NCBI GenBank assembly: GCA_025062375.1 | Contig: JANXAG010000001.1 | Coordinates: forward strand, 114,922-178,137 | DNA: 63,216 bases | Reading direction: 5' to 3' | Origin: Anaerolineae bacterium | GTDB taxonomy: Bacteria > Chloroflexota > Anaerolineae > SpSt-600 | In this document: one piece after another, positions 1 through 63,216 of the stretch | Position numbering within the stretch: the stretch's first letter is position 1 | Layout: each line of letters opens with the position of its first letter | Notes under the pieces: generated by a model | The model's input: the letters and a program-made list of their open reading frames with translations, nothing else | What the model was told of the DNA's origin: nothing | Databases searched by the model: none | Translations under genes and position numbers: made by a program

Positions 1-1
1 G

Positions 2-1323
2 GCTTTGAATCTGGAAAGGGATAACGTGGGAGTTATCCTCCTTGGGGATTACAGTTACCTTCAAGAGGGGGATATAGCCCGCTCCACTGGAAGGATTATT
101 TCCGTCCCGGTAGGAGAGGAGCTTCTGGGCAGGGTGGTGAACGCCCTCGGCCAGCCCATTGATGGCAAAGGGCCCATAAGGGCCACGAAATACCGCCCCA
201 TAGAGCGCATCGCCCCCAATGTGGTGACTCGTCTCCCCGTTAACACCCCGGTGCAGACGGGGATAAAAGCCATTGACTCCATGATCCCGATAGGAAGAGG
301 GCAGCGAGAGCTAATAATTGGCGACAGGCAAACAGGGAAAACAGCTATCGCTATTGATACTATCATAAACCAGAAAGGGAAAGACCTCTACTGCATCTAT
401 GTAGCCATTGGCCAGAAGATGTCGCAGGTGGCGAGGGTGGTGGCTACTTTGGAGAAATACGGGGCCATGGAGCACACCATCGTAGTGGTGGCCTCAGCGG
501 CGGAGCCAGCAGCAATGCAATACATTGCCCCTTATGCTGGATGTGCTATGGGTGAAGAATTTATGGAATCCGGTAAAGATGCCCTTATTGTCTACGATGA
601 TCTCACCAAGCACGCTTGGGCTTACCGCCAGATTTCCCTGGTCCTCAGGCGACCGCCCGGCCGCGAGGCTTATCCTGGCGACATTTTTTACCTTCACTCG
701 CGCCTTCTGGAGAGGGCTGCTCGTCTCGCTCCCGAGTATGGAGGCGGTTCCCTCACCGCTCTCCCGATAATTGAAACCCAGCTTGGCGATATTACCACCT
801 ACATACCCACCAATGTTATTTCCATAACCGATGGGCAGATATACCTGGAGCCTGAGCTTTTCAACGCCGGAATCCGTCCGGCCATCAACGTGGGCCTCTC
901 GGTTTCCAGAGTAGGTGGGAATGCCCAGATAAGGGCTATGCGGAAAGTGGCTGGGAAGCTGCGCCTGGAATTGGCCCAGTTCCGGGAACTGGCGGCTTTC
1001 GTCCAGTTTGCTTCAGAACTTGACCCTGCTACCCGCAAGGTTATAGAGAGGGGGCAGAGGCTTCAGGAAATTCTCAAGCAACCCCAGTATGAGCCCATGC
1101 CAGTGGAGCATCAGGTTATGATCATTTTTGCCGGAACCCAGGGCTACCTGGACGATGTCCCTGTCCACAAAATCCAGAGATGGGAGAGGGAGTTCCACCG
1201 CTGGATGGACATTCACCACCCTGAAATAGGCAATCGCATTGCTGAAACCAAGGATCTGGATGAGGAGACCGAAAGGGCTCTCAGGGCAGCCATTGAAGAA
1301 TTCAAGAGGACTGTGGTGATTTA

Positions 1324-1324
<1 letters not shown>
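2..1324 (+). CDS. atpA: ATP synthase F1 subunit alpha, 5'-truncated by window edge
   Basis: Alpha subunit of the F1 catalytic head of ATP synthase; it forms the alpha3beta3 hexamer and carries a non-catalytic nucleotide site. The reading frame enters from outside the window: the codons before the first TTG (Ala-Leu-Asn-Leu-Glu) continue the usual GMALNLE segment, so the TTG at position 5 is not a real start. About 60-70 N-terminal residues are missing. Visible motifs are the conserved [14 protein letters not shown] stretch and the Walker A sequence GDRQTGKT. The stop overlaps the atpG start in TAATG, which indicates translational coupling. The missing atpB/E/F/H genes would lie upstream, outside the window. 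Confidence 0.97.
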
Positions 1325-3640
<2,316 letters not shown>

Positions 3641-3649
3641 GGAGGGGTT

Positions 3650-4099
3650 ATGCCCCTGCGTCTGGAGATAGTGACTGGAGAGAGGATGGTTTTTTCCGAT
3701 GAGGTGGATATGGTCATAGCGCCGGGGGTTGACGGGCAAATTGGGATTTTGCCGAAGCATGCTCCCCTTCTCACAGCCCTCAGCATTGGAGAGCTCAGAG
3801 CTCGGAAAGGAGAGGAGGAGTTTTCCTTCGCTATAGGCGGTGGTTTTATGGAGGTATACAGGGACAGGGTTATAGTCCTGGCCGATACTGCTGAAAGAGC
3901 GGAGGAGATTGATATCGCCCGGGCCGAGGAAGCTCGTCGCAGGGCTATGGAGCTCCTCAAGGAAAGAGGCCGGTTGAGTCGGGAGGAGTTCGCTCAAGCG
4001 GAGGCGAGGCTCCGCAAGGCCATGACCAGGATAAAGATCGCGCAGCGCTACCGCTGCCTCCAGATACCCAGGATTGAAGAGGAAAGGGAAAATGTTTGA
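3650..4099 (+). CDS. atpC: ATP synthase F1 subunit epsilon
   Basis: Rotor-stalk subunit that binds gamma and regulates hydrolysis. The 149-residue protein has the N-terminal beta-sandwich ([20 protein letters not shown], then [16 protein letters not shown]) followed by an Arg/Glu-rich C-terminal helical hairpin (about residues 85-140). It is slightly longer than the usual 130-140. AAGGAGGGG lies just before the ATG, nine bases after the atpD stop. Its end overlaps the mreB start by eight bases. Confidence 0.96.
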
Positions 4100-5096
4100 G
4101 AAGCTGATAGGTATAGACTTGGGCACCTATAACGTCATAATCTACGTAAAAGGGAAAGGCATCGTGATCCAAGAACCCTCCATCGTGGCTATATCCAAGA
4201 AGGAAAAAAGGATTGTGGCTATAGGCAAAGAGGCCATGACGATGCAGGGGCGGACTCCGGAAAGCATCGATGTGATGCGCCCCCTTAAGGATGGAGTTAT
4301 TGCCGATTACCTGGTGACGGAGGCCATGCTCCGGTATTTTCTGGAAAAAGTATGTGGTCGCTTTAACCTTTTCAAACCCAGGGTTATGATAAGTGCTCCG
4401 GTGGGCATAACCAGCGTGGAGACCAGGGCTGTCCACGATGCGGGAATTCAAGCTGGTGGAAAGGAAGTTTACCTCATTCCCGAACCCCTGGCCGCTGCCC
4501 TGGGCGCGGGGATGCCCATCCACACTCCCACTGGGAACATGGTGGTAGACATAGGAGGAGGAATTAGTGAAGCGGCTATAATCTCCATGAACGAAATCGT
4601 GGTAGCGGATGCTGTCAGGGTTGGAGGGCTGAAAATTGACGAGGCCATTGCCTCTTACATTCGTAAGAAATACAATCTCCAGATAGGCGAGGGGACTGCT
4701 GAGTCTGTCAAGATAGAGATAGGCAGTGCTCTTCCCCTTCCAGAGAAGCTTAAGACGGAAGTCAAGGGCAGGGATTTGGTGACGGGTTTGCCTAAAACCG
4801 TCGTGGTCAATTCCGATGAGGTAACCGAGGCTATAACTGAGCCCCTTAAAGCCATCGTTAATATGGTGAAGAGGGTGCTGGAGAAGGCGCCGCCGGAGCT
4901 GGCTTCGGATATAATTGACCGGGGGATGCTCCTTACAGGTGGGGGAGCACTTCTCAGAAACATGGATCGGCTTCTCACCAAAGAGACGGGCGTCCCTTGC
5001 TACGTGGCCGACAATCCTATGGCTTGCGTGGCTATAGGAGCAGGGAAAGCGTTGGAGGACTTTGACAGATTAAAGAGGAGTCTTATAACATTTTAA
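4092..5096 (+). CDS. mreB: Rod shape-determining protein MreB/Mbl
   Basis: Bacterial actin homologue that polymerises under the membrane and guides cell-wall elongation. The 334-residue protein carries the actin-fold phosphate-1 motif [17 protein letters not shown], phosphate-2 [13 protein letters not shown] and the adenosine motif [14 protein letters not shown] prefer the ATG at 4092 ([12 protein letters not shown]) over an in-frame ATG at 4074: AGGAAAGGG precedes it and it matches MreB N-termini. MreB-family genes near the ATP synthase operon are also known elsewhere (mbl in Bacillus lies nearby). A MreB versus Mbl assignment cannot be made from sequence reading alone. Confidence 0.95.
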
Positions 5097-5117
5097 AGGG
5101 ATGAGCGGAGGTGAAAG

Positions 5118-5537
5118 GTGGAATTTCAGCCGGAAATCACCCTTTTTACCTGTATTTATTGCGGATACATGGCTGCTGACACGGCGGGAGCTCTGCGGAT
5201 TCAATACCCTCCCTGTACGAAATTAATTCGCTTCCCGTGCACCGGGAAACTGGATGTGCGTTACATCCTTGAAGCCTTTGAAAAAGGAGCTGATGGAGTA
5301 ATAGTGGTAGCCTGTCCCATAGGTAACTGCCACCATTTCCACGGCAACATTCAGGCCGCAAGGCGGGTTGGATATGCTAAAAAACTCCTGGGCGAGATCG
5401 GCCTCGGAAGCGAGCGCCTGGAGATTTTCTACATGTCTGGAGGGCAGGGAGGGACTTTTGCCAATGCTGTTAATACCATGGTGGAAAGGCTCAGGAAATT
5501 GGGGCCCAACCCTCTAAAGAACGGCCATAAGGGATAG
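5118..5537 (+). CDS. MvhD-like [2Fe-2S] electron-transfer subunit, copy 1
   Basis: Small iron-sulfur protein of the MvhD/FlpD family, which passes electrons between a partner dehydrogenase and HdrA in heterodisulfide reductase-type complexes. The 139 residues show the family cysteine pattern: FTCIYCGY near the N-terminus, PCTGKLDV, and VACPIGNCHHFHGN in the middle. Translation starts at GTG 5118, four bases after GGAGGTG. It directly precedes the giant hdrA, and a paralogue with the same motifs directly follows that gene. It is likely a subunit of the same complex. Confidence 0.9.
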   Translation: MEFQPEITLFTCIYCGYMAADTAGALRIQYPPCTKLIRFPCTGKLDVRYILEAFEKGADGVIVVACPIGNCHHFHGNIQAARRVGYAKKLLGEIGLGSERLEIFYMSGGQGGTFANAVNTMVERLRKLGPNPLKNGHKG

Positions 5538-5563
5538 GCTGCCTTTAACAGGAGGAGGCAACG

Positions 5564-8500
5564 ATGCCTGAGGTGAAGGGTTCTGTTCTGGTGGTAGGAG
5601 GGGGTGTAGCTGGCATTCGGGCAGCTTCAGACCTGACCGCTGCTGGATTTAAAGTTTACCTTCTGGACAAAGACAGCGCTATCGGCGGGAAGATGGCCCA
5701 GCTTGATAAGACTTTCCCCACCAATGACTGCGCTATGTGCATACTCTCCCCTTGGCTAGTAGATATAGGACGAAACCTCAACATAGAAATAATCACTAAC
5801 GCTGATCTTTTGAGTTTGGAAGGAAAGCCAGGCCGCTTTATAGCGACGATTCGCCGTAGACCTCGCTACGTGGACGAGGCAAAGTGCACAGCCTGTGGCG
5901 ATTGCACCAAAGTATGTCCTATTACTGTGCCCGATGAATACAATGCTGGGTTCGCTCAACGCCGGGCCATCTATAAACTCTATCCTCAGGCTGTTCCCAA
6001 TGCTTTTGCTGTATCCAAGCTTGGAATTTCCCCCTGCAAGAACGCCTGTCCTGCTGAGACGAGCGCTCAGGGCTATATAGCTCTAATTACTCAGCGCCGC
6101 TACAAAGAAGCTCTGGAAGTGATCAAGCAGTATAATCCGTTTCCTGCCACTGTGGGGCGAGTGTGCACTCATCCGTGTGAGGATGCCTGCAACCGCGGCA
6201 AAGTGGATGAACCCATAGCTATTTGTGCTCTCAAACGTTTTGTTGCTGACTACGTTTATGAGCATTTCGGTGATGAACCTGTTTCTAAGATTGAAATTCC
6301 TCCTGATGCTCCCAAAGTGGCAGTGGTCGGATCGGGCCCTGCAGGGCTTTCATGCGCTCACCAATTAGTGAGGATGGGGTATCGGGTGACGGTTTTTGAG
6401 GCTCTACCTGTGCCTGGCGGGATGATGCGGGTAGGTATACCCCCTTTCCGTCTGCCCAGGGAAATACTGGAGAGAGAAATCAACAACATTATCGCTCAAG
6501 GTGTGGAGCTTAAGCTAAACCATCCTGTCCGTGACATCAATTCCCTTTTTGAGCAGGGCTACAAAGCAGTTTTCCTGGCAATTGGTGCTCACGAGCCTCA
6601 GGAGTTAGGGATTCCCGGCGAAGACGCTGCGGGCGTTTACCATGGTGTTCCGCTTCTCCGGGCCATAAACCTTGATGAAAAAATTGAGCTGGGGCACCGT
6701 GCCGTGGTGATTGGAGGCGGAAATACCGCCTTAGACGTGTCTCGGACTCTTCGTCGTCTGGGTGTGGAAGAAGTTATCGTCGTCTATCGCCGTTCCCGTG
6801 AGGAGATGCCCGCTAACCCTGAAGAGGTACGCCAGGCTGAAGAAGAAGGAGTTAAATTCCTGTTTTTAGCTTCACCGCTGGAAGTAATCACCAATGCCGG
6901 CCGAGTTAAAGGGGTGAGGTTTATCCGTAACCGATTGGGCAAACCGGATGCTTCTGGCAGGCGGCAGCCTGAACCCATACCAGGCTCGGAGTTCGTCATA
7001 GACTGCGATATGATGGTGGCAGCGGTAGCTCTCGCTCCAGAAATATCTTTCCTGAGCCCTGATCACGGTCTGGTTATAACTCCCAGGGGCACTATCATGG
7101 TTGACCCCGATACACTGGCAACAAACCGCCCGGGCATATTTGCTGGTGGTGATGCCGTCTGGGGGCCCAGAGCTGTTATCCACGCTATCGCTGACGGTCG
7201 CCGGGCTGCCATTTCTATTGACCGTTATCTTCGCGGCTTACCGCTTAAGACCCCACGACAGGAAGCTCCCCCTCCAGTGGTAGAGCTCCCCGAGGAAGAA
7301 TTGCGGGAACGGGTCTTGCGTAAAGAGATAAAACCTGCCAAGCGAGTTACCATACCCACCCTCAGCTTTGAAAAGCGCCTTAAAAGCTTTGAAGAGGTAG
7401 AGCTTACTCTTGACGAGGAAGCAGCGGTAGCTGAAGCTCTGCGCTGTCTGGCCTGTGCTATCTGTTCCGAGTGCTACCAGTGCGTGGAGGCCTGTCAGGC
7501 AAAAGCGGTAACACTGGAAACCCATCAAGCAGTAGACCGGATAGAAAAACTGGAAGTAGGAGCTGTGGTCCTGGCCCCTGGTTACAAACCCTTTGACCCC
7601 TCCGTTCTGGAAGAATACGGCTTTGGCCGTTTCCCCAACGTGGTAACTTCCATCCAGTTTGAGAGGCTTCTTTCTGCCTCCGGCCCCACTGAAGGCCACG
7701 TGGTTCGCCCTTCCGACGGCAGGAAAGCTAAGCGCATCGCCTGGCTCCAGTGCATCGGCTCCAGGGACCAGGAGCATGACTACTGTTCCTCAGCCTGCTG
7801 CATGTATGCCACTAAGCAGGCTATAATGGCCAAGGAACATGAGCCCGATACTTTCTGCCAGATTTTCCTGATGGATATGCGGGCCTTCGGTAAGGGTTAC
7901 ATGGCCTATTTCAACAGGGCCAAAAGCGAATACGGCATCGTTTACACCCGCAGCCGTATCTCAGCTCTGTTTGAGGATCCTCACACCAGGGATATCCTGA
8001 TCCGCTATCAAGAAAACGGTAACTTCAGGGAAGAGCGCTTTGACCTTGTAGTGCTTTCGGTAGGGATGGAGATACCGGAAGATGTTAAGGAGCTGGCTCA
8101 AAGGCTCGGGATAAAGGTTAATGAATACGGCTTTGTGGAGAATTCCCTCTTTGATCCCCTCGGGACCGGAAGGGAAGGGATTTTCGCTTCGGGGGTCTTC
8201 TCCGGCCCTAAAGATATACCTTCATCGGTTGTAGATGGAAGCGCTGCGGCTGGGGCCATAGGTGAACTTCTGGCTTCGGCCAGGGGCACAGAGGTAGCTG
8301 TTCCTGTTTATCCTCCTGAGATTGATGTAAGTGGCCAGGAGCCCCGCATTGGAGTTTTTGTGTGCCACTGTGGCTCCAACATCGCCGGCTTCCTGGATGT
8401 GGAAGCGGTTACCGAATACGCTCGCACCCTTCCGGGGGTGGTATATGCCACCCACAACCTCTACACCTGTTCCCAGGATACCCAGGAGCTCATTAAGCAG

Positions 8501-10030
8501 GCCATCAAAGAGCACAACCTGAATCGGGTGGTGGTGGCTTCGTGCACCCCTCGCACTCACGAACCCCTATTCCAGGATACCATCCGCCAGGCGGGCCTTA
8601 ACCCCTTCCTCTTTGAGATGGCCAACATCCGCGACCAGTGCTCGTGGGTTCACTCCCACCAATGGGAAGACGCCACTGAGAAGGCCAAGGACCTGGTAAG
8701 GATGTCTGTGGCAAGGGCTGCCAGGCTCGAGCCCCTCCACACTATAGACGTCCCGGTCCGCAAATCAGCTTTGGTCATAGGTGGCGGGGTGGCCGGTATG
8801 ACGGCAGCTCTCTCCCTTGCGCGGCAGGGCTTCCCGGTTCACCTGGTGGAGAGGGAGAAAGAGCTGGGTGGCAACCTCCGCCGCATCCACTACATCCTTG
8901 AAGGTGAAGACCCCCAGGCTTTCCTGGAAAAACTTGTGGCTGAAGTAACTTCCAATCCCCTCATAACGGTACACCTCAACACCAGAGTGGTAGAACATTC
9001 GGGGTTTGTCGGAAACTTCTTTGCTGTGCTGGAGGGCCCGGATGGGCAACGCTTCCACCTTGAGCATGGAGTCACAATTGTGGCCACGGGTGGTGTGGAG
9101 AACAAGCCCCAATCTTATTTTTACGGGCAGCATCCATCTGTCCTTACCCAGCAGGAACTGGAGGAGAAGCTCGCCCGGGGAGAAATCCCTTATGGGCCTG
9201 TGGTGATGGTTCAGTGCGCTGATGACCTGGCCGAGAAATATTGCTCGGGCATATGCTGCACTCAGGCCCTTAAGAATGCCCTCAAGCTCAAAGAACTTCA
9301 GTTTGATATCCCCATCTACATCCTCCACAGGGATATAAGGGTCTATGGCTTGAGGGAGCGCTATTACACCCTGGCCCGCAGGAAAGGGGTTCTCTTTATC
9401 CGTTACGATGAAGCTTTGAAGCCTCAGGTGGAGCCCGATGGAGATGGAACTCTGAGAGTTCGCGTGAGGGATGCAGAAATTGGGGAAGAAATGGAGCTCA
9501 GGGCAAACCCGCTGGTCCTGAGCACCGGGGTTGTGCCTTCGGAGGGAGTGGAAGAGCTGGGCAAAATCCTTAAAGTTCCCCTCATGCCCGAGGGTTTCTT
9601 CTGGGAGGCTCACATAAAGCTTCGCCCTGTGGATTTTGCCTCGGATGGGATTTTCATGGCCGGGGTTGCCCACTGGCCCAAGCATCTGGATGAAACCATA
9701 GTTCAGGCCAAAGCTGCAGCGGCTCGCGCTGCCACCATCCTGGCTCAGGATACGCTAAAGGTGGGTGGCATCGTAGCGGTGGTGAGCCCTGAGAAATGCA
9801 CGGCTTGCCTCACCTGTGTCCGGGTTTGCCCATACAATGTCCCGCGGATTGAGCCCGCGCTTGTGGGGGCTGGTGGTATAAAGGGTGCGGCTTACATTGA
9901 GCCAGCCCAGTGCCATGGCTGTGGCATCTGTGTCGCTGAATGCCCGGCCAAAGCAATACAGCTTATGCATTACAGGGATGACCAGATTGAGGCCAAAGTG
10001 GAGGCCCTATTTGAAGTCACATTGCAGTGA
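5564..10030 (+). CDS. hdrA: HdrA fusion: HdrA-like FAD module with inserted NfnB/GltD-like module, plus a second HdrA
   Basis: Flavin and Fe-S protein of the heterodisulfide reductase subunit A family, 1488 residues (HdrA alone is about 650). Residues 1-150 are an HdrA FAD domain (GGGVAG at 12-17, DCAMCIL, first ferredoxin cysteines CTACGDCTKVCP at 108-119). About residues 152-610 are an insertion like NfnB/GltD small subunits: N-terminal cysteine domain (CKNACPAETSAQGYI, CTHPCEDACNRG), FAD site GSGPAG at 255-261 and NAD(P)H site GGGNTALD at 384-391. The interrupted HdrA module resumes with cysteines at 628-644 and runs to about 905. Residues 925-1488 are a second HdrA with the CHCG and SCTPRTHE N-terminal motifs, GGGVAG at 1073-1078 and two C-terminal [4Fe-4S] motifs (1412-1423, 1450-1461). 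It probably performs flavin-based bifurcation linked to NAD(P)H. AGGAGG precedes the ATG. Confidence 0.93.
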   Translation: MPEVKGSVLVVGGGVAGIRAASDLTAAGFKVYLLDKDSAIGGKMAQLDKTFPTNDCAMCILSPWLVDIGRNLNIEIITNADLLSLEGKPGRFIATIRRRPRYVDEAKCTACGDCTKVCPITVPDEYNAGFAQRRAIYKLYPQAVPNAFAVSKLGISPCKNACPAETSAQGYIALITQRRYKEALEVIKQYNPFPATVGRVCTHPCEDACNRGKVDEPIAICALKRFVADYVYEHFGDEPVSKIEIPPDAPKVAVVGSGPAGLSCAHQLVRMGYRVTVFEALPVPGGMMRVGIPPFRLPREILEREINNIIAQGVELKLNHPVRDINSLFEQGYKAVFLAIGAHEPQELGIPGEDAAGVYHGVPLLRAINLDEKIELGHRAVVIGGGNTALDVSRTLRRLGVEEVIVVYRRSREEMPANPEEVRQAEEEGVKFLFLASPLEVITNAGRVKGVRFIRNRLGKPDASGRRQPEPIPGSEFVIDCDMMVAAVALAPEISFLSPDHGLVITPRGTIMVDPDTLATNRPGIFAGGDAVWGPRAVIHAIADGRRAAISIDRYLRGLPLKTPRQEAPPPVVELPEEELRERVLRKEIKPAKRVTIPTLSFEKRLKSFEEVELTLDEEAAVAEALRCLACAICSECYQCVEACQAKAVTLETHQAVDRIEKLEVGAVVLAPGYKPFDPSVLEEYGFGRFPNVVTSIQFERLLSASGPTEGHVVRPSDGRKAKRIAWLQCIGSRDQEHDYCSSACCMYATKQAIMAKEHEPDTFCQIFLMDMRAFGKGYMAYFNRAKSEYGIVYTRSRISALFEDPHTRDILIRYQENGNFREERFDLVVLSVGMEIPEDVKELAQRLGIKVNEYGFVENSLFDPLGTGREGIFASGVFSGPKDIPSSVVDGSAAAGAIGELLASARGTEVAVPVYPPEIDVSGQEPRIGVFVCHCGSNIAGFLDVEAVTEYARTLPGVVYATHNLYTCSQDTQELIKQAIKEHNLNRVVVASCTPRTHEPLFQDTIRQAGLNPFLFEMANIRDQCSWVHSHQWEDATEKAKDLVRMSVARAARLEPLHTIDVPVRKSALVIGGGVAGMTAALSLARQGFPVHLVEREKELGGNLRRIHYILEGEDPQAFLEKLVAEVTSNPLITVHLNTRVVEHSGFVGNFFAVLEGPDGQRFHLEHGVTIVATGGVENKPQSYFYGQHPSVLTQQELEEKLARGEIPYGPVVMVQCADDLAEKYCSGICCTQALKNALKLKELQFDIPIYILHRDIRVYGLRERYYTLARRKGVLFIRYDEALKPQVEPDGDGTLRVRVRDAEIGEEMELRANPLVLSTGVVPSEGVEELGKILKVPLMPEGFFWEAHIKLRPVDFASDGIFMAGVAHWPKHLDETIVQAKAAAARAATILAQDTLKVGGIVAVVSPEKCTACLTCVRVCPYNVPRIEPALVGAGGIKGAAYIEPAQCHGCGICVAECPAKAIQLMHYRDDQIEAKVEALFEVTLQ

Positions 10031-10039
10031 GGTAAAGCT

Positions 10040-10462
10040 ATGCCCGATTTTGAGCCCATAATTGTGACTTTTGCCTGCCACTATTGCGCCTACGGTGCTG
10101 CTGACCTGGCAGGGGTGATGCGGCTTCAATACCCTGCTTCCATCCGCATCGTGAAAGTCCCCTGCACCGGCAGAGTGGATGTCCACCACATCCTCACGGC
10201 CTTTGAGAAAGGGGCCGATGGGGTGATAGTGGCGGGATGCAGGATAGGGGACTGCCACTTCCAGGATGGGAATGTAAAGGCCACGAGAAGAGTTCAATAC
10301 GCCAAAAAGCTCTTGAAAGAAATAGGCCTTGACGAAGAGCGCCTTGATATGTATTATATGTCTTCGGCCGAAGGGGCCCGTTTTGCGGAAGTAGCGGCCG
10401 AGATGACGGAGAAGATAAAGAACCTCGGGCCCAATCCATTGCGCAAGGAGGCCAGGAAATGA
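10040..10462 (+). CDS. MvhD-like [2Fe-2S] electron-transfer subunit, copy 2
   Basis: Second MvhD-family protein, 140 residues, clearly paralogous to the one upstream of hdrA. It shares the FACHYCAY, PCTGRVDV and GCRIGDCHFQDGN cysteine motifs and the LGPNPL C-terminus, but differs at the first pair and in having CRIGDCHF rather than CPIGNCHH. It starts nine bases after hdrA and its end overlaps the metV start by four bases (ATGA). Expected role: relay between HdrA and either the HdrCB or the MetVF part of the complex. Confidence 0.9.
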   Translation: MPDFEPIIVTFACHYCAYGAADLAGVMRLQYPASIRIVKVPCTGRVDVHHILTAFEKGADGVIVAGCRIGDCHFQDGNVKATRRVQYAKKLLKEIGLDEERLDMYYMSSAEGARFAEVAAEMTEKIKNLGPNPLRKEARK

Positions 10463-11142
10463 TAATTGCTGACCGCAAGCCTTTTGAGGAAATAAAAGCA
10501 ATGGTAGCCCCCTTTAACCGCATTTTGGTCCTGGGCTGTGGGACATGCGTAACGGTGGATTTTTCGGGAGGAGAGAAGCAGGTGGGCATCCTGGCTGCCG
10601 AACTGAGGATGGCCCGCCAGTTGGAAGGGAAACCGCTGGAAACAGTGGAATATACTGTTCAGCGCCAATGCGAATGGGAATTCATAGACCCTATTGCTGA
10701 GATGGTGCGCGGGGTGGATGCGGTGCTCTCCATGGCCTGTGGGGTTGGCGTCCAGGCCATGGCCGAGCGCTACCCCGATAAGATAATCCTGCCGGCCCTC
10801 AATACCGTGATGATGGGAATGCCCATAGAGGCCGGGGTTTTCGTGGAGCGGTGTGCCGGATGCGGCAATTGCGTCCTGGCTATCACCGGAGGCATATGCC
10901 CCATCGCCCGCTGCTCCAAAAACCTCCTCAACGGCCCGTGTGGTGGTTCCCAGAACGGCAAATGCGAAGTCAACCCTGAGATAGAATGCGCCTGGCAGTT
11001 GATTTATGAAAAGCTCAAATCTATGGGCCGACTGGATGTTCTGCTGGAGATTGTGGAGCCAAAGGACTGGCGCCCTGCCGGCGGTGGTGGTCCAAGGAAA
11101 ATCCTTAGGGAAGAGGTTATGATTGAAAAGGTAGAGGTGTGA
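10459..11142 (+). CDS. metV: MetV-like methylene-THF reductase partner (MTHFR C-terminal Fe-S/zinc domain)
   Basis: MetV is the small partner of acetogen-type methylene-tetrahydrofolate reductase; it holds Fe-S or zinc sites and joins MetF to electron donors. The 227-residue protein has LGCGTCVTVDF near the N-terminus and a C-terminal cysteine-rich block (CAGCGNC, GICPIARC, LLNGPCGGSQNGKCEV) that is diagnostic of the MTHFR C-terminal family. It starts inside the end of the second mvhD gene (ATGA overlap). In Moorella, MetV and MetF form a complex with HdrABC and MvhD (established knowledge); the same gene set is present here. Confidence 0.9.
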   Translation: MIIADRKPFEEIKAMVAPFNRILVLGCGTCVTVDFSGGEKQVGILAAELRMARQLEGKPLETVEYTVQRQCEWEFIDPIAEMVRGVDAVLSMACGVGVQAMAERYPDKIILPALNTVMMGMPIEAGVFVERCAGCGNCVLAITGGICPIARCSKNLLNGPCGGSQNGKCEVNPEIECAWQLIYEKLKSMGRLDVLLEIVEPKDWRPAGGGGPRKILREEVMIEKVEV

Positions 11143-11158
11143 GAGGAAAGGGGGTCTG

Positions 11159-11352
11159 GTGAAGCCTGAATTCGCGCAGGGTATGATAGACCACCTGAGG
11201 GAGAATGTGAGTAAGCTTGGGGCTTACATTGACCTCTTAGGATGAGTTTCTGATGTTAAGGCTGTGAAACAGAGTCTCAGAAGAACGCGGAAGATTTTGA
11301 GCGCTTTGCGGGCTACATCTTTAGAGCCTTTAAGGAGGAGCTGACAAAATGA
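11159..11352 (+). pseudogene. Decayed HepT-like (DUF86/COG2445) HEPN toxin remnant between metV and metF
   Basis: This ~200-base junction holds pieces of one protein in shifted frames. From GTG 11159 the frame reads VKPEFAQGMIDHLRENVSKL, like the first helix of HepT proteins, then hits a stop near 11245. The same frame resumes as SDVKAVKQSLRR. A shifted frame at the end encodes EDFERFAGYIFRAFKEEL and stops at 11350-11352, resembling HepT C-termini and overlapping the metF start as ATGA. The middle of the protein, including the RNase motif region, is deleted. The assignment rests on recalled family patterns, so it is tentative. Confidence 0.4.
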
Positions 11353-12284
11353 GCGAACGTGCTCCCGTTAGCCGGCTTGAGAAAATTCTGACCAAAGGAA
11401 TTTTTGCGGTTACAGGCGAATTGGGGCCACCTAAAGGTGCTGATCGCTCCGTTATTGAACACAAAGCCCAGTACCTCAAAGGCGTGGTGGACGCTGTCAA
11501 CATAACCGACTGCCAGACGGCAGTAGTGCGGATGTGTTCTATGGCTGTGGCCAAGATCCTCCTGGAGCTCGGCATAGAGCCCACCATGCAGATGACCTGC
11601 CGTGACCGCAACCGTATTGCTATCCAGAGCGACCTTCTCGGAGCCTATGCTCTGGGCATCCGGAACATCCTGGCCCTTACCGGTGACCACCAGAGCTTCG
11701 GCAACCACCCCGAAGCCAAAGGGGTATTTGACCTGGATTCTATCCAGCTCCTTCAGGTCATCCACAAGATGGGGGAAGAAGGCGTTTTTGCCAATGGGGA
11801 GGAAATAGAAGGGGGGCCGGTTCGTTTCTTCCTGGGGGCGGCCGAGAACCCCTTTGCCGATCCCTTTGATTTCCGCCCTTACCGGCTGGCCAAAAAGGTC
11901 AAAGCCGGAGCTCGCTTCATCCAGACCCAGATGATCTACAATGTCCCCAAGTTCGCCCAGTTCATGCAAAGGGTTAGAAATCTCGGCCTTGACGATAAAG
12001 TTTACATCCTGGCTGGTGTTGGGCCGATAAAAAGCTACGGTGCAGCCAAATACATGGCCACTAAAGTGCCAGGGATGGATGTCCCGGAGGAAATTCTGGA
12101 AAGATTGCGCAAAACCCCGAAAGATCAGCAGAAAGAAGAGGGGATAAAAATCTGCGTGGAAATAATCCAGCAGGTGAAAGAAATTCCGGGTGTGGCTGGG
12201 GTGCACATAATGGCTATAGAGTGGGAAGAAGCTGTGCCGCAAATAGCGGAGATGGCTGGCCTCCTTCCCAGGCCAGAAGTTTGA
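11349..12284 (+). CDS. metF: 5,10-methylenetetrahydrofolate reductase
   Basis: Flavoprotein reducing methylene-THF to methyl-THF, the last folate step before the methyl group enters acetyl-CoA synthesis. The 311-residue protein is a single MTHFR TIM barrel, with the N-terminal EL(G)PPKG substrate segment, QMTCRDRNRIA, LTGDHQ and TQMIYN in the expected order. It begins four bases inside the HepT-like remnant, after GGAGGAG. In acetogens this short MetF lacks a direct NADH partner domain and depends on MetV. Here it probably takes electrons through MetV, MvhD and Hdr proteins. Confidence 0.94.
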   Translation: MSERAPVSRLEKILTKGIFAVTGELGPPKGADRSVIEHKAQYLKGVVDAVNITDCQTAVVRMCSMAVAKILLELGIEPTMQMTCRDRNRIAIQSDLLGAYALGIRNILALTGDHQSFGNHPEAKGVFDLDSIQLLQVIHKMGEEGVFANGEEIEGGPVRFFLGAAENPFADPFDFRPYRLAKKVKAGARFIQTQMIYNVPKFAQFMQRVRNLGLDDKVYILAGVGPIKSYGAAKYMATKVPGMDVPEEILERLRKTPKDQQKEEGIKICVEIIQQVKEIPGVAGVHIMAIEWEEAVPQIAEMAGLLPRPEV

Positions 12285-12316
12285 GATAAGGACCACATTC
12301 CCGAGGAGGCTCTGCA

Positions 12317-13699
12317 ATGGGAGAACTCGCACGGTTGATCAACAAAGAGCTTGGAACCAACGTTTTCCTCTGCTATCAATGCAAGAAATGCACCAATGGC
12401 TGTCCGCTGGCTGATAAATTTGACCTCACCCCTCATCAGCTCATGCGTTACCTTCAGCTGGGGCGCGATGATGTGGTTCTTCGCTCCCGCACCGCCTGGC
12501 TTTGTGCTACGTGCTACACCTGTAGCACCCGCTGTCCCCAGGATCTGGATATCGCCCGGATAATGGACGTGGTCAAGGTGGAAGCGCAGAAGCGGGGCAT
12601 CCCATCACCATTGCCACAAATCTATGCTTTTGCCAAGGCTGGTGTGAACAACATCCGCCTCTTTGGCCGGATGTATGAGCTGGGGATGATGGCCGAAATG
12701 TACCTGCGTATGCTTCTCAGCAGAAGCCTGGACTTTAAAGGTGTCCTCCAGCGGGATGTCCCGATGGGTATAAAGATGTTTCTCAAAGGCAAGTTGAGGC
12801 TCTTGCCGGCGCGCCCTGGTAGACCGGAAGGAAAGGCTCCCGAAGGCGTTCTGGGATATTATCCCGGCTGTTCCCTCCACTCCACCTCGGCCGAATACGA
12901 TATGTCTGTTAGGGCAGTATTCCAGCACCTGGATGTGCCTCTTTATGAACCTGAGGGCTGGATATGCTGTGGCACTTCTCCTGCTCACTCTACCGATCAT
13001 GTTCTGGCTGCGGCCCTGCCCATGCAAAACATGGCCATCTTTGAAAAGGCCGGCCTGAACAGAGTGATGATGCCCTGTTCTGCCTGTTACTCTCGCTTTA
13101 AAGCGGCCGTTTACGATATCCAGCGCAATGAAAAACTGGCGGAAGCTGTGAAAGAACAGACAGGCTACGAATACAGAGGAGGCATCCAGGTCCTTCACCT
13201 TCTGGAAGCTCTTGAGGATGTGGGGTTCGGTAAAATTTCAGAAAAAGTAACCCATCCTCTCAGCGGCCTCAAAGTTGTCAGCTATTACGGTTGCCTTATC
13301 ACGCGGCCGCCTAAGATTGTGCAGGCTCCTCATTACGAATACCCAGTGATAATGGACAGGCTTGTAGAAGCCACCGGAGCCCGAAGCTTGGACTGGTCGT
13401 ACAAGACTTATTGCTGCGGTGGGTCTGTAACCCTGAGCAAGACTGACGCTGTGCTGGACATGATCCGCCGCATCATTGAAGATGCCCACAACGTCGGAGC
13501 CGATGCCATCGTGGTGGCCTGCCCCCTCTGCCAGATAAACCTGGATACCCGTCAGGACCTATTGGGGCTGGATTACCGCATGCCTGTGATTTACATAACC
13601 CAGCTTCTGGGCCTGGCTTTCGGCTTGAAACCTGCGGAGCTGGGCTTCCAGAAGCACTTTATAGACGTAAGCCCGGTTCTGAAAGTGGTAACAGCTTAA
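12317..13699 (+). CDS. HdrC-HdrB fusion protein
   Basis: Single 460-residue chain joining heterodisulfide reductase subunits C and B. Residues 1-150 are HdrC: two [4Fe-4S] motifs, C19xxCxxCxxxC29P and C63xxCxxCxxxC73P. Residues about 180-460 are HdrB: two CCG domains with WICCGTSP and YCCGGSVT plus upstream cysteines (YYPGC, MPCSAC; YYGC, ACPLCQ), which would bind noncubane clusters. In methanogens HdrB reduces CoM-S-S-CoB, but in acetogens the same proteins serve MetF complexes, so a heterodisulfide substrate need not exist here. GAGGAG lies upstream of the ATG. The stop overlaps the next gene in TAATG. Confidence 0.92.
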   Translation: MGELARLINKELGTNVFLCYQCKKCTNGCPLADKFDLTPHQLMRYLQLGRDDVVLRSRTAWLCATCYTCSTRCPQDLDIARIMDVVKVEAQKRGIPSPLPQIYAFAKAGVNNIRLFGRMYELGMMAEMYLRMLLSRSLDFKGVLQRDVPMGIKMFLKGKLRLLPARPGRPEGKAPEGVLGYYPGCSLHSTSAEYDMSVRAVFQHLDVPLYEPEGWICCGTSPAHSTDHVLAAALPMQNMAIFEKAGLNRVMMPCSACYSRFKAAVYDIQRNEKLAEAVKEQTGYEYRGGIQVLHLLEALEDVGFGKISEKVTHPLSGLKVVSYYGCLITRPPKIVQAPHYEYPVIMDRLVEATGARSLDWSYKTYCCGGSVTLSKTDAVLDMIRRIIEDAHNVGADAIVVACPLCQINLDTRQDLLGLDYRMPVIYITQLLGLAFGLKPAELGFQKHFIDVSPVLKVVTA

Positions 13700-14094
13700 T
13701 GGAACGGAGCAAAGATTGGATGGAACAGGCCGAATGGGATCTTGAGCACGCCCTGCACGACCTGGAGCATGGTTTTTACGACTGGGCATGCTTTTCTGCC
13801 CAGCAGGCGGCTGAAAAAGCCACCAAGGCGGTTTTCCAGAAACAGGGCGCTGTTGCGTGGGGGCATTCGGTGGCGGAGCTTCTCCGCGAATTGCAGAGGC
13901 ATTTTGATATACCTCAAAGCCTGATAGAAGCGGCTATGGAGCTTGACCAGGCTTATGTGCCAAGTCTTTACCCTAATGTTTTGCCTGCTGGAGCCCCGAA
14001 AGGGGCCTTCACAGAAGGACAAGCCAAGCGGTTGATAAATTATGCAGGCGAAATCCTCAGGGTCTGTAAGGATATTCTATCCGGAATGGACTAA
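13699..14094 (+). CDS. HEPN domain protein (toxin-type partner of MNT)
   Basis: HEPN-fold protein of 131 residues, the partner of MNT nucleotidyltransferases in HEPN/MNT toxin-antitoxin pairs. It shows the typical N-terminus MERSKDWMEQAEWDLEHAL, the DWACFSAQQAAEKATKAVF helix, GHS at 55-57 and the VPSLYPN motif. An R63xxxxH68 spacing exists but may be chance, so RNase activity is uncertain. It overlaps the HdrCB stop by one base and its own 3' end overlaps the MNT frame by up to 53 bases. It has no obvious role in C1 metabolism and looks inserted into the operon. It may be toxic, regulatory or inert. Confidence 0.85.
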   Translation: MERSKDWMEQAEWDLEHALHDLEHGFYDWACFSAQQAAEKATKAVFQKQGAVAWGHSVAELLRELQRHFDIPQSLIEAAMELDQAYVPSLYPNVLPAGAPKGAFTEGQAKRLINYAGEILRVCKDILSGMD

Positions 14095-15022
14095 GGAAGA
14101 ACTGGTGCAAAAGTTAAGGGAGGGCGCGGCGAGGCTGAGCCTGTTCCTTCCTGTCAAGGAGGTTATACTCTTTGGTTCGTGGGCGCGTGGCACTTACACT
14201 GTCGCCAGTGATGTGGATTTGCTGGTGATCTATGAGGGAGCAAAGAGGGAAGATGCTTTCTCCCTTGTGAAGAAGACAGTTAACGTCCCCCGTTTAGAAC
14301 CGCATGTTTATACGGAAGAGGAGTTTGACGCGCTGGGGCCTGGCTTTAAAGCCGCAGCGCGCCAGGGGTTGCTAATCTATAAAAAAATGGAGGTCCCTAT
14401 GCTTGCCGAAAAACCCCTAAACCAATTTATGGATGAACTTGCCAGCTCAGCTCCTGCTCCCGGAGGCGGAAGCGTGGCTGCTTTGGCCGGAGCCATGGGC
14501 GCTGCCCTGGTGAGCATGGTCTGCAACCTCACTATCGGCAAGAAGAAGTATGCTGATGTGGAGGAAGAGATAAAGGCCATCCTGGAACAATCGGAAGCTC
14601 TGCGCCGGGAGTTTCTGAACCTCCTGGAAGCCGATGTGGCGGCTTATACCAGGGTATCGGAAGCTATGAAAATGCCCAGGGAAACCGAAGAACAGAAAGC
14701 CATCCGGGAGGAAGCTCTTGATAAGGCCCTCAAGGAGGCTACGGAGGTCCCTCTGCGGGTGGCAGAGGCCTGTGTCAGAGTTATAGACCTCTGCCGTCCT
14801 GTGGCTGAGAAAGGCAATGTAAACGCTGTAAGCGATGCCGGAGTAGCTGTGGTGATGGCAGAGGCGGGATTGCGCAGCGCTGCCCTCAACGTGCTCATTA
14901 ACCTGGGCTGGCTTAAGGATGAGGACTTCAAAAAAGAAGCCCAGACCCGCCTGGACAAACTGTTGGAGGGCAAATCACAGCTTAAAGAAGAGATTTACGA
15001 ATTTGTAAAGAGCAAACTTTAA
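14042..15022 (+). CDS. fchA: MNT nucleotidyltransferase fused in frame to methenyl-THF cyclohydrolase FchA
   Basis: One open frame of 326 codons holding two unrelated proteins. Residues ~22-115 are a minimal nucleotidyltransferase (LFGSWARG at 43-50, D57-V-D59 metal-binding pair), the usual antitoxin partner of HEPN. Residues 120-326 are a full-length FchA/cyclodeaminase (SSAPAPGGGSVAAL, MVCNLTIGKKKY), which interconverts methenyl-THF and formyl-THF. The MNT part ends at its natural boundary and reads straight into FchA without a stop. A GGAGG at 14389-14393 allows independent FchA initiation at ATG 14399 (207 residues, normal family length). MNT may start at ATG 14042 or at GTG 14105, ten bases after the HEPN stop with AAGGA upstream. 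Confidence 0.9.
   Translation: MQAKSSGSVRIFYPEWTKEELVQKLREGAARLSLFLPVKEVILFGSWARGTYTVASDVDLLVIYEGAKREDAFSLVKKTVNVPRLEPHVYTEEEFDALGPGFKAAARQGLLIYKKMEVPMLAEKPLNQFMDELASSAPAPGGGSVAALAGAMGAALVSMVCNLTIGKKKYADVEEEIKAILEQSEALRREFLNLLEADVAAYTRVSEAMKMPRETEEQKAIREEALDKALKEATEVPLRVAEACVRVIDLCRPVAEKGNVNAVSDAGVAVVMAEAGLRSAALNVLINLGWLKDEDFKKEAQTRLDKLLEGKSQLKEEIYEFVKSKL
14389..14401 (+). promoter_or_regulatory. fchA: Internal ribosome binding site and start for fchA
   Basis: GGAGG at 14389-14393 is followed five bases later by ATG 14399-14401, which begins MLAEKPLNQFMDEL, the normal FchA N-terminus. The site lies within the last codons of the MNT part of the same frame, so the cell could make both an MNT-FchA fusion and free FchA. 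This is an inference from spacing. Confidence 0.6.
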
Positions 15023-15033
15023 GGAGGTGACAG

Positions 15034-15912
15034 ATGCCCGCTCAAATCCTGGATGGCCGTTCGGTAGCGAAAGATATTCAGGCAGAAGTAGCAGCAGAAG
15101 TGGCCTCTTTCAAAGAGAAGTATGGCGTGATCCCCACCATAGCAGTGGTAAGAGCGGGGGAAGACCCCGCTTCCGTTAGTTATGCCAACACGATAAAGAA
15201 AACCTTTGAAGGCAACGGTCTGGGCTTCAGGCTTCATGTGCTTCCAGAAACGGCCCCTCAGGAAGAGATGGTAAAGCTGGTAAAGGAGTTGAGCGCTGAC
15301 CCCACTGTCCACGGCATAATAATTCAAGAGCCCTTCCCCAAGGGCTGGGATGAAGCCCTCATCAAAGAAAGCCTTGACCCTGCCAAAGATGTTGATGGGG
15401 TTCACCCGGTGAACGCTGGGAGGTTGGCCCAGGTTGCCCCGGTGGGCCGACCTCCGGGAGTGATGGATTACTTCGTACCGGCCACTCCTCTCGGCGGGCT
15501 TGAACTCCTCAAGCGCTATGGCATAACGATAAGCGGGAAGAGGGCCGTAGTGGTAGGCCGGTCCAATATCGTGGGGAAGCCTATGGCTTTGCTCCTCCTG
15601 CGGGAGGATGCCACGGTGACCATATGCCACTCGCGAACCCCGGACCTGGGGGCTGTCTGCCGGGAAGCTGACATCCTCTGCGTGGCGGTTGGGCGGGCTA
15701 AGCTTATCACCGCTGATATGGTTAAACCCGGGGCAGTGGTGGTGGATTTTGGCGTTAACGTGATTGATGGTAAAATAATAGGAGATGTGGACTTTGAGTC
15801 AGTGAAGGAGGTGGCCGGAGCTATAACCCCTGTCCCTGGGGGCACTGGCCCGATGACGAACGCAATGCTCCTCAAGAATGTTCTTGAAGCAGCTAAAAGA
15901 CAGGTAGGATAA
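15034..15912 (+). CDS. folD: Methylene-THF dehydrogenase FolD lacking the cyclohydrolase lysine
   Basis: Oxidises methylene-THF to methenyl-THF using NAD(P). The 292-residue protein has the FolD layout: DGRSVA near the N-terminus, IIQEPFPKG, KDVDGVHPVNAGRL, ATPLGG and the Rossmann motif VVVGRSNIVGKP. The cyclohydrolase active-site lysine of the YxxxK motif (K54 in E. coli, K56 in human) is isoleucine here: Y50-A-N-T-I54, with lysines only at 55-56. This suggests a dehydrogenase-only enzyme, with the cyclohydrolase step done by FchA just upstream. It follows fchA by 11 bases with AGGAGGTG before its ATG. Confidence 0.95.
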   Translation: MPAQILDGRSVAKDIQAEVAAEVASFKEKYGVIPTIAVVRAGEDPASVSYANTIKKTFEGNGLGFRLHVLPETAPQEEMVKLVKELSADPTVHGIIIQEPFPKGWDEALIKESLDPAKDVDGVHPVNAGRLAQVAPVGRPPGVMDYFVPATPLGGLELLKRYGITISGKRAVVVGRSNIVGKPMALLLLREDATVTICHSRTPDLGAVCREADILCVAVGRAKLITADMVKPGAVVVDFGVNVIDGKIIGDVDFESVKEVAGAITPVPGGTGPMTNAMLLKNVLEAAKRQVG

Positions 15913-15923
15913 AGGGTAATCTC

Positions 15924-16508
15924 ATGACCATAGCCGAAGCTCTGCGGCCTTATATCGCTAAAAGGCATCTTGCTATCTTCTACGATTTAGCTCTCGTTAT
16001 TGGAGGCAGTATCTTTGTAGCTCTGGCGGCTCGCATTGCTATACCCCTTCCCTTCACACCAGTCCCCATTACAGGACAAACCTTAGCCGTGCTTCTGGTG
16101 GGGGCTGTCCTGGGCAGCAAACGAGGGGCTTTAAGTATGCTCCTATACCTGCTGGAAGGCGCTGCTGGACTTCCGGTCTTTGCTGGAGGGACAGGCAGCC
16201 TTCACCGTCTTTTAGGGCCCACCGGAGGTTATCTCTTTGGGTTTGTAGCCGCCGCTTTCGTAACCGGTTGGTTAGCGGAGCGTCAGTGGGATAGGCGGTT
16301 TTGGAGCAATTTCCTGGCAATGCTGATTGGAAACATCGTCATCTACCTTTTCGGTTTACCCTGGCTGGCCCGATTCGTAGGGGTGGAAAGGGTGTTGCCT
16401 TTAGGGCTTTATCCCTTTATCCCCGGCGATCTGGTCAAGCTCGTTATAGCAACCTTAAGCTTGCCTTCGGTCTGGAAATTGATAGGAGGTGATAGGAGCT
16501 TTGCTTAA
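15924..16508 (+). CDS. bioY: Biotin transporter BioY
   Basis: Substrate-binding S component of a biotin ECF transporter; an integral membrane protein of 194 residues. The family signature IPLPFTPVPITGQTLAVLL is present, followed by LGSKRGALSMLLYLLEGAAG and several hydrophobic helices. No EcfA/EcfT genes are nearby, so it may use a shared energising module or act alone. It starts 11 bases after folD in the C1 operon. A role in supplying biotin to a carboxylase is possible, but none is encoded in the window. Confidence 0.92.
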   Translation: MTIAEALRPYIAKRHLAIFYDLALVIGGSIFVALAARIAIPLPFTPVPITGQTLAVLLVGAVLGSKRGALSMLLYLLEGAAGLPVFAGGTGSLHRLLGPTGGYLFGFVAAAFVTGWLAERQWDRRFWSNFLAMLIGNIVIYLFGLPWLARFVGVERVLPLGLYPFIPGDLVKLVIATLSLPSVWKLIGGDRSFA

Positions 16509-16662
16509 TTGGTTCAAACAGGCTGGCCGAAGCATCCCAGCACGCTGGACAGCAGAGTGGGCCTGCTTCGCCTTTAACCAGGCAGCTGGGAAAGCGGCGA
16601 AAGCACTGCTGCCCGTGGGATTGGGATATAGTATGCCCTTTACAAGAAGAGCGCTGGATTAG
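16501..16662 (+). pseudogene. Truncated HEPN-domain remnant upstream of fhs
   Basis: A 53-codon frame from TTG 16501 (after GGAGGTGATAGGAGC inside the end of bioY) reads LNWFKQAGRSIPARW, then EWACFAFNQAAGKAAKALL, then LGYSMPF and stops at 16660-16662. This matches the HEPN pattern seen in the intact gene at 13699 (DWACFSAQQAAEKATKAVF, then GHS). The C-terminal part is missing or frameshifted: another frame downstream (around 16668-16730) reads YQIYTRAEMKEEVMREAIW, which could be its eroded end. It is most likely a decayed toxin gene. Confidence 0.5.
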
Positions 16663-16839
16663 GATACCAAATCTATACCAGGGCTGAAATGAAAGAAGAG
16701 GTCATGCGGGAGGCCATCTGGGTTTACGAAGGGGAAGAAAGGAAAGCCTGGGACTGCACAAGGTCAACTTCTCAGCGCAATCTGACCGGGCGAAATAAGC
16801 CACGGTTAAATTCCAAAATACTCCAAAGGAGGAGTAGAA
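16663..16839 (+). other. Remaining spacer between HEPN remnant and fhs
   Basis: I see no intact gene, promoter or hairpin here. Its first part may be the frameshifted tail of the HEPN remnant. The last bases, CCAAAGGAGGAG before ATG 16840, form the fhs ribosome binding site. Confidence 0.5.
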
Positions 16840-18621
16840 ATGGCAAGGGAACTCTTGGTCAAACGTGTTGAACCCGTTCCTCCCGATATCGTGATTTCCC
16901 AATCCGCCAAACTTCGTCCGATCATAGAAGTGGCTGAAGAGGTGGGGCTCACTGAGGATGACCTGGAGCTCTATGGAAAGTACAAGGCCAAAGTTCACCT
17001 GGAAGTTTTGGAGCGCTTCAAGGACAAGCCCAATGGCAAATACATAGATGTGACGGCTATAAACCCCACACCCCTGGGCGAGGGCAAGACCGTAACCACC
17101 ATAGGGCTCAGCCAGGCTCTTTACTACCTGGGCAAGAAAGTCTTCACCTGCATCCGCCAGCCTTCCATGGGGCCCACTTTCAGCATCAAAGGAGGGGCGG
17201 CAGGTGGCGGCTACTCCCAGGTTGTTCCGATGGAAGATTTTAACCTTCACCTCACGGGCGATATCCATGCCGTGGGCGCAGCTCATAACCTCCTGGCAGC
17301 TGCCATAGATGCCCGTATAATGCATGAAGACCGCCTCACCGATGAGCAGCTGGCCAAGATAGGCCTCAGGCGCCTGAACATTGACCCTTACTCCATTACC
17401 TGGCCGCGGGTAGTTGACATCAACGACCGTGCCCTGCGGAAGATTATCATCGGATTGGGGACCGAAGAGGATGGGCGGCCCAGGGAGACGGGTTTTGATA
17501 TAACCGTGGCTTCGGAGATAATGGCTATACTGGCCCTGGCCACAAGCCTCAAGGACCTGCGGGAGCGCCTGGGCAGAATTGTCATTGGAACTGATAAGAA
17601 GGGTAACCCCATCACAGCTGAGGACCTGGGTGTAGCCGGGGCAATGACTGTGCTCCTGAAGGATGCCCTGATGCCCAACTTAATGCAGACTCTCCAGGGC
17701 AACCCGGCTTTCGTCCACACAGGGCCTTTCGCTAACATTGCCCACGGTAACTCCTCCATAGTGGCCGACTACATCGCCCTGAAGCTGGTAGGAGAAGATG
17801 GCTACGTGGTTACCGAATCGGGCTTTGGCGCTGACTGCGGCATGGAGAAGTTCTTCAACATCAAATGCCGGTTCTCGGGTCTCATCCCCAACTGTGTGGT
17901 GGTAGTAGCCAGCGTCAGGGCTCTAAAGATGCACGGTGGCGGCCCCAGGGTTGTGCCCGGAAGACCCCTCGACCCCGCTTACACCGAAGAAAACCTGGAG
18001 CTTGTGGAGAAGGGCCTCAGCAACCTGGAAGCCATCCTTGATATCGTTAAACTCTTCGGGGTTCCCGCAGTGGTGGCCATTAACCGTTTCCCCACCGATA
18101 CCAAAGCGGAGCTGGAGCTCATAAAGAAAGCAGCCCTGGAATTTGGTGCTGAGGCCGCTTGCATCTCCGAGGTCTGGGCCAAAGGTGGGGAGGGCGGAGT
18201 AGAGCTCGCCGAGGCTGTAATTGCCGCTGCCAATAAGCCTTCTCAGTTCCGCTTCCTCTACCCACTGGACATCCCCATCAAGGAAAAGATTGAAATAATC
18301 GCTACCAAAGTCTACGGGGCTGATGGGGTGGATTACAGCCAGGAAGCCGAACGGAAGATCGCCCTCTATACCAAGCTTGGCTACGATAAATTCCCCATCT
18401 GCATAGCCAAGACCCAGTATTCCCTGAGCCACGACCCCAACCTGAAAGGCCGTCCCAAGGGGTTCCGGCTTCCCGTCCGCGACATAAGGGCCTCGGTGGG
18501 GGCTGGTTTCCTCTACCCGCTCTGCGGCGAGATACGCACGATGCCCGGTCTCCCCAGCCGGCCAGCCTTTATGGACGTGGACATTGATCTGGAGACCGGA
18601 AAGATAAAGGGCCTGTTCTAA
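16840..18621 (+). CDS. fhs: Formate--tetrahydrofolate ligase
   Basis: ATP-dependent ligase making 10-formyl-THF from formate, the entry step of the Wood-Ljungdahl methyl branch; cytoplasmic, usually tetrameric. The 593-residue protein has the P-loop PTPLGEGKT at 76-84, the [21 protein letters not shown]-type substrate segment, [20 protein letters not shown] and [10 protein letters not shown]. It is somewhat longer than the common ~557 form, mainly from an extended N-terminus. AAAGGAGGAG precedes the ATG. It is the last gene before a strong hairpin, so it closes the methyl-branch operon. Confidence 0.97.
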
Positions 18622-18627
18622 GGGAAA

Positions 18628-18653
18628 AAGGGGGCGGGCTTCACCCGCCCCCC
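18628..18653 (+). terminator. GC-rich hairpin after fhs
   Basis: AAGGGGGCGGG pairs with CCCGCCCCC and TT around a short CTTCA loop. It is followed by TTAAATAAAAAAA rather than a clean U-tract, so rho-independent termination may be incomplete. A promoter follows within 25 bases, which supports a transcription unit boundary here. Confidence 0.7.
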
Positions 18654-18672
18654 TTAAATAAAAAAACATGGC

Positions 18673-18701
18673 TTGCGCAAATCTGATAAAATTGGTATAA
18701 T
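18673..18701 (+). promoter_or_regulatory. Sigma-70-type promoter for the HMA-cooS-acsB unit
   Basis: TTGCGC (18673-18678), 17-base spacer, TATAAT (18696-18701). The predicted start near 18708 would place GGGAGGAGG at the very 5' end of the transcript, just before the ATG at 18720. Confidence 0.7.
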
Positions 18702-18719
18702 TTTACGGGAGGAGGAAAC

Positions 18720-19052
18720 ATGGAAAAGGTGGTCATTGACCTTCCTTCAATGTATGGTGACCATCACGTCAAAAGGGTTAGAGAGGTGCTCCTGGGTCTG
18801 GAGGGGGTTCAGGACGTTTACGCCAGCTCCATGCTAAGGAAAGTGGTTGTTTCCTACGACAGCTCCAAACTCAGCCCCTCGGTTCTGGAATCAAAGCTTA
18901 AGGAAGCTGGGTACGAACCCGGAAAAGAACCTGAAATCCCTCGTCCACCGCGCCACACCGAAGACCAATCCCCCTGGTTCAAAGTGATAAAACGCGTCAC
19001 TCAAACCGACCGGCGTGATATTGAGATGGCCGGTGACTTCAGGAGGTATTAA
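18720..19052 (+). CDS. HMA-like (heavy-metal-associated fold) protein preceding cooS
   Basis: The 110-residue protein has an N-terminal domain (about residues 1-68) that reads like a ferredoxin-fold HMA domain: a first strand VVIDLPSMYGDHHVKRVREVL, then GVQDVYASSMLRKVVVSYDS and LESKLKEAGYEP. The metal-binding CxxC of classic HMA domains is absent; the loop has Met11, His15 and His16 instead, which could bind nickel or copper but this is speculation. The ~40-residue C-terminal tail is unrecognised. It is the first gene of the CODH/ACS unit and 24 bases from cooS, so a role in CODH/ACS metal loading is a reasonable guess. Confidence 0.6.
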   Translation: MEKVVIDLPSMYGDHHVKRVREVLLGLEGVQDVYASSMLRKVVVSYDSSKLSPSVLESKLKEAGYEPGKEPEIPRPPRHTEDQSPWFKVIKRVTQTDRRDIEMAGDFRRY

Positions 19053-19076
19053 ATTAAACTCTGGGAGGAATAAACC

Positions 19077-21065
19077 ATGGGAGGGAACGGATATAAAAGC
19101 ATAGATCCAGCTGCTCAGGAAATGCTCAGGATTGCTGAGGAAGAGGGCTATGAAACGGTATTTTCCAGGGCGGAAGAAATTAAGCCCTGCCCTATAGGGC
19201 GGGATGGAGCTTGTTGCAAGCACTGCTTCATGGGCCCATGCCGCCTGGTGGGCAAAACCCTCGTCGGGGTTTGCGGTGCTACCCTTGACACAGTGGTGGC
19301 GCGCAACCTGGCAAGGGCTATCGCCGCTGGTTCGGCCTCCCACGGAGACCACGGGCGCGATATGGCCCTGACCCTTCTGGCGGCGGCCGAAGGCGAAGCC
19401 CCCGATTACCGCATAAGAGACCTCCAGAAACTCCTGGAAGTGGCTGATATCCTGGGTGTGCCTTACAAAGACCGGGATGAAAAGGATATAGCCAGGGATG
19501 TAGCTCTCAGGGTTCTGGCTGAGTTCGGCCAGCAGAAGGGAGAACTTACTTACCTGAAGCGTGCTCCTCTGCGCCGTCAGGAAATATGGCGAAAGTATGG
19601 GATCGCCCCCCGGGGCATTGACCGCGAGGTGGTGGACCTGCTGCACCGAACCCATATGGGGAATGATCAGGACGCTGAGCACTTGCTCCTGGGGGCTATG
19701 CGGTGTGCTCTGGCCGATGGGTGGGGCGGTTCAATGTTCTCCACTGATATCACTGACATCCTCTTTGGTTCCCCCGCTCCCCTGAGGACAAAAGCCAACC
19801 TTGGGGCCCTGAAAGAGGACGAGGTTAACATCGTAGTGCACGGCCATGAGCCCCTTTTCTCCGAAATGGTGGTCCTGGCGATAAACGACCCCGAACTCAT
19901 TGAGTATGCCAAATCTAAAGGAGCCAAGGGCATCAACCTGGTTGGAATTTGCTGCACTGCCAATGAAACCCTTATGCGCCAGGGGATTCCCACTGTGGGC
20001 AACTTCCTCCATCAGGAGCTGGCTCTCCTTACTGGCGCCGTTGACCTGATGGCTGTGGATGTTCAGTGCATAATGCAAGCCCTTGCCCCGTTGGCAGATC
20101 AATTCCATACCAAGTTCGTCACCGTCTCGCCTAAGGTAAAGGTTAAGGGCGCTATTCACGTGGAGTTTGATGAAAGCCGGGCCCTGGAAATCGCCAAGCA
20201 GATAGTCAGAATGGCTATTGACAACTTCCCCAACAGGGGCAAGGTCCGCATACCCAAGCATGTATCCGAGGTGGTGGCAGGCTTTTCCCACGAATACATA
20301 ACTTACGCTCTTGGCGGCTTTTTCCGTGGCTCTTTCCGCCCCCTCAATGATGCCATCATCCAGGGACGCATCCGGGGAGTAGCCGGGGTGGTCGGGTGCA
20401 ACAACCCGCGCTCCACTCAGGACGCCGCCCACGAATACATCGTCAAAGAATTCATCAAGAACGACGTCCTGGTGGTGCAGACAGGGTGCGGAGCCATTGC
20501 GGCGGCGAAGTATGGGCTTATGCTTCCCGAAATGATGGAGGAGGTTGGCCCCGGACTGAGGGAAATCTGCGAGGCCGTGGGCATCCCACCTGTCCTGCAC
20601 ATGGGTGCGTGTGTTGATAACACCCGCATCCTCACCGTAGCCAGCCAGATGGCCACCGAGGGCGGCCTGGGAGAAGACATCTCTGATCTTCCGGCAGTGG
20701 GGATTGCTCCTGAATGGATGAGCGAGAAAGCCCTGGCCATCGGGACTTACTTCGCTGCCTCGGGCGTGTATGTTATGTTCGGAGTTGGCTCGCCCATTAA
20801 GGCCAGCGAAGAAGTCCAGCGCATAATGAGCGAGGGCTGGGAGAAAACGGTGGGTGGTAAGCTGGAGTTCGTGGAGGATCCCCAGGAAATTGTCCGCCGG
20901 GCCCTTGAACACATTGATCGGAAGCGGGCAGCCCTTGGTCTTGAGGAATACAACCCCGCCAGGTTCGGAAAGAGCGGCGACCGCCTCATGCTTCAGTTCC
21001 TGAAGGCTTTAGAAGAGGGCAAAGAAGTGAGTCTCTACAGTGCCAGGAGCCTGGTGGAAGCATAA
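19077..21065 (+). CDS. cooS: Anaerobic Ni-Fe-S carbon monoxide dehydrogenase catalytic subunit
   Basis: Interconverts CO and CO2 at the Ni-containing C cluster; in the carbonyl branch it supplies CO to acetyl-CoA synthase. The 662-residue protein is of bacterial CooS/AcsA type. N-terminal cysteines C38, C46, C47, C50 and C55 (CPIGRDGACCKHCFMGPC) match the D and B clusters. Downstream HMGACVDNTR and GCNNPRSTQD belong to the C-cluster region. It is followed by acsB, so it is probably the ACS-associated form rather than a free-standing CO-oxidising enzyme. No cooC nickel-insertion ATPase is seen in the window. Confidence 0.96.
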   Translation: MGGNGYKSIDPAAQEMLRIAEEEGYETVFSRAEEIKPCPIGRDGACCKHCFMGPCRLVGKTLVGVCGATLDTVVARNLARAIAAGSASHGDHGRDMALTLLAAAEGEAPDYRIRDLQKLLEVADILGVPYKDRDEKDIARDVALRVLAEFGQQKGELTYLKRAPLRRQEIWRKYGIAPRGIDREVVDLLHRTHMGNDQDAEHLLLGAMRCALADGWGGSMFSTDITDILFGSPAPLRTKANLGALKEDEVNIVVHGHEPLFSEMVVLAINDPELIEYAKSKGAKGINLVGICCTANETLMRQGIPTVGNFLHQELALLTGAVDLMAVDVQCIMQALAPLADQFHTKFVTVSPKVKVKGAIHVEFDESRALEIAKQIVRMAIDNFPNRGKVRIPKHVSEVVAGFSHEYITYALGGFFRGSFRPLNDAIIQGRIRGVAGVVGCNNPRSTQDAAHEYIVKEFIKNDVLVVQTGCGAIAAAKYGLMLPEMMEEVGPGLREICEAVGIPPVLHMGACVDNTRILTVASQMATEGGLGEDISDLPAVGIAPEWMSEKALAIGTYFAASGVYVMFGVGSPIKASEEVQRIMSEGWEKTVGGKLEFVEDPQEIVRRALEHIDRKRAALGLEEYNPARFGKSGDRLMLQFLKALEEGKEVSLYSARSLVEA

Positions 21066-21082
21066 AAGAGATGATTGCGAAG

Positions 21083-21114
21083 GGTCAGGGTGGGGCAGAA
21101 GCCCTGCCCTGACC
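21083..21114 (+). terminator. Hairpin between cooS and acsB
   Basis: GGTCAGGGTGGGGC pairs with GCCCTGCCCTGACC around an AGAA loop, with one mismatch. It is followed by TATAAAAAG, not a U-tract. It may be a partial terminator or an RNA-stability or processing element setting the cooS:acsB ratio, since no promoter is obvious before acsB. Confidence 0.55.
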
Positions 21115-21175
21115 TATAAAAAGTTCATGCTCAGCTGGCATACGATTGAAGAAACTCCTGAAGGAGGTGTAGGTC

Positions 21176-23461
21176 ATGTCCCGGTATATTGCCACCCGTG
21201 CAATAAGAGGTGCCAACTACATCGTCAATGAAGCGGAGAAAATGCTTCAGAAAGCTCTCCAGGAGCTTGGCCCGGAGACCAAAGTGGCCTTCCCCAACAC
21301 TGCTTACTACCTTCCAGTGATCTACGGCCTCACCGGTATTCAGGTCACCAAACTGAAAGACCTGGAGAAAGTTCTGGAGATAGCCAGAAGCCTTTTGCAT
21401 CCTATCCCTGAAGAGAAGCATTGGCTTCCTTACCTGGGGGAAACGCTGGACTGTGGAGCAGCTACCCTCCTGGCTGAGGAAGCCATTGAAGGTATCCGCT
21501 TCGCTTACGGCCTTGAGCCCGAAAAGATAACCTGGGGTGGGTATTACATCCCTTCCGCCAGCTTCACCGCCCCCGACTTTATGAAAGGCGAGGAGGGAAC
21601 TCGCCTCAATGGCCCCATTGATGACTCTCAGATGCGAGCCTGGGGCATCCAGCTGGTGGACGGGCGAATGCCGGGCTTTGCGGCTATCGTGGGCTGTGCC
21701 AAATCCAATGAAGTGGCTGTCCAGATTGTCCGGGAGCTCCAGCAGCGCAACATCCTTATCTTCCTTTGCGGCAACGTCAACGGTCGCTCTATCATCCACC
21801 AGCTCATGGAAGAAGGGGTGGAGATGGGCTATGATACTTACATTATCCCCTTTGGCACCGATACCATTTCAGCCATTTATGCCCTGGGATTTGCCACCCG
21901 CTCCGCCCTGAGCTTCGGTGGTCTCAAGCCGGGTCAGGCTAAAGAGATCTTGCTCTACAACAAATACAGGGTCTTCGCCTTTGTCCTGGCCCTTGGGGAA
22001 GTGGATGACCTCAAGTATGCCACCGCTGCCGGTGCCATAAACTACGGCTTCCCGGTCATCGCCGACACAATTATCCCCCAGATTCTCCCCACCGGTATAA
22101 CCCAATACGAACACGTCATCTCCATGCCTTTTGATGACATTGAGGCCAAGGACGACCTGGAGAGGGCCAGGAGGCTTGTAGAAAAATGCATTGAGGTCCG
22201 GGGAGTCAAAGTCAAGATAACCCGCATAGATATTCCTGTCCCTTACGGCTCCGCCTTTGAAGGCGAGAGAGTGCGCCGCCAGGACATGAGGGTGGAGTTT
22301 GGTGGGAAAGATTCCCGCTGTTTTGAATACCTCTACATGAAGCCTCTGGAAGAGGTGGAGGACGGCAAGATTGAGGTCATAGGGCCCGATTTTGACGAGG
22401 TGCCGGAAGGCGGGGCCATGGACATGGGCATAGTTGTAGAGGTAGCCGGGCGCAAGATGCAGAAAGACTTTGAACCTGTCCTTGAACGCCAGATCCACTA
22501 CTTCATCAACGGTGCCTCGGGCATCCAGCACATAGGCCAGAGGGATATCGCCTGGATCCGGGTTTCCAAGAAAGCTGCCCAGGCCGGCTTCAGGCTGGAA
22601 CACTTCGGCAAAATCCTCCATGCCCGGTTCCACTCCGATTTTGGCGCCATCGTGGACAAAGTTCAGGTCAAGATAATCACCGATAAAGACCTTCTCCAGG
22701 AGTGGCTCCAGAAAGCCCGCGAAGCCTACAGTATCCGCAACCGCCGTCTGGAGGAGATGACGGATGAAGCCGTGGAGGAATTTTACTCCTGCACCCTCTG
22801 CCAGAGCTTCGCCCCCAACCACGTTTGTATAATAAGCCCGGAGCGCCTGGGGCTGTGCGGGGCCTACAACTGGCTGGACTGCAAGGCTTCCCACCAGATT
22901 AATCCCACAGGGCCCAACCAGCCTATTCCCAAAGGCAAAGTTCTGGATGAGTGGAAGGGCTACTTTGAAGGCATTAACCGCTTCGTAAAGCAGGCTTCCC
23001 ACGGGCACGTTGAGCAGGTAGCCATGTATTCCATCATGGAGAACCCGATGACCGCCTGCGGGTGCTTCGAGTGTTTGATGATGGTGATCCCAGAGGCCAA
23101 CGGCTTCATGGTGGTCAGCCGCGAGGATCCATCCATGACCCCAGCTGGGATGACTTTCTCCACTCTGGCAGGAATGGCTGGCGGTGGTCTCCAGACTCCG
23201 GGCGTAATGGGTGTGGGCAAATACTTCCTCCTCTCCAAGAAGTTTATCAGGGCCGATGGTGGTTTCAAGCGCATCGTGTGGATGTCCAGCTTCCTCAAGG
23301 AAACCATGAAGGAAGAACTCCAGAAGGTTTGCGAGCGAGAGGGTGACCCTGACCTTCTGGACAAGATAGCTGACGAAAGGGTTGCTACCACCGTGGAAGA
23401 GCTTCTGGCTTACCTTGAGGAGAAAGGCCATCCGGCCCTTACGATGCCGCCGTTGTTCTAA
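21176..23461 (+). CDS. acsB: CO-methylating acetyl-CoA synthase (AcsB)
   Basis: Joins CO, a methyl group from the corrinoid protein and CoA into acetyl-CoA at the A cluster. The 761-residue protein has the full bacterial architecture, including the N-terminal CODH-contacting domain. The A-cluster cysteines are visible: C539xxC542, C551 and C561 for the cubane, and C628-G-C630 for the distal nickel (ACGCFEC). GGAGGTGTAGGTC precedes the ATG. The corrinoid Fe-S protein subunits (acsC, acsD) and methyltransferase acsE that normally neighbour it are not in the window. Confidence 0.97.
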   Translation: MSRYIATRAIRGANYIVNEAEKMLQKALQELGPETKVAFPNTAYYLPVIYGLTGIQVTKLKDLEKVLEIARSLLHPIPEEKHWLPYLGETLDCGAATLLAEEAIEGIRFAYGLEPEKITWGGYYIPSASFTAPDFMKGEEGTRLNGPIDDSQMRAWGIQLVDGRMPGFAAIVGCAKSNEVAVQIVRELQQRNILIFLCGNVNGRSIIHQLMEEGVEMGYDTYIIPFGTDTISAIYALGFATRSALSFGGLKPGQAKEILLYNKYRVFAFVLALGEVDDLKYATAAGAINYGFPVIADTIIPQILPTGITQYEHVISMPFDDIEAKDDLERARRLVEKCIEVRGVKVKITRIDIPVPYGSAFEGERVRRQDMRVEFGGKDSRCFEYLYMKPLEEVEDGKIEVIGPDFDEVPEGGAMDMGIVVEVAGRKMQKDFEPVLERQIHYFINGASGIQHIGQRDIAWIRVSKKAAQAGFRLEHFGKILHARFHSDFGAIVDKVQVKIITDKDLLQEWLQKAREAYSIRNRRLEEMTDEAVEEFYSCTLCQSFAPNHVCIISPERLGLCGAYNWLDCKASHQINPTGPNQPIPKGKVLDEWKGYFEGINRFVKQASHGHVEQVAMYSIMENPMTACGCFECLMMVIPEANGFMVVSREDPSMTPAGMTFSTLAGMAGGGLQTPGVMGVGKYFLLSKKFIRADGGFKRIVWMSSFLKETMKEELQKVCEREGDPDLLDKIADERVATTVEELLAYLEEKGHPALTMPPLF

Positions 23462-23488
23462 CGGCACCGCCATGCTGGGGCGGGAACT

Positions 23489-23530
23489 CGGCGAGGCCGC
23501 TACTCTCAGTTCGGGGGGTCGGCCTCGCCG
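23489..23530 (+). terminator. Terminator-like hairpin after acsB
   Basis: CGGCGAGGCCG (23489-23499) and CGGCCTCGCCG (23520-23530) form a perfect 11-bp stem with a 20-base loop, followed by ATGTTTTAAT. This is a likely end of the cooS-acsB transcript, although the CBS gene begins only 29 bases later. Confidence 0.6.
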
Positions 23531-23559
23531 ATGTTTTAATCTAAACGTAAGGAGGCAAG

Positions 23560-23967
23560 ATGAAGAAGCTCGTTAGAGACATAATGCACAAAGGCGTTAT
23601 TTCCTGCGGCCCGGAAACTCCCCTTCAGGAGGTAATAAGAGTCATAGCTGATACTGATGTCCACGCCATAGTGGTTACGGGCCCCGAAGGCTACATAAAG
23701 GGCATAATTTCCCACATGGATATTCTCCCCCTTTACGGCCAGGACATCTCCAGCTATAAAGCCAAAGATATCATGAAATCGCCCGTCATCTCCGTGCACC
23801 CCGATACCCCGGTGGAAGAGGCTACCAGGATAATGCTGGAAAACAAAATCCATCGGGTAATCGTTACCATTGAATCCGAAAAAGGCAGTGAACCCATCGG
23901 AGTCCTTTCCACCACGGATATCATCAGAGACATGCGTGGCCCCAAATGGGTCTGGTATATGGGATAG
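23560..23967 (+). CDS. Tandem CBS-domain protein
   Basis: The 135-residue protein is made only of two CBS motifs: VRDIMHKGVISCGPETPLQEV with a first domain, then AKDIMKSPVISVHPDTPVEEA with a second. Such stand-alone CBS pairs bind adenine nucleotides and act as energy or redox sensors, or on unknown partners. It starts after AAGGAGG, just downstream of the hairpin closing acsB. Its position suggests a link to C1/energy metabolism, but no target can be named. Confidence 0.88.
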   Translation: MKKLVRDIMHKGVISCGPETPLQEVIRVIADTDVHAIVVTGPEGYIKGIISHMDILPLYGQDISSYKAKDIMKSPVISVHPDTPVEEATRIMLENKIHRVIVTIESEKGSEPIGVLSTTDIIRDMRGPKWVWYMG

Positions 23968-24011
23968 TTCCCCCAGGGTGTTCGGGAAATCCGGGCCGGT
24001 GAAGAGTTTGA

Positions 24012-24042
24012 GCTGCCCCCCTTATGCCTGAGGGTGGGCAGC
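24012..24042. terminator. Bidirectional terminator between convergent genes
   Basis: GCTGCCC (24012-24018) pairs with GGGCAGC (24036-24042), extended inward by CCCT/AGGG across a single-base bulge. It lies between the end of the CBS gene and the end of the minus-strand beta-propeller gene. Confidence 0.55.
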
Positions 24043-24047
24043 CTGGT

Positions 24048-25385
24048 TTATTTACTGGAAGGCGCTTTTTCCCAAACCAGTGGAGCGATGGCGACCTCTC
24101 CTCTGGTCAATGTCGCCACCCAGGGCCACCCTGCAGTGGTTATGTAACAAGAGTTCTCAGAAATGCAGATGATCTCGGGAGCGTGAGCCCTGAGAGTTGT
24201 CAGTAAAGTTGGAGAATTGCGGCGCCCCCTGTATACTCCGAAGTCGTAAGGATTGTCGGAGTGAAAGACGAGGGTTTCGTTGTAGCTTTCGCGGTTCAAC
24301 CAGATTTTGAACAGCATCAAGATCCCGTGGAGGAAAAAGGATTCATTGTTATACGTGAAGAGAAGGTAGTAGCGTCCCCGGTAATTAATCACAAAAGGCG
24401 ACTCCATAGAAGCAAAGGGCGAATTCCTCTCGCTGCCGAAGGAACTGCGCAGAGCTGTCCTTATGTATTGCCACCGGACCAGATCAAAGGACTGGTACAG
24501 GTCAATTTGCGAAAAATATAGGCCGCGGGCAGTCGCATAGAGCAACCACTGGCCAGGTGCAACCTGAAGGACCATCGGGTCGCGGAAAAATTTGTGCATC
24601 GGCTTTGCCATGGTTACGATGTGATTTTCCCAATGAATGCCATCTGCTGACTCCATCTGATGCAGTTTGTGAGGGGACCAGAACATCCGGTATCGGGTTC
24701 CGTCGTGGATCACATGAGGGGCCCAGGCTAATTCCCCAAAATCTGCCACTGGTTCTGCTTCCACCATCCCGTCTGGAGGTGGAAATTCAGTGCTGACCCC
24801 TACGGCAAAGTATTTTTCCGAGTTAGGGTCGCCATCGGTTTTAGAGGTAATTCCAATTAGCCTCCAGTTTCCTTCGGCATCGCGGAAGATGGTATGGTCA
24901 TTGATGTAATAACCCCATTTACGCGGCAAAAACAGGAGCCGCCACTCTCCGGCGATGCGCGGCACAAACAGGGGTGGGGGCTCGGTCGTTTCAATGTTAA
25001 CGGTTACATTTCCCAAGGTGCGGCGGGTTTTTTCGCGTGAAGAAACCGCCACAACCCTGAATTCGCCGCTTTCACGCACCAGGAAGGAGCCGTACCTGGC
25101 TTTTCCAACCAGAATCCAGGTATCTCCTACCCGCTTTTCCACTTCGTAATGCTCCTTTTCCGGGTCCGCGATCCAGCCCAGGTGCGCCCACCCCGGCCCC
25201 GTTGCTACCTTAACCTTGATTTTTTCCTGATAGTCGCGCACTTCCTGCCGTGAGATTGAGCCATAGAAGTCGGTCTTCAGGGGTGCTTCAAGATATATTC
25301 GCTCCCCAATTTCCAAAACCAGAAAAAGCGCTATCAGGACTCCGAATATAATCCCGGCTGTTCTGATAACCCGTTTCATGGTCAC
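24048..25385 (-). CDS. Membrane-anchored five-bladed beta-propeller glycosidase-like protein
   Basis: The 445-residue protein has one N-terminal transmembrane helix or uncleaved signal (about residues 6-26) and a beta-rich segment of about residues 50-160 that reads like a fibronectin-type module. A C-terminal domain follows with repeated blade motifs typical of the GH43/GH32/GH62 propeller clan: DHTIFRDAEGNWRLIG, WAPHVIHDGTRYRMFW, FRDPMVLQV, MESPFVINYRGRYYLLF and APEIICI. Acidic residues in these blades could be catalytic, but the family cannot be fixed. It is probably exported and sugar-binding or hydrolytic. It is the last gene of the GPH-transporter unit, five bases after the C69 peptidase gene. 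Confidence 0.65.
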   Translation of the reverse strand: MTMKRVIRTAGIIFGVLIALFLVLEIGERIYLEAPLKTDFYGSISRQEVRDYQEKIKVKVATGPGWAHLGWIADPEKEHYEVEKRVGDTWILVGKARYGSFLVRESGEFRVVAVSSREKTRRTLGNVTVNIETTEPPPLFVPRIAGEWRLLFLPRKWGYYINDHTIFRDAEGNWRLIGITSKTDGDPNSEKYFAVGVSTEFPPPDGMVEAEPVADFGELAWAPHVIHDGTRYRMFWSPHKLHQMESADGIHWENHIVTMAKPMHKFFRDPMVLQVAPGQWLLYATARGLYFSQIDLYQSFDLVRWQYIRTALRSSFGSERNSPFASMESPFVINYRGRYYLLFTYNNESFFLHGILMLFKIWLNRESYNETLVFHSDNPYDFGVYRGRRNSPTLLTTLRAHAPEIICISENSCYITTAGWPWVATLTRGEVAIAPLVWEKAPSSK

Positions 25386-25390
25386 CTTCC

Positions 25391-26794
25391 TTATGCTTTA
25401 TAAGCCTCTTCAGAAGGGAATCGGGCTTCCCGGTTAAATCGTTCCCAGGCCAGGGAGAAGAGACGAGGTGGACGATGCTTTATGGGAGTTGCCAGGACGC
25501 GCTGTATCCAGCGAGCGGTGGCCTCCGCCGCTCGCTCAAAGCAGGAAGTTGTAAACTCCAGTAGATGCTTTTTTCGTATTTCAGGGTCTGCATCCCGATA
25601 GTGGGCCTGTAATTCTGTGGCCTCTTTGATGAATTCCCTCTCCAAAGCGTCCCGTTCCTCCCGGTAAAGGGCCATCCGGGTCGGAAAGTCTCTGATAACA
25701 GCCCGGTGTAACCGTTCGTGAGTCCACCAGAGGGTACGCGGATCGTAGGTGCCGGAAGGGGGAATGGAGAGGCCGAGTTTATCGGCTACGGCGCCCCCGG
25801 GAAGACCTGCCCCCAAGAAAATCGGCTTGAATATGCTCGTGCATATACCCGAAGTACCCGTAACCCAGACGACAGGCATGCCGGGGGTTAAGTGGGCCAC
25901 CATGGCTCCAACGGATTGGCTGGGGCGGGTTGGGCCAAAGCCAGCATGAACGCATATAGTGTCCATAAGCCAGCCCCGGCCCGGATTCCAAAGAGGATCC
26001 TTTTCGGCTTTGGGACCGTGATCCCGCAGCGCTGCCATCATTGTTTCTACCGTGATGGCCCCCTTTTGTTTTTCCAGTAGTTCCATGGAGCGGCTATAGC
26101 GGGCCTGACACCCATCCAGGCGGGTGTAAAGGAAGTCAGAATAGCATCGGGCGAAATGGAAATCTTCCCGCGATTTAGCCCAGCCCTTTTCCAGGGCGTG
26201 CTCTACCAGATTGGAGGAGGCTCTGTCCCACCGGGAGCCGATGGTCAATCCATTGGAGATGGAACGGACATCCCGCACCTGTTCCGCAGCCCACTGTTTT
26301 CCGGAAGTTTCCAGTACCCAGGCCTCCTGTGGATCGGCAATTATAAAGGAATTGTGGTAATATGTTTTGTGGCGGAATCCGCAATTACCTCCTTGTCCGT
26401 AAGTCTCCAGAAGCTGGATGATGATCTCTAAAGCCTGCTGGGCAGTCTCCGCCCGCTCCAGTGCTAACCGGATGAAATCCATCCCAATTAGACCAGGGCC
26501 TTTGTGGTAAGGGTCACGGGTGAAGACTGCTTCGTTGCCAATAGCGACCCCATGTTCATTTACGCCCATCTCGCAGCCCCAGATCCAGAAGGGCTTACAG
26601 AGAAGGACCTCATAAGTTTCCGGAACCTGAGGGATTTCTACGTAGGTGCATTTTACCGTGCTTCCAGGTTCATGGTAGGCTCGCGGAAGATGGACTAACA
26701 TGTGGGCTTCGTTGGGCTCTCGGTCGCTGTTTTTCGCCAGGATAACTGTTCCATCAGCTGTTGCTGAACCGACGGCGACCAGTGTATCGCACAA
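25391..26794 (-). CDS. C69-family (secernin-like) Ntn peptidase
   Basis: The 467-residue N-terminal nucleophile hydrolase begins MCDTLVAVGSAT, where Cys2 would be exposed as the nucleophile after Met removal. NSDREPNEAH and EMGVNEHGVAIGNEAVF are typical of secernin and dipeptidase C69 proteins. It starts at TTG 26794 with AAAAGGAGG directly upstream; the conserved Cys at position 2 fixes this start. Substrates are probably small peptides or amides. It lies between the PLP enzyme and the beta-propeller protein in the same unit. Confidence 0.85.
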   Translation of the reverse strand: MCDTLVAVGSATADGTVILAKNSDREPNEAHMLVHLPRAYHEPGSTVKCTYVEIPQVPETYEVLLCKPFWIWGCEMGVNEHGVAIGNEAVFTRDPYHKGPGLIGMDFIRLALERAETAQQALEIIIQLLETYGQGGNCGFRHKTYYHNSFIIADPQEAWVLETSGKQWAAEQVRDVRSISNGLTIGSRWDRASSNLVEHALEKGWAKSREDFHFARCYSDFLYTRLDGCQARYSRSMELLEKQKGAITVETMMAALRDHGPKAEKDPLWNPGRGWLMDTICVHAGFGPTRPSQSVGAMVAHLTPGMPVVWVTGTSGICTSIFKPIFLGAGLPGGAVADKLGLSIPPSGTYDPRTLWWTHERLHRAVIRDFPTRMALYREERDALEREFIKEATELQAHYRDADPEIRKKHLLEFTTSCFERAAEATARWIQRVLATPIKHRPPRLFSLAWERFNREARFPSEEAYKA

Positions 26795-26813
26795 GGTTGC
26801 CTCCTTTTATTTT

Positions 26814-28241
26814 TCACGCATAAAGGTCGTTAAAATAGAAAATCAGCAGGTGATTAACTACCTCGTCGGGCAGCGTATCCAAAACCTCATTAATGAAGGC
26901 GGTGTCCCCGGGCAATTCAGTGGTTTTAATACCCAATCCGGATAGCACCCGGGCGATGGCCTCCGGTGATGGGTTTTCCATCAGCGCTGTGGCCACTGCC
27001 TGAACCAATTGTGGATCCGGCTGAGGTATCTTTCGGACTGTTTCCACCGCTTCTTTTAAATCAGCCAGCAGTGCCTCCACAGCATGGATAGAACCGTAAG
27101 TCACTGAGACGTGAAGGCTGCGAGGAGATAAGGGAGTGGAGAGTTGGGGTTGGAGATACCATCCCCGCCGCCGCATTTCATCGGCTAACTGAAAGACGTT
27201 GATCGTGTCAGAGGTGAAGGAAAACATGCACATATCTGGCTTACCCAGGACCCGCAGGCCCTCTATAGCGTTGATTCCATCCATGAGCCTCCGGGTGGCT
27301 TCCTGCACAGCTCGCACAATATGGCAGTATCCTTCTTCCCCGAGATAATTCAGAATCGCCCATGCTCCGGCGATCGGCGCACCGGTGCGGCTGCTCAGTA
27401 CAGTTGGGTTGATCAGGGCATAACCCGTCGTTTCTGAGCAGGCAAAAATCTGGTGGCGTCTCAGTTCTTTGTCACGGTATAAGATGACGGAGCATCCCTT
27501 TGCCGCATATCCGTATTTGTGCATATCCACGGATATGGACGTGACCCCAGGCACTGCGAAGTCAAAGTCAGGCACAGGGTAACCCATCTTTCTCATAAAG
27601 GAGAGATGGATGCCTCCCACGCAGGCGTCTACGTGGAAGAGCAGCCCTTCCTCCCGGGCCAGAGCTCCGATTTCCTCTATAGGGTCTACAACCCCGTGGG
27701 AATAGCAGGGAGCAGAAGCGACCAGGAGAATGGTGTTTTCGGTGATAGCTTTCCGCATTGCTTCTACGTCGGCACGGTATGTTTCAGGATTGAACGGGAC
27801 AAGCACAGGTTTAATTCCAAAATAATGAGCCGCTTTGTGGAAGGCAGCATGGGCGGTCATTGGGAGCACCATTTCCGGGGCGGTGATTTCAGGCCGTTCG
27901 GCGCGGGCCCAATCCCGCGCTGCCTTTACTGCCAGCAGGATGCTCTCCGTTCCCCCAGAAGTTACGTTCCCCACAACCTTTTCATCCCCTCGCAGCAAAT
28001 CCGCCAGCATTCTGACAACTTCTACCTCCAGCCGCAACAGGCTGGGAAAGACTGTTGGATCCAGAGCGTTTTCGGTGAGAAACATTGTATAGGCTTGGTC
28101 GACCAATTCGCGGATTTCATCTCCTGGATTGTAAACGTAAGCCCATACTTTCCCTGCTTTCCAGTCCAGGTCATGGGCTTTGAAGCGCGCCAATTCAGCA
28201 AAAATTTCCTCTTTAGGACGACCTTTCCGCGGGATAGGCAT
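26814..28241 (-). CDS. PLP-dependent group II decarboxylase / sphingosine-1-phosphate lyase-like enzyme
   Basis: The 475-residue PLP enzyme is of the S1P lyase/glutamate-tyrosine decarboxylase family. NVTSGGTESILLA binds the phosphate, HVDACVGG holds the Asp contacting the pyridine nitrogen, and K242 in ISVDMHKYGYAAKG is the Schiff-base lysine. The DMHKYG context is closer to S1P lyase than to classical amino-acid decarboxylases. It could split a phosphorylated amino alcohol into an aldehyde and ethanolamine phosphate, or decarboxylate an amino acid. It follows the GPH transporter by 16 bases with AAGGAGGG before its ATG. Confidence 0.85.
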   Translation of the reverse strand: MPIPRKGRPKEEIFAELARFKAHDLDWKAGKVWAYVYNPGDEIRELVDQAYTMFLTENALDPTVFPSLLRLEVEVVRMLADLLRGDEKVVGNVTSGGTESILLAVKAARDWARAERPEITAPEMVLPMTAHAAFHKAAHYFGIKPVLVPFNPETYRADVEAMRKAITENTILLVASAPCYSHGVVDPIEEIGALAREEGLLFHVDACVGGIHLSFMRKMGYPVPDFDFAVPGVTSISVDMHKYGYAAKGCSVILYRDKELRRHQIFACSETTGYALINPTVLSSRTGAPIAGAWAILNYLGEEGYCHIVRAVQEATRRLMDGINAIEGLRVLGKPDMCMFSFTSDTINVFQLADEMRRRGWYLQPQLSTPLSPRSLHVSVTYGSIHAVEALLADLKEAVETVRKIPQPDPQLVQAVATALMENPSPEAIARVLSGLGIKTTELPGDTAFINEVLDTLPDEVVNHLLIFYFNDLYA

Positions 28242-28257
28242 GGTCCCTCCTTAAGGG

Positions 28258-29613
28258 TCAGGGCAGCCCGGTGGGTTCTTGAACGAGCGCTCCCTTGACC
28301 ACGCGAGCTCGCCCCAAGGGATATTTGTACATGCAATAGGCGATGATAAGGCAAGCGATGATTGGCGTGATTCCGATAAGGAAGCGAATCCCCATAATCG
28401 CGCTGGCAGGCTGGATATCACTTCCGGCAACGTATCCGGCGGCGGACATTATTCCCGCAAACAGTAGGCCTTGAGCGGAGAAAGCCAGTTTGATGATCCC
28501 GGCATTCATTCCGAAGAAAATCCCTTCCCGGCGGTAACCGTGTCGGGCTGCGTCGTGGTCCACAATTTCCGAGAGGACCGGAAATGGCATAATCATGGAG
28601 CCCGCCAGTCCAGGGGCAGCCAGAATAGTCCCCAATAGACCCATGTAAAAATCGTGGGCAAAGGCCATTAGCAGGAGCCCGGGGATGAAGACAAAGCTGG
28701 CCACGATCCAGGCCTTACGATAGCCCAAACGAGGGACAATGGGTCGCCAGAGCAAAACGGAGGGAGCTGTGAGCAAAATAGGCAAACCCAGCAGAATAGC
28801 TTCCGCATCCCCAGGACTCATCACAATTCCAAAGATTTCCGTTTTGCCTGTGATGCCCAGAGCATACTTGCGCCAGAAGGGAAGCGTTGCCCCCAGAACT
28901 AACCAGATGTATTCCTTCGCTATGTTTGCGCCCAGGAACCACCGGAAAGGACGGCTGGAGAGCACAATTTTTAAGGCCCGGAGCAGGCTTACTGCGTCTT
29001 CCTCTCCCTTAAAGGGGCGTTCCCGGATGCCTAATATTGATATCAAGTATCCGATGGCGATAATTGTTCCCATGATGGCGCCCATCCATATGTATCCCAC
29101 ATTTTCAGCCAGGATGGGGGCCAAAATGTAGGACAGCAGAAGGGCGATAACTGCCAGGACTTCCCGCGCCGCCGATAAATTTACCCTCTCTCGCACGGTT
29201 ATGGCGATTTCCGGGAAGAGGGAAGTGTAAGCGATCCAGGTAAGGCTGTAAAGGCTATCAAAGATGAAGAGGATGAGGAAAAAGTACACAGCCAGCACAG
29301 CAGGACTATGGCCCGGTGGTGTCCATAGAAAGAAAAAGGAGAGGCCTAAAGGGATAGCACCAAAGAGGACATACGGGACGCGTCTACCCATTGGAGTGCG
29401 GGTTCGATCGGAAACCTGGCCCATCAGTGGGTCATTGAGGGCATTCCAGATACCGTAGATGCTCCAGATTATCCCGGCAACTGCTGCGTTTAAGCCCAGG
29501 ATGTCCACATAGTAAAACTGGATGCGGTTGCCGAAAACTTGATAGGCAATAGTGTTAGCGAAGTTGCCCAAGGAGTAGCGGATATAAAATAGGGTTTTCC
29601 CAAGCTCTTTCAA
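28258..29613 (-). CDS. GPH-family cation symporter (MFS)
   Basis: The 451-residue, about 12-helix membrane transporter belongs to the glycoside-pentoside-hexuronide family (MelB/XynB type). The signature DPLMGQVSDRTRTPMGRRVPY is present in the first cytoplasmic loop. Substrate cannot be inferred, but the downstream glycosidase-like protein suggests a sugar or glycoside. The start codon is TTG 29613 with AAGGAGAAAAGG upstream. It is the first gene of a four-gene minus-strand unit, behind a ~210-base leader and a good promoter. Confidence 0.88.
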   Translation of the reverse strand: MKELGKTLFYIRYSLGNFANTIAYQVFGNRIQFYYVDILGLNAAVAGIIWSIYGIWNALNDPLMGQVSDRTRTPMGRRVPYVLFGAIPLGLSFFFLWTPPGHSPAVLAVYFFLILFIFDSLYSLTWIAYTSLFPEIAITVRERVNLSAAREVLAVIALLLSYILAPILAENVGYIWMGAIMGTIIAIGYLISILGIRERPFKGEEDAVSLLRALKIVLSSRPFRWFLGANIAKEYIWLVLGATLPFWRKYALGITGKTEIFGIVMSPGDAEAILLGLPILLTAPSVLLWRPIVPRLGYRKAWIVASFVFIPGLLLMAFAHDFYMGLLGTILAAPGLAGSMIMPFPVLSEIVDHDAARHGYRREGIFFGMNAGIIKLAFSAQGLLFAGIMSAAGYVAGSDIQPASAIMGIRFLIGITPIIACLIIAYCMYKYPLGRARVVKGALVQEPTGLP

Positions 29614-29829
29614 GGCCTTTTCTCCTTGGTGATAATTTCCAGTGTTTGCGGGCTTTCAAGGAGCGGAAGCTCCTACCAGACCCCCGATACTGCAGGAATC
29701 CTTACTCCTTCCTTCCGGAGAGCCCGGACTATTGGCTTAGCGGGCTTTTGAGTTTGCCTAAAACATAAACTCCGGCAGAGGCCCGACTATTTAGCCCCTT
29801 TTCATGGAACCAGCAAAAGGAGCAGAGTT
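29614..29829 (-). other. Long 5' leader of the GPH operon with imperfect repeats
   Basis: About 215 bases separate the predicted transcription start from the TTG start codon. Read on the minus strand, two segments resemble each other: GGGCTAAATAGTCGGGCC then CTGCCGGA, and CCGCTAAGCCAATAGTCC then GGGCTCTCCGGA. A small palindrome GGAGCGGAAGCTCC lies at 29660-29673. No known riboswitch was recognised. These could be eroded intergenic repeats or a structured leader. Confidence 0.35.
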
Positions 29830-29857
29830 ATTATAGCACAACTCCTGATAATGACAA
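29830..29857 (-). promoter_or_regulatory. Promoter for the GPH transporter operon
   Basis: On the minus strand, TTGTCA (29857-29852), a 16-base spacer, and TATAAT (29835-29830). The start is predicted near 29823, giving a leader of about 210 bases. Confidence 0.65.
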
Positions 29858-30128
29858 CATTCGCCAAAAAAGCCCACTGATTCTCCCTTCTCCTCTGTCA
29901 TCAAACGAAGAAAACAGGCCCTGGGGCTTATCTGTTTTGCCTGGATCCGGTTCACTCGGCGCATGCTTAAGCTTCAGCTGGTTGGCCGTCTTCAGTCAAT
30001 GGGGGCTAAAGCCGCTGAACCAGCGCTTCCGCCCTCTCCTGCGCCAGCCCCCTCACTGCCACCGGCTCTTCCGCCTCCAGATTCAGTCCCGGACCCATCT
30101 CCGGGGCGATCGCAAAGAATGCAGCGCT
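29858..30128. other. Intergenic region between divergent promoters
   Basis: I see no convincing gene here. A proline-rich frame runs through part of it into the downstream promoter and is probably chance. No tRNA-like fold was noticed. Confidence 0.4.
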
Positions 30129-30157
30129 TTGGAGTTCAGGCAGAATTTCGGTATAAT
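30129..30157 (+). promoter_or_regulatory. Promoter for the PadR-PATAN regulator
   Basis: TTGGAG (30129-30134), 17-base spacer, TATAAT (30152-30157). The transcript would start near 30164, immediately before the GAGGAGG ribosome binding site. Confidence 0.65.
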
Positions 30158-30179
30158 ACCTTTATGAGGAGGAATTTTC

Positions 30180-31646
30180 ATGAATAAAGAGCTGATTCTT
30201 ACCCACAATGATCTGCTGGTTCTGGGTCTTCTTATAGACCGGCCCATGCATGGTTACGAAATCCTTCAGCACATTCAGGCTGTGGGTATAGACCTCTGGT
30301 GGAGTGTGAGCCCAGCAGCTATCTATTATTCCTTGACCAAACTCCACCGCCAGGGGCTGGTGGTGGAAGTCCGTACTCACGGTGAAGGGCCAGAGCGCAG
30401 TGTTTACCACATAACCGATAAAGGGCTTGATGCTTTCTTCGTCAGGATGGAAGAAGCGCTCGCTTCGCAGGAGCCAACACGCTCCGATTACGACCTGGGT
30501 ATATTTTTCCTCAACAAATTTCCTCAGGAAAGGGCCATTAAATTTTTAGAGCGCAGGCTGGAATTCCTGCGTCACCGGGAACAGGAACTCAATGAAGCCC
30601 AGCGCCAGGCCCAGGGAGATCCTCTCCACTATGCTATTCTTGCCCGCAATGCTACTTGTACGCGAGTGGAAAGAGAATGGCTGGAAGGGATTATCCGCCA
30701 CTTGCGCGGCGAAGAGGTTTTCTACGGGGGGCTGCTCATCCTCAAAGGAGAATTGCGAAACTTCCATCTCCCTGACCTTATAAAGCTAATTGCTTCCGGT
30801 CACCACAGCGGTACCCTATACGTAACGGATGGAGAGTCAATTCGTTCTATTTCTTTCCACGAGGGGCGGCCGGTGTGTGCCACTTCCCAGAGGCCTGAGG
30901 GACCAATTAGGGATCCTGAGCAAATTTTAAACGATATATACGACCTTTTCCGTTGGCAGGAGGGAACTTTTACCTTTGATCAGCGGGTTGGCCCTCCGGA
31001 AGGCTGTCTCATCCTTAGAATGAGTGCAGAGAACCTCCTTCTCAACGGTGCACGCTGGGTAGATAACTGGACCATAATCCAGCGTGTGGTACCTTCTTCA
31101 GAGGCTATCTTTGAGCGGGTAGATGGCAAAGGGCAACAGGAAGATCTGGTCTTAACTGAAGAAGAACGAAGGGTGTGGGAATTTCTTGATGGCACCCGCA
31201 CTGTGGCCGAAGTGGCGCAGATTTGCAATCTAACGGAATTTGAAACCAGTAAAATCATCTACACCCTCTATGTGGCTGGCCTGTCGCTCCCGGGAAGCCT
31301 GGACAAAGTTCGCCTGCGGAGGGCGTTCCGGGAGTTTGCGGAACTTCTGTGTCAGGCTACCAAACCTTTCCGTGCTGGCCCGGAAGATTTCACATGTGAA
31401 GAAGAGGTGAACAAACGTGCCGCTGCGCTCCCGATCCGTTTCCATCGCAGCCGCATTGAAGATCACACCGACCCATCATTGCGCATAGAAGAGCTGGCCA
31501 GAATGTATCGCCTTTTCCTTCAGATCCAGCAGGAAGTAATTCGGGAGCGGTTCGGTAAGGCAATACTGGAAGGACTGATTCAGCAGGCTACGAAGCAGAT
31601 CAATCCCCCCTTGAAGGAAGTGCTCCAGCGCTACAAGGTGCTTTAA
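30180..31646 (+). CDS. PadR-family regulator fused to a PATAN/DUF4388 domain
   Basis: The 488-residue protein has an N-terminal PadR winged helix (about 1-90: LVLGLLIDRPMHGYEILQHI, AIYYSLTKLHRQGLV) and its helical C-terminal dimerisation domain to about 175. A PATAN/DUF4388 domain follows at about 185-330 (LKGELRNFHLPDLIKLI, GTLYVTDGESIRSISFHEGRPV, EGTFTFDQ), then a helical segment with a second possible winged helix (EERRVWEFLDGTRTVAEVAQ). PATAN domains occur in two-component and signalling proteins. It may connect a cell-state signal to transcription of neighbouring genes. It is monocistronic and converges with the CoA-transferase gene, leaving only two bases between stops. Confidence 0.85.
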   Translation: MNKELILTHNDLLVLGLLIDRPMHGYEILQHIQAVGIDLWWSVSPAAIYYSLTKLHRQGLVVEVRTHGEGPERSVYHITDKGLDAFFVRMEEALASQEPTRSDYDLGIFFLNKFPQERAIKFLERRLEFLRHREQELNEAQRQAQGDPLHYAILARNATCTRVEREWLEGIIRHLRGEEVFYGGLLILKGELRNFHLPDLIKLIASGHHSGTLYVTDGESIRSISFHEGRPVCATSQRPEGPIRDPEQILNDIYDLFRWQEGTFTFDQRVGPPEGCLILRMSAENLLLNGARWVDNWTIIQRVVPSSEAIFERVDGKGQQEDLVLTEEERRVWEFLDGTRTVAEVAQICNLTEFETSKIIYTLYVAGLSLPGSLDKVRLRRAFREFAELLCQATKPFRAGPEDFTCEEEVNKRAAALPIRFHRSRIEDHTDPSLRIEELARMYRLFLQIQQEVIRERFGKAILEGLIQQATKQINPPLKEVLQRYKVL

Positions 31647-31648
31647 GT

Positions 31649-32425
31649 TTAACCCTTAGAGATGTAAAGGCCGGTAGGGTCTATTTCCTCCCGCAAAACC
31701 TTGAGCTCTTCCTCAGTGGGTGGTTCGGTCTGCTCCACCTTTTCAGGGATTATCAGTTCAAAACCTGTGTTTTCTATTACTTCCTGGACAGTAATGCCGG
31801 GGTGTGTGGCTAAGAGCTTCATCCTCTTGGTTTCTTCATCAAACCCCAGGAGGGCTAAATTTGAGACCACACGGTAGGGGCCTGAGCCTCTGGGCAGGCC
31901 CACTGCTTCCCTTGCGCCTGGTCCCCAGAGGTAGCCTGGCGTTGTTATGAAATCCACTTTTTCCACAAAACGGCGTCGGTCGTGGCGCATTATTATTATG
32001 ATACGCCAGCAGAGGGAACCCACATCATTGGCTCCACCGCTTCCTGGAAGTCTTACCTTCGGTCTGTGGTAATCGCCAATGACTGTGGAATTAACGTTCC
32101 CGTAAGGGTCAATTTGAGCCCCCCCTATGAAGCCATACTCTATAAACCCTCTGGCAGCTGTTTCCATAATATCGCATATACCTGAAGCAGCGAGGGCCTT
32201 GCGGAAGGTGTTATATTCGCCTACAGCGAGAGGAAGCTCTTCCAAGGTGGCTCCAATCCCTCCAAATTCAAAGATGGGGATCAGATTGGGAGCATGAAGC
32301 TTCTGGGCCAGGGCTGCTGCCAGCATCGGGATGCCGGTGCCTATAAAGACTGTGGTGGAATCGGGCATGAGGCGCGAGGCCACGCAAATCATCAGTTCTG
32401 TAAGGTTATAATTCCTGGCTACCAT
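31649..32425 (-). CDS. CoA-transferase subunit B
   Basis: Beta subunit (258 residues) of a glutaconate/3-oxoacid-type CoA-transferase. FIGTGIPMLAAALAQ is the usual N-terminal motif, and FEFGGIG contains E53 at the place of the catalytic glutamate of glutaconate CoA-transferase. GGAQIDPYGNVNST and RLPGSGGAND are family motifs. Keeping the Glu argues for true CoA transfer, rather than the ring hydrolysis of steroid IpdAB homologues that lack it. It follows subunit A by three bases and ends the thiolase operon. Confidence 0.88.
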   Translation of the reverse strand: MVARNYNLTELMICVASRLMPDSTTVFIGTGIPMLAAALAQKLHAPNLIPIFEFGGIGATLEELPLAVGEYNTFRKALAASGICDIMETAARGFIEYGFIGGAQIDPYGNVNSTVIGDYHRPKVRLPGSGGANDVGSLCWRIIIIMRHDRRRFVEKVDFITTPGYLWGPGAREAVGLPRGSGPYRVVSNLALLGFDEETKRMKLLATHPGITVQEVIENTGFELIIPEKVEQTEPPTEEELKVLREEIDPTGLYISKG

Positions 32426-32428
32426 ACA

Positions 32429-33412
32429 TTACCTCCTTTTCTCAGCTCTCTCCCTGAGTTTCTCCAGCCTCTCCCATCCAATTTTTTCCAGATACTCCTG
32501 GTGATTTCGGACGCTGTATACGTATTTGTCAAGGTAAGCCCTGGCTCCTTCTTCGGTCTGAGAAGCCTCAGCCCATTCTTTTATGAGCTCTTCATCTCGG
32601 GCATAGAGGTAACACATCTCTCCAGGATGGGAGCCAAAAGGAGCATGGACTACTGCGTCCACCAGAAAGTAGGGAATTATGGTGCGGTCCGGATAGCGCC
32701 GGATTTCTTCAGTGGGGATTATTTCTTCAGCGCTTATTATAAGGCGCTTGGCAGCGCGGGCCAGCTCAAAAGCAAACCCGCTTATTCCTTCAATTTGAGC
32801 ATTGCCGTAGCGGTCTGCTTTGTGGACATGGATTATGGCTACGTCTACTATTAAGGCTGGAAGCAGCGCTACTTTCTGGCCCGTAAAGGGACATTTCACC
32901 ACTTTGGTCGCACTGGATTTAAGGGTATCACTTCCGAGCATAGAGCGGACGGGAATGAAGGGGACACCCATAGCAGCAGCTTTAAAGCGCCAGGCTATGG
33001 CTGCATTGGACCAATCGGAGACCACCTCAACCTGGCCACTTTCTACTGCCCGCCGTAAGGCACTGGAAACCCCATACACTTCCAGGCCTATGTAGGTTAT
33101 TTCCACCTGTTTGACCAGGCCCGCCGCCAGGAGCAAATCCAGCTCCAGCACCCCCTGCCCCGCTATCCGGAGGTCCTTCTTGCCTTGGCGGATAATCTCG
33201 CGGGTTAGAGACATGGGACAGCGCACAGTGCCGTAAAGCTCGGTGGCCAGATAGTCGCCGTCGTGGATGAAGCGGCTTACAGCTTCCTGCTCTGTCATGA
33301 GCTTATCAACAAGGGCTTTGGGCTTTTGACGGTTCCACTCCCGGAAAGCTTCCAGATCTGGAGGTTGTATGAGCTTGCCCTGTCCCTCTTCCACTATCTC
33401 AAATTCCAGCAT
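32429..33412 (-). CDS. CoA-transferase subunit A
   Basis: Alpha subunit (327 residues) pairing with the gene downstream. It carries the family's N-terminal FIHDGDYLATELYGTVRCPM region (G-D loop), ADRYGNAQIEGISGFAFELARAAKRLIISAEEI and PYFLVDAVVHAPFGSHPGEM, close to glutaconate CoA-transferase A and IpdA proteins. The acyl substrate is unknown; the adjacent thiolase-fold and DUF35 genes suggest it activates a branched or ring-derived acid. Its start overlaps the preceding DUF35 gene by 14 bases. Confidence 0.88.
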   Translation of the reverse strand: MLEFEIVEEGQGKLIQPPDLEAFREWNRQKPKALVDKLMTEQEAVSRFIHDGDYLATELYGTVRCPMSLTREIIRQGKKDLRIAGQGVLELDLLLAAGLVKQVEITYIGLEVYGVSSALRRAVESGQVEVVSDWSNAAIAWRFKAAAMGVPFIPVRSMLGSDTLKSSATKVVKCPFTGQKVALLPALIVDVAIIHVHKADRYGNAQIEGISGFAFELARAAKRLIISAEEIIPTEEIRRYPDRTIIPYFLVDAVVHAPFGSHPGEMCYLYARDEELIKEWAEASQTEEGARAYLDKYVYSVRNHQEYLEKIGWERLEKLRERAEKRR

Positions 33413-33893
33413 ATTTTCCTCCCGTGGGCCTGAAATACTTTATATCTGTTATTCCCCCTTCTCGCTCCTCAGCAGGCTTGAAGACGGCCTCCACTTTCAT
33501 TCCTATGTATACTTCCCCAGGATCCACTTCACCGAGGTAATGCACAAGGCCGCCGTCGGCTCCTTCAAGTTTTACGAAGGCTAAAATCAGGGGTTTTTCC
33601 AGGGGCTCTTCCTCCAGATCTTGGTGGAGGACAGTAAAGGTATGAACTTCTCCCCGGGGCGGAACCTCCACCCATTCTTCCAGCCCGGAAAAGCAGCGTT
33701 CGCAATAAAGGCGTGCCGGGACGTAGAGGATATTACAGCGGAGACACTTTGTCCCCATTATTCTGGCATTGTCTTTTATCTCCCGGAAGAAGCGCTCCCC
33801 GGCTAAACCAACAGTATACCGGGCGTAAAGGGGTATTTCGCCTTCCCAGGTTCTTATATCGGAAATGCGTTTAACCTTCTCCGTCGTAGCCAT
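33399..33893 (-). CDS. DUF35 zinc-ribbon OB-fold protein, copy 1
   Basis: The 164-residue protein has a rubredoxin-like zinc ribbon (CLRCNILYVPARLYCERCF) followed by an OB fold (VHTFTVLHQDLEEEPLEKP, VKLEGADGGLVHYLGEVD). DUF35 proteins bind thiolase-superfamily enzymes and channel acyl-CoA; ChsH2 with the Ltp2 aldolase is a known example. There are two DUF35 proteins and two thiolase-fold proteins in this operon, so one-to-one pairing is likely. Confidence 0.9.
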   Translation of the reverse strand: MATTEKVKRISDIRTWEGEIPLYARYTVGLAGERFFREIKDNARIMGTKCLRCNILYVPARLYCERCFSGLEEWVEVPPRGEVHTFTVLHQDLEEEPLEKPLILAFVKLEGADGGLVHYLGEVDPGEVYIGMKVEAVFKPAEEREGGITDIKYFRPTGGKYAGI

Positions 33894-33908
33894 GGTGGGC
33901 CTCCTGAG

Positions 33909-34421
33909 TTATTCTTTCAGGGGTTTAAAATAAAGTATGTCCGTTATAGCTCCGATTCGCTCCTCCGGCGGCTTCCAGACAGCTTTGACCCGCATCCCCA
34001 CTTTCACTTCATCTGGCTCCACTTCTCCAAGAAGGTGCATTATTCCCATCCCCTTAGAGGCGCCATCAATCTGGATAACAGCGGGAATCTGGGGCTCTTT
34101 TATCCGAACCATATCCCAGGTTACGTAGCAGATGGAGAAAGTCAGGACGGTGCCTGTGTCTCTAAGGTAAACCCATTCGTCGGTGGGGCGGAAACAGTGC
34201 TCACAGAACATCCGCGGGGGCACCACGACCCTGCGGCATTTCCGGCATTTCCGCCCCACAATGCGTCCCTCCTTAAGCTCTTTAAGGTAACGTCCTATGG
34301 CTACTCCTGCATCCCAGGCATAGCACAGTTTGGGATACCAGGTGGTATACAGGACTTTGCCCTCTTCAAAGTCTTCTTCTTTGACGTATGTCCCCGGGAA
34401 TTCTTTTATATGCATCGTCAT
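33909..34421 (-). CDS. DUF35 zinc-ribbon OB-fold protein, copy 2
   Basis: The 170-residue second DUF35 protein has a zinc ribbon CRKCRRVVVPPRMFCEHCF and an OB fold ending in MHLLGEVEPDEVKVGMRVKA. It differs from copy 1 in a longer N-terminal segment (about residues 1-55). It overlaps the PsiE-like gene by four bases and starts after GAAAGGAGG. It probably partners one of the two thiolase-fold proteins upstream. Confidence 0.9.
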   Translation of the reverse strand: MTMHIKEFPGTYVKEEDFEEGKVLYTTWYPKLCYAWDAGVAIGRYLKELKEGRIVGRKCRKCRRVVVPPRMFCEHCFRPTDEWVYLRDTGTVLTFSICYVTWDMVRIKEPQIPAVIQIDGASKGMGIMHLLGEVEPDEVKVGMRVKAVWKPPEERIGAITDILYFKPLKE

Positions 34422-34891
34422 GGGCAGCCTCCTTTCTCAGGATTAGAGGAACTCCCACGGCGCCTCAGTAAATAAAGGGAACCCACGATTATGAAGATCA
34501 TGAAGGACAGAACGGCAAGCTCAAGCAGGATGGCCCGGAACATCTCAAAGTTGCCCTCTAAGATGAGGCGAGATTGTTCAGCTGTGATGATGAGGATGCG
34601 CCGTATCGCCGCAATGAGCCCGATTATCAGAAAGGGCTCACAGGATAGTTCATGCTGGCGGACCGATATGCCCACCGTGTGAAGGATTTCCACCAGCATA
34701 AGGACTACCAGCAGAGAATCCAGTATGTGGAGCACCTCTTTGAATAGAGCCCCTTCTTCTAAAGCCTTGATGAAGTGCTGCACCGCTGAGAGGATGACTG
34801 CTACAGCTGTTGCTGCCAGTAAAAGGCCTACAGCAATATAAATTAAATTTTCGGTAAGTTTCCACGCATCATCCAGAGTTGGCTTTTTCAC
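34418..34891 (-). CDS. PsiE-like membrane protein
   Basis: The 157-residue integral membrane protein has four predicted helices (around residues 13-42, 52-72, 82-100 and 120-142). The pattern VLMLVEILHTVGISVRQHEL followed by PFLIIGLIAAIRRILI resembles the phosphate-starvation-inducible PsiE family. Its function is unknown. It overlaps both neighbours by four bases (ATGA), so it is translated with the thiolase/CoA-transferase operon, though a metabolic role there is not evident. Confidence 0.7.
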   Translation of the reverse strand: MKKPTLDDAWKLTENLIYIAVGLLLAATAVAVILSAVQHFIKALEEGALFKEVLHILDSLLVVLMLVEILHTVGISVRQHELSCEPFLIIGLIAAIRRILIITAEQSRLILEGNFEMFRAILLELAVLSFMIFIIVGSLYLLRRRGSSSNPEKGGCP

Positions 34892-35739
34892 CGATCGCCC
34901 TCCTTAAAGGCGATAGGCATGTGTTCGGTATTGAAAGCCCAGCCCAGCTGGCCCTCCCCGTTCACCAGGATAATTCCACCCTGGCCTCCCGTTCTTTCCT
35001 CAAGGATCTGGATAGCTATCCGGGCAGCCTCGCGGGGATTTAACCCCTGCCTCATGAGGTCGCAGGCTGTTTTAGCCAGAACAACCATTATTATTGCCTC
35101 ACCGGTGCCGGTGGCTGAAGCAGCACCAGCCAGATTATCGGCGTAGGTGCCACAGCCTATGAGGGGAGTATCTCCGAGGCGGCCAGGGAGTTTCCCTGCA
35201 AGGCCCCCGGTGGATGTAGCCGCAGCAACATTGCCATTTCTGTCAATGGCCACAGCACCAACAGTATCGCCTTCATACGGGAAAAAGCCAGCATTTTTCC
35301 ACTGAAGCCTCTGCCTTTCTGTGGAGAGGCTCTCCAGAGGATATTCTTCCAGACCATACAGCCTGGCCAGTCTGAGAGCTCCATCGCCCACGATCAGGAT
35401 GTGCGGGGTCTTCTCCATTACCAGGCGGGCCAGGCGTATCGGATGCAGGATGTTCTTCACGGCCCCGACGGCCCCCGCCCTAAGGGTTGAGCCATCCATT
35501 ATGGCTGCATCCATTTCTATTTGTCCTTCCATGGTTAGGGCAGAACCTCTTCCCGCATTGAAGACGGGGTCTTCTTCCATGACCATCACCGCCGCTTCAA
35601 CGGCATCCAGAGCCGATCCACCCCTCTCAAGGATTTTCCAGCCCGCCTGAACTGCCCTGCGACACCCTTCTTCCCGGGCGGTCAGTATTTCGCTGGGGAC
35701 TTTGGCTGCACCCCCGTGGACTAGGATCGCTGGCTTCAT
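34888..35739 (-). CDS. Isoaspartyl peptidase / type 2 L-asparaginase
   Basis: The 283-residue Ntn hydrolase is predicted to self-cleave before T159 in the conserved GDTVGAVAIDRNGN motif. VHGGAAKVP at the N-terminus, NAGRGSALTMEGQIEMDA and GCGTYADNLAGAASATGTGE are family signatures. It removes beta-aspartyl residues from peptides or hydrolyses asparagine. It overlaps the thiolase-fold gene upstream and the PsiE-like gene downstream, each by four bases. It appears to be a passenger in this operon. Confidence 0.92.
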   Translation of the reverse strand: MKPAILVHGGAAKVPSEILTAREEGCRRAVQAGWKILERGGSALDAVEAAVMVMEEDPVFNAGRGSALTMEGQIEMDAAIMDGSTLRAGAVGAVKNILHPIRLARLVMEKTPHILIVGDGALRLARLYGLEEYPLESLSTERQRLQWKNAGFFPYEGDTVGAVAIDRNGNVAAATSTGGLAGKLPGRLGDTPLIGCGTYADNLAGAASATGTGEAIIMVVLAKTACDLMRQGLNPREAARIAIQILEERTGGQGGIILVNGEGQLGWAFNTEHMPIAFKEGDR

Positions 35740-36911
35740 ATTCCCAGGATTACCACTGTGGATACCTGCATAAGATCGCCCCAGGCCTGGGCGAGGCCGC
35801 GTTTGGGGTTGCCTGGAACTTGGCGCTTGCCAGCTTCTCCTCTGAGCTGCCAGAAAATTTCGGCCACTTTCATGAGACCAGCAGCAGCTATCGGATTGCC
35901 TACACCCAGAAGCCCACCTGAAGGGGAGCTGGGAAGCCAGTCGGGCTCGCTTTCTTTATCCCGATCAAAGCGCCCCCTGGCAGCATCTTCGGGAGCTTTC
36001 CCTTTCTCAGCCAGGAGAAGCCCTTCCAGATGATGGAGTTCTTTGTAGTCAAAGGGGTCGTAAGGTTCCACTATGTGGATTTCCTTCCGGGGCTCCTTTA
36101 TCCCGGCCATTTTGTAGGCCATCCTGGCCGCTTCTTCCACGTAAACGGGGTAAGAAAGATCGCGGTTCGTCCAGTAAGTAGTATCCAGGCACCAGCCCAC
36201 TCCTTCGATCCACACCGGCTTATTGGTCACCCGGCGGGCCACATGTTCAGCGGCGAGGACAACGGCCACTGCCCCATCGGAAATAGGGCTTACATCCAGA
36301 CGCTGGACTGGCCAGGCTAATACTTCGGACTCAAGGACATCCTTAACGGTTATGTTGGGATCACCCAAAAGGGCGCAGGGGTGATCAACGGCGTTGCGTC
36401 GGTTTTTGACGGTTATATAGGCAATGTCTTCTTTCCTGAGGCCATAACGGGTCATGTAGGCATTCATCTCCAGGGCGAAGATCCAGAGCAGGTTGGGGCC
36501 GAGAGGCCTTTCGGTGGTGTGGTCAAAGATGGTGATGAAAGCTCCTTGAGGGTGAGGCATGCAGGATGACATCTTCTCTTCGCACACTACAAGGCAGGTA
36601 TCAAAGACACCGGAAGCCACGTGGTACCAGCCCTGAATTACGGCGAAGACCCCGGTGCTTCCGCCCACAAAGCAGCGGAAGTAAGGTTTGCCCCAGGCTC
36701 CTGCTCCGTCCGAAAGGTATTCAGCTTTCATGTGGACGGCATCAAAAGCGTCGGGAGCGGAGCCCAATACCACGCAGTCAATGTCGTCCAGGGTCATTTC
36801 ACAGGATTCCAGGGCCATGGAGGCGGCTTCCCAGGCCAGCTCTTTGGACGTTTCCTGGGCTCTACGGACGAATTTGGTCATGCCTGCGCCAACGATAGCT
36901 ACCCTTGGCAT
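35736..36911 (-). CDS. Thiolase-fold protein (SCP-x/Ltp2-like), copy 1, catalytic residues altered
   Basis: Thiolase-superfamily protein of 391 residues, start chosen at ATG 36911 (MPRVAIVGAGMTKF) after GGGGAGG; an upstream in-frame ATG adds 22 unconserved residues. The nucleophilic Cys expected before the SG of the active-site loop is not at the usual place: the loop reads RC80FVGGSTG. The GHP motif near the C-terminus is GNP (SPSGGLLGVGNPIAAAG), so the catalytic His is Asn. Ltp2-type retro-aldolases of the same family also lack thiolase residues and work with DUF35 proteins (established for steroid catabolism). A carbon-carbon lyase is therefore as likely as a thiolase. Confidence 0.82.
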   Translation of the reverse strand: MPRVAIVGAGMTKFVRRAQETSKELAWEAASMALESCEMTLDDIDCVVLGSAPDAFDAVHMKAEYLSDGAGAWGKPYFRCFVGGSTGVFAVIQGWYHVASGVFDTCLVVCEEKMSSCMPHPQGAFITIFDHTTERPLGPNLLWIFALEMNAYMTRYGLRKEDIAYITVKNRRNAVDHPCALLGDPNITVKDVLESEVLAWPVQRLDVSPISDGAVAVVLAAEHVARRVTNKPVWIEGVGWCLDTTYWTNRDLSYPVYVEEAARMAYKMAGIKEPRKEIHIVEPYDPFDYKELHHLEGLLLAEKGKAPEDAARGRFDRDKESEPDWLPSSPSGGLLGVGNPIAAAGLMKVAEIFWQLRGEAGKRQVPGNPKRGLAQAWGDLMQVSTVVILGI

Positions 36912-36925
36912 TTTTTCCTCCCCTT

Positions 36926-38077
36926 TTATATGCTGAGAATTACAACCGCCCCACTGGTGGTGGGGATGCCACGCCATCCGAAAGCGAGGCCCACTTGAGC
37001 GTTGGGCACCTGGCGCTTCCCAGCTTCTCCTCGGAGCTGGAAGACCACTTCCATGACTCTTACTAGGCCTGAGGCCTCCAGCATGCGACCCATCCCCAGG
37101 TTACCTCCGGAGGGGTTTACGGGGAATTCCCCTTCCAGGCAGGTGTAGCCTTCTTCCGTGAGGATTCCTGCTTCTCCTGGGGCGCAGAGCCCTAAAGCTT
37201 CCATGTGCTGAAGTTCCTTGTAGGCGAAGGTGTCGTCAATTTCCGCAAAATCTATCTCATGCCGGGGGTTGCGGATCCCAGCCATTTCGTAGGCCATCTT
37301 TGCTGCTTTTGTGGCGTAATCGGCTCTTGCCCATGAACGGGATTCAAGCCAGAAGGTGTCGTTGGCCCAGCCTATGCCCCGAATCCATACCGGCTTGTCG
37401 GAGAGGGCCCGGGCCACATCTCCAGAAGCCAGAACCATTACGATAGCTCCATCGGCATGGCGGCTTATTTCCAGAGAGGTAAGCGGTTCAGCGACCGGTT
37501 CGGAGGCGAGGACGTCCTCAGGGGTAAGCTTGGCGGGATAGGAGGCTAAAGGGTTAAGGAGAGCATTCCGACGGTTTTTAGCTACTACCATAGCGCATTG
37601 CCTGTGAGTTGTGCCAGTTTCGGCAAGGTAGCGGCGCATCTCCATCCCTGCAATGGCATAGGGGTGGAAGGCCAGAGGCCTGTTAAATACAGGATCCAGA
37701 GCAAAAGCCAGGACGTGGGAATAGCAGAGGATATTGGAAGCTTTGCTGTGGGATTCCACCACTACCACATCAAATTGTCCAGTTTTTATCTGGAGAAAAG
37801 CAGCTGCAAGGCCGTGGATTCCTTCGCCGCAAACGGTTTGAACGGGCCTGAGAACTCCTCCCAGTTGGTCCGGGACATATTCGTTGGATATGCTGGTGCC
37901 TTCGTGGAAATCTTCGGCAACGGACACAAAGCTCTGGACGTCTTTGCGGGGGTTTATACCGGCTTCTTCGTAGGCCTTTGTGGCGGCTTCAAACATGAGT
38001 TCCTTAAAGGAGAGCTCGGGGGTCAAAGGGCGGAAACCTGCGTAACCTACTCCTATTATGGCCACTTCTCTGCTCAT
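36926..38077 (-). CDS. Thiolase-fold protein (SCP-x/Ltp2-like), copy 2, catalytic His missing
   Basis: The 383-residue paralogue of the next gene starts at ATG 38077 (MSREVAIIGVGYAGFRPL) with GAGGAG upstream. It retains a Cys at the nucleophile position (QTVC83GEGIHG), but the GHP histidine motif is GRM (NPSGGNLGMGRMLEASG). It is first in the thiolase/DUF35/CoA-transferase operon. It may form heteromers with the second copy. Whether either is a thiolase or an aldolase cannot be settled by reading. Confidence 0.82.
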   Translation of the reverse strand: MSREVAIIGVGYAGFRPLTPELSFKELMFEAATKAYEEAGINPRKDVQSFVSVAEDFHEGTSISNEYVPDQLGGVLRPVQTVCGEGIHGLAAAFLQIKTGQFDVVVVESHSKASNILCYSHVLAFALDPVFNRPLAFHPYAIAGMEMRRYLAETGTTHRQCAMVVAKNRRNALLNPLASYPAKLTPEDVLASEPVAEPLTSLEISRHADGAIVMVLASGDVARALSDKPVWIRGIGWANDTFWLESRSWARADYATKAAKMAYEMAGIRNPRHEIDFAEIDDTFAYKELQHMEALGLCAPGEAGILTEEGYTCLEGEFPVNPSGGNLGMGRMLEASGLVRVMEVVFQLRGEAGKRQVPNAQVGLAFGWRGIPTTSGAVVILSI

Positions 38078-38201
38078 GGCAATTCTCCTCATTGAGAAGT
38101 TTAAAGTTATTTTACTCAATTTGCGGAAGGAGGCAAATTTTTTCGGTTCTCGCGGCAGAAATTGCGGCTGCTCTCAAAGCTGGTGACAAACTTTTATGCT
38201 T
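38078..38201 (-). promoter_or_regulatory. Spacer with weak promoter candidate for the thiolase operon
   Basis: On the minus strand a TTGCCT, 16-base spacer, TAAAAT arrangement lies upstream of the first thiolase gene. It is AT-richer than its surroundings. The match is modest, and read-through from the ABC operon upstream is possible. Confidence 0.35.
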
Positions 38202-38915
38202 TCAGAAGGTGTTCAGAATTATCTCTTCCGGACGACGTTCCCCGACGATGCGTCCGTCTCGCAGCAGCAGGATTCGGTCTGCGCAGCGAGCCACCCATGG
38301 ATTGTGAGTGACGAGGATGATGGTCATTCCCAGGTCGCGGTTCAACTCCCGCATGAGAGCGACAATTTCAGCTCCACTTTGAGAGTCCAGGTTGCCCGTT
38401 GGCTCATCAGCCAGGAGGATGACCGGGCGATTTGCCAGAGCACGCGCTATAGCCACCCGCTGTCGTTCTCCACCCGACATCTGGCTGGGCAGGTGGTTCA
38501 TCCGATCGCGCAGGCCCACCCGTTCCAGCAATTCTTCCGCTCGCCTTCGGCGCTCCCGGCGGCTGATGGGCTGGCCTATCATGGGCACTTCCACGTTTTC
38601 CCGCGCCGTCAATGTGGGAATAAGGTTGTGCAGCTGGAAGACAAAACCCACCGTCCGAGCCCGGAAGGTGTCCAGGTCCCGAATCCGGGCCAGATCCTGC
38701 CCGTTCACCCAAACTTCCCCGCTTGTGGGCCTGTCCAGTGCACCGAGGATGTGGAGCAGCGTGGATTTTCCGGAGCCGGAAGGCCCCATGATGGCGACGA
38801 ATTCCCCACGGCCCACGGTCATCGTCAGCCCATTTAGCGCCCGGACTTCCACACCCTCTCTGTAAACTTTCACCAAGTCCCGCACGACGACAATGGGTTC
38901 TCTTTCCACAGCCAT
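38202..38915 (-). CDS. ABC transporter ATP-binding protein, MacB/LolD type
   Basis: The 237-residue ATPase has Walker [10 protein letters not shown], the ABC signature [15 protein letters not shown], Walker [15 protein letters not shown] and the H-loop VTHN. It belongs to the LolD/MacB group, which drives FtsX-type permeases without transporting through the membrane in the usual way. It is last in a three-gene unit with the adaptor and permease, eight bases from the adaptor. Confidence 0.94.
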
Positions 38916-38923
38916 CGCTCCCT

Positions 38924-40030
38924 TTATTCTTCAATGTCCACAAACGCTGTCATTCCCCAGCGCAGGGCTGGGTCCATCTCTTCCAAGGCGATGATGGCGG
39001 TGTAGCGCACCCCGCCAGCCCCTGGCTCCGCCATCGGGTAGATGCGGATAATCCGACCTTTAAACACCCGGCCCGGCACTGCATCAAAAGTAACGGTTAC
39101 TTTCTGGCCCACTTGCGCTCGCACTACGTCCACTTCGTCCAGATCGGTAGTTTCCACCTGTAGCGTGTTCAGGTCTCCCAGTGTCACCAGCGGTTGGCCA
39201 GGCACGACCAGTTCTCCAGCCCGGACATGAACCCGGCCAATAGTTCCAGCAAAGGGCGCGCGGATTTCACAGCGGCTCAGGGTCAGCCGCGCTGCCTCCA
39301 GGGCAGCACGGGCACGGATTACCTCAGCTTCGGCTACGGCGATTTCTTCCGGCCTTGGCCCTGCTTCCAGCCGTGCCAGCCGGACTCTGGCTTGCTGCAG
39401 TTGAGCCCGGGCCGCCGCTATATCAGCAGCTGGCGGGTTCAGGAGCACATCCAGCCGGGCTCTGGCGATGTTGTAAGCTCCGGTAGCCTGCTCCAGCTGC
39501 AGCGCCTCTGGCCGGAGCCCAATGGCAGGATCCCACTTCACCCGGTCGTAGGCTTCCTGGGCCCGCCGCAGGTTGACCTCTGCCTGGGCGAGTTCCGCCC
39601 GTGCCACCGCTACCTGCACCGGATCGGGTTGGAGCAATTTCTGGAGTGCAGCCTGGGCCGCTGCCACTGCCGCTCTCGCCTCTTCCAACTCTTCCGGACG
39701 CGGACCAGCTTTCAGGGCGTCCAAGCGGGCCTGTGCGGCGGCTAAAGCTGCCTCCGCCTGCTGCACCGCCAGCTGAGCATCGGCGGGGTCCAGCTGGATC
39801 AGCACATCTCCAGCTTTAACCTGGTCGCCCGGCACCACACGGACTTCCAGCACCACTCCACCTGTTTGGGCGCTCAGGGTAGCCCACACTGCCGGAACTA
39901 CTTTGCCGCTGACGGAAATGACCGACCGGGCTTCCTCCACCGTTTCCGGGGGTGGCGTTGGCGCAGCCTGACCACAAGCCGAAAGGGGTAAAACAGCAAG
40001 GACCATAGCGATTACAAGCACCCTACGCAT
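38924..40030 (-). CDS. Lipoprotein membrane-fusion adaptor (HlyD/MacA family)
   Basis: The 368-residue adaptor has a lipoprotein signal (VLPLSACGQ; lipidation at Cys19). It shows split biotinyl-lipoyl halves (GVVLEVRVVPGDQVKAGDVL and IRAPFAGTIGRVHVRAGELV) around a long Ala/Glu/Arg-rich helical hairpin (about residues 85-245), then a beta-barrel domain (TVTFDAVPGRVFKGRIIRI). Such adaptors couple MacB-like pumps to export. Lipid anchoring fits a cell with a single membrane or an outward-facing inner-membrane adaptor. Confidence 0.9.
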   Translation of the reverse strand: MRRVLVIAMVLAVLPLSACGQAAPTPPPETVEEARSVISVSGKVVPAVWATLSAQTGGVVLEVRVVPGDQVKAGDVLIQLDPADAQLAVQQAEAALAAAQARLDALKAGPRPEELEEARAAVAAAQAALQKLLQPDPVQVAVARAELAQAEVNLRRAQEAYDRVKWDPAIGLRPEALQLEQATGAYNIARARLDVLLNPPAADIAAARAQLQQARVRLARLEAGPRPEEIAVAEAEVIRARAALEAARLTLSRCEIRAPFAGTIGRVHVRAGELVVPGQPLVTLGDLNTLQVETTDLDEVDVVRAQVGQKVTVTFDAVPGRVFKGRIIRIYPMAEPGAGGVRYTAIIALEEMDPALRWGMTAFVDIEE

Positions 40031-40057
40031 TATCAGCCTCCTCAGGAGAGCTCAGGT

Positions 40058-42292
40058 TCATTCGTACCTAAGGGCTTCCACCGGATGCATTCGGGTGGCC
40101 CGCCAGGCCGGGTAAAGGCCACCAAGCACGCCCGCCACCAGCGAGACCACCGCTGCCTGCCCGAAGAGTCCCGGCCTGAAAACTGGAGCGAAAGCCTGAG
40201 CGATCCCCGGCATCCGGGTTGCTCCCACCGCCAGAAGGACGCCCAGCAGGGTTCCCCACAGGCCTCCCAGAATTCCCAGCAGGAGCGATTCCTGCAAAAT
40301 CACTCTCAGTACCTGACGGGGCCGCCAGCCCAGCGCCCGCAGAACGCCTATTTCCCGCGTTCGCTCCAACACGCTCATCAGCATCGTGTTGAGCATCCCC
40401 ACAGCGCCGATGAAGACCGCCAGGAAAGAAATCTGGTTCACCGCCTGCCGCATTATCCGCAGGTCGCTAACCACCCGCTCGGCCTCGGTGGTGAGGGCGA
40501 AATCAACCCCTGGAAACGCAGCCTTCAACCGGTCTCGCACCAGTGCTGCCTCTTGAGGTCGCTTCAGCTTGATGTAGTACATCTGGACCTGTCGCGGTTT
40601 GCCTGCAAGCATCTGGGCCTCCCGCAAGCTGACAACTGCACCTATGTCCTCATAGGCGACGCCCGTTTCGTAAATGCCGACGACGCGAAAGGTGGTCTCC
40701 TGGAGGCGGAGCGTGTCTCCCACCTTAAGGCCCATGTGCTCCGCCGCGCGCCGCCCAACCAGTATCTGGCGCGGTGCTGTGAGGGGACTACCTTCCACAA
40801 TACGGAAGTGGCCCATAACAAAACTACGCGGGTGGTAGCCGGAGAGGATGAACATGGGCATCTTTTCTATGCTGAGCACGACAAAAATACCTCCCGCTAC
40901 TGCCTCCACTTCGGGCATTGCAGCGATGCGTGACCCTACCCGCTCGTCTATTGCGCTGAAATCGGCATCTACATTGGCTTGCATGGCGATCAGGTCCACC
41001 TGACTATCCCGCCAAATCTGGGAGAACATCACGTAAGTGCCATCGGCTATGCTGCCCAGAGCTACCATAGCAGCGATACCGATGGCGATGCCCAGCGCAG
41101 TCAGTGAGGTACGGGTCCGGCGCCGGAGGAGGTTGCGGAATGGCATCCCGCCAGGCAGTGGGCGGGAGATACGGCCGCTGACTCCGCCTTCGTAGCGGAG
41201 TGCCTCCACGGGCAGGAGCCGGCTGGCCCACCACGCCGGATACGCTCCACCTACCAATCCCAGCACTCCTACCGTGACCAGTGCCCGGAGGAAAAGATCC
41301 GGTGAGAATTGAGTGCCCCAGGAGCCAATCCAGCCTCCAGTCCGGCGGACCAGAAGGGCCGCTGCCACTCCCAGGAGGATGCCCACGATTCCTCCCAGCA
41401 AGGAAAGTGCAAGCGATTCCTGCAGCACCATCGTTACCACTTGACGACGTCGCCAGCCAAGTGCTCGCAGGACTCCGATCTCCGTGGTCCGCTCAAAGAC
41501 GGACATAAAGAGGGTGTTGGTCATCCCCACTCCGCCAATGAGGATTGCCAGCCCGGCTACCGCCATCGCCATTGCATCTATCACGCGCACTATGTATTCC
41601 TGGTCAATGAACCCTACTGTGGGGATCACCGAGAGGTCCGGAAATTGACGGGCCATCCGGGCGCGGAACGAATCGGCCACTCCAGGATCACGGAGTTTGA
41701 CGTAGAGGAGGGTCACCCGGCGCGGTTGAACGGTCAGAGTCTGAGCATCTTCCAGAGAGATAACAGCTGCTGTGTCTTCAAAGCTGCTACCTGTCTCATA
41801 AAGACCGGTAACGCGGAACGGAACCTGGCCCACGTAAAGGAGATCGCCCACCTTTCGGCGGAGCCTTTCGGCTGCCTGGCGGCCCAGCAGGAGAGGTCTC
41901 CCCCGCCGCACCGAGGTTTGGTCCAGCCGTTCTCCCTCCAGGATGCGGAACCGGCGGATGGCGAACCCTTGAGGGTCTAACCCAAGGCAGAAAAGATACG
42001 AGCCATCATCCAGAATGGCGCTGGCGAAGACCATGCCATCCACTGCGGCGACCTCAGGCATAGCCCGCACTTCATCGGCGATGGCCTGGTCTATGCTGCC
42101 CATGATGGCCGTGAAAGCCCCTGCCTGCGTAACGACGAAGTCGGCCTCAGAGCCACGCACTATGGAGGCGAGGCCCTCCCGAAAGGCACTTGCCACCGCC
42201 CCCAAGGCGACGATGGCCGCCACTCCGATGGCGATCCCGAAAAGGGTGAGAATTGTCCGCCCTTTGCGGCGAAACAGGTTCCTCAGCACCAT
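40058..42292 (-). CDS. Duplicated FtsX-type ABC permease (two MacB-like units in one chain)
   Basis: The 744-residue membrane protein contains two head-to-tail MacB-like units. Each has an N-terminal helix (TILTLFGIAIGVAAIVALGA; TSLTALGIAIGIAAMVALGS), a periplasmic MacB_PCD domain and an FtsX core of three helices (GGVGMTNTLFMSVFERTTEI; GAVGMLNTMLMSVLERTREI). A normal permease has one unit and dimerises, so this chain supplies the whole dimer. With the adaptor and ATPase it forms a complete exporter. Substrate is unknown. Confidence 0.9.
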   Translation of the reverse strand: MVLRNLFRRKGRTILTLFGIAIGVAAIVALGAVASAFREGLASIVRGSEADFVVTQAGAFTAIMGSIDQAIADEVRAMPEVAAVDGMVFASAILDDGSYLFCLGLDPQGFAIRRFRILEGERLDQTSVRRGRPLLLGRQAAERLRRKVGDLLYVGQVPFRVTGLYETGSSFEDTAAVISLEDAQTLTVQPRRVTLLYVKLRDPGVADSFRARMARQFPDLSVIPTVGFIDQEYIVRVIDAMAMAVAGLAILIGGVGMTNTLFMSVFERTTEIGVLRALGWRRRQVVTMVLQESLALSLLGGIVGILLGVAAALLVRRTGGWIGSWGTQFSPDLFLRALVTVGVLGLVGGAYPAWWASRLLPVEALRYEGGVSGRISRPLPGGMPFRNLLRRRTRTSLTALGIAIGIAAMVALGSIADGTYVMFSQIWRDSQVDLIAMQANVDADFSAIDERVGSRIAAMPEVEAVAGGIFVVLSIEKMPMFILSGYHPRSFVMGHFRIVEGSPLTAPRQILVGRRAAEHMGLKVGDTLRLQETTFRVVGIYETGVAYEDIGAVVSLREAQMLAGKPRQVQMYYIKLKRPQEAALVRDRLKAAFPGVDFALTTEAERVVSDLRIMRQAVNQISFLAVFIGAVGMLNTMLMSVLERTREIGVLRALGWRPRQVLRVILQESLLLGILGGLWGTLLGVLLAVGATRMPGIAQAFAPVFRPGLFGQAAVVSLVAGVLGGLYPAWRATRMHPVEALRYE

Positions 42293-42382
42293 GGTAAAAT
42301 CTCTGCGACCCCAGAGGTTAAGATGGACATTTCGCCCAGAATATGGTTTCCGCCCGGGAAGGGCAGCCAGGATAAGTTTACA

Positions 42383-45300
42383 TCAGGCCATCATCTTCCC
42401 CAAATTCTGCAGAGTCCGGACGACATCCCGGGGCAATGTGACGGGTTTTCGGCCCAGCATGTAGCAACTAACGATTAGGTGAGCTGCGCGTTCCACTATC
42501 TCCACCAGGTTGCAGGCCTGACGCAGGCTGCTGGCTGCCACCACAACCCCGTGGTTCTGGAGGAGGCAAACTGGACTGCGTTCCATTGCTTTCACCACTG
42601 CCTGAGCCAGCTCTTTGGTCCCTGGCATGATAAAGGGAACCACTGGCACTTCCTTCAGGAAGGCGGCTTCGGTGGTGACGGGCAGGAAAGGAAGCCTGCT
42701 TAGAGCCAGGATAGTTGCATAAGGCGCATGGGCATGGACAATGGCCTGGGCCTCCGGCTGCGCCCGATAAATGGCGGTGTGCATCGGCCACTCCGAGGAA
42801 GGAGCCAGAGCGCCAGGCTCCAAAGCCTGACCCTCAAATGTAATCCGCACGATGTGTTCGGGCCGCAAGGTGCCCTTGTGAAGCTGGGATGGGGTTATCC
42901 AGCATTCTTCCCGCCCCTCTATCCGGACGCTCACGTTTCCTCCGGTGGCGGTGATCAATCCCAGCTGGTAAAGTTCACTGACTGCCTGAACGATTTCCTC
43001 GCGCAGGTCTTCCCGCACCGGTGCCGGAGCAGGAACCACCGGGGTCGGAGCGGCACCAGCAAAATCTACTCCGCCCATCTCCTCCCGTGCCTGATTGTAA
43101 AGCCGAACCAGGTCTCCCTGGAGGCGCTGCATCCCCATGGCCAGCCGCACATCCCCGCTGAAGGCGAGTTTGCCGCTCATCGCTGCTTTCGTGCCGCTGA
43201 GCCGGCCGCTGAAGATTCCGTCCAGCGTTTCTGCTGAAGCCTTCATGCGCACCTCAGCAGGCTCAGGTGGTGCCCCGAGCCCGGCAATAACCCGTCCTTC
43301 CCGAAAACCGATGTGGAATTCCAGTCCCAGATCGGTCACAACGTAATGGCTCATGACCCGTTGCCTGGCGGCAAAGTGGTTTACCTTAGGATCTTCTTTC
43401 ACCAGTTCACAGAAACGATGGAGGATTCGCTCCATCCGGGCACGTATATCCTGAGGGCCAGTTGCCTCTTTCATGAGGGATTCCTCCTCCCGTAAAATTT
43501 GCTGTTCCTGCTGGAGGTCGCTGACAGCTGGGCCAGGGCGCTCTGCTCGCTCCCTCAAAAGCTTTTCATCAATCGGCCTGCGAGGGCCTGTCCAGGAAAA
43601 ACTTTCCAGTGTTTGAGGGTTCAGGATGTGCAGTGGCCGTTCCCCACGGAGTAGGCGATCCAGGTCTTCCACCACCATGCGCCCCTGGTGAATGGCTACC
43701 TCTTCTGTGTTTCCACCAATGTGAGGTGTAGCGATGACGTTGGGCATAAGGAGCAGCGGGTCATCGGAGGCCGGGGGTTCTACGGAGAAGACATCCACTG
43801 CAGCACCAGCCAGGTGGCCGCTCTGAAGGGCTTCAACGAGGGCCTTTTCATCCACCAGAGCCGCGCGGGCGGTGTTGATCAGAAAGGCCCCCCGCTTCAT
43901 GCGAGCCAGTTCCTCCCGACCGATCATCCCGCGCGTTTCAGGGGTAACTGCTGCATGCAGGCTGATAATATCGCTCTCGGCCAGGAGGCGTTCCAGAGAG
44001 ACCAGCTCGGCATCGTATAGGGCAGCGTCCTCAGGCCCGATGTATGGGTCATAAACCAGCAGGCGAACGCCGAAAGGTACCAGCCTGCGGGCCACTTCCC
44101 GCCCAATCGCTCCGAAACCCACCAGACCAACAGTCTTACCCCAAAGTTCACGTCCCAGGAACAGTTCATGGGCCTGGCCCATCCTTGCCATGTCTCCAGC
44201 TTCTCCTCCCGGCTGCCGCAGAAAACGATCAGCCAGTATTAGGCGGCGCAGGAGAGCTATCATGAAAGCCACGGTCAAATCGGCAACGGCATGGGCATTA
44301 CGGCCAGGGGCATAGAGCACCGGTATGCCCAGGGCTGTGCATGCATCCAAATCCACGTTTACAGCTCGCCCCCGGCATGAAACTATCACACGCAGTTCAG
44401 GCAGACGCTGCAACGCATCCAGATCCACCACATCCACTTCTGTGATAAAAACATGCACGCCCTGGAGGGCTTCCACCAGCTCATCGCCAGTGAGCACTCT
44501 AAGGGAATCGCGATAACAAGCATATTCAACATCTCCCAGGAGGCGCAATTGATTCAGGCTTTCCTCGTCCATCTGGGCGGTAACCAGTATCTTTGGTCGG
44601 AATTGAGCCCGACGGGGCCGTGACGGGGGTTCCATCCCCATGATTGTTTGCACTATGCGGTTAGCAGCGTGATCGCGGAATTCGCACTGTAATTCGCAGA
44701 GCTTCTGCCACTCCGAATAAAGGGAAGAATAGAATTCTGCAGTCCCCTTGTTCGGCCGCACCAGAGCGGTATGCACCAGCCGGGATATGCCATCGATCAG
44801 GCTGGAGAAAACCCCCGCACCAGCTCCAGCACAGATGGCTGCACCAAGCGCAGCACTTTCGGGAGTTTCAGAACGGTATACCGGGACCCCTAAAACATCG
44901 GCAACGAGCTGGGTCCAGAAGGAACTGCGGGTCATCCCGCCGCTCATACTCACTGAGGAAGGCGCTCCCATAACCCTGGATATTTGTTCCAGATTGGCAC
45001 GCAGGGCAAAAGCCATTCCTTCCAGAACGGCACGGCATACCAGGGGGCGGACGGATTTTCCCTCACCCGTGAAGTGGCAGAGGGTCAGGCTTCCTGCAGG
45101 AAAGGCCATAGCCCGGGCATTGAAAACGTGAGCCCCGAAGGTGGAACACAACCCACCGGCGCCAGGTGATGCCCGAGACGCTTCGGCCAGCAGGCGCACG
45201 TGGGCGAAAGGTGAATCGGGGAACAGCACCCGTGCAAACCATTCCAATGCCCTTCCAAGCTGTCCGGCATTGCTTTCCAGCACCCAGCGCCCCGGCAACA

Positions 45301-46156
45301 CGTGTAAACCGGTCCAGAGGCGACCGTCAGGGTCCAGGAGCGGGCGGTCAATAATCCCCTGGATTGGGGCGGTGGTCCCTGCTACAATTCCGATCTCGCC
45401 TGGGGTAATAGTTCCCATCCCCAGCAGAGCACACTGAGTATCCGCTCCACCCACGGCTACGGGGATGCCGGGAACCAGCCCCAGCTCCCCTGCAACTGAA
45501 GCTGTCAATTTGCCGAGGAAAGTTCCAGAGGGGACAACTGGAGGGAGCACTGAAAGCGGCAGGCCAAGTTCTTCCAGCAGGTCCGCAGCCCACTCCCTTC
45601 GGTGGAGGTCGAAAAGCATGGATTCTCCTGCGTTTGAGAAGTCAGTAGCTATCTCCCCGCAGAGGCGATAGGCCACCCAGTCGCTGATCGTCAGGGCCAC
45701 AGAGCCCTGGAGCCAGTCGGGGTGGTGGCGAGCCAGCCACTGGAGGCGGGAAGCCAGGAAAATCGGGAGAGGCCAGCGGCCGGTGCGGGAATAGAAATTT
45801 TCGCCCTTTTCCGCAGCCAGATCCGTGCTCTCAGCGGCGGCGCGAGCATCCAGATTAGGGACAGCTAACAGAACCCGGCCGTTTCGCACGAGCACAAGGG
45901 TGTGGCGCATGGAGGTAACAGCGATCCCCAGGACATCGGTCGGGGAAATATCTGCTTTCTGGATAACCTCTGCCACAGTTCTGGCAAGGAGAGCCCAGTT
46001 CTCATCGGCTTCAAAATCCCAGGCCCATCCCCCTTCAGGAGAGGGAGGATGCTGCCACAGCCGGTGGGAAGAAAAAATTTTGCCCGTCTCCACATCCACC
46101 AGAAGGGCACGCACAGAACCTGTTCCCGCATCAATCCCCAGCAAGTAACCGCCCAT
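42383..46156 (-). CDS. Four-domain fusion: FGGY kinase / 2-hydroxyacid dehydrogenase / SCP2 / class II aldolase
   Basis: One 1257-residue chain. Residues 1-490: FGGY carbohydrate kinase (GIDAGTGSVRALL; GGADTQCALLGMG; AGTTAPIQG; SGGMTRSSFWTQ). Residues 520-850: NAD-dependent D-2-hydroxyacid dehydrogenase with GFGAIG at 681-686 and the catalytic His in TPHIGGN at 812. Residues 905-1030: SCP2 sterol-carrier domain (LGLEFHIGFREGRVIAGLG). After a Pro/Ala linker, residues 1050-1257: class II aldolase/adducin with GGNVSVR, zinc ligands in VHAHAP (1141, 1143) and NHG at 1201-1203. The ATG at 46156 follows AAGGAGGAGG; an upstream in-frame start adds 14 unconserved residues. It may channel a sugar-acid or polyol through oxidation, phosphorylation and aldol cleavage. 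It follows the epimerase gene by 11 bases. Confidence 0.92.
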   Translation of the reverse strand: MGGYLLGIDAGTGSVRALLVDVETGKIFSSHRLWQHPPSPEGGWAWDFEADENWALLARTVAEVIQKADISPTDVLGIAVTSMRHTLVLVRNGRVLLAVPNLDARAAAESTDLAAEKGENFYSRTGRWPLPIFLASRLQWLARHHPDWLQGSVALTISDWVAYRLCGEIATDFSNAGESMLFDLHRREWAADLLEELGLPLSVLPPVVPSGTFLGKLTASVAGELGLVPGIPVAVGGADTQCALLGMGTITPGEIGIVAGTTAPIQGIIDRPLLDPDGRLWTGLHVLPGRWVLESNAGQLGRALEWFARVLFPDSPFAHVRLLAEASRASPGAGGLCSTFGAHVFNARAMAFPAGSLTLCHFTGEGKSVRPLVCRAVLEGMAFALRANLEQISRVMGAPSSVSMSGGMTRSSFWTQLVADVLGVPVYRSETPESAALGAAICAGAGAGVFSSLIDGISRLVHTALVRPNKGTAEFYSSLYSEWQKLCELQCEFRDHAANRIVQTIMGMEPPSRPRRAQFRPKILVTAQMDEESLNQLRLLGDVEYACYRDSLRVLTGDELVEALQGVHVFITEVDVVDLDALQRLPELRVIVSCRGRAVNVDLDACTALGIPVLYAPGRNAHAVADLTVAFMIALLRRLILADRFLRQPGGEAGDMARMGQAHELFLGRELWGKTVGLVGFGAIGREVARRLVPFGVRLLVYDPYIGPEDAALYDAELVSLERLLAESDIISLHAAVTPETRGMIGREELARMKRGAFLINTARAALVDEKALVEALQSGHLAGAAVDVFSVEPPASDDPLLLMPNVIATPHIGGNTEEVAIHQGRMVVEDLDRLLRGERPLHILNPQTLESFSWTGPRRPIDEKLLRERAERPGPAVSDLQQEQQILREEESLMKEATGPQDIRARMERILHRFCELVKEDPKVNHFAARQRVMSHYVVTDLGLEFHIGFREGRVIAGLGAPPEPAEVRMKASAETLDGIFSGRLSGTKAAMSGKLAFSGDVRLAMGMQRLQGDLVRLYNQAREEMGGVDFAGAAPTPVVPAPAPVREDLREEIVQAVSELYQLGLITATGGNVSVRIEGREECWITPSQLHKGTLRPEHIVRITFEGQALEPGALAPSSEWPMHTAIYRAQPEAQAIVHAHAPYATILALSRLPFLPVTTEAAFLKEVPVVPFIMPGTKELAQAVVKAMERSPVCLLQNHGVVVAASSLRQACNLVEIVERAAHLIVSCYMLGRKPVTLPRDVVRTLQNLGKMMA

Positions 46157-46167
46157 CTTCCTCCTCC

Positions 46168-47157
46168 TTATGGTGCATAGCCATTTGCTCTGTACCATTC
46201 AACAGCTTTACGCACCGCCTCCCGAGCAGGGCCGTAGGTGTAGCCTAATTCGCGCATAGCTTTGCTACAATCAAACCATTCATAGCGGCGAGAGAGGCGC
46301 ACCTTTTCCGGTGTGGCAGTGGGAACGGAGCGCAGGCCCAGCTTGGTAAGAGCGACATCTATATAAGCCCAGAGCATTGCAACCCAGTGGGGAATGCGCC
46401 ACCGTACCGGGGGTCGGCCAGAAACTTCGGCCAGTAAGTCTAAGAACTGCTTCAAGGTCATATTCTCGCCTCCCAAGATGTAACACTCCCCTACCCGTCC
46501 CCGTTCAGCTGCCAGAATATGCCCCTTTGCCACATCTTCTACATCCACAATGTTCAGCCCGGTGTCTACATAACCGAACATCCGACCGTTCAAAAAATCC
46601 ACGATGATTTGCCCGGTAGGAGTAGGCTTGTGATCACCAGGGCCAACCGGAGCAGTGGGGTTCACAATGACCACTGGGACTCCCTCTCGGGCGAGCTCCA
46701 AAGCTACTTGCTGCCCCAGAAATTTTGAGCGCTGGTAGTAAGTGACTTTATCTTCCAGGGTGCTGGGGGTATTTTCGTTTGCAGGGGTGCGATCTGGGTT
46801 AGTTCCCAGAGCTGCTATAGAGCTGGTGTGCACGATACGTTGGACACCCATTTCGCGGGCAACTTCCAGGACCAGACGAGTGCCTTCCACATTGACACGG
46901 TAGAAATCTTCCCAGCGATAACCCCAGAATGAATACAGCGCAGCCAGATGAAAAACCCAATCGCAACCTTCTATCCCTCGCCGCAAGCTATTTATATCTT
47001 CCAAGCTTCCTTCCACCTTCTCTACTGGCAGGCCATCAAGCTGACGAGTATTGGCTCCAGGGCGAACAAGAGCTTTCACCTGATGCCCTGATTCTATAAG
47101 TTTTCGAACGACTGCTCCCCCGATAAAGCCTGTCCCACCAGTTACAAAGGCCTTCAT
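46168..47157 (-). CDS. NAD-dependent epimerase/dehydratase, HpnA-like
   Basis: The 329-residue short-chain dehydrogenase has the nucleotide motif TGGTGFIGGAVV at the N-terminus, VFHLAALYSFWG and the YxxxK pair in YYQRSK. The layout resembles hopanoid-associated sugar epimerase HpnA and dihydroflavonol reductase-like proteins. The ATG at 47157 follows AAGGAGG. It overlaps the M28 peptidase gene by four bases. No hopanoid cyclase is present, so a hopanoid role is not supported; NAD(P)-linked reduction or epimerisation of a sugar or ketone is more general. Confidence 0.85.
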   Translation of the reverse strand: MKAFVTGGTGFIGGAVVRKLIESGHQVKALVRPGANTRQLDGLPVEKVEGSLEDINSLRRGIEGCDWVFHLAALYSFWGYRWEDFYRVNVEGTRLVLEVAREMGVQRIVHTSSIAALGTNPDRTPANENTPSTLEDKVTYYQRSKFLGQQVALELAREGVPVVIVNPTAPVGPGDHKPTPTGQIIVDFLNGRMFGYVDTGLNIVDVEDVAKGHILAAERGRVGECYILGGENMTLKQFLDLLAEVSGRPPVRWRIPHWVAMLWAYIDVALTKLGLRSVPTATPEKVRLSRRYEWFDCSKAMRELGYTYGPAREAVRKAVEWYRANGYAP

Positions 47158-48389
47158 GGTTCCTCCTTCCCCAATAAATGGGCGTCGCACTTGCTATCCA
47201 GTGTGTTTAGGATTTCCATGACGAACTCTACCGCTTGAGCCATAACCTTCCCGGAAACAGTATCCACTGTATCATCCGCCCGATGCCAGTAAGGTAAAGA
47301 GCTCGTTGCTGGGTCGTAACCGGCAAGGCAAATGGCTCGGTAGCCTCCATTACGCAGTATGCGCACTTCGTCCTCAATGATCATCGCAGCTGGCCGAACT
47401 TTAAGCGCAGGCCGAACGGCCGCCACTTGCTCCACCAGCGCCAGCAATGCGGGGTCAGGCCGATAAGGCCAGCACAAGCCCTGACGGGTGAGATAAACAA
47501 GTTCGCCACTCCCCACCCCCTCCAGGTCTATAAAAATAGCCTCACGCATCAGAGGCCTGTACCGACGGAGAAAGGTTTTCAACCCCCGATGATCAGTCTC
47601 TTCAGCTCCAGTAAAAACAAGCCAGACCTCCGTCCAGCGGAGAGGCTGGAGGGCAAAGCGCGCAGCAATCTCCAGCGCTACTGCTACACCGCTGGCATTG
47701 TCGTGAGCACCAGGCGAGAAAGGAGCACGCCAGTCCCACCACAAGGTAGCGATGCTGCCCATGATGTATCCAGCCGGTAGCAATGAAAGCCACCAAGCCC
47801 ACACCGCACCGCCGAATAACACCCCCAGCAAGTACAAAAAGCCCACAGAAAGCAGCATGAAGAACGTCAGCCAAGTTAATGGTTCAAGAAAGCGCACCTT
47901 CGCTGAAGACCAAGCAAGACGGCAGCGGTTAGTATCCAGGTGGGCCAGAATTACAGCGCGCTGACGAAGGCTATCTGCTGGTGCGATACGTGAGATCACG
48001 TTCTGGCTGGTAACATGAGGCAATAGTGGCCGGAGCAAGCTATCAGAATGGCAGATGACCTGCCAGAACATAAAAGGAGTGCTAAGGCTCAGCACTACAG
48101 CCAACCACTGCATGGCCAGGCTGCCTAACGGATAAATACTAACAGCCACCAAAGTCACCAGGCCCACCGCCATCGGAAACGCATTCTGATCAGCAACAGC
48201 CCGGAATGCCATACGCTCCACGGGTAACCCCATATCAGCCAGACACCGAGCTACATAACTGGCTGCAGCAGATTCACCCTCTGTACCTGTTCCGCGCGGG
48301 CCAATTTCAGCCGCCAAGACCCGCACGTGCTTAAGCAATCGTTCTATGGAGCTATTGCATGGCGTATCAGTTCCGCACCCATGCTCCAT
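47154..48389 (-). CDS. M28-family zinc peptidase with inserted membrane segments
   Basis: The 411-residue protein has all five M28 zinc ligands in order: AHLDTN (His), GAHDNASG (Asp), TGAEETD (Glu), DLEGVGSG (Asp) and YWHRADDT (His). Two strongly hydrophobic blocks interrupt it, about residues 70-112 (before the first ligand) and 170-222 (between first and second), giving an estimated four membrane spans. The domain is probably held at the membrane. The ATG at 48389 overlaps the aminotransferase gene by 46 bases; a later TTG start is possible. Aminopeptidase is the likely activity. Confidence 0.85.
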   Translation of the reverse strand: MEHGCGTDTPCNSSIERLLKHVRVLAAEIGPRGTGTEGESAAASYVARCLADMGLPVERMAFRAVADQNAFPMAVGLVTLVAVSIYPLGSLAMQWLAVVLSLSTPFMFWQVICHSDSLLRPLLPHVTSQNVISRIAPADSLRQRAVILAHLDTNRCRLAWSSAKVRFLEPLTWLTFFMLLSVGFLYLLGVLFGGAVWAWWLSLLPAGYIMGSIATLWWDWRAPFSPGAHDNASGVAVALEIAARFALQPLRWTEVWLVFTGAEETDHRGLKTFLRRYRPLMREAIFIDLEGVGSGELVYLTRQGLCWPYRPDPALLALVEQVAAVRPALKVRPAAMIIEDEVRILRNGGYRAICLAGYDPATSSLPYWHRADDTVDTVSGKVMAQAVEFVMEILNTLDSKCDAHLLGKEEP

Positions 48390-49723
48390 ACACGCCCACC
48401 AACACGCTCGGCTTCAGCCATCACCGCCTCAAAAGCGGAAAGGATCATTTGGATTTCATCCTCGCCGATGATGAGAGGCGGTAACAGTTTGATAATATTG
48501 ACACCTGGCCCACCAACCTGCACCAATATGCGGTGATCACGCATTAATGCCATCACTATTAACTGGGCAAACAAACCCTTTTCTGCTTTCTCCATTGCTG
48601 TCCAGGCGGTCCGCAAAGCTAAAGAGCGCGGGGGACAGAATTCAATACCGATCATCAACCCTTTGCCGCGCACATCAGCGATCATCTCAAAACGTTCCTG
48701 GAGGCCTTTTAGCCCTTTAAGCAACTTTTCGCCCATCACCGCCGCCCGTTCCACCAGCCGTTCTTGATCCATCACGTAAAGAGTAACAAGACCAGCCGCC
48801 ATCGCCAGCTCATTCTGTCCAAAGGTTGTTGAATGCACCTGACAGCGTTTCAAATCGCTGAAAATTTTTTCATGAATACTCCGGCGCATGATGGTGGCAC
48901 TGACCGGGATATAACCTCCGCCAAGCGATTTGCCCAGAGTGACGATGTCCGGTTCCAGCGACCAATGTTCGCAAGCCAGGAAACGGCCAGTGCGCCCCAT
49001 TCCTACCTGAACTTCGTCACAAATGAAAAGTGTTCCGTATTTCCGACAAAGACGTTGAGCTTCCGGCAAGTAGTCATCCTGAGGGATATACACTCCCTTA
49101 CCCTGGATTGGCTCAACGATAAAGCCAGCCACGTTACCCTTCCGGAGTTCTCTCTCAAGGGCTTCCAGATCGTTCATCGGCACCATATCAAAGCCAGGCA
49201 TCAGCGGCTCAAAGCCTCTGCGGAAAGCTTCATTGCCATTGATGGAAAGAGCTCCCAGGGTTAAGCCATGGAAAGCATGGTCCAGATAGAGGATACGGGG
49301 GCGCCCCGTGGCGGCCCTGGCGAACTTGATGGCTGTCTCCACTGCTTCGGCCCCGGAATTAGCAAAGAAAACAGCATCCAGGCCCGGTGGCATCCGCTGC
49401 ACGAGTGCTTCGGCCAGAAGCCCAGCCAGTAGCGGGCAATCCATCTTCACCAGATTAGGCCGGTCCAGATCTAGAATTTCGTAAAGGGCCTGCTTAACCA
49501 GAGGATGATTGCGACCAAGGTTATACACACTGTAGCCAGAAAGAAGATCCAGGTAACGCTCCCCCCGATCGTTCCAGAGATAGGCCCCCTCTCCACGCAC
49601 CCACGTTTGATTAAAGCCAATGATTTCCAAAGCGCGAACCAGCTTAGGATTTATATACCGCTGATGGAGGATAGTCCGATCACGTTGACGCTCCTTAATC
49701 AATTGAGCCAGTGAAAAAGCCAT
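48344..49723 (-). CDS. Class III PLP aminotransferase
   Basis: The 459-residue aspartate aminotransferase-fold enzyme is of the ornithine/putrescine/4-aminobutyrate group. ANSGAEAVETAIK, DHAFHGLTLGAL, ICDEVQVGMGRTG and K265 in TLGKSLGGG (Schiff base) are all present. Donors may be diamines or omega-amino acids; the product would be an aldehyde that the adjacent aldehyde:ferredoxin oxidoreductase could oxidise. It lies three bases downstream of that gene. Class III enzymes also include HpnO, but that assignment is not supported here. Confidence 0.9.
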   Translation of the reverse strand: MAFSLAQLIKERQRDRTILHQRYINPKLVRALEIIGFNQTWVRGEGAYLWNDRGERYLDLLSGYSVYNLGRNHPLVKQALYEILDLDRPNLVKMDCPLLAGLLAEALVQRMPPGLDAVFFANSGAEAVETAIKFARAATGRPRILYLDHAFHGLTLGALSINGNEAFRRGFEPLMPGFDMVPMNDLEALERELRKGNVAGFIVEPIQGKGVYIPQDDYLPEAQRLCRKYGTLFICDEVQVGMGRTGRFLACEHWSLEPDIVTLGKSLGGGYIPVSATIMRRSIHEKIFSDLKRCQVHSTTFGQNELAMAAGLVTLYVMDQERLVERAAVMGEKLLKGLKGLQERFEMIADVRGKGLMIGIEFCPPRSLALRTAWTAMEKAEKGLFAQLIVMALMRDHRILVQVGGPGVNIIKLLPPLIIGEDEIQMILSAFEAVMAEAERVGGRVWSMGAELIRHAIAP

Positions 49724-49725
49724 GA

Positions 49726-51684
49726 CTACCTCCTCTCTAAAGCAAAAGACTCAAGACCCAGCTCCGCTATAGTCTCCGGGAGAGGCATTCCGGTCTCGGG
49801 GTCAATGCCGAGGGTGGAGAAATAACCTGAAGCCATCGCTTCAATGTCTATGGTGACCCCGGCTACAGGCCCCACCTCCTGAGGGGGATCCCCAAGCTCA
49901 CGCCCGGGCAGAGGGAACCGCGCTGGCAGGCCCTCCCGCGCATTGAAACTATGACGGAGCACCTGGATTCGCCACCCAATCCGCAAGAACTCAGCTTCAT
50001 CCAGGTCCCAACCCGTGGCAGCTCTCACCCAGTCCAGAACGGGCGGATTGCCCATCTGCAAGGCAAAATGACACAGACCAAGGGAGTCGTAGGCCCTCAG
50101 AAAAGAGATGATGACCGCAAAAGCAGGCCCTTTGGCAGAATAATCGTATCGCCCTCCCAGTCGCACGCCTTTAAGCGCAAAGTATGGAGCATAAGCTTTG
50201 ATATCGGTGATACCGGATTGGGTGGAAGTGTGTCGCCCTGGGGCCGGATCCACATAGTAGCCCAGCGCTACGCCCGGCTCGTATATACCCCGGTGCATGG
50301 GCAATTCCTGACCACCAGCGTGCATGGCTGCTTCTTGAGCTTCTGGCCCCAGTTTCTGAGCAGCTCGCCAGACCCCATCAGCCAGCCAGTTTCCCAGACC
50401 CGGCTCTCGCCTGGCAATCCGCTTTACTAGCTCTACAATGACCTCCCCATCGCCCCAGCGGAGTGGAAGCTCCTCTGCCAATTCCGGAGGCAACCAACCC
50501 CGTTCCCGTGCTTCTATAGCGAAGGCCACGACTACCCCCGTAGAGATGGTATCCAGTCCGGCGCGGTTGCATATATCCGTGCACCGCATCACTGCCTCCA
50601 AGTCGTCGTTCAAAAGCAGTGGGCCAAAAGCAGCCAGAGTCTCATATTCCGGCCTGTGACCTATCTGACCATCAGGGAAACGGGCGAGAGCCCCACACGC
50701 AACCGGACAGGAATGGCACCCGTAAGCCCGGATGTTATAGCGAATTGCCGCTTCATCGCTCAGCTTACTGGACTTAGACAGAGGGAAATCCCGGAAGCCA
50801 ATCCCGAGCCAGTTGCGCACCGGGGTATCTCCCAGTTCAACCAGAGGTGCAAGCCCAACAGTAGTTCCATAGCGCCGATACGAATCAACGATGAACTGGG
50901 TTGGCCCCCCGCTTGCACGGATGCGCAGACGACGCATAACTGGCAGTGAACGCAAGAGAAAAGCAGGGATCAGGGAAACCCAGCGGGAAGGACGGCGACG
51001 GAAAATCCGAAGGTAAGAAGAGCTGGCTGCTCTGAAAGCCCCCGGATCAGCCAGGGGTGGGCGCTCCTTCCCCCGAACCGCAATAGCTTTCAGGCGCTTG
51101 GCCCCCATGACAGCACCCAATCCGCACCGGGCAGCAAGGCGCCCTCCATCGTTGACAATGCCCGAAATTAGGGAAAGAAGTTCCCCCGCCGGGCCTATAC
51201 AGGCTACCCTGGCATCCTGAGCAAAAGCCCGGCGAATGGCTTCCTCAGTCTGGACTGAATCCAGACCCCACAAATCAGAAGCATCACGCAGCTCCGCACG
51301 CCTGCCGTCTATGACCAGGTAAACTGGGCGCGGAGATGTTCCGGTTATAAACAAACCATCGTATCCGGCACCCCGAAGGGCTGGGCCAAAATTTCCCCCG
51401 CAATTGGCCTCTCCCCATCCTCCCGTCAAGGGCGAGCGGGCCACCACCATGAAGCGCCCGCTGAAAGGTGCACCGCTGCCGGTGAGCAGCCCCGGGATAA
51501 AGCCCAAAATATTTCCTGACCCCAGAGGCTCAGCATTTGGAGGCATCCGTTCGTAAAGCACAGCAACGCCCAATCCATATCCGCCCAGGAAACGGCGATA
51601 AATGGATTCGGGCAGTTCCTCCTCCCAAATTTTGCCTTCGCTCAAATCCACCCAGAGAATTCTGCCCCAGAATCCATAGCTCAT
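49726..51684 (-). CDS. Tungsten-containing aldehyde:ferredoxin oxidoreductase
   Basis: Oxidises aldehydes to acids with ferredoxin reduction using a tungsto-bispterin and one [4Fe-4S] cluster. The protein has GRFMVVARSPLTGG and the cluster ligands CHSCPVAC around residues 323-330 and C538 in LGLCHF, in the AOR order, and GGRLAARCGLGAVMG contacts pterin. ATG 51684 is preferred (AAAGG eight bases upstream); a GTG at 51693 would add three residues. It is the first structural gene after the GntR regulator, with 16 bases between them. Confidence 0.93.
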   Translation of the reverse strand: MSYGFWGRILWVDLSEGKIWEEELPESIYRRFLGGYGLGVAVLYERMPPNAEPLGSGNILGFIPGLLTGSGAPFSGRFMVVARSPLTGGWGEANCGGNFGPALRGAGYDGLFITGTSPRPVYLVIDGRRAELRDASDLWGLDSVQTEEAIRRAFAQDARVACIGPAGELLSLISGIVNDGGRLAARCGLGAVMGAKRLKAIAVRGKERPPLADPGAFRAASSSYLRIFRRRPSRWVSLIPAFLLRSLPVMRRLRIRASGGPTQFIVDSYRRYGTTVGLAPLVELGDTPVRNWLGIGFRDFPLSKSSKLSDEAAIRYNIRAYGCHSCPVACGALARFPDGQIGHRPEYETLAAFGPLLLNDDLEAVMRCTDICNRAGLDTISTGVVVAFAIEARERGWLPPELAEELPLRWGDGEVIVELVKRIARREPGLGNWLADGVWRAAQKLGPEAQEAAMHAGGQELPMHRGIYEPGVALGYYVDPAPGRHTSTQSGITDIKAYAPYFALKGVRLGGRYDYSAKGPAFAVIISFLRAYDSLGLCHFALQMGNPPVLDWVRAATGWDLDEAEFLRIGWRIQVLRHSFNAREGLPARFPLPGRELGDPPQEVGPVAGVTIDIEAMASGYFSTLGIDPETGMPLPETIAELGLESFALERR

Positions 51685-51699
51685 GCTGGACACCTTTCT

Positions 51700-52461
51700 T
51701 CAAAAACTGCAGAGTTGTTCCCGGGTGCAGCGAAGCGTGGCTCTGAAACGATCTCCACGGTGAACAGTCCGCCCGAAAACGAGGGGGACATCCCGGCTGG
51801 AGAAAGCAATCCGAACGCTCAGAACCACCGGTGTGCCCACGCGGATTTTAAGCTCAGCGGCCTCGTAAGGGCCGGCGGTGGAAAGCTCTATGGTATCAAT
51901 TGCATAAGCTGGGGCCATAGAGAATTCCTCCTCCAGAACCTGATACAGGCTGCGGCCTGTCAGATCCATATCAACGAGCCCGGGGAAAAGGCGATAGGGG
52001 AGGAAAGAGGTTTCCAGAGCCATGGGTTGCTCGTTGGCCAGCCGGAGGCGGATAATGCGGATAACTTTTTCGCCTTCCGCCAGGCGCAAAGCTTCTCTGA
52101 CTTCAGAAGGGGCGGGGATTACCTCTTTGCTGCGAATCTGGGCTCCCGCACTCAAACCGAGGGAACGCATCAGATTCGTGTAGCTTATGATGCTGAGAAA
52201 AGGGCTATCTTGAAAGGTAACTTTGGGAGGAGCGACAAAAGTGCCTTTACCTTTTCGGCGCACCACCAGGCCTTCGTTAGCCAACTGAGCCAAAGCCATC
52301 CGGGCAGTCATGCGCGATACGCCGCACTGCTCACAAATTTGAGTCTCTGAGGGCAAAAGCTCCCCAGGCCTTATGTTCCCATTCAGGATCTCGCGACGAA
52401 GCTGCTCGTAAATCTGGTAGTAAAGCGGAATAGGGGAATTGTGGTTCACATAGAGGTCCAT
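51700..52461 (-). CDS. GntR/HutC-family transcriptional regulator
   Basis: The 253-residue regulator has an N-terminal winged helix (PLYYQIYEQLRREILNGNI, LLPSETQICEQCGVSRMTAR) and a C-terminal UTRA ligand domain (about residues 95-245: VIPAPSEVREALRLAEGEKV, DLTGRSLYQVLEEEF). It heads the AOR operon. A consensus HutC operator lies on its own promoter, so autoregulation and control of the downstream genes are likely. The effector may be a metabolite of the kinase/dehydrogenase/aldolase pathway. Confidence 0.93.
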   Translation of the reverse strand: MDLYVNHNSPIPLYYQIYEQLRREILNGNIRPGELLPSETQICEQCGVSRMTARMALAQLANEGLVVRRKGKGTFVAPPKVTFQDSPFLSIISYTNLMRSLGLSAGAQIRSKEVIPAPSEVREALRLAEGEKVIRIIRLRLANEQPMALETSFLPYRLFPGLVDMDLTGRSLYQVLEEEFSMAPAYAIDTIELSTAGPYEAAELKIRVGTPVVLSVRIAFSSRDVPLVFGRTVHRGDRFRATLRCTREQLCSF

Positions 52462-52481
52462 GCCTGCTCCTCCTCCAAACT

Positions 52482-52491
52482 TGTATATACA
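52482..52491. promoter_or_regulatory. HutC-type GntR operator
   Basis: TGTATATACA is a perfect 10-base palindrome. In context, TTGTATATACAT fits the HutC-subfamily consensus (GTMTAKAC core). It abuts the -10 box toward the transcription start of the GntR gene. Confidence 0.65.
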
Positions 52492-52519
52492 TTATACCAA
52501 GCTCAAAGAAAAGCAGCAA
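52491..52519 (-). promoter_or_regulatory. Promoter of the GntR-AOR operon
   Basis: On the minus strand, TTGCTG (52519-52514), 17-base spacer, TATAAT (52496-52491). The -10 box touches the palindromic operator, so repressor binding would block transcription. Confidence 0.65.
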
Positions 52520-52637
52520 ACTTATACACCTTAAAAGCCTCTGAGCGCACGGTGGCTATGAGAGGAGAACTTCACCAGCCAGTCGCACCCCAGAAGTGCC
52601 CTTTACCGGTGTATGGGCCGGTGGAACAAAATCGCTC

Positions 52638-53858
52638 TTAATCAGGCCTGAGCAATCTCTCTACCCGGTCCAACACTTCCTCAGCTACCTCTGTTTTGGG
52701 CAGAAGAGGCAACCTTTCTGCTCTCCCCTCCCGGTCCAGTATTACCACTCTGTTGGTATCCACGCCAAAACCGCTGTCGGGAGAACTCACATCGTTAGCC
52801 ACTATAAGGTCCAACTTTTTCTCTTCCAGCTTCCTGCGGGCATTTTCCAGAAGGGACTCCGTTTCGGCAGCAAAGCCCACTACTACCCTGGGTTTGCCAT
52901 ACTTTTCTCTCACAGCAGCCACTTCTGAAAGGATATCGGGGTTCCTGACCAGCCGCAGGAGGAGCTCTTCCGCCGCTTCTTTCTTAAGCTTATGTTCAGC
53001 ATAGAATTCGGGCCGATAGTCAGCCACGGCCGCCGCCATAATAACGCAATCAAATTGAGGTGCCTCCCTCAAAACGGCCTCTTCCATCTCCCTGGCGCTG
53101 ACAACCTTTATAAGCCGGACTCCTAACGGTTCTGGCAGGAAAGTGGGAGCTGATATAAGAGTCACCTGAGCTCCTCGATCCCGCGCTGCTTCGGCTAAAG
53201 CATAGCCCATCTTGCCTGAGGAAGGATTGCCCAGAAAACGCACCGGATCCATGTGCTCCCTTGTGCCACCGGCGGTAACCAGAATCTGAAAACCCTTTAA
53301 AGGACCTCCTCTTCCCAGAACCATCCGGATAGTTCCTAAAAGCTCTTCAACCTCTACCATTCGTCCCCACCCTTCCTTGCCCGAAGCAAGCCTCCCCCAG
53401 GCCGGCCCCACTATTTCAACACCCCGGCTCCTGAGGATTTCCAGATTCTCCCGGGTGGCAGGGTTCTCATACATCCCTTCATCCATAGCTGGAGCAATAA
53501 CTATGGGCGCAGAAGTGGCCAGCGCCACAGCTGTTAGCAGGTTATCGGCCAGACCGTGAGCAAGCTTGGCGATGGTGTTGGCCGTAGCGGGAGCTATAAC
53601 CAGGACATCCGCCTGACTGGCAAGAGCTATATGGGGAAGAGGCATGGTTTCTGAAAGCAGAAACATATCGGTCAGGACAGGGCGATGGGTTATTGCCTGA
53701 AAAGTAAGGGGAGTTACGAACCTAGTAGCAGCTTCGGTCATTATAACGTGGACAATAGCACCCGCTTTTACGAGTCTGCTGGCCAATTCCACCACTTTGT
53801 AGGCAGCTATACCTCCTGTAATTCCGAGGACGATATTCTTACCTCGGAGAACCCTCAT
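52638..53858 (-). CDS. coaBC: Bifunctional phosphopantothenoylcysteine decarboxylase/synthetase
   Basis: Two steps of coenzyme A synthesis in one protein: CoaB joins phosphopantothenate with cysteine and CoaC decarboxylates the product. The 406-residue protein has the CoaC flavin domain (GITGGIAAYKVVELASRL, APATANTIAKLAHGLADNLL) and the CoaB domain (VTAGGTREHMDPVRFLGNPS, SGKMGYALAEAARDRG). The CoaC PxMNxxMW motif reads PAMDEGMY, with Asp for the usual Asn; such variants may be natural in some phyla. It follows the P1 peptidase gene by 15 bases. Confidence 0.95.
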   Translation of the reverse strand: MRVLRGKNIVLGITGGIAAYKVVELASRLVKAGAIVHVIMTEAATRFVTPLTFQAITHRPVLTDMFLLSETMPLPHIALASQADVLVIAPATANTIAKLAHGLADNLLTAVALATSAPIVIAPAMDEGMYENPATRENLEILRSRGVEIVGPAWGRLASGKEGWGRMVEVEELLGTIRMVLGRGGPLKGFQILVTAGGTREHMDPVRFLGNPSSGKMGYALAEAARDRGAQVTLISAPTFLPEPLGVRLIKVVSAREMEEAVLREAPQFDCVIMAAAVADYRPEFYAEHKLKKEAAEELLLRLVRNPDILSEVAAVREKYGKPRVVVGFAAETESLLENARRKLEEKKLDLIVANDVSSPDSGFGVDTNRVVILDREGRAERLPLLPKTEVAEEVLDRVERLLRPD

Positions 53859-53873
53859 TTTAACCTCCTGGCT

Positions 53874-54848
53874 TTAAGCCTGAACTACTTCCTTAGCTGC
53901 AGGAACTCCGCCCAGACTTTCAGCCTTCATCACGGCCCGGATAATGGCCTGGGCTAAAAGCTCAGCCGCTATCGTCCCGATGATGAAGGGGCTCAAGGGG
54001 TAGTAACTTTCCTTCTCCCCTGTCGCCAGGGCAAAGACCACATCGCCATCAAAAATAGTATGAGCCGGGCGTATAACCCTTGCCAGGCCTGCCTGCGCCA
54101 TCCGGGCGACAACTATAGCCCCTTCCCTGGAAAGCCCAGCATTGGTAGCCACCACAGCCAGAGTGGAGTTAGAGCGAGGGGGAAATGCTGGAATCCCATA
54201 GCGTATAAGCTCCACCGTATCCAGGAACCCCTTCCCTTCAGGATCCCGCACACCGGCCACAATCCTACCAGAGGATGGATCAACCACATTGCCCAGTGCA
54301 TTAACCACCACCAGCACCCCTACGACTATCTCATCACCGATAGTCGTGGAAGCGGTCCCTACTCCTCCCTTGGTGGCATGCTCCATGCCCAGGAGTTTTC
54401 CTACTGTAGCGCCCGTTCCGGCACCCACAGACCCCTCCTCTACGGGGCCATCGGAAGCAGCAAGGCACGCCTTATAACCAGCTTCGGCGTCAGGCCTTAC
54501 GTTTTTGGAACCAATAGCCAGGTCGTATATAACTGCTGTGGGCACGATAGGCACCTTCATCGCCCTGGTCTGATGGCCTTTGCCCCTCTCTTCCAGATAA
54601 CGGGCCACACCGGCAGCTGCATCCAGGCCAAAAGCGCTTCCACCTGTCAAAAGCACGGCGTTAACCTTTTCCACCACGTGGCCAGGCCTCATGGGATCTA
54701 TCTCTCTGGTCCCGGCTGAACCACCTCTTACATCCACCCCTCCCACTGCTCCGTCTTCACAGAGGACAACAGTGCAGCCGGTGATCCCTTCTCTATCGGT
54801 GTAGTGGCCAACCTTTATACCTTTCACATCCGTTATAGCATCATGCAT
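53874..54848 (-). CDS. P1-family (DmpA/S58) self-processing aminopeptidase
   Basis: The 324-residue Ntn-like hydrolase belongs to the DmpA family. TDVKGIKVGHYTD at the N-terminus, GGSAFGLDAAAGVARYLEE and GSVGAGTGATVGK are signature segments. NSTLAVVATNAGL is the expected self-cleavage and nucleophile region. Such enzymes release N-terminal residues, beta-peptides or amides. It is first in a two-gene unit with coaBC. The pairing with CoA synthesis may be incidental. Confidence 0.92.
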   Translation of the reverse strand: MHDAITDVKGIKVGHYTDREGITGCTVVLCEDGAVGGVDVRGGSAGTREIDPMRPGHVVEKVNAVLLTGGSAFGLDAAAGVARYLEERGKGHQTRAMKVPIVPTAVIYDLAIGSKNVRPDAEAGYKACLAASDGPVEEGSVGAGTGATVGKLLGMEHATKGGVGTASTTIGDEIVVGVLVVVNALGNVVDPSSGRIVAGVRDPEGKGFLDTVELIRYGIPAFPPRSNSTLAVVATNAGLSREGAIVVARMAQAGLARVIRPAHTIFDGDVVFALATGEKESYYPLSPFIIGTIAAELLAQAIIRAVMKAESLGGVPAAKEVVQA

Positions 54849-54921
54849 AGCTTATGGACTCCTGAAGGCCCTGCTTTTATCCGTTGCGGTCCCATGAACC
54901 CATGAAATAACCCCTGAAACC

Positions 54922-54949
54922 ATTATAGCCCAAAGCTGTTAAAAGGCAA
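54922..54949 (-). promoter_or_regulatory. Promoter for the P1 peptidase-coaBC unit
   Basis: On the minus strand, TTGCCT (54949-54944), 16-base spacer, TATAAT (54927-54922); start predicted near 54915, about 67 bases before the ATG. Confidence 0.6.
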
Positions 54950-55145
54950 CTTTATCGGCACATCTTGCCCCTGGGGGCTGGCATCTCCAGGAGAGCGGGG
55001 TAGTTTTTGCCGAGCCAGGTGGCTTGCCATCTGCATAGCCTGGGCGATAATGGTTCGGATGCTGGGGCCGCGTTTATAGGCTGTGTCCTGCCCTCTGGTA
55101 AAGTGCGGTAACAAATTCCGCGATGGAAAACATGGATTTTCCAAA
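54950..55145. other. Intergenic region with an unassigned short minus-strand frame
   Basis: A 73-codon minus-strand frame (54923-55144) runs through the promoter of the P1 peptidase gene. It has no recognisable motif and no clear ribosome binding site, so I do not call it a gene. No RNA gene or repeat was recognised. Confidence 0.3.
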
Positions 55146-55161
55146 TACCCCTGCTTGGTGA

Positions 55162-55167
55162 TATAAT
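55162..55167 (+). promoter_or_regulatory. -10 box for the radical SAM operon
   Basis: TATAAT lies 30 bases upstream of ATG 55198. No good -35 hexamer is visible at 16-18 bases, so an activator or an extended -10 (GTGATATAAT) may be used. Confidence 0.4.
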
Positions 55168-55197
55168 TTTCCAGAGAACCTGGAAAGGGGTTAAAGC

Positions 55198-56505
55198 ATG
55201 AAAGTTTTGCTCATAAGACCTTCTTACTATCTACCCAACGGCCGAGTTCACAAACTCAAGAGGCCTTATCTAATAAGTGCCACTTTGCCTCATCTGGCAG
55301 CCCTCACCCCTGAAGATGTGGAAGTGGAGCTGGTGGAAGAAAACGTGCAGGATATCTACTTCGACACTGAAGCCGATCTAATCGGCATCACGGCTACGAT
55401 TAACACCGCCCCCAGGGCCTATGATATAGCCGACGAGTTTCGTCGCCGGGGCAAGAAAGTGGTATTGGGAGGAGTGCATTTTTCATCGGTCCCGGAAGAA
55501 GCTATTCGTCACGCCGATGCTGTAGTCATAGGCGAAGCTGAAGATCTCTGGCCTCAGGTTCTGAGGGATTTCCAGAAGGGGGAACTGCGCCCCTTTTACA
55601 GGCGTAAAAGCCTGGCAGACCTATCCAACCTTCCGATTCCAAGGTATGACCTTCTGCCTTACAAGCGCTTCCCCTTAACTTTTTATCCGGTCCAGACCAG
55701 CAGGGGATGCCCTCACAACTGTTATTTCTGCTCTGTTACTAAATTCTTCGGCCACACCTACCGGCTCCGCCCTGTAGAGCATGTGATAAGGGATGTAAAG
55801 GCTACTGGTAGTCGCTATATTTTCTTTGTGGACGATAACTTCGCAGTGAGCAAAAAGCGAACAATGGAATTGTGCGAGGCTTTAAAGCCGCTCAAAGTAA
55901 CTTGGATAACCCAAGTAGAAATCACCGCTGGGATTGACCCCGAAACCTGCCAGGCTATGGCTGAGAGCGGGTGCAAAGCTGTAGTCATAGGAATTGAATC
56001 ACTAAGCCCCAAAAGCCTGGACTCGGTGGGTAAAAGGCATAACCTTTCCCTTGTGAAGGATTACCCGAGGATAATTCGCAATTTCCAGGATTCTGGGATA
56101 GCTGTGGTGGCCAGCGTAATTTTTGGGATGAATGGCGATACTTTGCAGAGCTTGAGGCAAACGGTGCGATTCCTTATAGATAACCGGGTGGCTGGGGCAA
56201 TGTTTTATACCCTCCTTCCCTACCCTGGCACACCTCTGGCCCAGCGTCTGGAGAAAGAAGGCCGTATTCTCACCAAGGATTGGAACCTTTACGATGCCCG
56301 CCATGCGGTAATAAAGCCTTTGAACATGGAGCCCAGGGAGCTGGAAGAGGCTCTTATGGAGGCCTACCGGCGATTTTACTCCCTTGTTTCCATAGCCAGA
56401 AGGCTCCTTTTTCCGATGAGGCCGTATTTTTTCCCGTTGATACTCTACAATCTGGAGTACAAATGGGCGGCCATGCGTGGCACTTTGGGCCTTTTGACTC
56501 AGTAG
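55198..56505 (+). CDS. B12-binding-domain radical SAM protein
   Basis: The 435-residue protein has an N-terminal cobalamin-binding-like domain (about 1-135: LLIRPSYYLPNG, DLIGITATINTAPRAYDIAD, VVLGGVHFSSVPEEA). A radical SAM domain follows with the cluster motif C171xxxC175xxC178 (SRGCPHNCYFCS). Family members methylate or cyclise lipids, cofactors and RiPPs; HpnP-type hopanoid methylases share this layout, but nothing here fixes a substrate. It is first in an operon with an orphan gene, methylmalonyl-CoA mutase, scpB and a D,D-carboxypeptidase. Confidence 0.88.
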   Translation: MKVLLIRPSYYLPNGRVHKLKRPYLISATLPHLAALTPEDVEVELVEENVQDIYFDTEADLIGITATINTAPRAYDIADEFRRRGKKVVLGGVHFSSVPEEAIRHADAVVIGEAEDLWPQVLRDFQKGELRPFYRRKSLADLSNLPIPRYDLLPYKRFPLTFYPVQTSRGCPHNCYFCSVTKFFGHTYRLRPVEHVIRDVKATGSRYIFFVDDNFAVSKKRTMELCEALKPLKVTWITQVEITAGIDPETCQAMAESGCKAVVIGIESLSPKSLDSVGKRHNLSLVKDYPRIIRNFQDSGIAVVASVIFGMNGDTLQSLRQTVRFLIDNRVAGAMFYTLLPYPGTPLAQRLEKEGRILTKDWNLYDARHAVIKPLNMEPRELEEALMEAYRRFYSLVSIARRLLFPMRPYFFPLILYNLEYKWAAMRGTLGLLTQ

Positions 56506-56514
56506 CGGGAGGAA

Positions 56515-57123
56515 ATGATGGGTGGAAAATTAGGAAATGCCTTAATGCCCAGCACCGCTCCCCTGGAGCGCAAGATTTTCAACAACCTCCCAGGTCTATA
56601 TCCCACGGAGGATTGGGTTGCCTATTACTGGGCGGTTCGGGAAGATGGGAAGCTTGAAGAGCGCAGGGCCATTATACAGCTTCCCCTGGGTTTTTCCGAG
56701 GTTTGCCCGGAAATAGAAGTGGGACAGAACGGGTGCATTCTCCTCGTGCGAAGGTGGGGTTTCGGATGTTATCCCTCTCTCCTTGAAAAGATAAGTTTTG
56801 ATTTCACCCCACTGCTCACTAACGACCGCAACCTTTTCCCTGATGTTGAGCATGAAATAATGCATTTGGCCTTCAAAATTACCCATTTTGAACTGCCTGG
56901 ATTTTTCATCATCGCCAGCGACGAGCATCCCTTTCTTTTGTTTGACCCCGAGGGCCTCCTCAAGGGTTCTTACACCCGCTGGTATACCTATCTCGGAGCT
57001 TTAGCTTACATGGTTTCAGGGGGGAAAGTGGGCTCAGGGTTTATAAAACTGGAAAAAGAGATGAAGAAGCTCTACCGCGAAGCCGTTCTAATCCTTAAAG
57101 AAGCTCTGGAGGAAAGAAAATGA
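56515..57123 (+). CDS. Unrecognised conserved-looking protein
   Basis: I do not recognise this 202-residue protein. It is soluble and mixed alpha/beta, with aromatic-rich segments ([29 protein letters not shown]), one possible metal-type cluster [16 protein letters not shown], and a basic C-terminal helix. An internal ATG (codon 2 or codon 11) could be the true start. It begins nine bases after the radical SAM stop (preceded by GGGAGGA) and overlaps the mutase start by four bases (ATGA), so it is almost certainly translated. Confidence 0.75.
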
Positions 57124-58784
57124 GCGAGCTTGAAGCTTTGCAGAAAGAATGGGAAGAGAAAATCCTTAAGCCGGCTTTAGCCAGAGCTTCCGAACGCAAA
57201 AAGCGCTTTGAAACCCACTCAGGTATAGAGGTTAAAAGGCTTTATACCCCAGCTGATATCGAAAACCTGGATTATGCGCAGGAGCTGGGTTTCCCGGGAG
57301 CTTACCCCTTTACCCGCGGAATATACCCTACTATGTATCGAGGACGCCTTTGGACCATGCGCCAGTATGCGGGCTACGCCACGGCCGAAGAGACCAATCT
57401 TCGTTTTAAATATCTATTGCAACAAGGGCAGACGGGCCTCTCAGTGGCCTTTGACCTGCCCACTCAGACTGGCTACGATGCCGATCACCCCATGGCTCTG
57501 GGCGAAGTGGGGAGAGTCGGGGTGGCCATAAGTTCCCTTGAAGATATGGAGCGCCTTTTTGATGGGATCCCCCTGGATAAAGTTTCCACTTCTATGACTA
57601 TAAACGCTACTGCTCCGATAATCCTGGCCATGTATGTGGCTGTGGCCAGGAAGCAGGGGATTGACCCGAAAGTTTTAGACGGCACGGTCCAGAACGACAT
57701 CCTTAAGGAATATGTGGCCCGTGGCACTTACATTTTTCCCCCAGAACCTTCCCTCCGCCTTACTGTAGATATTATGGAGTATTGCAGCAGGGAGCTTCCT
57801 CGCTGGAACTCCATCAGTATAAGCGGTTATCACATAAGAGAGGCTGGAGCTACGGCGGTGCAGGAGTTAGCCTTCACCCTGGCCAATGGTATTGTTTACG
57901 TAGAAGCGGCGGTAAAGCGCGGGCTTGATGTCGATTCATTCGCGCCTCGCATCTCCTTCTTCTTCGGAGCTCACAATAACCTCTTTGAAGAAGTAGCCAA
58001 GTTCAGGGCTGCCCGTCGCCTGTGGGCCAGGATTATGAAAGAACGCTTTGGAGCCAAAAATCCCGCCTCCTGGATGCTTCGCTTCCACACCCAGACGGCA
58101 GGCTGCACTTTAACTGCTCAGCAACCTCTCAACAACATAATAAGAGTAACCATTCAGGCCTTAGCTGCCATCTTGGGCGGGACCCAATCCCTTCACACTA
58201 ATTCCTACGACGAAGCCCTTGCCCTCCCCAGCGAGGAAGCCGTCCGAATAGCCCTCCGCACCCAGCAGATAATCGCCCATGAATCGGGGGTGGCTGATAC
58301 TGTGGACCCCCTGGCTGGAAGTTACTATGTAGAAAGTTTAACCAGAGAGATTGAGGAGAAGGCCGAAGAATACATAAGGCGCATAGACGCCATGGGTGGA
58401 GCTCTCAAGGCTATAGAGTTGGGTTACATTCAGCGTGAGATCATGGAAAGCGCCTATCGTTACCAGAAGGAGATTGAAACCGGAGAGCGTATTGTAGTGG
58501 GAGTCAATGAATACGTGATGGAAGAAGAAAAGCGTTCGCTGAAGCTCCTCAAGGTAGATCCTGCTGTAAGAGAAAAGCAGATAGCTCGTCTCCAGGAGCT
58601 CCGTCGTCGCCGCGATAATGTAAAAGTCCAGGAGCTTTTAAGGGAGCTTGAAGAAGCTGCCAGAGGCACTGATAACCTCATGGGTATCATTCTGGAATGT
58701 GTTGAGGCTTATGCCACCCTTGGGGAAATCTGCGATGTGTTGAGGAAAGTTTTCGGGGAGTATAGGGCCCCTGTGCTGCTTTAA
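57120..58784 (+). CDS. Methylmalonyl-CoA mutase large (catalytic) subunit
   Basis: The 554-residue TIM-barrel catalytic subunit has no B12-binding domain, as in two-gene mutases of archaea and many anaerobes. [20 protein letters not shown], the [10 protein letters not shown] substrate loop, [10 protein letters not shown] and the [16 protein letters not shown] segment identify the family. It interconverts methylmalonyl-CoA and succinyl-CoA with adenosylcobalamin, though relatives (isobutyryl-CoA, ethylmalonyl-CoA mutases) have the same layout. The small cobalamin subunit is not in the window. Confidence 0.92.
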
Positions 58785-58788
58785 ATCA

Positions 58789-59292
58789 ATGGAACCGAAA
58801 GTCATCCTGGAAAGTCTCCTTTTTATAGCCGATGAACCGGTGGAAATAGACCACCTGGTAGAAGTTCTTGGTCTGGACAAAGAAACCATCGCTGTAATTA
58901 TAGAAGAACTGGCAAAAGAGTACTCCGGAAGAGGGATACGCCTGCAACGGTTGGGGGGAAAAATCCAGATGGTTTCGGCTCCGGAGGCAGCTCCCTATGT
59001 GGAAAGATTTCTGGAGACGAAACCAGCCCGCAAGCTTTCCCAGGCAGCCCTGGAAACCCTTGCCATAATCGCTTACCTTCAGCCGATAACCAGAGCCCAA
59101 ATTGAAGCTATAAGAGGGGTTAACAGCGATGGTGTGATACGCTCCCTCCTTAGTAAAGGCCTCATTGAAGAAGTAGGCCACCTTGATTCTCCAGGGAGAC
59201 CCGCCCTTTATGGAACTACATTTCAGTTCCTTAAATATTTTGGCCTGGAGCGCCTTGAGGATTTACCACCACTGGAAGGAGAAAATGCTTAG
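58789..59292 (+). CDS. scpB: Segregation and condensation protein B
   Basis: Kleisin-associated winged-helix subunit of the SMC-ScpAB condensin. The 167-residue protein has the typical start (ILESLLFIADEPVEIDHLVEVL), the LSQAALETLAIIAYLQPITRAQIEAIRG winged-helix core split here as LETLAIIAYLQPITR and IEAIRGVNSDGVI, and RSLLSKGLIEEVG. scpA is not adjacent. It starts four bases after the mutase stop and overlaps the next gene by eight bases. Confidence 0.94.
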   Translation: MEPKVILESLLFIADEPVEIDHLVEVLGLDKETIAVIIEELAKEYSGRGIRLQRLGGKIQMVSAPEAAPYVERFLETKPARKLSQAALETLAIIAYLQPITRAQIEAIRGVNSDGVIRSLLSKGLIEEVGHLDSPGRPALYGTTFQFLKYFGLERLEDLPPLEGENA

Positions 59293-60328
59293 GAAGGCTT
59301 TTCTGCTGTCTCTTCTCAGCCTTACGGCCCTGGCCTTTGGCCCGCCAGCTTTGAAAGAAAGAGACGTTGGGGGCCTGAGACTTTACCCCTGTCAGGTTAA
59401 AGGTATGGCCTCCAATCAACCTCCCGCTATTGAAGCTAAGGCCTTCCTCCTGGCTGATTACGCTACTGGGACCATTATTCTGGCTAAAAATGAGCACGAG
59501 AGGCTTCCTCCTGCAAGTTTAACGAAGATAATGACGGCCATTCTGGCCCTTGAGAATTCTTCCCCAGGCGATCTGGTAACAATAAGTCAAAGGGCTGCAA
59601 CGGTGGAATTGCCGAGGATGGGGCTTTCGCCGGGCAAGAAAATCCTCATGGAGAATTTGCTTTATGGCCTTTTGCTCTTATCAGCCAACGACGCTGCTGC
59701 GGCCATTGCCGAGCATGTCGCCGGGAAGCAGGAAGCTTTTGTGGAAATGATGAACTATAAAGCGGCCAGTCTCGGGATGAAAAACACGCACTTTACCAAT
59801 CCCCAGGGCTTTGACGAGGAAGGACACCTTTCTACCGCCTACGACCTCTGGCTTCTTACTCGGCATGCTCTGGCTAACCATGCTTTCGCCGCTGTAGTAG
59901 CAACTTATGAGCGAGGAGGGCTTATTTCCACCAATCGTTTCTTAACCCTTTACCCTGGAGCCGATGGGGTCAAAACAGGCACAACCCCGCTGGCTGGAGA
60001 ATGTCTGATAGCATCGGCAACAAGAGGAAATCAGAAAGGCGTGGTTGTTCTCCTCAATAGCCCTGACCGTTACGGCGAAGCCGCTTCACTGCTGGATTAT
60101 TACTTCCACAATTATACCCTTGTGCCTCTTTCCAGCCCAGGCCTTGATCGGGTCAGGAAGCCTTCAGGAGAGGTGGTAACATTCAGGGTGAAAGGGGAAA
60201 GCCTGCTCCTGGTGGAGAAGTGGAAATCCTTTCTGCTTCAGTTTTACAGGAAAGTTTCTTCCGGTGAGCTTCTGGTTTACTTTGGGGATGAGATTATGCT
60301 TTCGCGCCCTTTAGTGGAGGAAAACTAA
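59285..60328 (+). CDS. D-alanyl-D-alanine carboxypeptidase (S11, penicillin-binding protein)
   Basis: Periplasmic or surface enzyme trimming peptidoglycan stem peptides. The 347-residue protein has a signal peptide or N-terminal anchor (residues ~1-22), the serine motif S78LTK81, SAN at 133-135 and KTG at 227-229. I chose ATG 59285, after GAAGGAGAAA, because it gives a signal sequence; the longer frame upstream lies inside scpB. A C-terminal beta domain is present (about 270-345). It ends the operon and is followed by a hairpin. Confidence 0.94.
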   Translation: MLRKAFLLSLLSLTALAFGPPALKERDVGGLRLYPCQVKGMASNQPPAIEAKAFLLADYATGTIILAKNEHERLPPASLTKIMTAILALENSSPGDLVTISQRAATVELPRMGLSPGKKILMENLLYGLLLLSANDAAAAIAEHVAGKQEAFVEMMNYKAASLGMKNTHFTNPQGFDEEGHLSTAYDLWLLTRHALANHAFAAVVATYERGGLISTNRFLTLYPGADGVKTGTTPLAGECLIASATRGNQKGVVVLLNSPDRYGEAASLLDYYFHNYTLVPLSSPGLDRVRKPSGEVVTFRVKGESLLLVEKWKSFLLQFYRKVSSGELLVYFGDEIMLSRPLVEEN

Positions 60329-60331
60329 AGA

Positions 60332-60351
60332 GGGGGCGAGTCCCCGCCCCC
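60332..60351. terminator. Terminator hairpin after the carboxypeptidase gene
   Basis: GGGGGCG pairs with CGCCCCC around a short AGTCCC loop, lying between convergent transcription units. It is like the hairpin after fhs in composition. Confidence 0.6.
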
Positions 60352-60423
60352 CTTAGACTTAATTCCGGTGGTCAGAGCAATTCTCAGGAACCTTGTTGAA
60401 GATTGTGTCCTTAGAGATAAGGA

Positions 60424-60783
60424 TCAGGGAGCCATTTCCCTAAACTTTATTCGCTGGTAAGCCAGTTTTGCAAGTCCCCCAGCTACGTGGGAACGGCTCC
60501 TCACCTTTCCTTCAAGGCGCCTCATTACCTCATCAGGGTTAGCTCTCAATATGTTTCTCACAGCTGGTCGGGCGAGGCCCAGGAAAGAAGCGATTTCGTC
60601 TTCGCTCTTCTTCTCTTCATGAGCCAGGACCACGCTGTAGGCCGCTTCCATGAGGCTGGGAAGCCAGGTAAGTCTCCGGTATTCCATGAGTTTACGTGGC
60701 CCACCAGCAAGGTTTATTGCCTCAAGAAACACTTTCATGGCCATTTCATCCAGGGAGTACTCCTTAGGTTCTACTACTTTCAT
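60424..60783 (-). CDS. Small HTH-like protein paired with KaiC-like ATPase (TIGR03879-like)
   Basis: The 119-residue protein has an HTH-like stretch (DEIASFLGLARPAVRNILRAN, about 65-87). It resembles the short regulatory domain recorded as occurring next to KaiC-like ATPases (TIGR03879); this match is from memory. The start is ATG 60783, eight bases after GGAGG; a GTG at 60792 is too close to it. It overlaps the KaiC-like gene by 20 bases, so the two are coupled and probably act together. Confidence 0.7.
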   Translation of the reverse strand: MKVVEPKEYSLDEMAMKVFLEAINLAGGPRKLMEYRRLTWLPSLMEAAYSVVLAHEEKKSEDEIASFLGLARPAVRNILRANPDEVMRRLEGKVRSRSHVAGGLAKLAYQRIKFREMAP

Positions 60784-61663
60784 CGCTCTCACCTCCTTCC
60801 CCTTTAACCTTAGAGGCTATTTCGCTCAGACGCGGTCCTATACGTATAAGGCCGCTTTCTGTTATTTCCATAAGGTGTGTGGAAGTATCATGGCCACACA
60901 GCCTACAGCCATCTATTCGGAAAAGCCTCACAATTTCTCCGATAGGCTTGCGATAGAGGCTGGCTTCGTATTTATTGGTTATAAGCACTTTGGAGAGGAC
61001 CATTGAGCCATCTACAATGTGGCTCACAGCATAACCCCCCGCTGCTTCCGCCGAAAGACCCTCGTGTCCGCTTCTCTTTTGAGATACCAAAAGGGCAGTT
61101 TGCCGCCATTCTTTCAGGAAGTTAAAGATTGCTCGCACTACATCCCGGGCAAATACTTCTTTGGTTTCATAGAGGCCAGTGATAGAATCAATAACCACGG
61201 CTCTCGCTTTATACTCTTTGATAGCGTAAGCCAGAGTGCTCAGGAAAGTCTGGATGCTATTGCGGAGCTGATAATATGAAGCTCCATCGATGAATATTAT
61301 GTGCTCTTCCACCAATTCTGGATCAACGCCCATAGCCAGAGCCCTGCCTTTGAGCCCTGCAGCCACAAAAGGGGCAGGGCTTTCCAAGGTAGCAAAGACG
61401 CAGGGGTTTCCCATGGACACCTGTTTTATGGCGAATTGTTCAACCAGCAAGCTCTTTCCCGTATCGGATACGCCCGTTATGTTCCACACGGAATAGCGGG
61501 GGATTCCCCCCAGAAATTTCCGGACTGGTTTACCATCCACTATCTTTGTGATGAAGAAAAGCTCATCCAACCCCTCTACACCTGTGGGCACTCCCTCAAG
61601 GCGGGGTATTTTGCCTGATAAGTCTTTCATCGTCCCGATGCTGTCCAGAAGAGCTTCGGTCAT
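60764..61663 (-). CDS. KaiC-like RecA-superfamily ATPase
   Basis: The 299-residue single-domain KaiC homologue has a RecA fold with GVEGLDELFF, Walker A GVSDTGKS at 64-71 and Walker B VVIDSITGLYE, plus a C-terminal CRLCGHDTSTH motif that may bind metal. It resembles the archaeal/thermophile AF_0795-type family rather than clock KaiC (two domains). I chose ATG 61663 after GGGGGGCAAGGG; the longer frame upstream extends through the promoter. A signalling role with the small partner is likely. Confidence 0.82.
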   Translation of the reverse strand: MTEALLDSIGTMKDLSGKIPRLEGVPTGVEGLDELFFITKIVDGKPVRKFLGGIPRYSVWNITGVSDTGKSLLVEQFAIKQVSMGNPCVFATLESPAPFVAAGLKGRALAMGVDPELVEEHIIFIDGASYYQLRNSIQTFLSTLAYAIKEYKARAVVIDSITGLYETKEVFARDVVRAIFNFLKEWRQTALLVSQKRSGHEGLSAEAAGGYAVSHIVDGSMVLSKVLITNKYEASLYRKPIGEIVRLFRIDGCRLCGHDTSTHLMEITESGLIRIGPRLSEIASKVKGEGGESDESSRT

Positions 61664-61697
61664 CCCTTGCCCCCCTAAAAGGTTTTTACCAAAACAT

Positions 61698-61726
61698 ATT
61701 TTAAAACCAGAATGAGGGCTAGTCAA
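61698..61726 (-). promoter_or_regulatory. Promoter for the KaiC-like pair
   Basis: On the minus strand, TTGACT (61726-61721), 17-base spacer, TAAAAT (61703-61698). Confidence 0.65.
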
Positions 61727-61744
61727 CCGCTCCAGTGGGAGTTT

Positions 61745-61773
61745 TTGTTCGAAAAAAGCTGCTAAAATATAAT
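61745..61773 (+). promoter_or_regulatory. Promoter for the ubiD-family gene
   Basis: TTGTTC (61745-61750), 17-base spacer, TATAAT (61768-61773). The start near 61780 leaves a ~20-base leader with AAGGAGCGAGGAG before ATG 61802. It is back to back with the KaiC promoter. Confidence 0.65.
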
Positions 61774-61801
61774 TAGCCAAACCCACAAGGAGCGAGGAGC
61801 T

Positions 61802-63100
61802 ATGGATCTTAGGGATTTTATCGCTCTTCTCAAAGCGCAAAGTCTCCTTAAGGAGGTAGAAGAACCTGTTTCCCCCTACCTGGAGATGGCCCGTGTCATA
61901 GCTGCTCACCAGGAGAGCGCCCTGCTTTTCAGGAATGTCCCTGGCTACGAAGGTGAAGTAGTCTCAGGGATATGCGCCAGAAGAGATTTCATGGCTATAG
62001 CTCTGGGCATAAAGCCTCAGGAATTAATCCAGACTTTGATAAAAGCGATGAAGAACCCCGTGGAACCCGTTCTTGTGGAAAGCCCCCCTTGCCAAGAAGT
62101 GGTGGAGGAAAAAGTAGACCTTACAACACTTCCCATCCTCAAGCATCTACCAGACGACGGAGGACCTTACATAACAGCAGGGGTAGCTATTATCAAGGAT
62201 CCGGATTATGGCCGCAACGCCTCTTTCCACCGTTTGATGCTCCTCGATGAGAGGCGCTTTGTGGCCAGAGTTGTAGAAGGTCGTGGGACCCACACCGCCT
62301 GGAGCAAGGTACCAGGAGATCTGGAGATAGCTATCGCTATAGGATTACCGGTGCATATCCTTCTGGCCGCTTCAATGTCACCCCCCATGGGAGTAGACGA
62401 GCTTTCCATAGCCAATGCCCTTTTTCCCACGCCCCTGGCTCGCTGTTTGACGAAGGATCTGGAAATTCCAGCCTGCGCCGAAATAGTCCTCGAAGGCCGC
62501 CTCACCAAAAGGCTTGCAGCTGAAGGCCCTTTTATAGACCTCACTCAGACTTGGGATTACATAAGAGAGCAGCCGATATTGGAGGTGGACCTCATAACCC
62601 ACAGGAGGCGGCCCATATACCATGCCCTTCTTCCGGGAGGAGCAGAGCATCGTTTGCTCATGGGTATACCGAGAGAACCTACCATCTTTGCCGCCGTTAA
62701 TGAAGTAGCAGAATGCCTCGATGTTAGAGTTACTCCAGGCGGGATGTGCTGGCTTCATGCGGTGGTTAAAATTCGCAAGAAAGGCCCCGATGATGCGCTA
62801 AGAGCTATAGAGGCTGCTTTTAAGGGTCACCCCTCTCTCAAGCATGTAGTGGTGGTAGATGAAGACATAGAAATCGAGAGGCCTGAGGAAGTTGAATGGG
62901 CTATAGCCACGCGGTTCCAGGCGGACAGGGGGCTTGTGGTTTTGCAAAATCAGCCCGGTAGTTCCCTGGATCCTTCGGCAAAACATTTTCCTGGTCGGAA
63001 AACTCTTACGACTAAAGTAGGTATAGATGCGACGATACCTTGGGGGGCTGATATGGGGAAATTCAGGCGGATAAAGTGGTGTGAGGGAAAGGGGAATTGA
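61802..63100 (+). CDS. ubiD: UbiD-family (prenylated-FMN) decarboxylase
   Basis: Prenyl-FMN-dependent decarboxylase of the UbiD family; 432 residues, shorter than the ~490 of E. coli UbiD. RDFIALLKAQSLLKEVEEPVSP-type start, VDLTTLPILKHLPDDGGPYITAG and IVLEGRLTKRLAAEGPFID are family segments. Substrates could be a hydroxybenzoate in quinone synthesis or another unsaturated acid, since UbiD proteins act widely. No ubiX is in the window. It is the last complete gene, transcribed toward the right edge. Confidence 0.88.
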   Translation: MDLRDFIALLKAQSLLKEVEEPVSPYLEMARVIAAHQESALLFRNVPGYEGEVVSGICARRDFMAIALGIKPQELIQTLIKAMKNPVEPVLVESPPCQEVVEEKVDLTTLPILKHLPDDGGPYITAGVAIIKDPDYGRNASFHRLMLLDERRFVARVVEGRGTHTAWSKVPGDLEIAIAIGLPVHILLAASMSPPMGVDELSIANALFPTPLARCLTKDLEIPACAEIVLEGRLTKRLAAEGPFIDLTQTWDYIREQPILEVDLITHRRRPIYHALLPGGAEHRLLMGIPREPTIFAAVNEVAECLDVRVTPGGMCWLHAVVKIRKKGPDDALRAIEAAFKGHPSLKHVVVVDEDIEIERPEEVEWAIATRFQADRGLVVLQNQPGSSLDPSAKHFPGRKTLTTKVGIDATIPWGADMGKFRRIKWCEGKGN

Positions 63101-63216
63101 GTGCTACAGGCAACGAAGCCCCCAGAGCCTGCTATAAGTTAAGTAAGGTTAGTTGATTGCACTTTACCCCCGGATGGGAGCTCCGCCCCCTGGACCCCCG
63201 ATTTTTCCCGCCCTCG
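63101..63216. other. Right-edge tail without a recognised gene
   Basis: About 116 bases follow the ubiD-type stop. I see no gene start or clear hairpin here. Confidence 0.4.

Follow-up and report, generated by a model that had tools for sequence, protein, structure and literature searches.

According to parts of a review of the field (PMC6006190), the known accessory proteins of CODH are CooC, CooT and CooJ, whose mechanism is unresolved, and the mechanism of nickel insertion into CODH is there called undetermined. Our literature search yielded no paper tying a protein of the HMA, or copper-chaperone, type to CODH/ACS, and such a protein is not mentioned in parts of the main text of PMC6006190, PMC6344411 and PMC13240472, the supplements of which could still list one. 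Here we describe a small HMA-fold protein, for brevity the 'companion', which is encoded next to the genes of CODH/ACS and which, among proteins of solved structure, is closest in sequence to CopZ, MerP and the domains of copper ATPases.

The open reading frame at positions 18720–19052 (plus strand) of the window, that is, of the whole stretch of 63,216 nucleotides analysed, is a real gene, and a strong ribosome-binding site, GGAGGAGG, lies directly 5' of its ATG. It encodes 110 residues, among them three histidines and not a single cysteine, and its annotation as a Cys-free HMA-fold companion of CODH/ACS draws on the Pfam match to HMA, the match to the CopZ fold and the adjacency of cooS. The gene is located 98 bp 3' of fhs (16840–18621, plus strand; formate-THF ligase, PF01268 at 864 bits), which is by synteny the usual upstream neighbor in loci of the A-type defined below, and 24 bp 5' of cooS (19077–21065, plus strand; anaerobic CO dehydrogenase, TIGR01702 at 617.7 bits). 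Then follow acsB (21176–23461, plus strand; acetyl-CoA synthase, NF040764 at 1009.7 bits, with the A-cluster CGC present in an alignment to 7zkj_B) and a gene for a protein with two CBS domains (23560–23967, plus strand; Pfam CBS at 96.8 bits), a CBS match after acsB being found in a minority of related loci. The gene order thus agrees with the original prediction that an HMA gene heads a unit with cooS and acsB. The promoter of its own that had been claimed for this unit was not recovered: a scan for sigma-70 promoters returned 0 sites, with 0.6 expected from shuffled sequence, and a perfect TATAAT seen by eye before the companion gene goes with a −35 element fitting at just 3 of 6 positions. 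A GC-rich hairpin after fhs (18630–18652, plus strand; −22 kcal/mol, z −2.09), which has no T-run on the plus strand, hints at a possible transcript boundary. Further upstream, at 13699–15022, the window contains an open reading frame which we take to be HEPN-like, followed by a nucleotidyltransferase fused in frame to FchA (326 residues, PF01909 and PF04961). At a locus of the same genus (L054) FchA directly follows an Hdr-like gene, so that the HEPN/nucleotidyltransferase pair seems to have been inserted in the window; nucleotidyltransferase- and HEPN-like frames, named by eye, also occur between cooS and acsB in L147 (5314–6441).

The companion matches the Pfam family HMA (PF00403) over residues 6–66 with 37.6 bits at a cut-off of 24.8, and no further Pfam profile is matched at E-values up to 1. 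An AlphaFold model, built with 63 sequences, exhibits block pLDDT values of 92–95 for residues 1–70 and of 64–76 for the tail, which is thus less certain than the domain. Residues 1–68 of the model superimpose on CopZ (2qif_B) with a Z-score of 13.8 and an r.m.s.d. of 0.8 Å over 68 residues (VIA-align), and the top Foldseek matches are MerP and CopZ. The ferredoxin-like fold that had been expected for an HMA-like protein lacking CxxC is therefore predicted, and both the Pfam score and the CopZ alignment bear this expectation out. As had likewise been noted from the sequence, the loop that replaces MxCxxC contains Met and His residues and is devoid of Cys: GMSCQHC of CopZ aligns to SMYGDHH (residues 10–16; 18747–18767, plus strand), such that Cys 13 of CopZ becomes Gly, Cys 16 becomes His, Asp-His is placed in between, and the loop reads M-Y-G-D-H-H. 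With 26.3 bits, the protein falls below the cut-off of 91 set for the NCBIfam CopZ family.

When the companion was used as query against 298 genomes of its class, 129 were matched at E≤0.001 and 116 contained strong relatives. The 13 genomes with weak matches alone (E-values of 2.9e-5 to 7.4e-4) were set aside as carrying other HMA domains, an assignment made without case-by-case checks, and second, weak matches in the retained genomes were also left out; the resulting 118 family matches comprise 117 at E≤1.2e-10 and one tail fragment (G089:C170, 6.3e-8). Conservation was counted over 59 distinct relatives from 60 fetched loci of this whole-protein search; 80 further loci from named genomes were excluded from the motif counts, since the scan that retrieved them had itself selected for Px[ML]Y[AG]DHHV or for the tail. 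Asp 14, His 15 and His 16 are retained in all 58 distinct relatives that cover the loop, in which position 13 is Ala (45) or Gly (13), and CxxC is found in none of the 59. Pro 9, Gly 29 and Tyr 65 are also invariant, Ala 35 and Ser 36 are, like Pro 9, Tyr 65 and the loop, invariant or nearly so, and the features Met/Leu 11 and Gly 64-Tyr 65 of the CopZ site are kept. Judged by this alignment, the unusual Cys-free loop is the signature of a conserved family and not that of a degenerate CopZ. The family alignment also delineates a conserved C-terminal tail (residues 85–110; 18972–19049, plus strand), which in the window protein ends in DIEMAGDFRRY and belongs to the 'A-type' (MSGDFRKY-like, or DLEMSGDFRKY-like, ends; 41 of the 59 relatives). 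Another 15 relatives have a 'B-type' tail of the GRPLWPCPG kind, and three have neither. Among the best 80 of 215 named relatives, fhs is seen in 0 of 28 B-type loci.

Linkage of the family to cooS is nearly absolute and well in excess of what chance would give. In the class, 117 of the 118 matches are located directly 5' of cooS, the last one (G024:C196) being cut by a contig end. Positions of cooS were taken from the 150 class cooS among the matches listed: for 111 family matches, a listed cooS follows on the same strand at a distance of up to 6 kb, which in 109 cases is no more than 700 bp, and six more adjoin cooS when the loci are read (L147, L158–L162). In the scan of named genomes, restricted to the best 80 of 215 relatives, cooS lies downstream in 78 loci, and the other two stop at a contig edge; apart from L063 and L074 (Actinobacteria), every one of the 80 bears the label of Chloroflexota or of a subgroup thereof. 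The same neighbor thus recurs at other cooS loci, and of the two findings on which the original prediction had made itself depend, a ferredoxin-like fold and conservation beside cooS, both were obtained. In L063 and L074, which are MAGs, the family gene is accompanied by cooS-acsB and a nearby CooC-like ATPase, and either transfer or mislabelled bins may be at work.

The association extends to acsB (PF19436), which was found in 123 of the 298 class genomes. Both genes occur together in 111 genomes, the HMA gene alone in five, acsB alone in 12 and neither in 170 (Fisher p about 1e-60, with relatedness ignored). In four of the five genomes with an HMA gene but without a PF19436 match, acsB sequence is seen beside cooS where the contig stops (L148, L155, L156, L157), and in the fifth (L158) the contig ends within cooS. 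Clear exceptions among the 12 acsB-only genomes are limited to two of one genus (G012, G048), which have fhs-acsB with no cooS in between and an unlinked cooS elsewhere; since they keep acsB and cooS in the absence of the HMA gene, the companion is not universally required. In three genomes (G223, G224, G044) the cooS linked to acsB is truncated by the start or the end of the contig, and in four (G045, G100, G148, G284) acsB or cooS is situated at the contig start, as read from coordinates alone. We also considered G161 as an exception and rejected it: its contig starts in a stretch 69% identical to a 4-kb insert that separates the HMA gene from cooS in the sister locus L070, and because it starts within this insert-like stretch the HMA gene may lie off the contig. 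Taken together, the dedication of the companion to CODH/ACS is well supported.

Several features of acsB and its surroundings were observed along the way. The acsB matches of the remaining two acsB-only genomes (G240, G291) are distant, short AcsB-like proteins without cooS, and short AcsB-like proteins of about 600 residues and 36–38% identity with no cooS nearby are encoded in L153 (5133–6932) and L154 (2045–3874). By eye, AcsB carries two intein-like inserts in L098 (3259–7106), one after FYSCTLC and one at NPMTAC/GCFEC, and one such insert at the CGC site in L100 (8603–11551), so that these inserts sit exactly at metal-cluster cysteines; in nine class genomes the ACS domain is split within one open frame. 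In L096 (5893–9579) AcsB runs in frame into sequence resembling, by eye, a corrinoid protein small subunit (1228 residues), and AcsB frames of about 1200 residues occur at several other loci. Ferredoxin-like and NuoE/F/G-like genes, the Nuo names being assigned by eye, separate the HMA gene from cooS in one lineage (L070, 6421–10303; L137, 1–1435), which suggests an NAD-linked CODH/ACS.

No HMA gene lies upstream of 39 of the 150 listed class cooS, most of which are of the monofunctional kind or situated at contig edges, and the second, monofunctional cooS of the window's own genome (L143) has no HMA neighbor. A tree of CooS was built with 104 rows out of 105 proteins passing a length filter that left out broken or over-long CooS. 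Even where solitary CooS proteins branch within the HMA-associated clade of this tree (L138/L139, L140/L141, L142), their loci lack the HMA gene; the B-type loci, L052 excepted, group in what is essentially a single clade (38 rows at 100). Elsewhere in the phylum, in other classes, the two clusters of the same kind that were read (L210, L211) both contain the HMA gene, and within the fetched stretches it is absent from seven acsB clusters that belong to another clade (L198, L200, L205–L209), the AcsB proteins of which are 50–59% identical to that of the window, and from seven solitary cooS loci (L196, L197, L199, L201–L204). Hence, by gene content and the tree, the companion gene follows one CODH/ACS clade, and not CODH as such.

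The CooS proteins linked to the HMA gene share a C-terminal extension with a GxSGD motif, which is lost in the f12 CooS, whose genome has no HMA gene. A role of this extension as docking partner of the companion was considered, but in L199 the motif is present although neither acsB nor a gene of the HMA family is in view, and in L211 it is missing although the HMA gene is there; the correlation is therefore not used as evidence. In the HMA-less clade, the CooS proteins of L200 and L205–L209 possess their own conserved, KARERVLFDMAMRREL-like C-terminal extension, which is unlike GxSGD.

Genes for two CooC/AcsF-like ATPases, each having a CxC motif (at C4 and C28), for CooT (G000 C34) and for corrinoid protein subunits (C12) are present in the genome of the window. 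The original prediction of a role distinct from that of CooC/AcsF therefore holds, these ATPases and CooT being encoded elsewhere in the genome. Replacement of CooC by the companion was rejected for the same reason, so that the HMA protein is an addition and not a substitute. In tblastn searches, a CooC/AcsF-like gene is found close to cooS in six of the seven HMA-less acsB clusters, and in two of the 80 HMA loci of named genomes (the best 80 of 215), or in one if the count is confined to the 37 loci of full 12-kb length. This hints that the HMA gene and a CooC/AcsF-like gene may alternate in the maturation slot of the cluster, the hint coming from seven clusters that are related to each other.

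We tentatively favor, at somewhat less than even confidence, that the companion is a dedicated maturation or assembly factor of one CODH/ACS clade, probably a His/Asp chaperone for Ni(II); the nickel or cofactor role suggested in the original prediction would be part of this reading. Ligation by His and carboxylate groups favors Ni(II) over Cu(I). We infer that the loop would bind metal and would hold a borderline one, most likely Ni(II) because His and carboxylate suit it better than Cu(I), and that the tail would dock the companion on nascent CooS-AcsB, where it might hand over or position nickel. The recipient would more probably be the A-cluster of ACS, or a step involving the joined complex, than the C-cluster of CODH, since solitary CooS proteins do without the companion, which may thus act beside the CooC/AcsF ATPases and CooT and not in their place. 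That the protein contains just three histidines speaks against a chaperone, and the DHH loop could instead be a docking surface. The favored reading is also weakened by the CooC/AcsF-like ATPases and CooT that the genome already possesses, by the two genomes (G012, G048) that manage without the companion, and by the HTH fusions of some relatives, which point to regulation there. It is tempting to go further and to speculate that the companion is an unrecognized CODH/ACS maturation factor, namely a Cys-free HMA protein with Ni(II) bound to Asp-His-His, which loads the A-cluster while docked through its tail, is confined to one Chloroflexota-centered clade and in some lineages is fused to a DNA-binding domain, such that the nickel carrier would be sensor and regulator as well; in this full form the proposal is rather doubtful.

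A metal-free assembly or structural subunit, in which the HMA fold was repurposed for docking, the DHH loop serves as an interface and the tail clamps CooS to AcsB so as to stabilize the complex or to gate the CO channel, is a somewhat unlikely but serious alternative. It accounts equally for the strict linkage to acsB-paired and not to solitary cooS, and is consistent with the near-invariance of Pro 9, Ala 35, Ser 36 and Tyr 65 alongside the loop as well as with a tail that is conserved yet modelled at low confidence. It does not account, however, for the choice of the invariant loop residues, that is, for a tandem His and an Asp that never vary exactly at the HMA metal site, nor for the retention of Met/Leu 11 and Gly 64-Tyr 65 from the site of CopZ.

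Less probable still is a metal-, redox- or CO-responsive regulator of cooS-acsB, in which the HMA domain and the tail would constitute a sensor and DNA would be bound by a fused HTH or by a partner. Such a role is suggested by an N-terminal HTH_17/MerR-like domain fused in frame at 13 loci (about 10 distinct, as three pairs apparently represent the same genomes), by Pfam HTH scores above the cut-off in the four fusions scanned, and by the occurrence of the fusion in 11 of 44 B-type loci. Most relatives and the window protein, however, have neither a DNA-binding domain nor a separate HTH frame upstream, and the gene, which is oriented like the cooS that it precedes, was not found where cooS is solitary. 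Finally, an ordinary CopZ-type copper chaperone with a decayed site and an incidental position is scarcely credible, since, although CopZ and MerP are the best matches in sequence and fold, the score is far below the CopZ cut-off, the loop is invariant and the linkage is near-absolute across 116 genomes.

On the preferred reading, a small, soluble and strictly linked companion represents a directly testable candidate for nickel delivery to CODH/ACS, with practical bearing on the expression of active CODH/ACS from uncultured Chloroflexota. The range of the HMA domain is widened as well, by a family whose Cys-free site is invariant and which occurs in 116 of the 298 genomes sampled from one class.

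Among known systems, CCS, the copper chaperone for SOD1, which is among the Foldseek matches, likewise combines an HMA domain with an extra, target-specific part. CCS features a SOD-like domain and a CxC tail; the companion has neither, and its target is a different one. With the MinD-type nickel-insertion ATPases CooC/AcsF it has the CODH/ACS neighborhood in common, but it is a protein of 110 residues with no P-loop and with HMA as its sole Pfam match. CooT and CooJ are, like the companion, small, operon-linked accessory proteins with a possible role in nickel supply, as described in parts of PMC6006190; CooT, however, constitutes a separate family (PF10133) which the companion does not match, and a domain of CooJ contains 16 His (parts of PMC6006190), whereas the companion has no His-rich C-terminal region. 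Closest are CopZ, Atx1 and MerP (PF00403), with which it shares the fold, the domain length, the position of the loop, the Met/Leu before it and Tyr 65, and from which it differs by its D-H-H loop without Cys, by its added conserved tail and by its tie to CODH/ACS in place of copper or mercury genes.

Follow-up and report, generated by a model that had tools for sequence, protein, structure and literature searches.

A carbohydrate kinase, a dehydrogenase, an SCP2 domain and a class II aldolase in one chain: a probable operon fusion in Anaerolineae

The fused gene and its four domains

The 63,216-nucleotide stretch of an Anaerolineae genome analyzed here (the window) contains a very long gene in which a sugar kinase and an aldolase enclose a dehydrogenase and an SCP2 domain. 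The locus raises the question of whether this chain is a real enzyme and, if so, which reactions it brings together. The features of the gene are as follows.

42383..46156, minus strand: complete fused gene, 1257 amino acids, FGGY kinase, D-2-hydroxyacid dehydrogenase, SCP2 and class II aldolase
44642..46156, minus strand: FGGY carbohydrate kinase domain, residues 1-505
43607..44599, minus strand: D-2-hydroxyacid dehydrogenase domain, residues 520-850
43067..43453, minus strand: SCP2 domain, residues 902-1030
42383..43021, minus strand: class II (FucA/AraD/adducin-type) aldolase domain, residues 1046-1257 and stop
46160..46169, minus strand: Shine-Dalgarno sequence AAGGAGGAGG just before the 46156 start, read directly
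43472..43474, minus strand: possible internal start, GGAGGAGGAATCCCTC-ATG (Met895), in the linker between dehydrogenase and SCP2

The reading frame, from 46156 to 42383, has 1257 codons and zero stops, and begins 11 bases past the stop of an upstream epimerase gene; use of an in-frame ATG upstream of this start would extend it to 1271 codons. Pfam recovered all four domains above the cut-offs: FGGY_N (residues 4-246) and FGGY_C (257-445), 2-Hacid_dh (525-846) with its NAD domain (629-814), SCP2 (PF02036, 937-1012, 42.6 bits with a cut-off of 21.3), and Aldolase_II (1053-1227). The motifs cited in the original prediction are present in every domain, and 11 complete homologs show no change in the catalytic residues, namely D9 and D239 in the kinase, R764, E793 and H812 in the dehydrogenase, and E1122 with the zinc ligands H1141, H1143 and H1202 in the aldolase, which has the HxH...H site and catalytic acid of class II. 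In four comparisons, pN/pS was 0.17-0.38 within the domains and rose in the linkers; the excess of synonymous over non-synonymous differences in every domain shows that all four are under purifying selection.

The four-domain chain of 1257 residues is therefore confirmed as a real, intact single frame. Errors such as an assembly artefact or a missed stop do occur in metagenome-derived genomes, where fusions with broken frames were found in G372 (within the dehydrogenase) and G546 (within SCP2), but this origin can be discarded here, given the purifying selection along the whole frame and the 11 complete homologs from independent assemblies. Two observations had been named in advance as speaking against the fusion, a missed stop or frameshift splitting the genes and the absence of the fusion from all relatives; the frame holds no such break, and the fusion is present in relatives. 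The internal start at Met895 could give a separate SCP2-aldolase protein of 363 amino acids. It is strong in the window, but other relatives have no start at that place, and a conserved internal start was rejected.

Distribution and origin of the fusion

A search for the same architecture found the complete four-domain frame in 11 genomes (the window's own, G000, and G630, G547, G458, G478, G042, G679, G634, G059, G160 and G069) that span about nine families. The fusion is found across the Anaerolineae and, in the case of G069, outside the class in the same phylum; further copies are cut by contig ends (G718, G498, G739, G596 and G680). At the phylum level the module is rare, with a strong match of any kind, split forms included, in 7 of 400 genomes, and the full four-domain profile in 3 of 301. 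Partial forms consist of a kinase-dehydrogenase fusion without the rest in an Actinomycetota metagenome record and another that runs off its contig in a Deltaproteobacteria/Myxococcota metagenome record.

The four parts, SCP2 included, are separate adjacent genes in eight other Anaerolineae genomes, in the order SCP2, dehydrogenase, kinase, aldolase and aldehyde:ferredoxin oxidoreductase (AOR) in G010, G018, G463, G485 and G520, or dehydrogenase, SCP2, kinase and aldolase in G007, G479 and G530. The operon of G010 reads GntR, SCP2, dehydrogenase, FGGY kinase, aldolase, AOR, aminotransferase, M28, epimerase, which reproduces the window's entire operon with the four parts unfused, and the five shared neighbors are 56-76% identical. 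Since these genomes hold only 1-6 SCP2 genes each, chance adjacency of SCP2 is unlikely. As the same four parts are neighboring genes in these relatives, comparison of the loci indicates that the chain arose when a four-gene operon fused, and that it is a genuine and inherited assembly line. The fused sequences group on one side of a branch both in the FGGY tree (SH-aLRT 92) and in the aldolase tree (SH-aLRT 99), compatible with a single fusion event, with later transfer between lineages possible; the dehydrogenase tree needs two changes, and its forks are weak.

Outside these groups, distant relatives of the FGGY kinase, 2-hydroxyacid dehydrogenase and class II aldolase adjoin in S. meliloti and Streptomyces (L063 and L064). 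Their dehydrogenases have a loop motif similar to that of the fused chain (CRGxxVNVD), but they are separate genes of 26-39% identity, without SCP2 and with neither AOR nor aldehyde dehydrogenase (ALDH) seen alongside. The statement in the original prediction that no enzyme of this order has been described stands for the open-access papers searched, where neither such an enzyme nor such a gene set was found. Each domain is known; what appears novel, judged by these papers, is the four-domain order, with SCP2 in an otherwise known kind of kinase/aldolase route.

Operon and recurrent neighbors

The fused gene belongs to an operon with the following genes.

46168..47190, minus strand: HpnA-like NAD-dependent epimerase, 11 bp upstream of the fusion (TIGR03466, 419 bits, cut-off 368)
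47154..48389, minus strand: M28-family peptidase-like protein
48344..49723, minus strand: class III aminotransferase, nearest PDB chain 4ppm
49726..51693, minus strand: tungsten-type AOR
51700..52461, minus strand: GntR/UTRA regulator, operon head

The best NCBIfam match of the aminotransferase is the PigE model, at a score under its cut-off (4ppm is the PigE structure), and the AOR is nearest to the Pyrococcus AOR structure (1aor). AOR adjoins the module in ten loci, and ALDH lies directly upstream of the fusion in four; in another branch ALDH replaces AOR. SCP2 is present in 13 of these 14 loci, the remaining one being a Deltaproteobacteria contig that ends before SCP2 could appear. Counted the other way, of the 25 loci with SCP2, 13 have AOR or ALDH beside the module, and neither was seen in the stretch read of the other 12, several of which are short contigs. 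Sets without SCP2 (G053, G503, G359, S. meliloti and Streptomyces) showed neither enzyme, and a Bathyarchaeota contig (L045) has only the aldolase, adjoining AOR. The correlation of SCP2 with AOR/ALDH is weakened by shared ancestry. Hopanoid biosynthesis, which the HpnA-like neighbor and SCP2 had brought to mind, was ruled out: squalene-hopene cyclase had no match in the window's genome and weak partial matches only in relatives.

Affinities of the catalytic domains

The nearest characterized relative of the kinase domain is the autoinducer-2 kinase LsrK, which is also its closest solved relative (PDB 5ya0, 257 bits), but the domain scores 298 bits on the NCBIfam LsrK model, whose cut-off is 528, and the partner genes differ; identity as an autoinducer-2 kinase was rejected on this score. 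The dehydrogenase falls in the D-2-hydroxyacid dehydrogenase superfamily (NAD domain PF02826, 201 bits) and scores 238 on the SerA (phosphoglycerate dehydrogenase) equivalog, under the cut-off of 454.

The aldolase domain is nearest to L-fuculose-1-phosphate aldolases, yet it lies below the equivalogs of that enzyme (101 with a cut-off of 400 for TIGR01086, 121 with a cut-off of 264 in NCBIfam). It scored 126 bits on Ru1P aldolase, 121 on FucA and 120 on 3-oxo-tetronate-4-phosphate decarboxylase, all under the cut-offs. The phosphate-site residues N1074, S1120 and S1121 are kept with the catalytic Glu and the three zinc His, so a phosphorylated substrate is expected. The aldehyde-side tyrosine of FucA (..HYM..) is absent against PDB sequences, where the aligned residues are TTE; an alignment with an E. 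coli FucA row showed the same substitution. With this tyrosine lost, the reaction may differ from that of FucA, and decarboxylation or another cleavage would be possible. The chain thus resembles FucA with L-fuculokinase, and ketose-1-phosphate pathways, in pairing an FGGY kinase with a class II zinc aldolase that keeps the zinc ligands, catalytic Glu and phosphate-site residues of FucA, but differs in falling under the cut-offs of the FucA and FucK models, in lacking the tyrosine and in being one chain with a dehydrogenase and SCP2 added.

SCP2 as a recurrent module

The SCP2 region was modeled as a confident SCP2 fold (pLDDT 93) that matches the SCP2, UbiJ and SdsA1 C-terminal domains in the PDB with a probability of 1.00, and also Pisa1 and eukaryotic SCP2s. 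Profile matches include yeast and human SCP2, and the segment Gly-Lys-Leu...Gly-(Asp/Asn)...Ala-Met-x-x-Gln, which aligns with these lipid-binding proteins, is kept. The joint SCP2-aldolase model (pTM 0.59, with a disordered linker of pLDDT below 50) gave no confident docking; a fixed interface is unsupported, and these values suggest a flexible tether instead.

Among 298 sampled genomes, a profile of the window's SCP2 subfamily scored 116-195 bits on the four-domain, split-operon and KARI-like (ketol-acid-reductoisomerase-like)-SCP2 proteins and at most 66 bits elsewhere; one of the lower matches, from G001 of the same genus, is a partial sequence at the edge of its contig. In the tree, the SCP2 domains of the KARI-like proteins fall next to the window's subgroup (support 88), so the domain has moved between enzymes. 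A KARI-like-SCP2 gene adjoins AOR in G019 and follows AOR at L137, but the window's own genome has no KARI-like homologs (E<=1e-30), so the route does not generally include this enzyme. A KARI-like gene of G007 (L157) is preceded by a small, separate gene that matches SCP2 weakly and is followed by an HpnA-like gene. Downstream of the fusion, G042, G372 and G679 encode a beta-glucuronidase with its own C-terminal SCP2, of a lineage separate from the window's SCP2 in the tree, and G044 has another such protein; further fusions involve the MR/MLE family, a 2-oxoacid dehydrogenase E1-like protein and an FMN-reductase-like protein. The original prediction was right to call SCP2 unexpected in sugar-acid metabolism. 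In the Anaerolineae, the split operons and the beta-glucuronidase, KARI-like and other fusions make it a recurrent module on sugar or sugar-acid enzymes, and its presence in the chain, judged from these relatives, is not accidental. Peroxisomal MFE-2, SCP-x and the alkylsulfatases SdsA1 and Pisa1 likewise have an SCP2-type domain on an enzyme of one route, but they act on lipids or alkyl sulfates, whereas here SCP2 lies mid-chain among a sugar kinase, a dehydrogenase and an aldolase.

SCP2 might bind no lipid at all and serve to space or gather the enzymes of one pathway, a role compatible with either pathway considered below. We regard this as somewhat unlikely. It would account for fusions in at least two to three separate lineages to chemically different enzymes, several with substrates expected to be polar, but the SCP2 core and the segment shared with lipid-binding SCP2s are kept, and the fold is like that of SCP2s crystallized with lipid-like ligands.

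A possible catabolic route

The proposal that the chain carries several steps in the route of one substrate is supported by genomic association through two independent signals, the fusion of the four parts in at least 11 genomes and their adjacency as separate genes in eight others, in G010 within the same wider operon. We tentatively prefer to see in it a multifunctional catabolic enzyme from a fused four-gene operon. The kinase would phosphorylate a ketose- or polyol-like substrate at a terminal hydroxyl, and the zinc aldolase would split the phosphorylated ketose into dihydroxyacetone phosphate (DHAP) and an aldehyde. AOR or ALDH would oxidize the aldehyde to an acid, and the dehydrogenase would convert the D-2-hydroxy acid so formed to the 2-oxo acid or back. 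SCP2, on its flexible linkers, might retain a hydrophobic portion of the substrate or of the product as it passes between active sites or, alternatively, anchor the enzyme at a membrane or to those enzymes of the route that also bear SCP2. The phosphate expected on the aldolase substrate can come from the FGGY domain, and an aldolase yielding DHAP and an aldehyde, a usual outcome in the class II aldolase superfamily, would explain the recurrent aldehyde-oxidizing partner. A kinase and a class II aldolase also give DHAP and an aldehyde in the DHAP shunt, MtnK-MtnA-Ald2 (PMC12632272), which differs in that the kinase here is of the FGGY family and that a dehydrogenase, SCP2 and AOR/ALDH are added; no mtnK or mtnA was noticed in the neighborhood of the fused gene.

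It is less probable, and on balance unlikely, that the substrate is a sugar acid. In that case oxidation of C2 by the dehydrogenase would come first, the kinase would add phosphate to the oxo acid, and the aldolase-family domain would decarboxylate the product or cleave it, as OtnC acts on 3-oxo-tetronate 4-phosphate. The nearly equal scores of the aldolase on the three models and the missing FucA tyrosine are in line with this, as are the carboxylated substrates, which are those of 2-hydroxyacid dehydrogenases, and the beta-glucuronidase-SCP2 proteins of three loci, which suggest uronate glycosides as the source. However, a decarboxylase would leave the AOR/ALDH partners without an aldehyde, and the loci showed no isomerase that could turn a 2-oxo into a 3-oxo compound. 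It is very unlikely that an LsrK-type kinase, with a stand-in for LsrF, breaks down autoinducer-2 or a related dihydroxypentanedione signal: LsrK is the best characterized match of the kinase and a regulator of the LsrR/DeoR kind adjoins the gene in G160, but the score is far under the cut-off, we noticed in the loci neither genes like lsrG or lsrF nor any for an Lsr transporter, and SCP2 and AOR would have no role.

Under the preferred catabolic reading, the chain is a defined, testable enzyme with a lipid-carrier-type domain built into sugar chemistry, for which the fused, split and SCP2-less versions in related genomes offer natural controls. SCP2 has joined different sugar or sugar-acid enzymes more than once in the Anaerolineae. 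If it serves as a substrate carrier, this would point to an unknown route for polyol lipids or hydrophobic glycosides; if its role is to tether, the domain would have been put to a new use, that of an assembly module, and either outcome would aid function assignment in this abundant, poorly characterized class. A more speculative and quite improbable extension is that the Anaerolineae have a so far undescribed way to process hydrophobic glycosides or polyol lipids, with SCP2 as a swappable carrier or tether on enzymes that act in succession, namely the beta-glucuronidase, the KARI-like enzyme and the kinase-dehydrogenase-aldolase. The polar end of a lipid would then receive a phosphate and leave as DHAP, after which AOR or ALDH would oxidize the hydrophobic aldehyde that is left. 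The open-access papers searched held nothing on breakdown of the bacteriohopanetetrol side chain; on paper, a hopanoid polyol side chain would suit such a cut, with the C35 compound giving DHAP and a C32 aldehyde.

Variants of the fused gene

The fused gene, which joins an FGGY kinase, a D-2-hydroxyacid dehydrogenase, an SCP2 domain and a class II aldolase, occurs in altered form in related genomes. In G059 (L057:7713-11852), a partial extra copy of SCP2 precedes the complete domain, and in G372 (L061:7287-11214) a frame change within the dehydrogenase divides the gene, reflecting either a genuine break or an assembly error. In the window, the best internal Shine-Dalgarno sequence plus ATG anywhere in the gene lies at 43472-43474, in the dehydrogenase/SCP2 linker.

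SCP2 on other enzymes

SCP2, a lipid-carrier-type domain, was also found attached to other enzymes, with the last two partners below named from their sequences:

L056:5283-7445, beta-glucuronidase with C-terminal SCP2
L061:4170-6320, beta-glucuronidase with C-terminal SCP2
L090:5572-7722, beta-glucuronidase with C-terminal SCP2
L144:5169-7340, beta-glucuronidase with C-terminal SCP2
L142:2257-3825, SCP2 fused to an MR/MLE-family enzyme
L143:2-2209, minus strand, SCP2 fused to a putative 2-oxoacid dehydrogenase E1-like chain
L133:3842-5086, minus strand, SCP2 fused to a putative FMN-reductase-like protein

The translated L056 beta-glucuronidase contains the NxK motif, as NQKG. Ketol-acid-reductoisomerase-like enzymes ending in a C-terminal SCP2 are encoded at five further loci (L137, L138, L139, L140 and L141), where the surrounding genes include an aldehyde:ferredoxin oxidoreductase (AOR), a sulfatase and glycine dehydrogenase subunits.

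Genomic neighborhood

Immediately downstream of the fusion in the window there is an exporter set:

38202-42292, MacAB/Lol-like ABC exporter (ATPase, HlyD-like and FtsX-like proteins)

Comparable sets are found no more than about 8 kb from the four-part module where it is fused (G042, G679) and where it is a split operon of separate genes (G007, G479), and G372 has one only in part. Since MacAB/Lol-like transporters are common, this adjacency is possibly a coincidence.

A further fused gene adjoins the split operon:

L096:4835-6310, dihydrodipicolinate-synthase-family protein that also carries a formaldehyde-activating enzyme (Fae) domain

Clustering identified genes similar to it at L095. Near the fused gene, at 32429-38119 of the window, a run of genes appears, judging by sequence, to be thiolase-, DUF35- and CoA-transferase-like; such runs are frequent companions of acyl-CoA metabolism.
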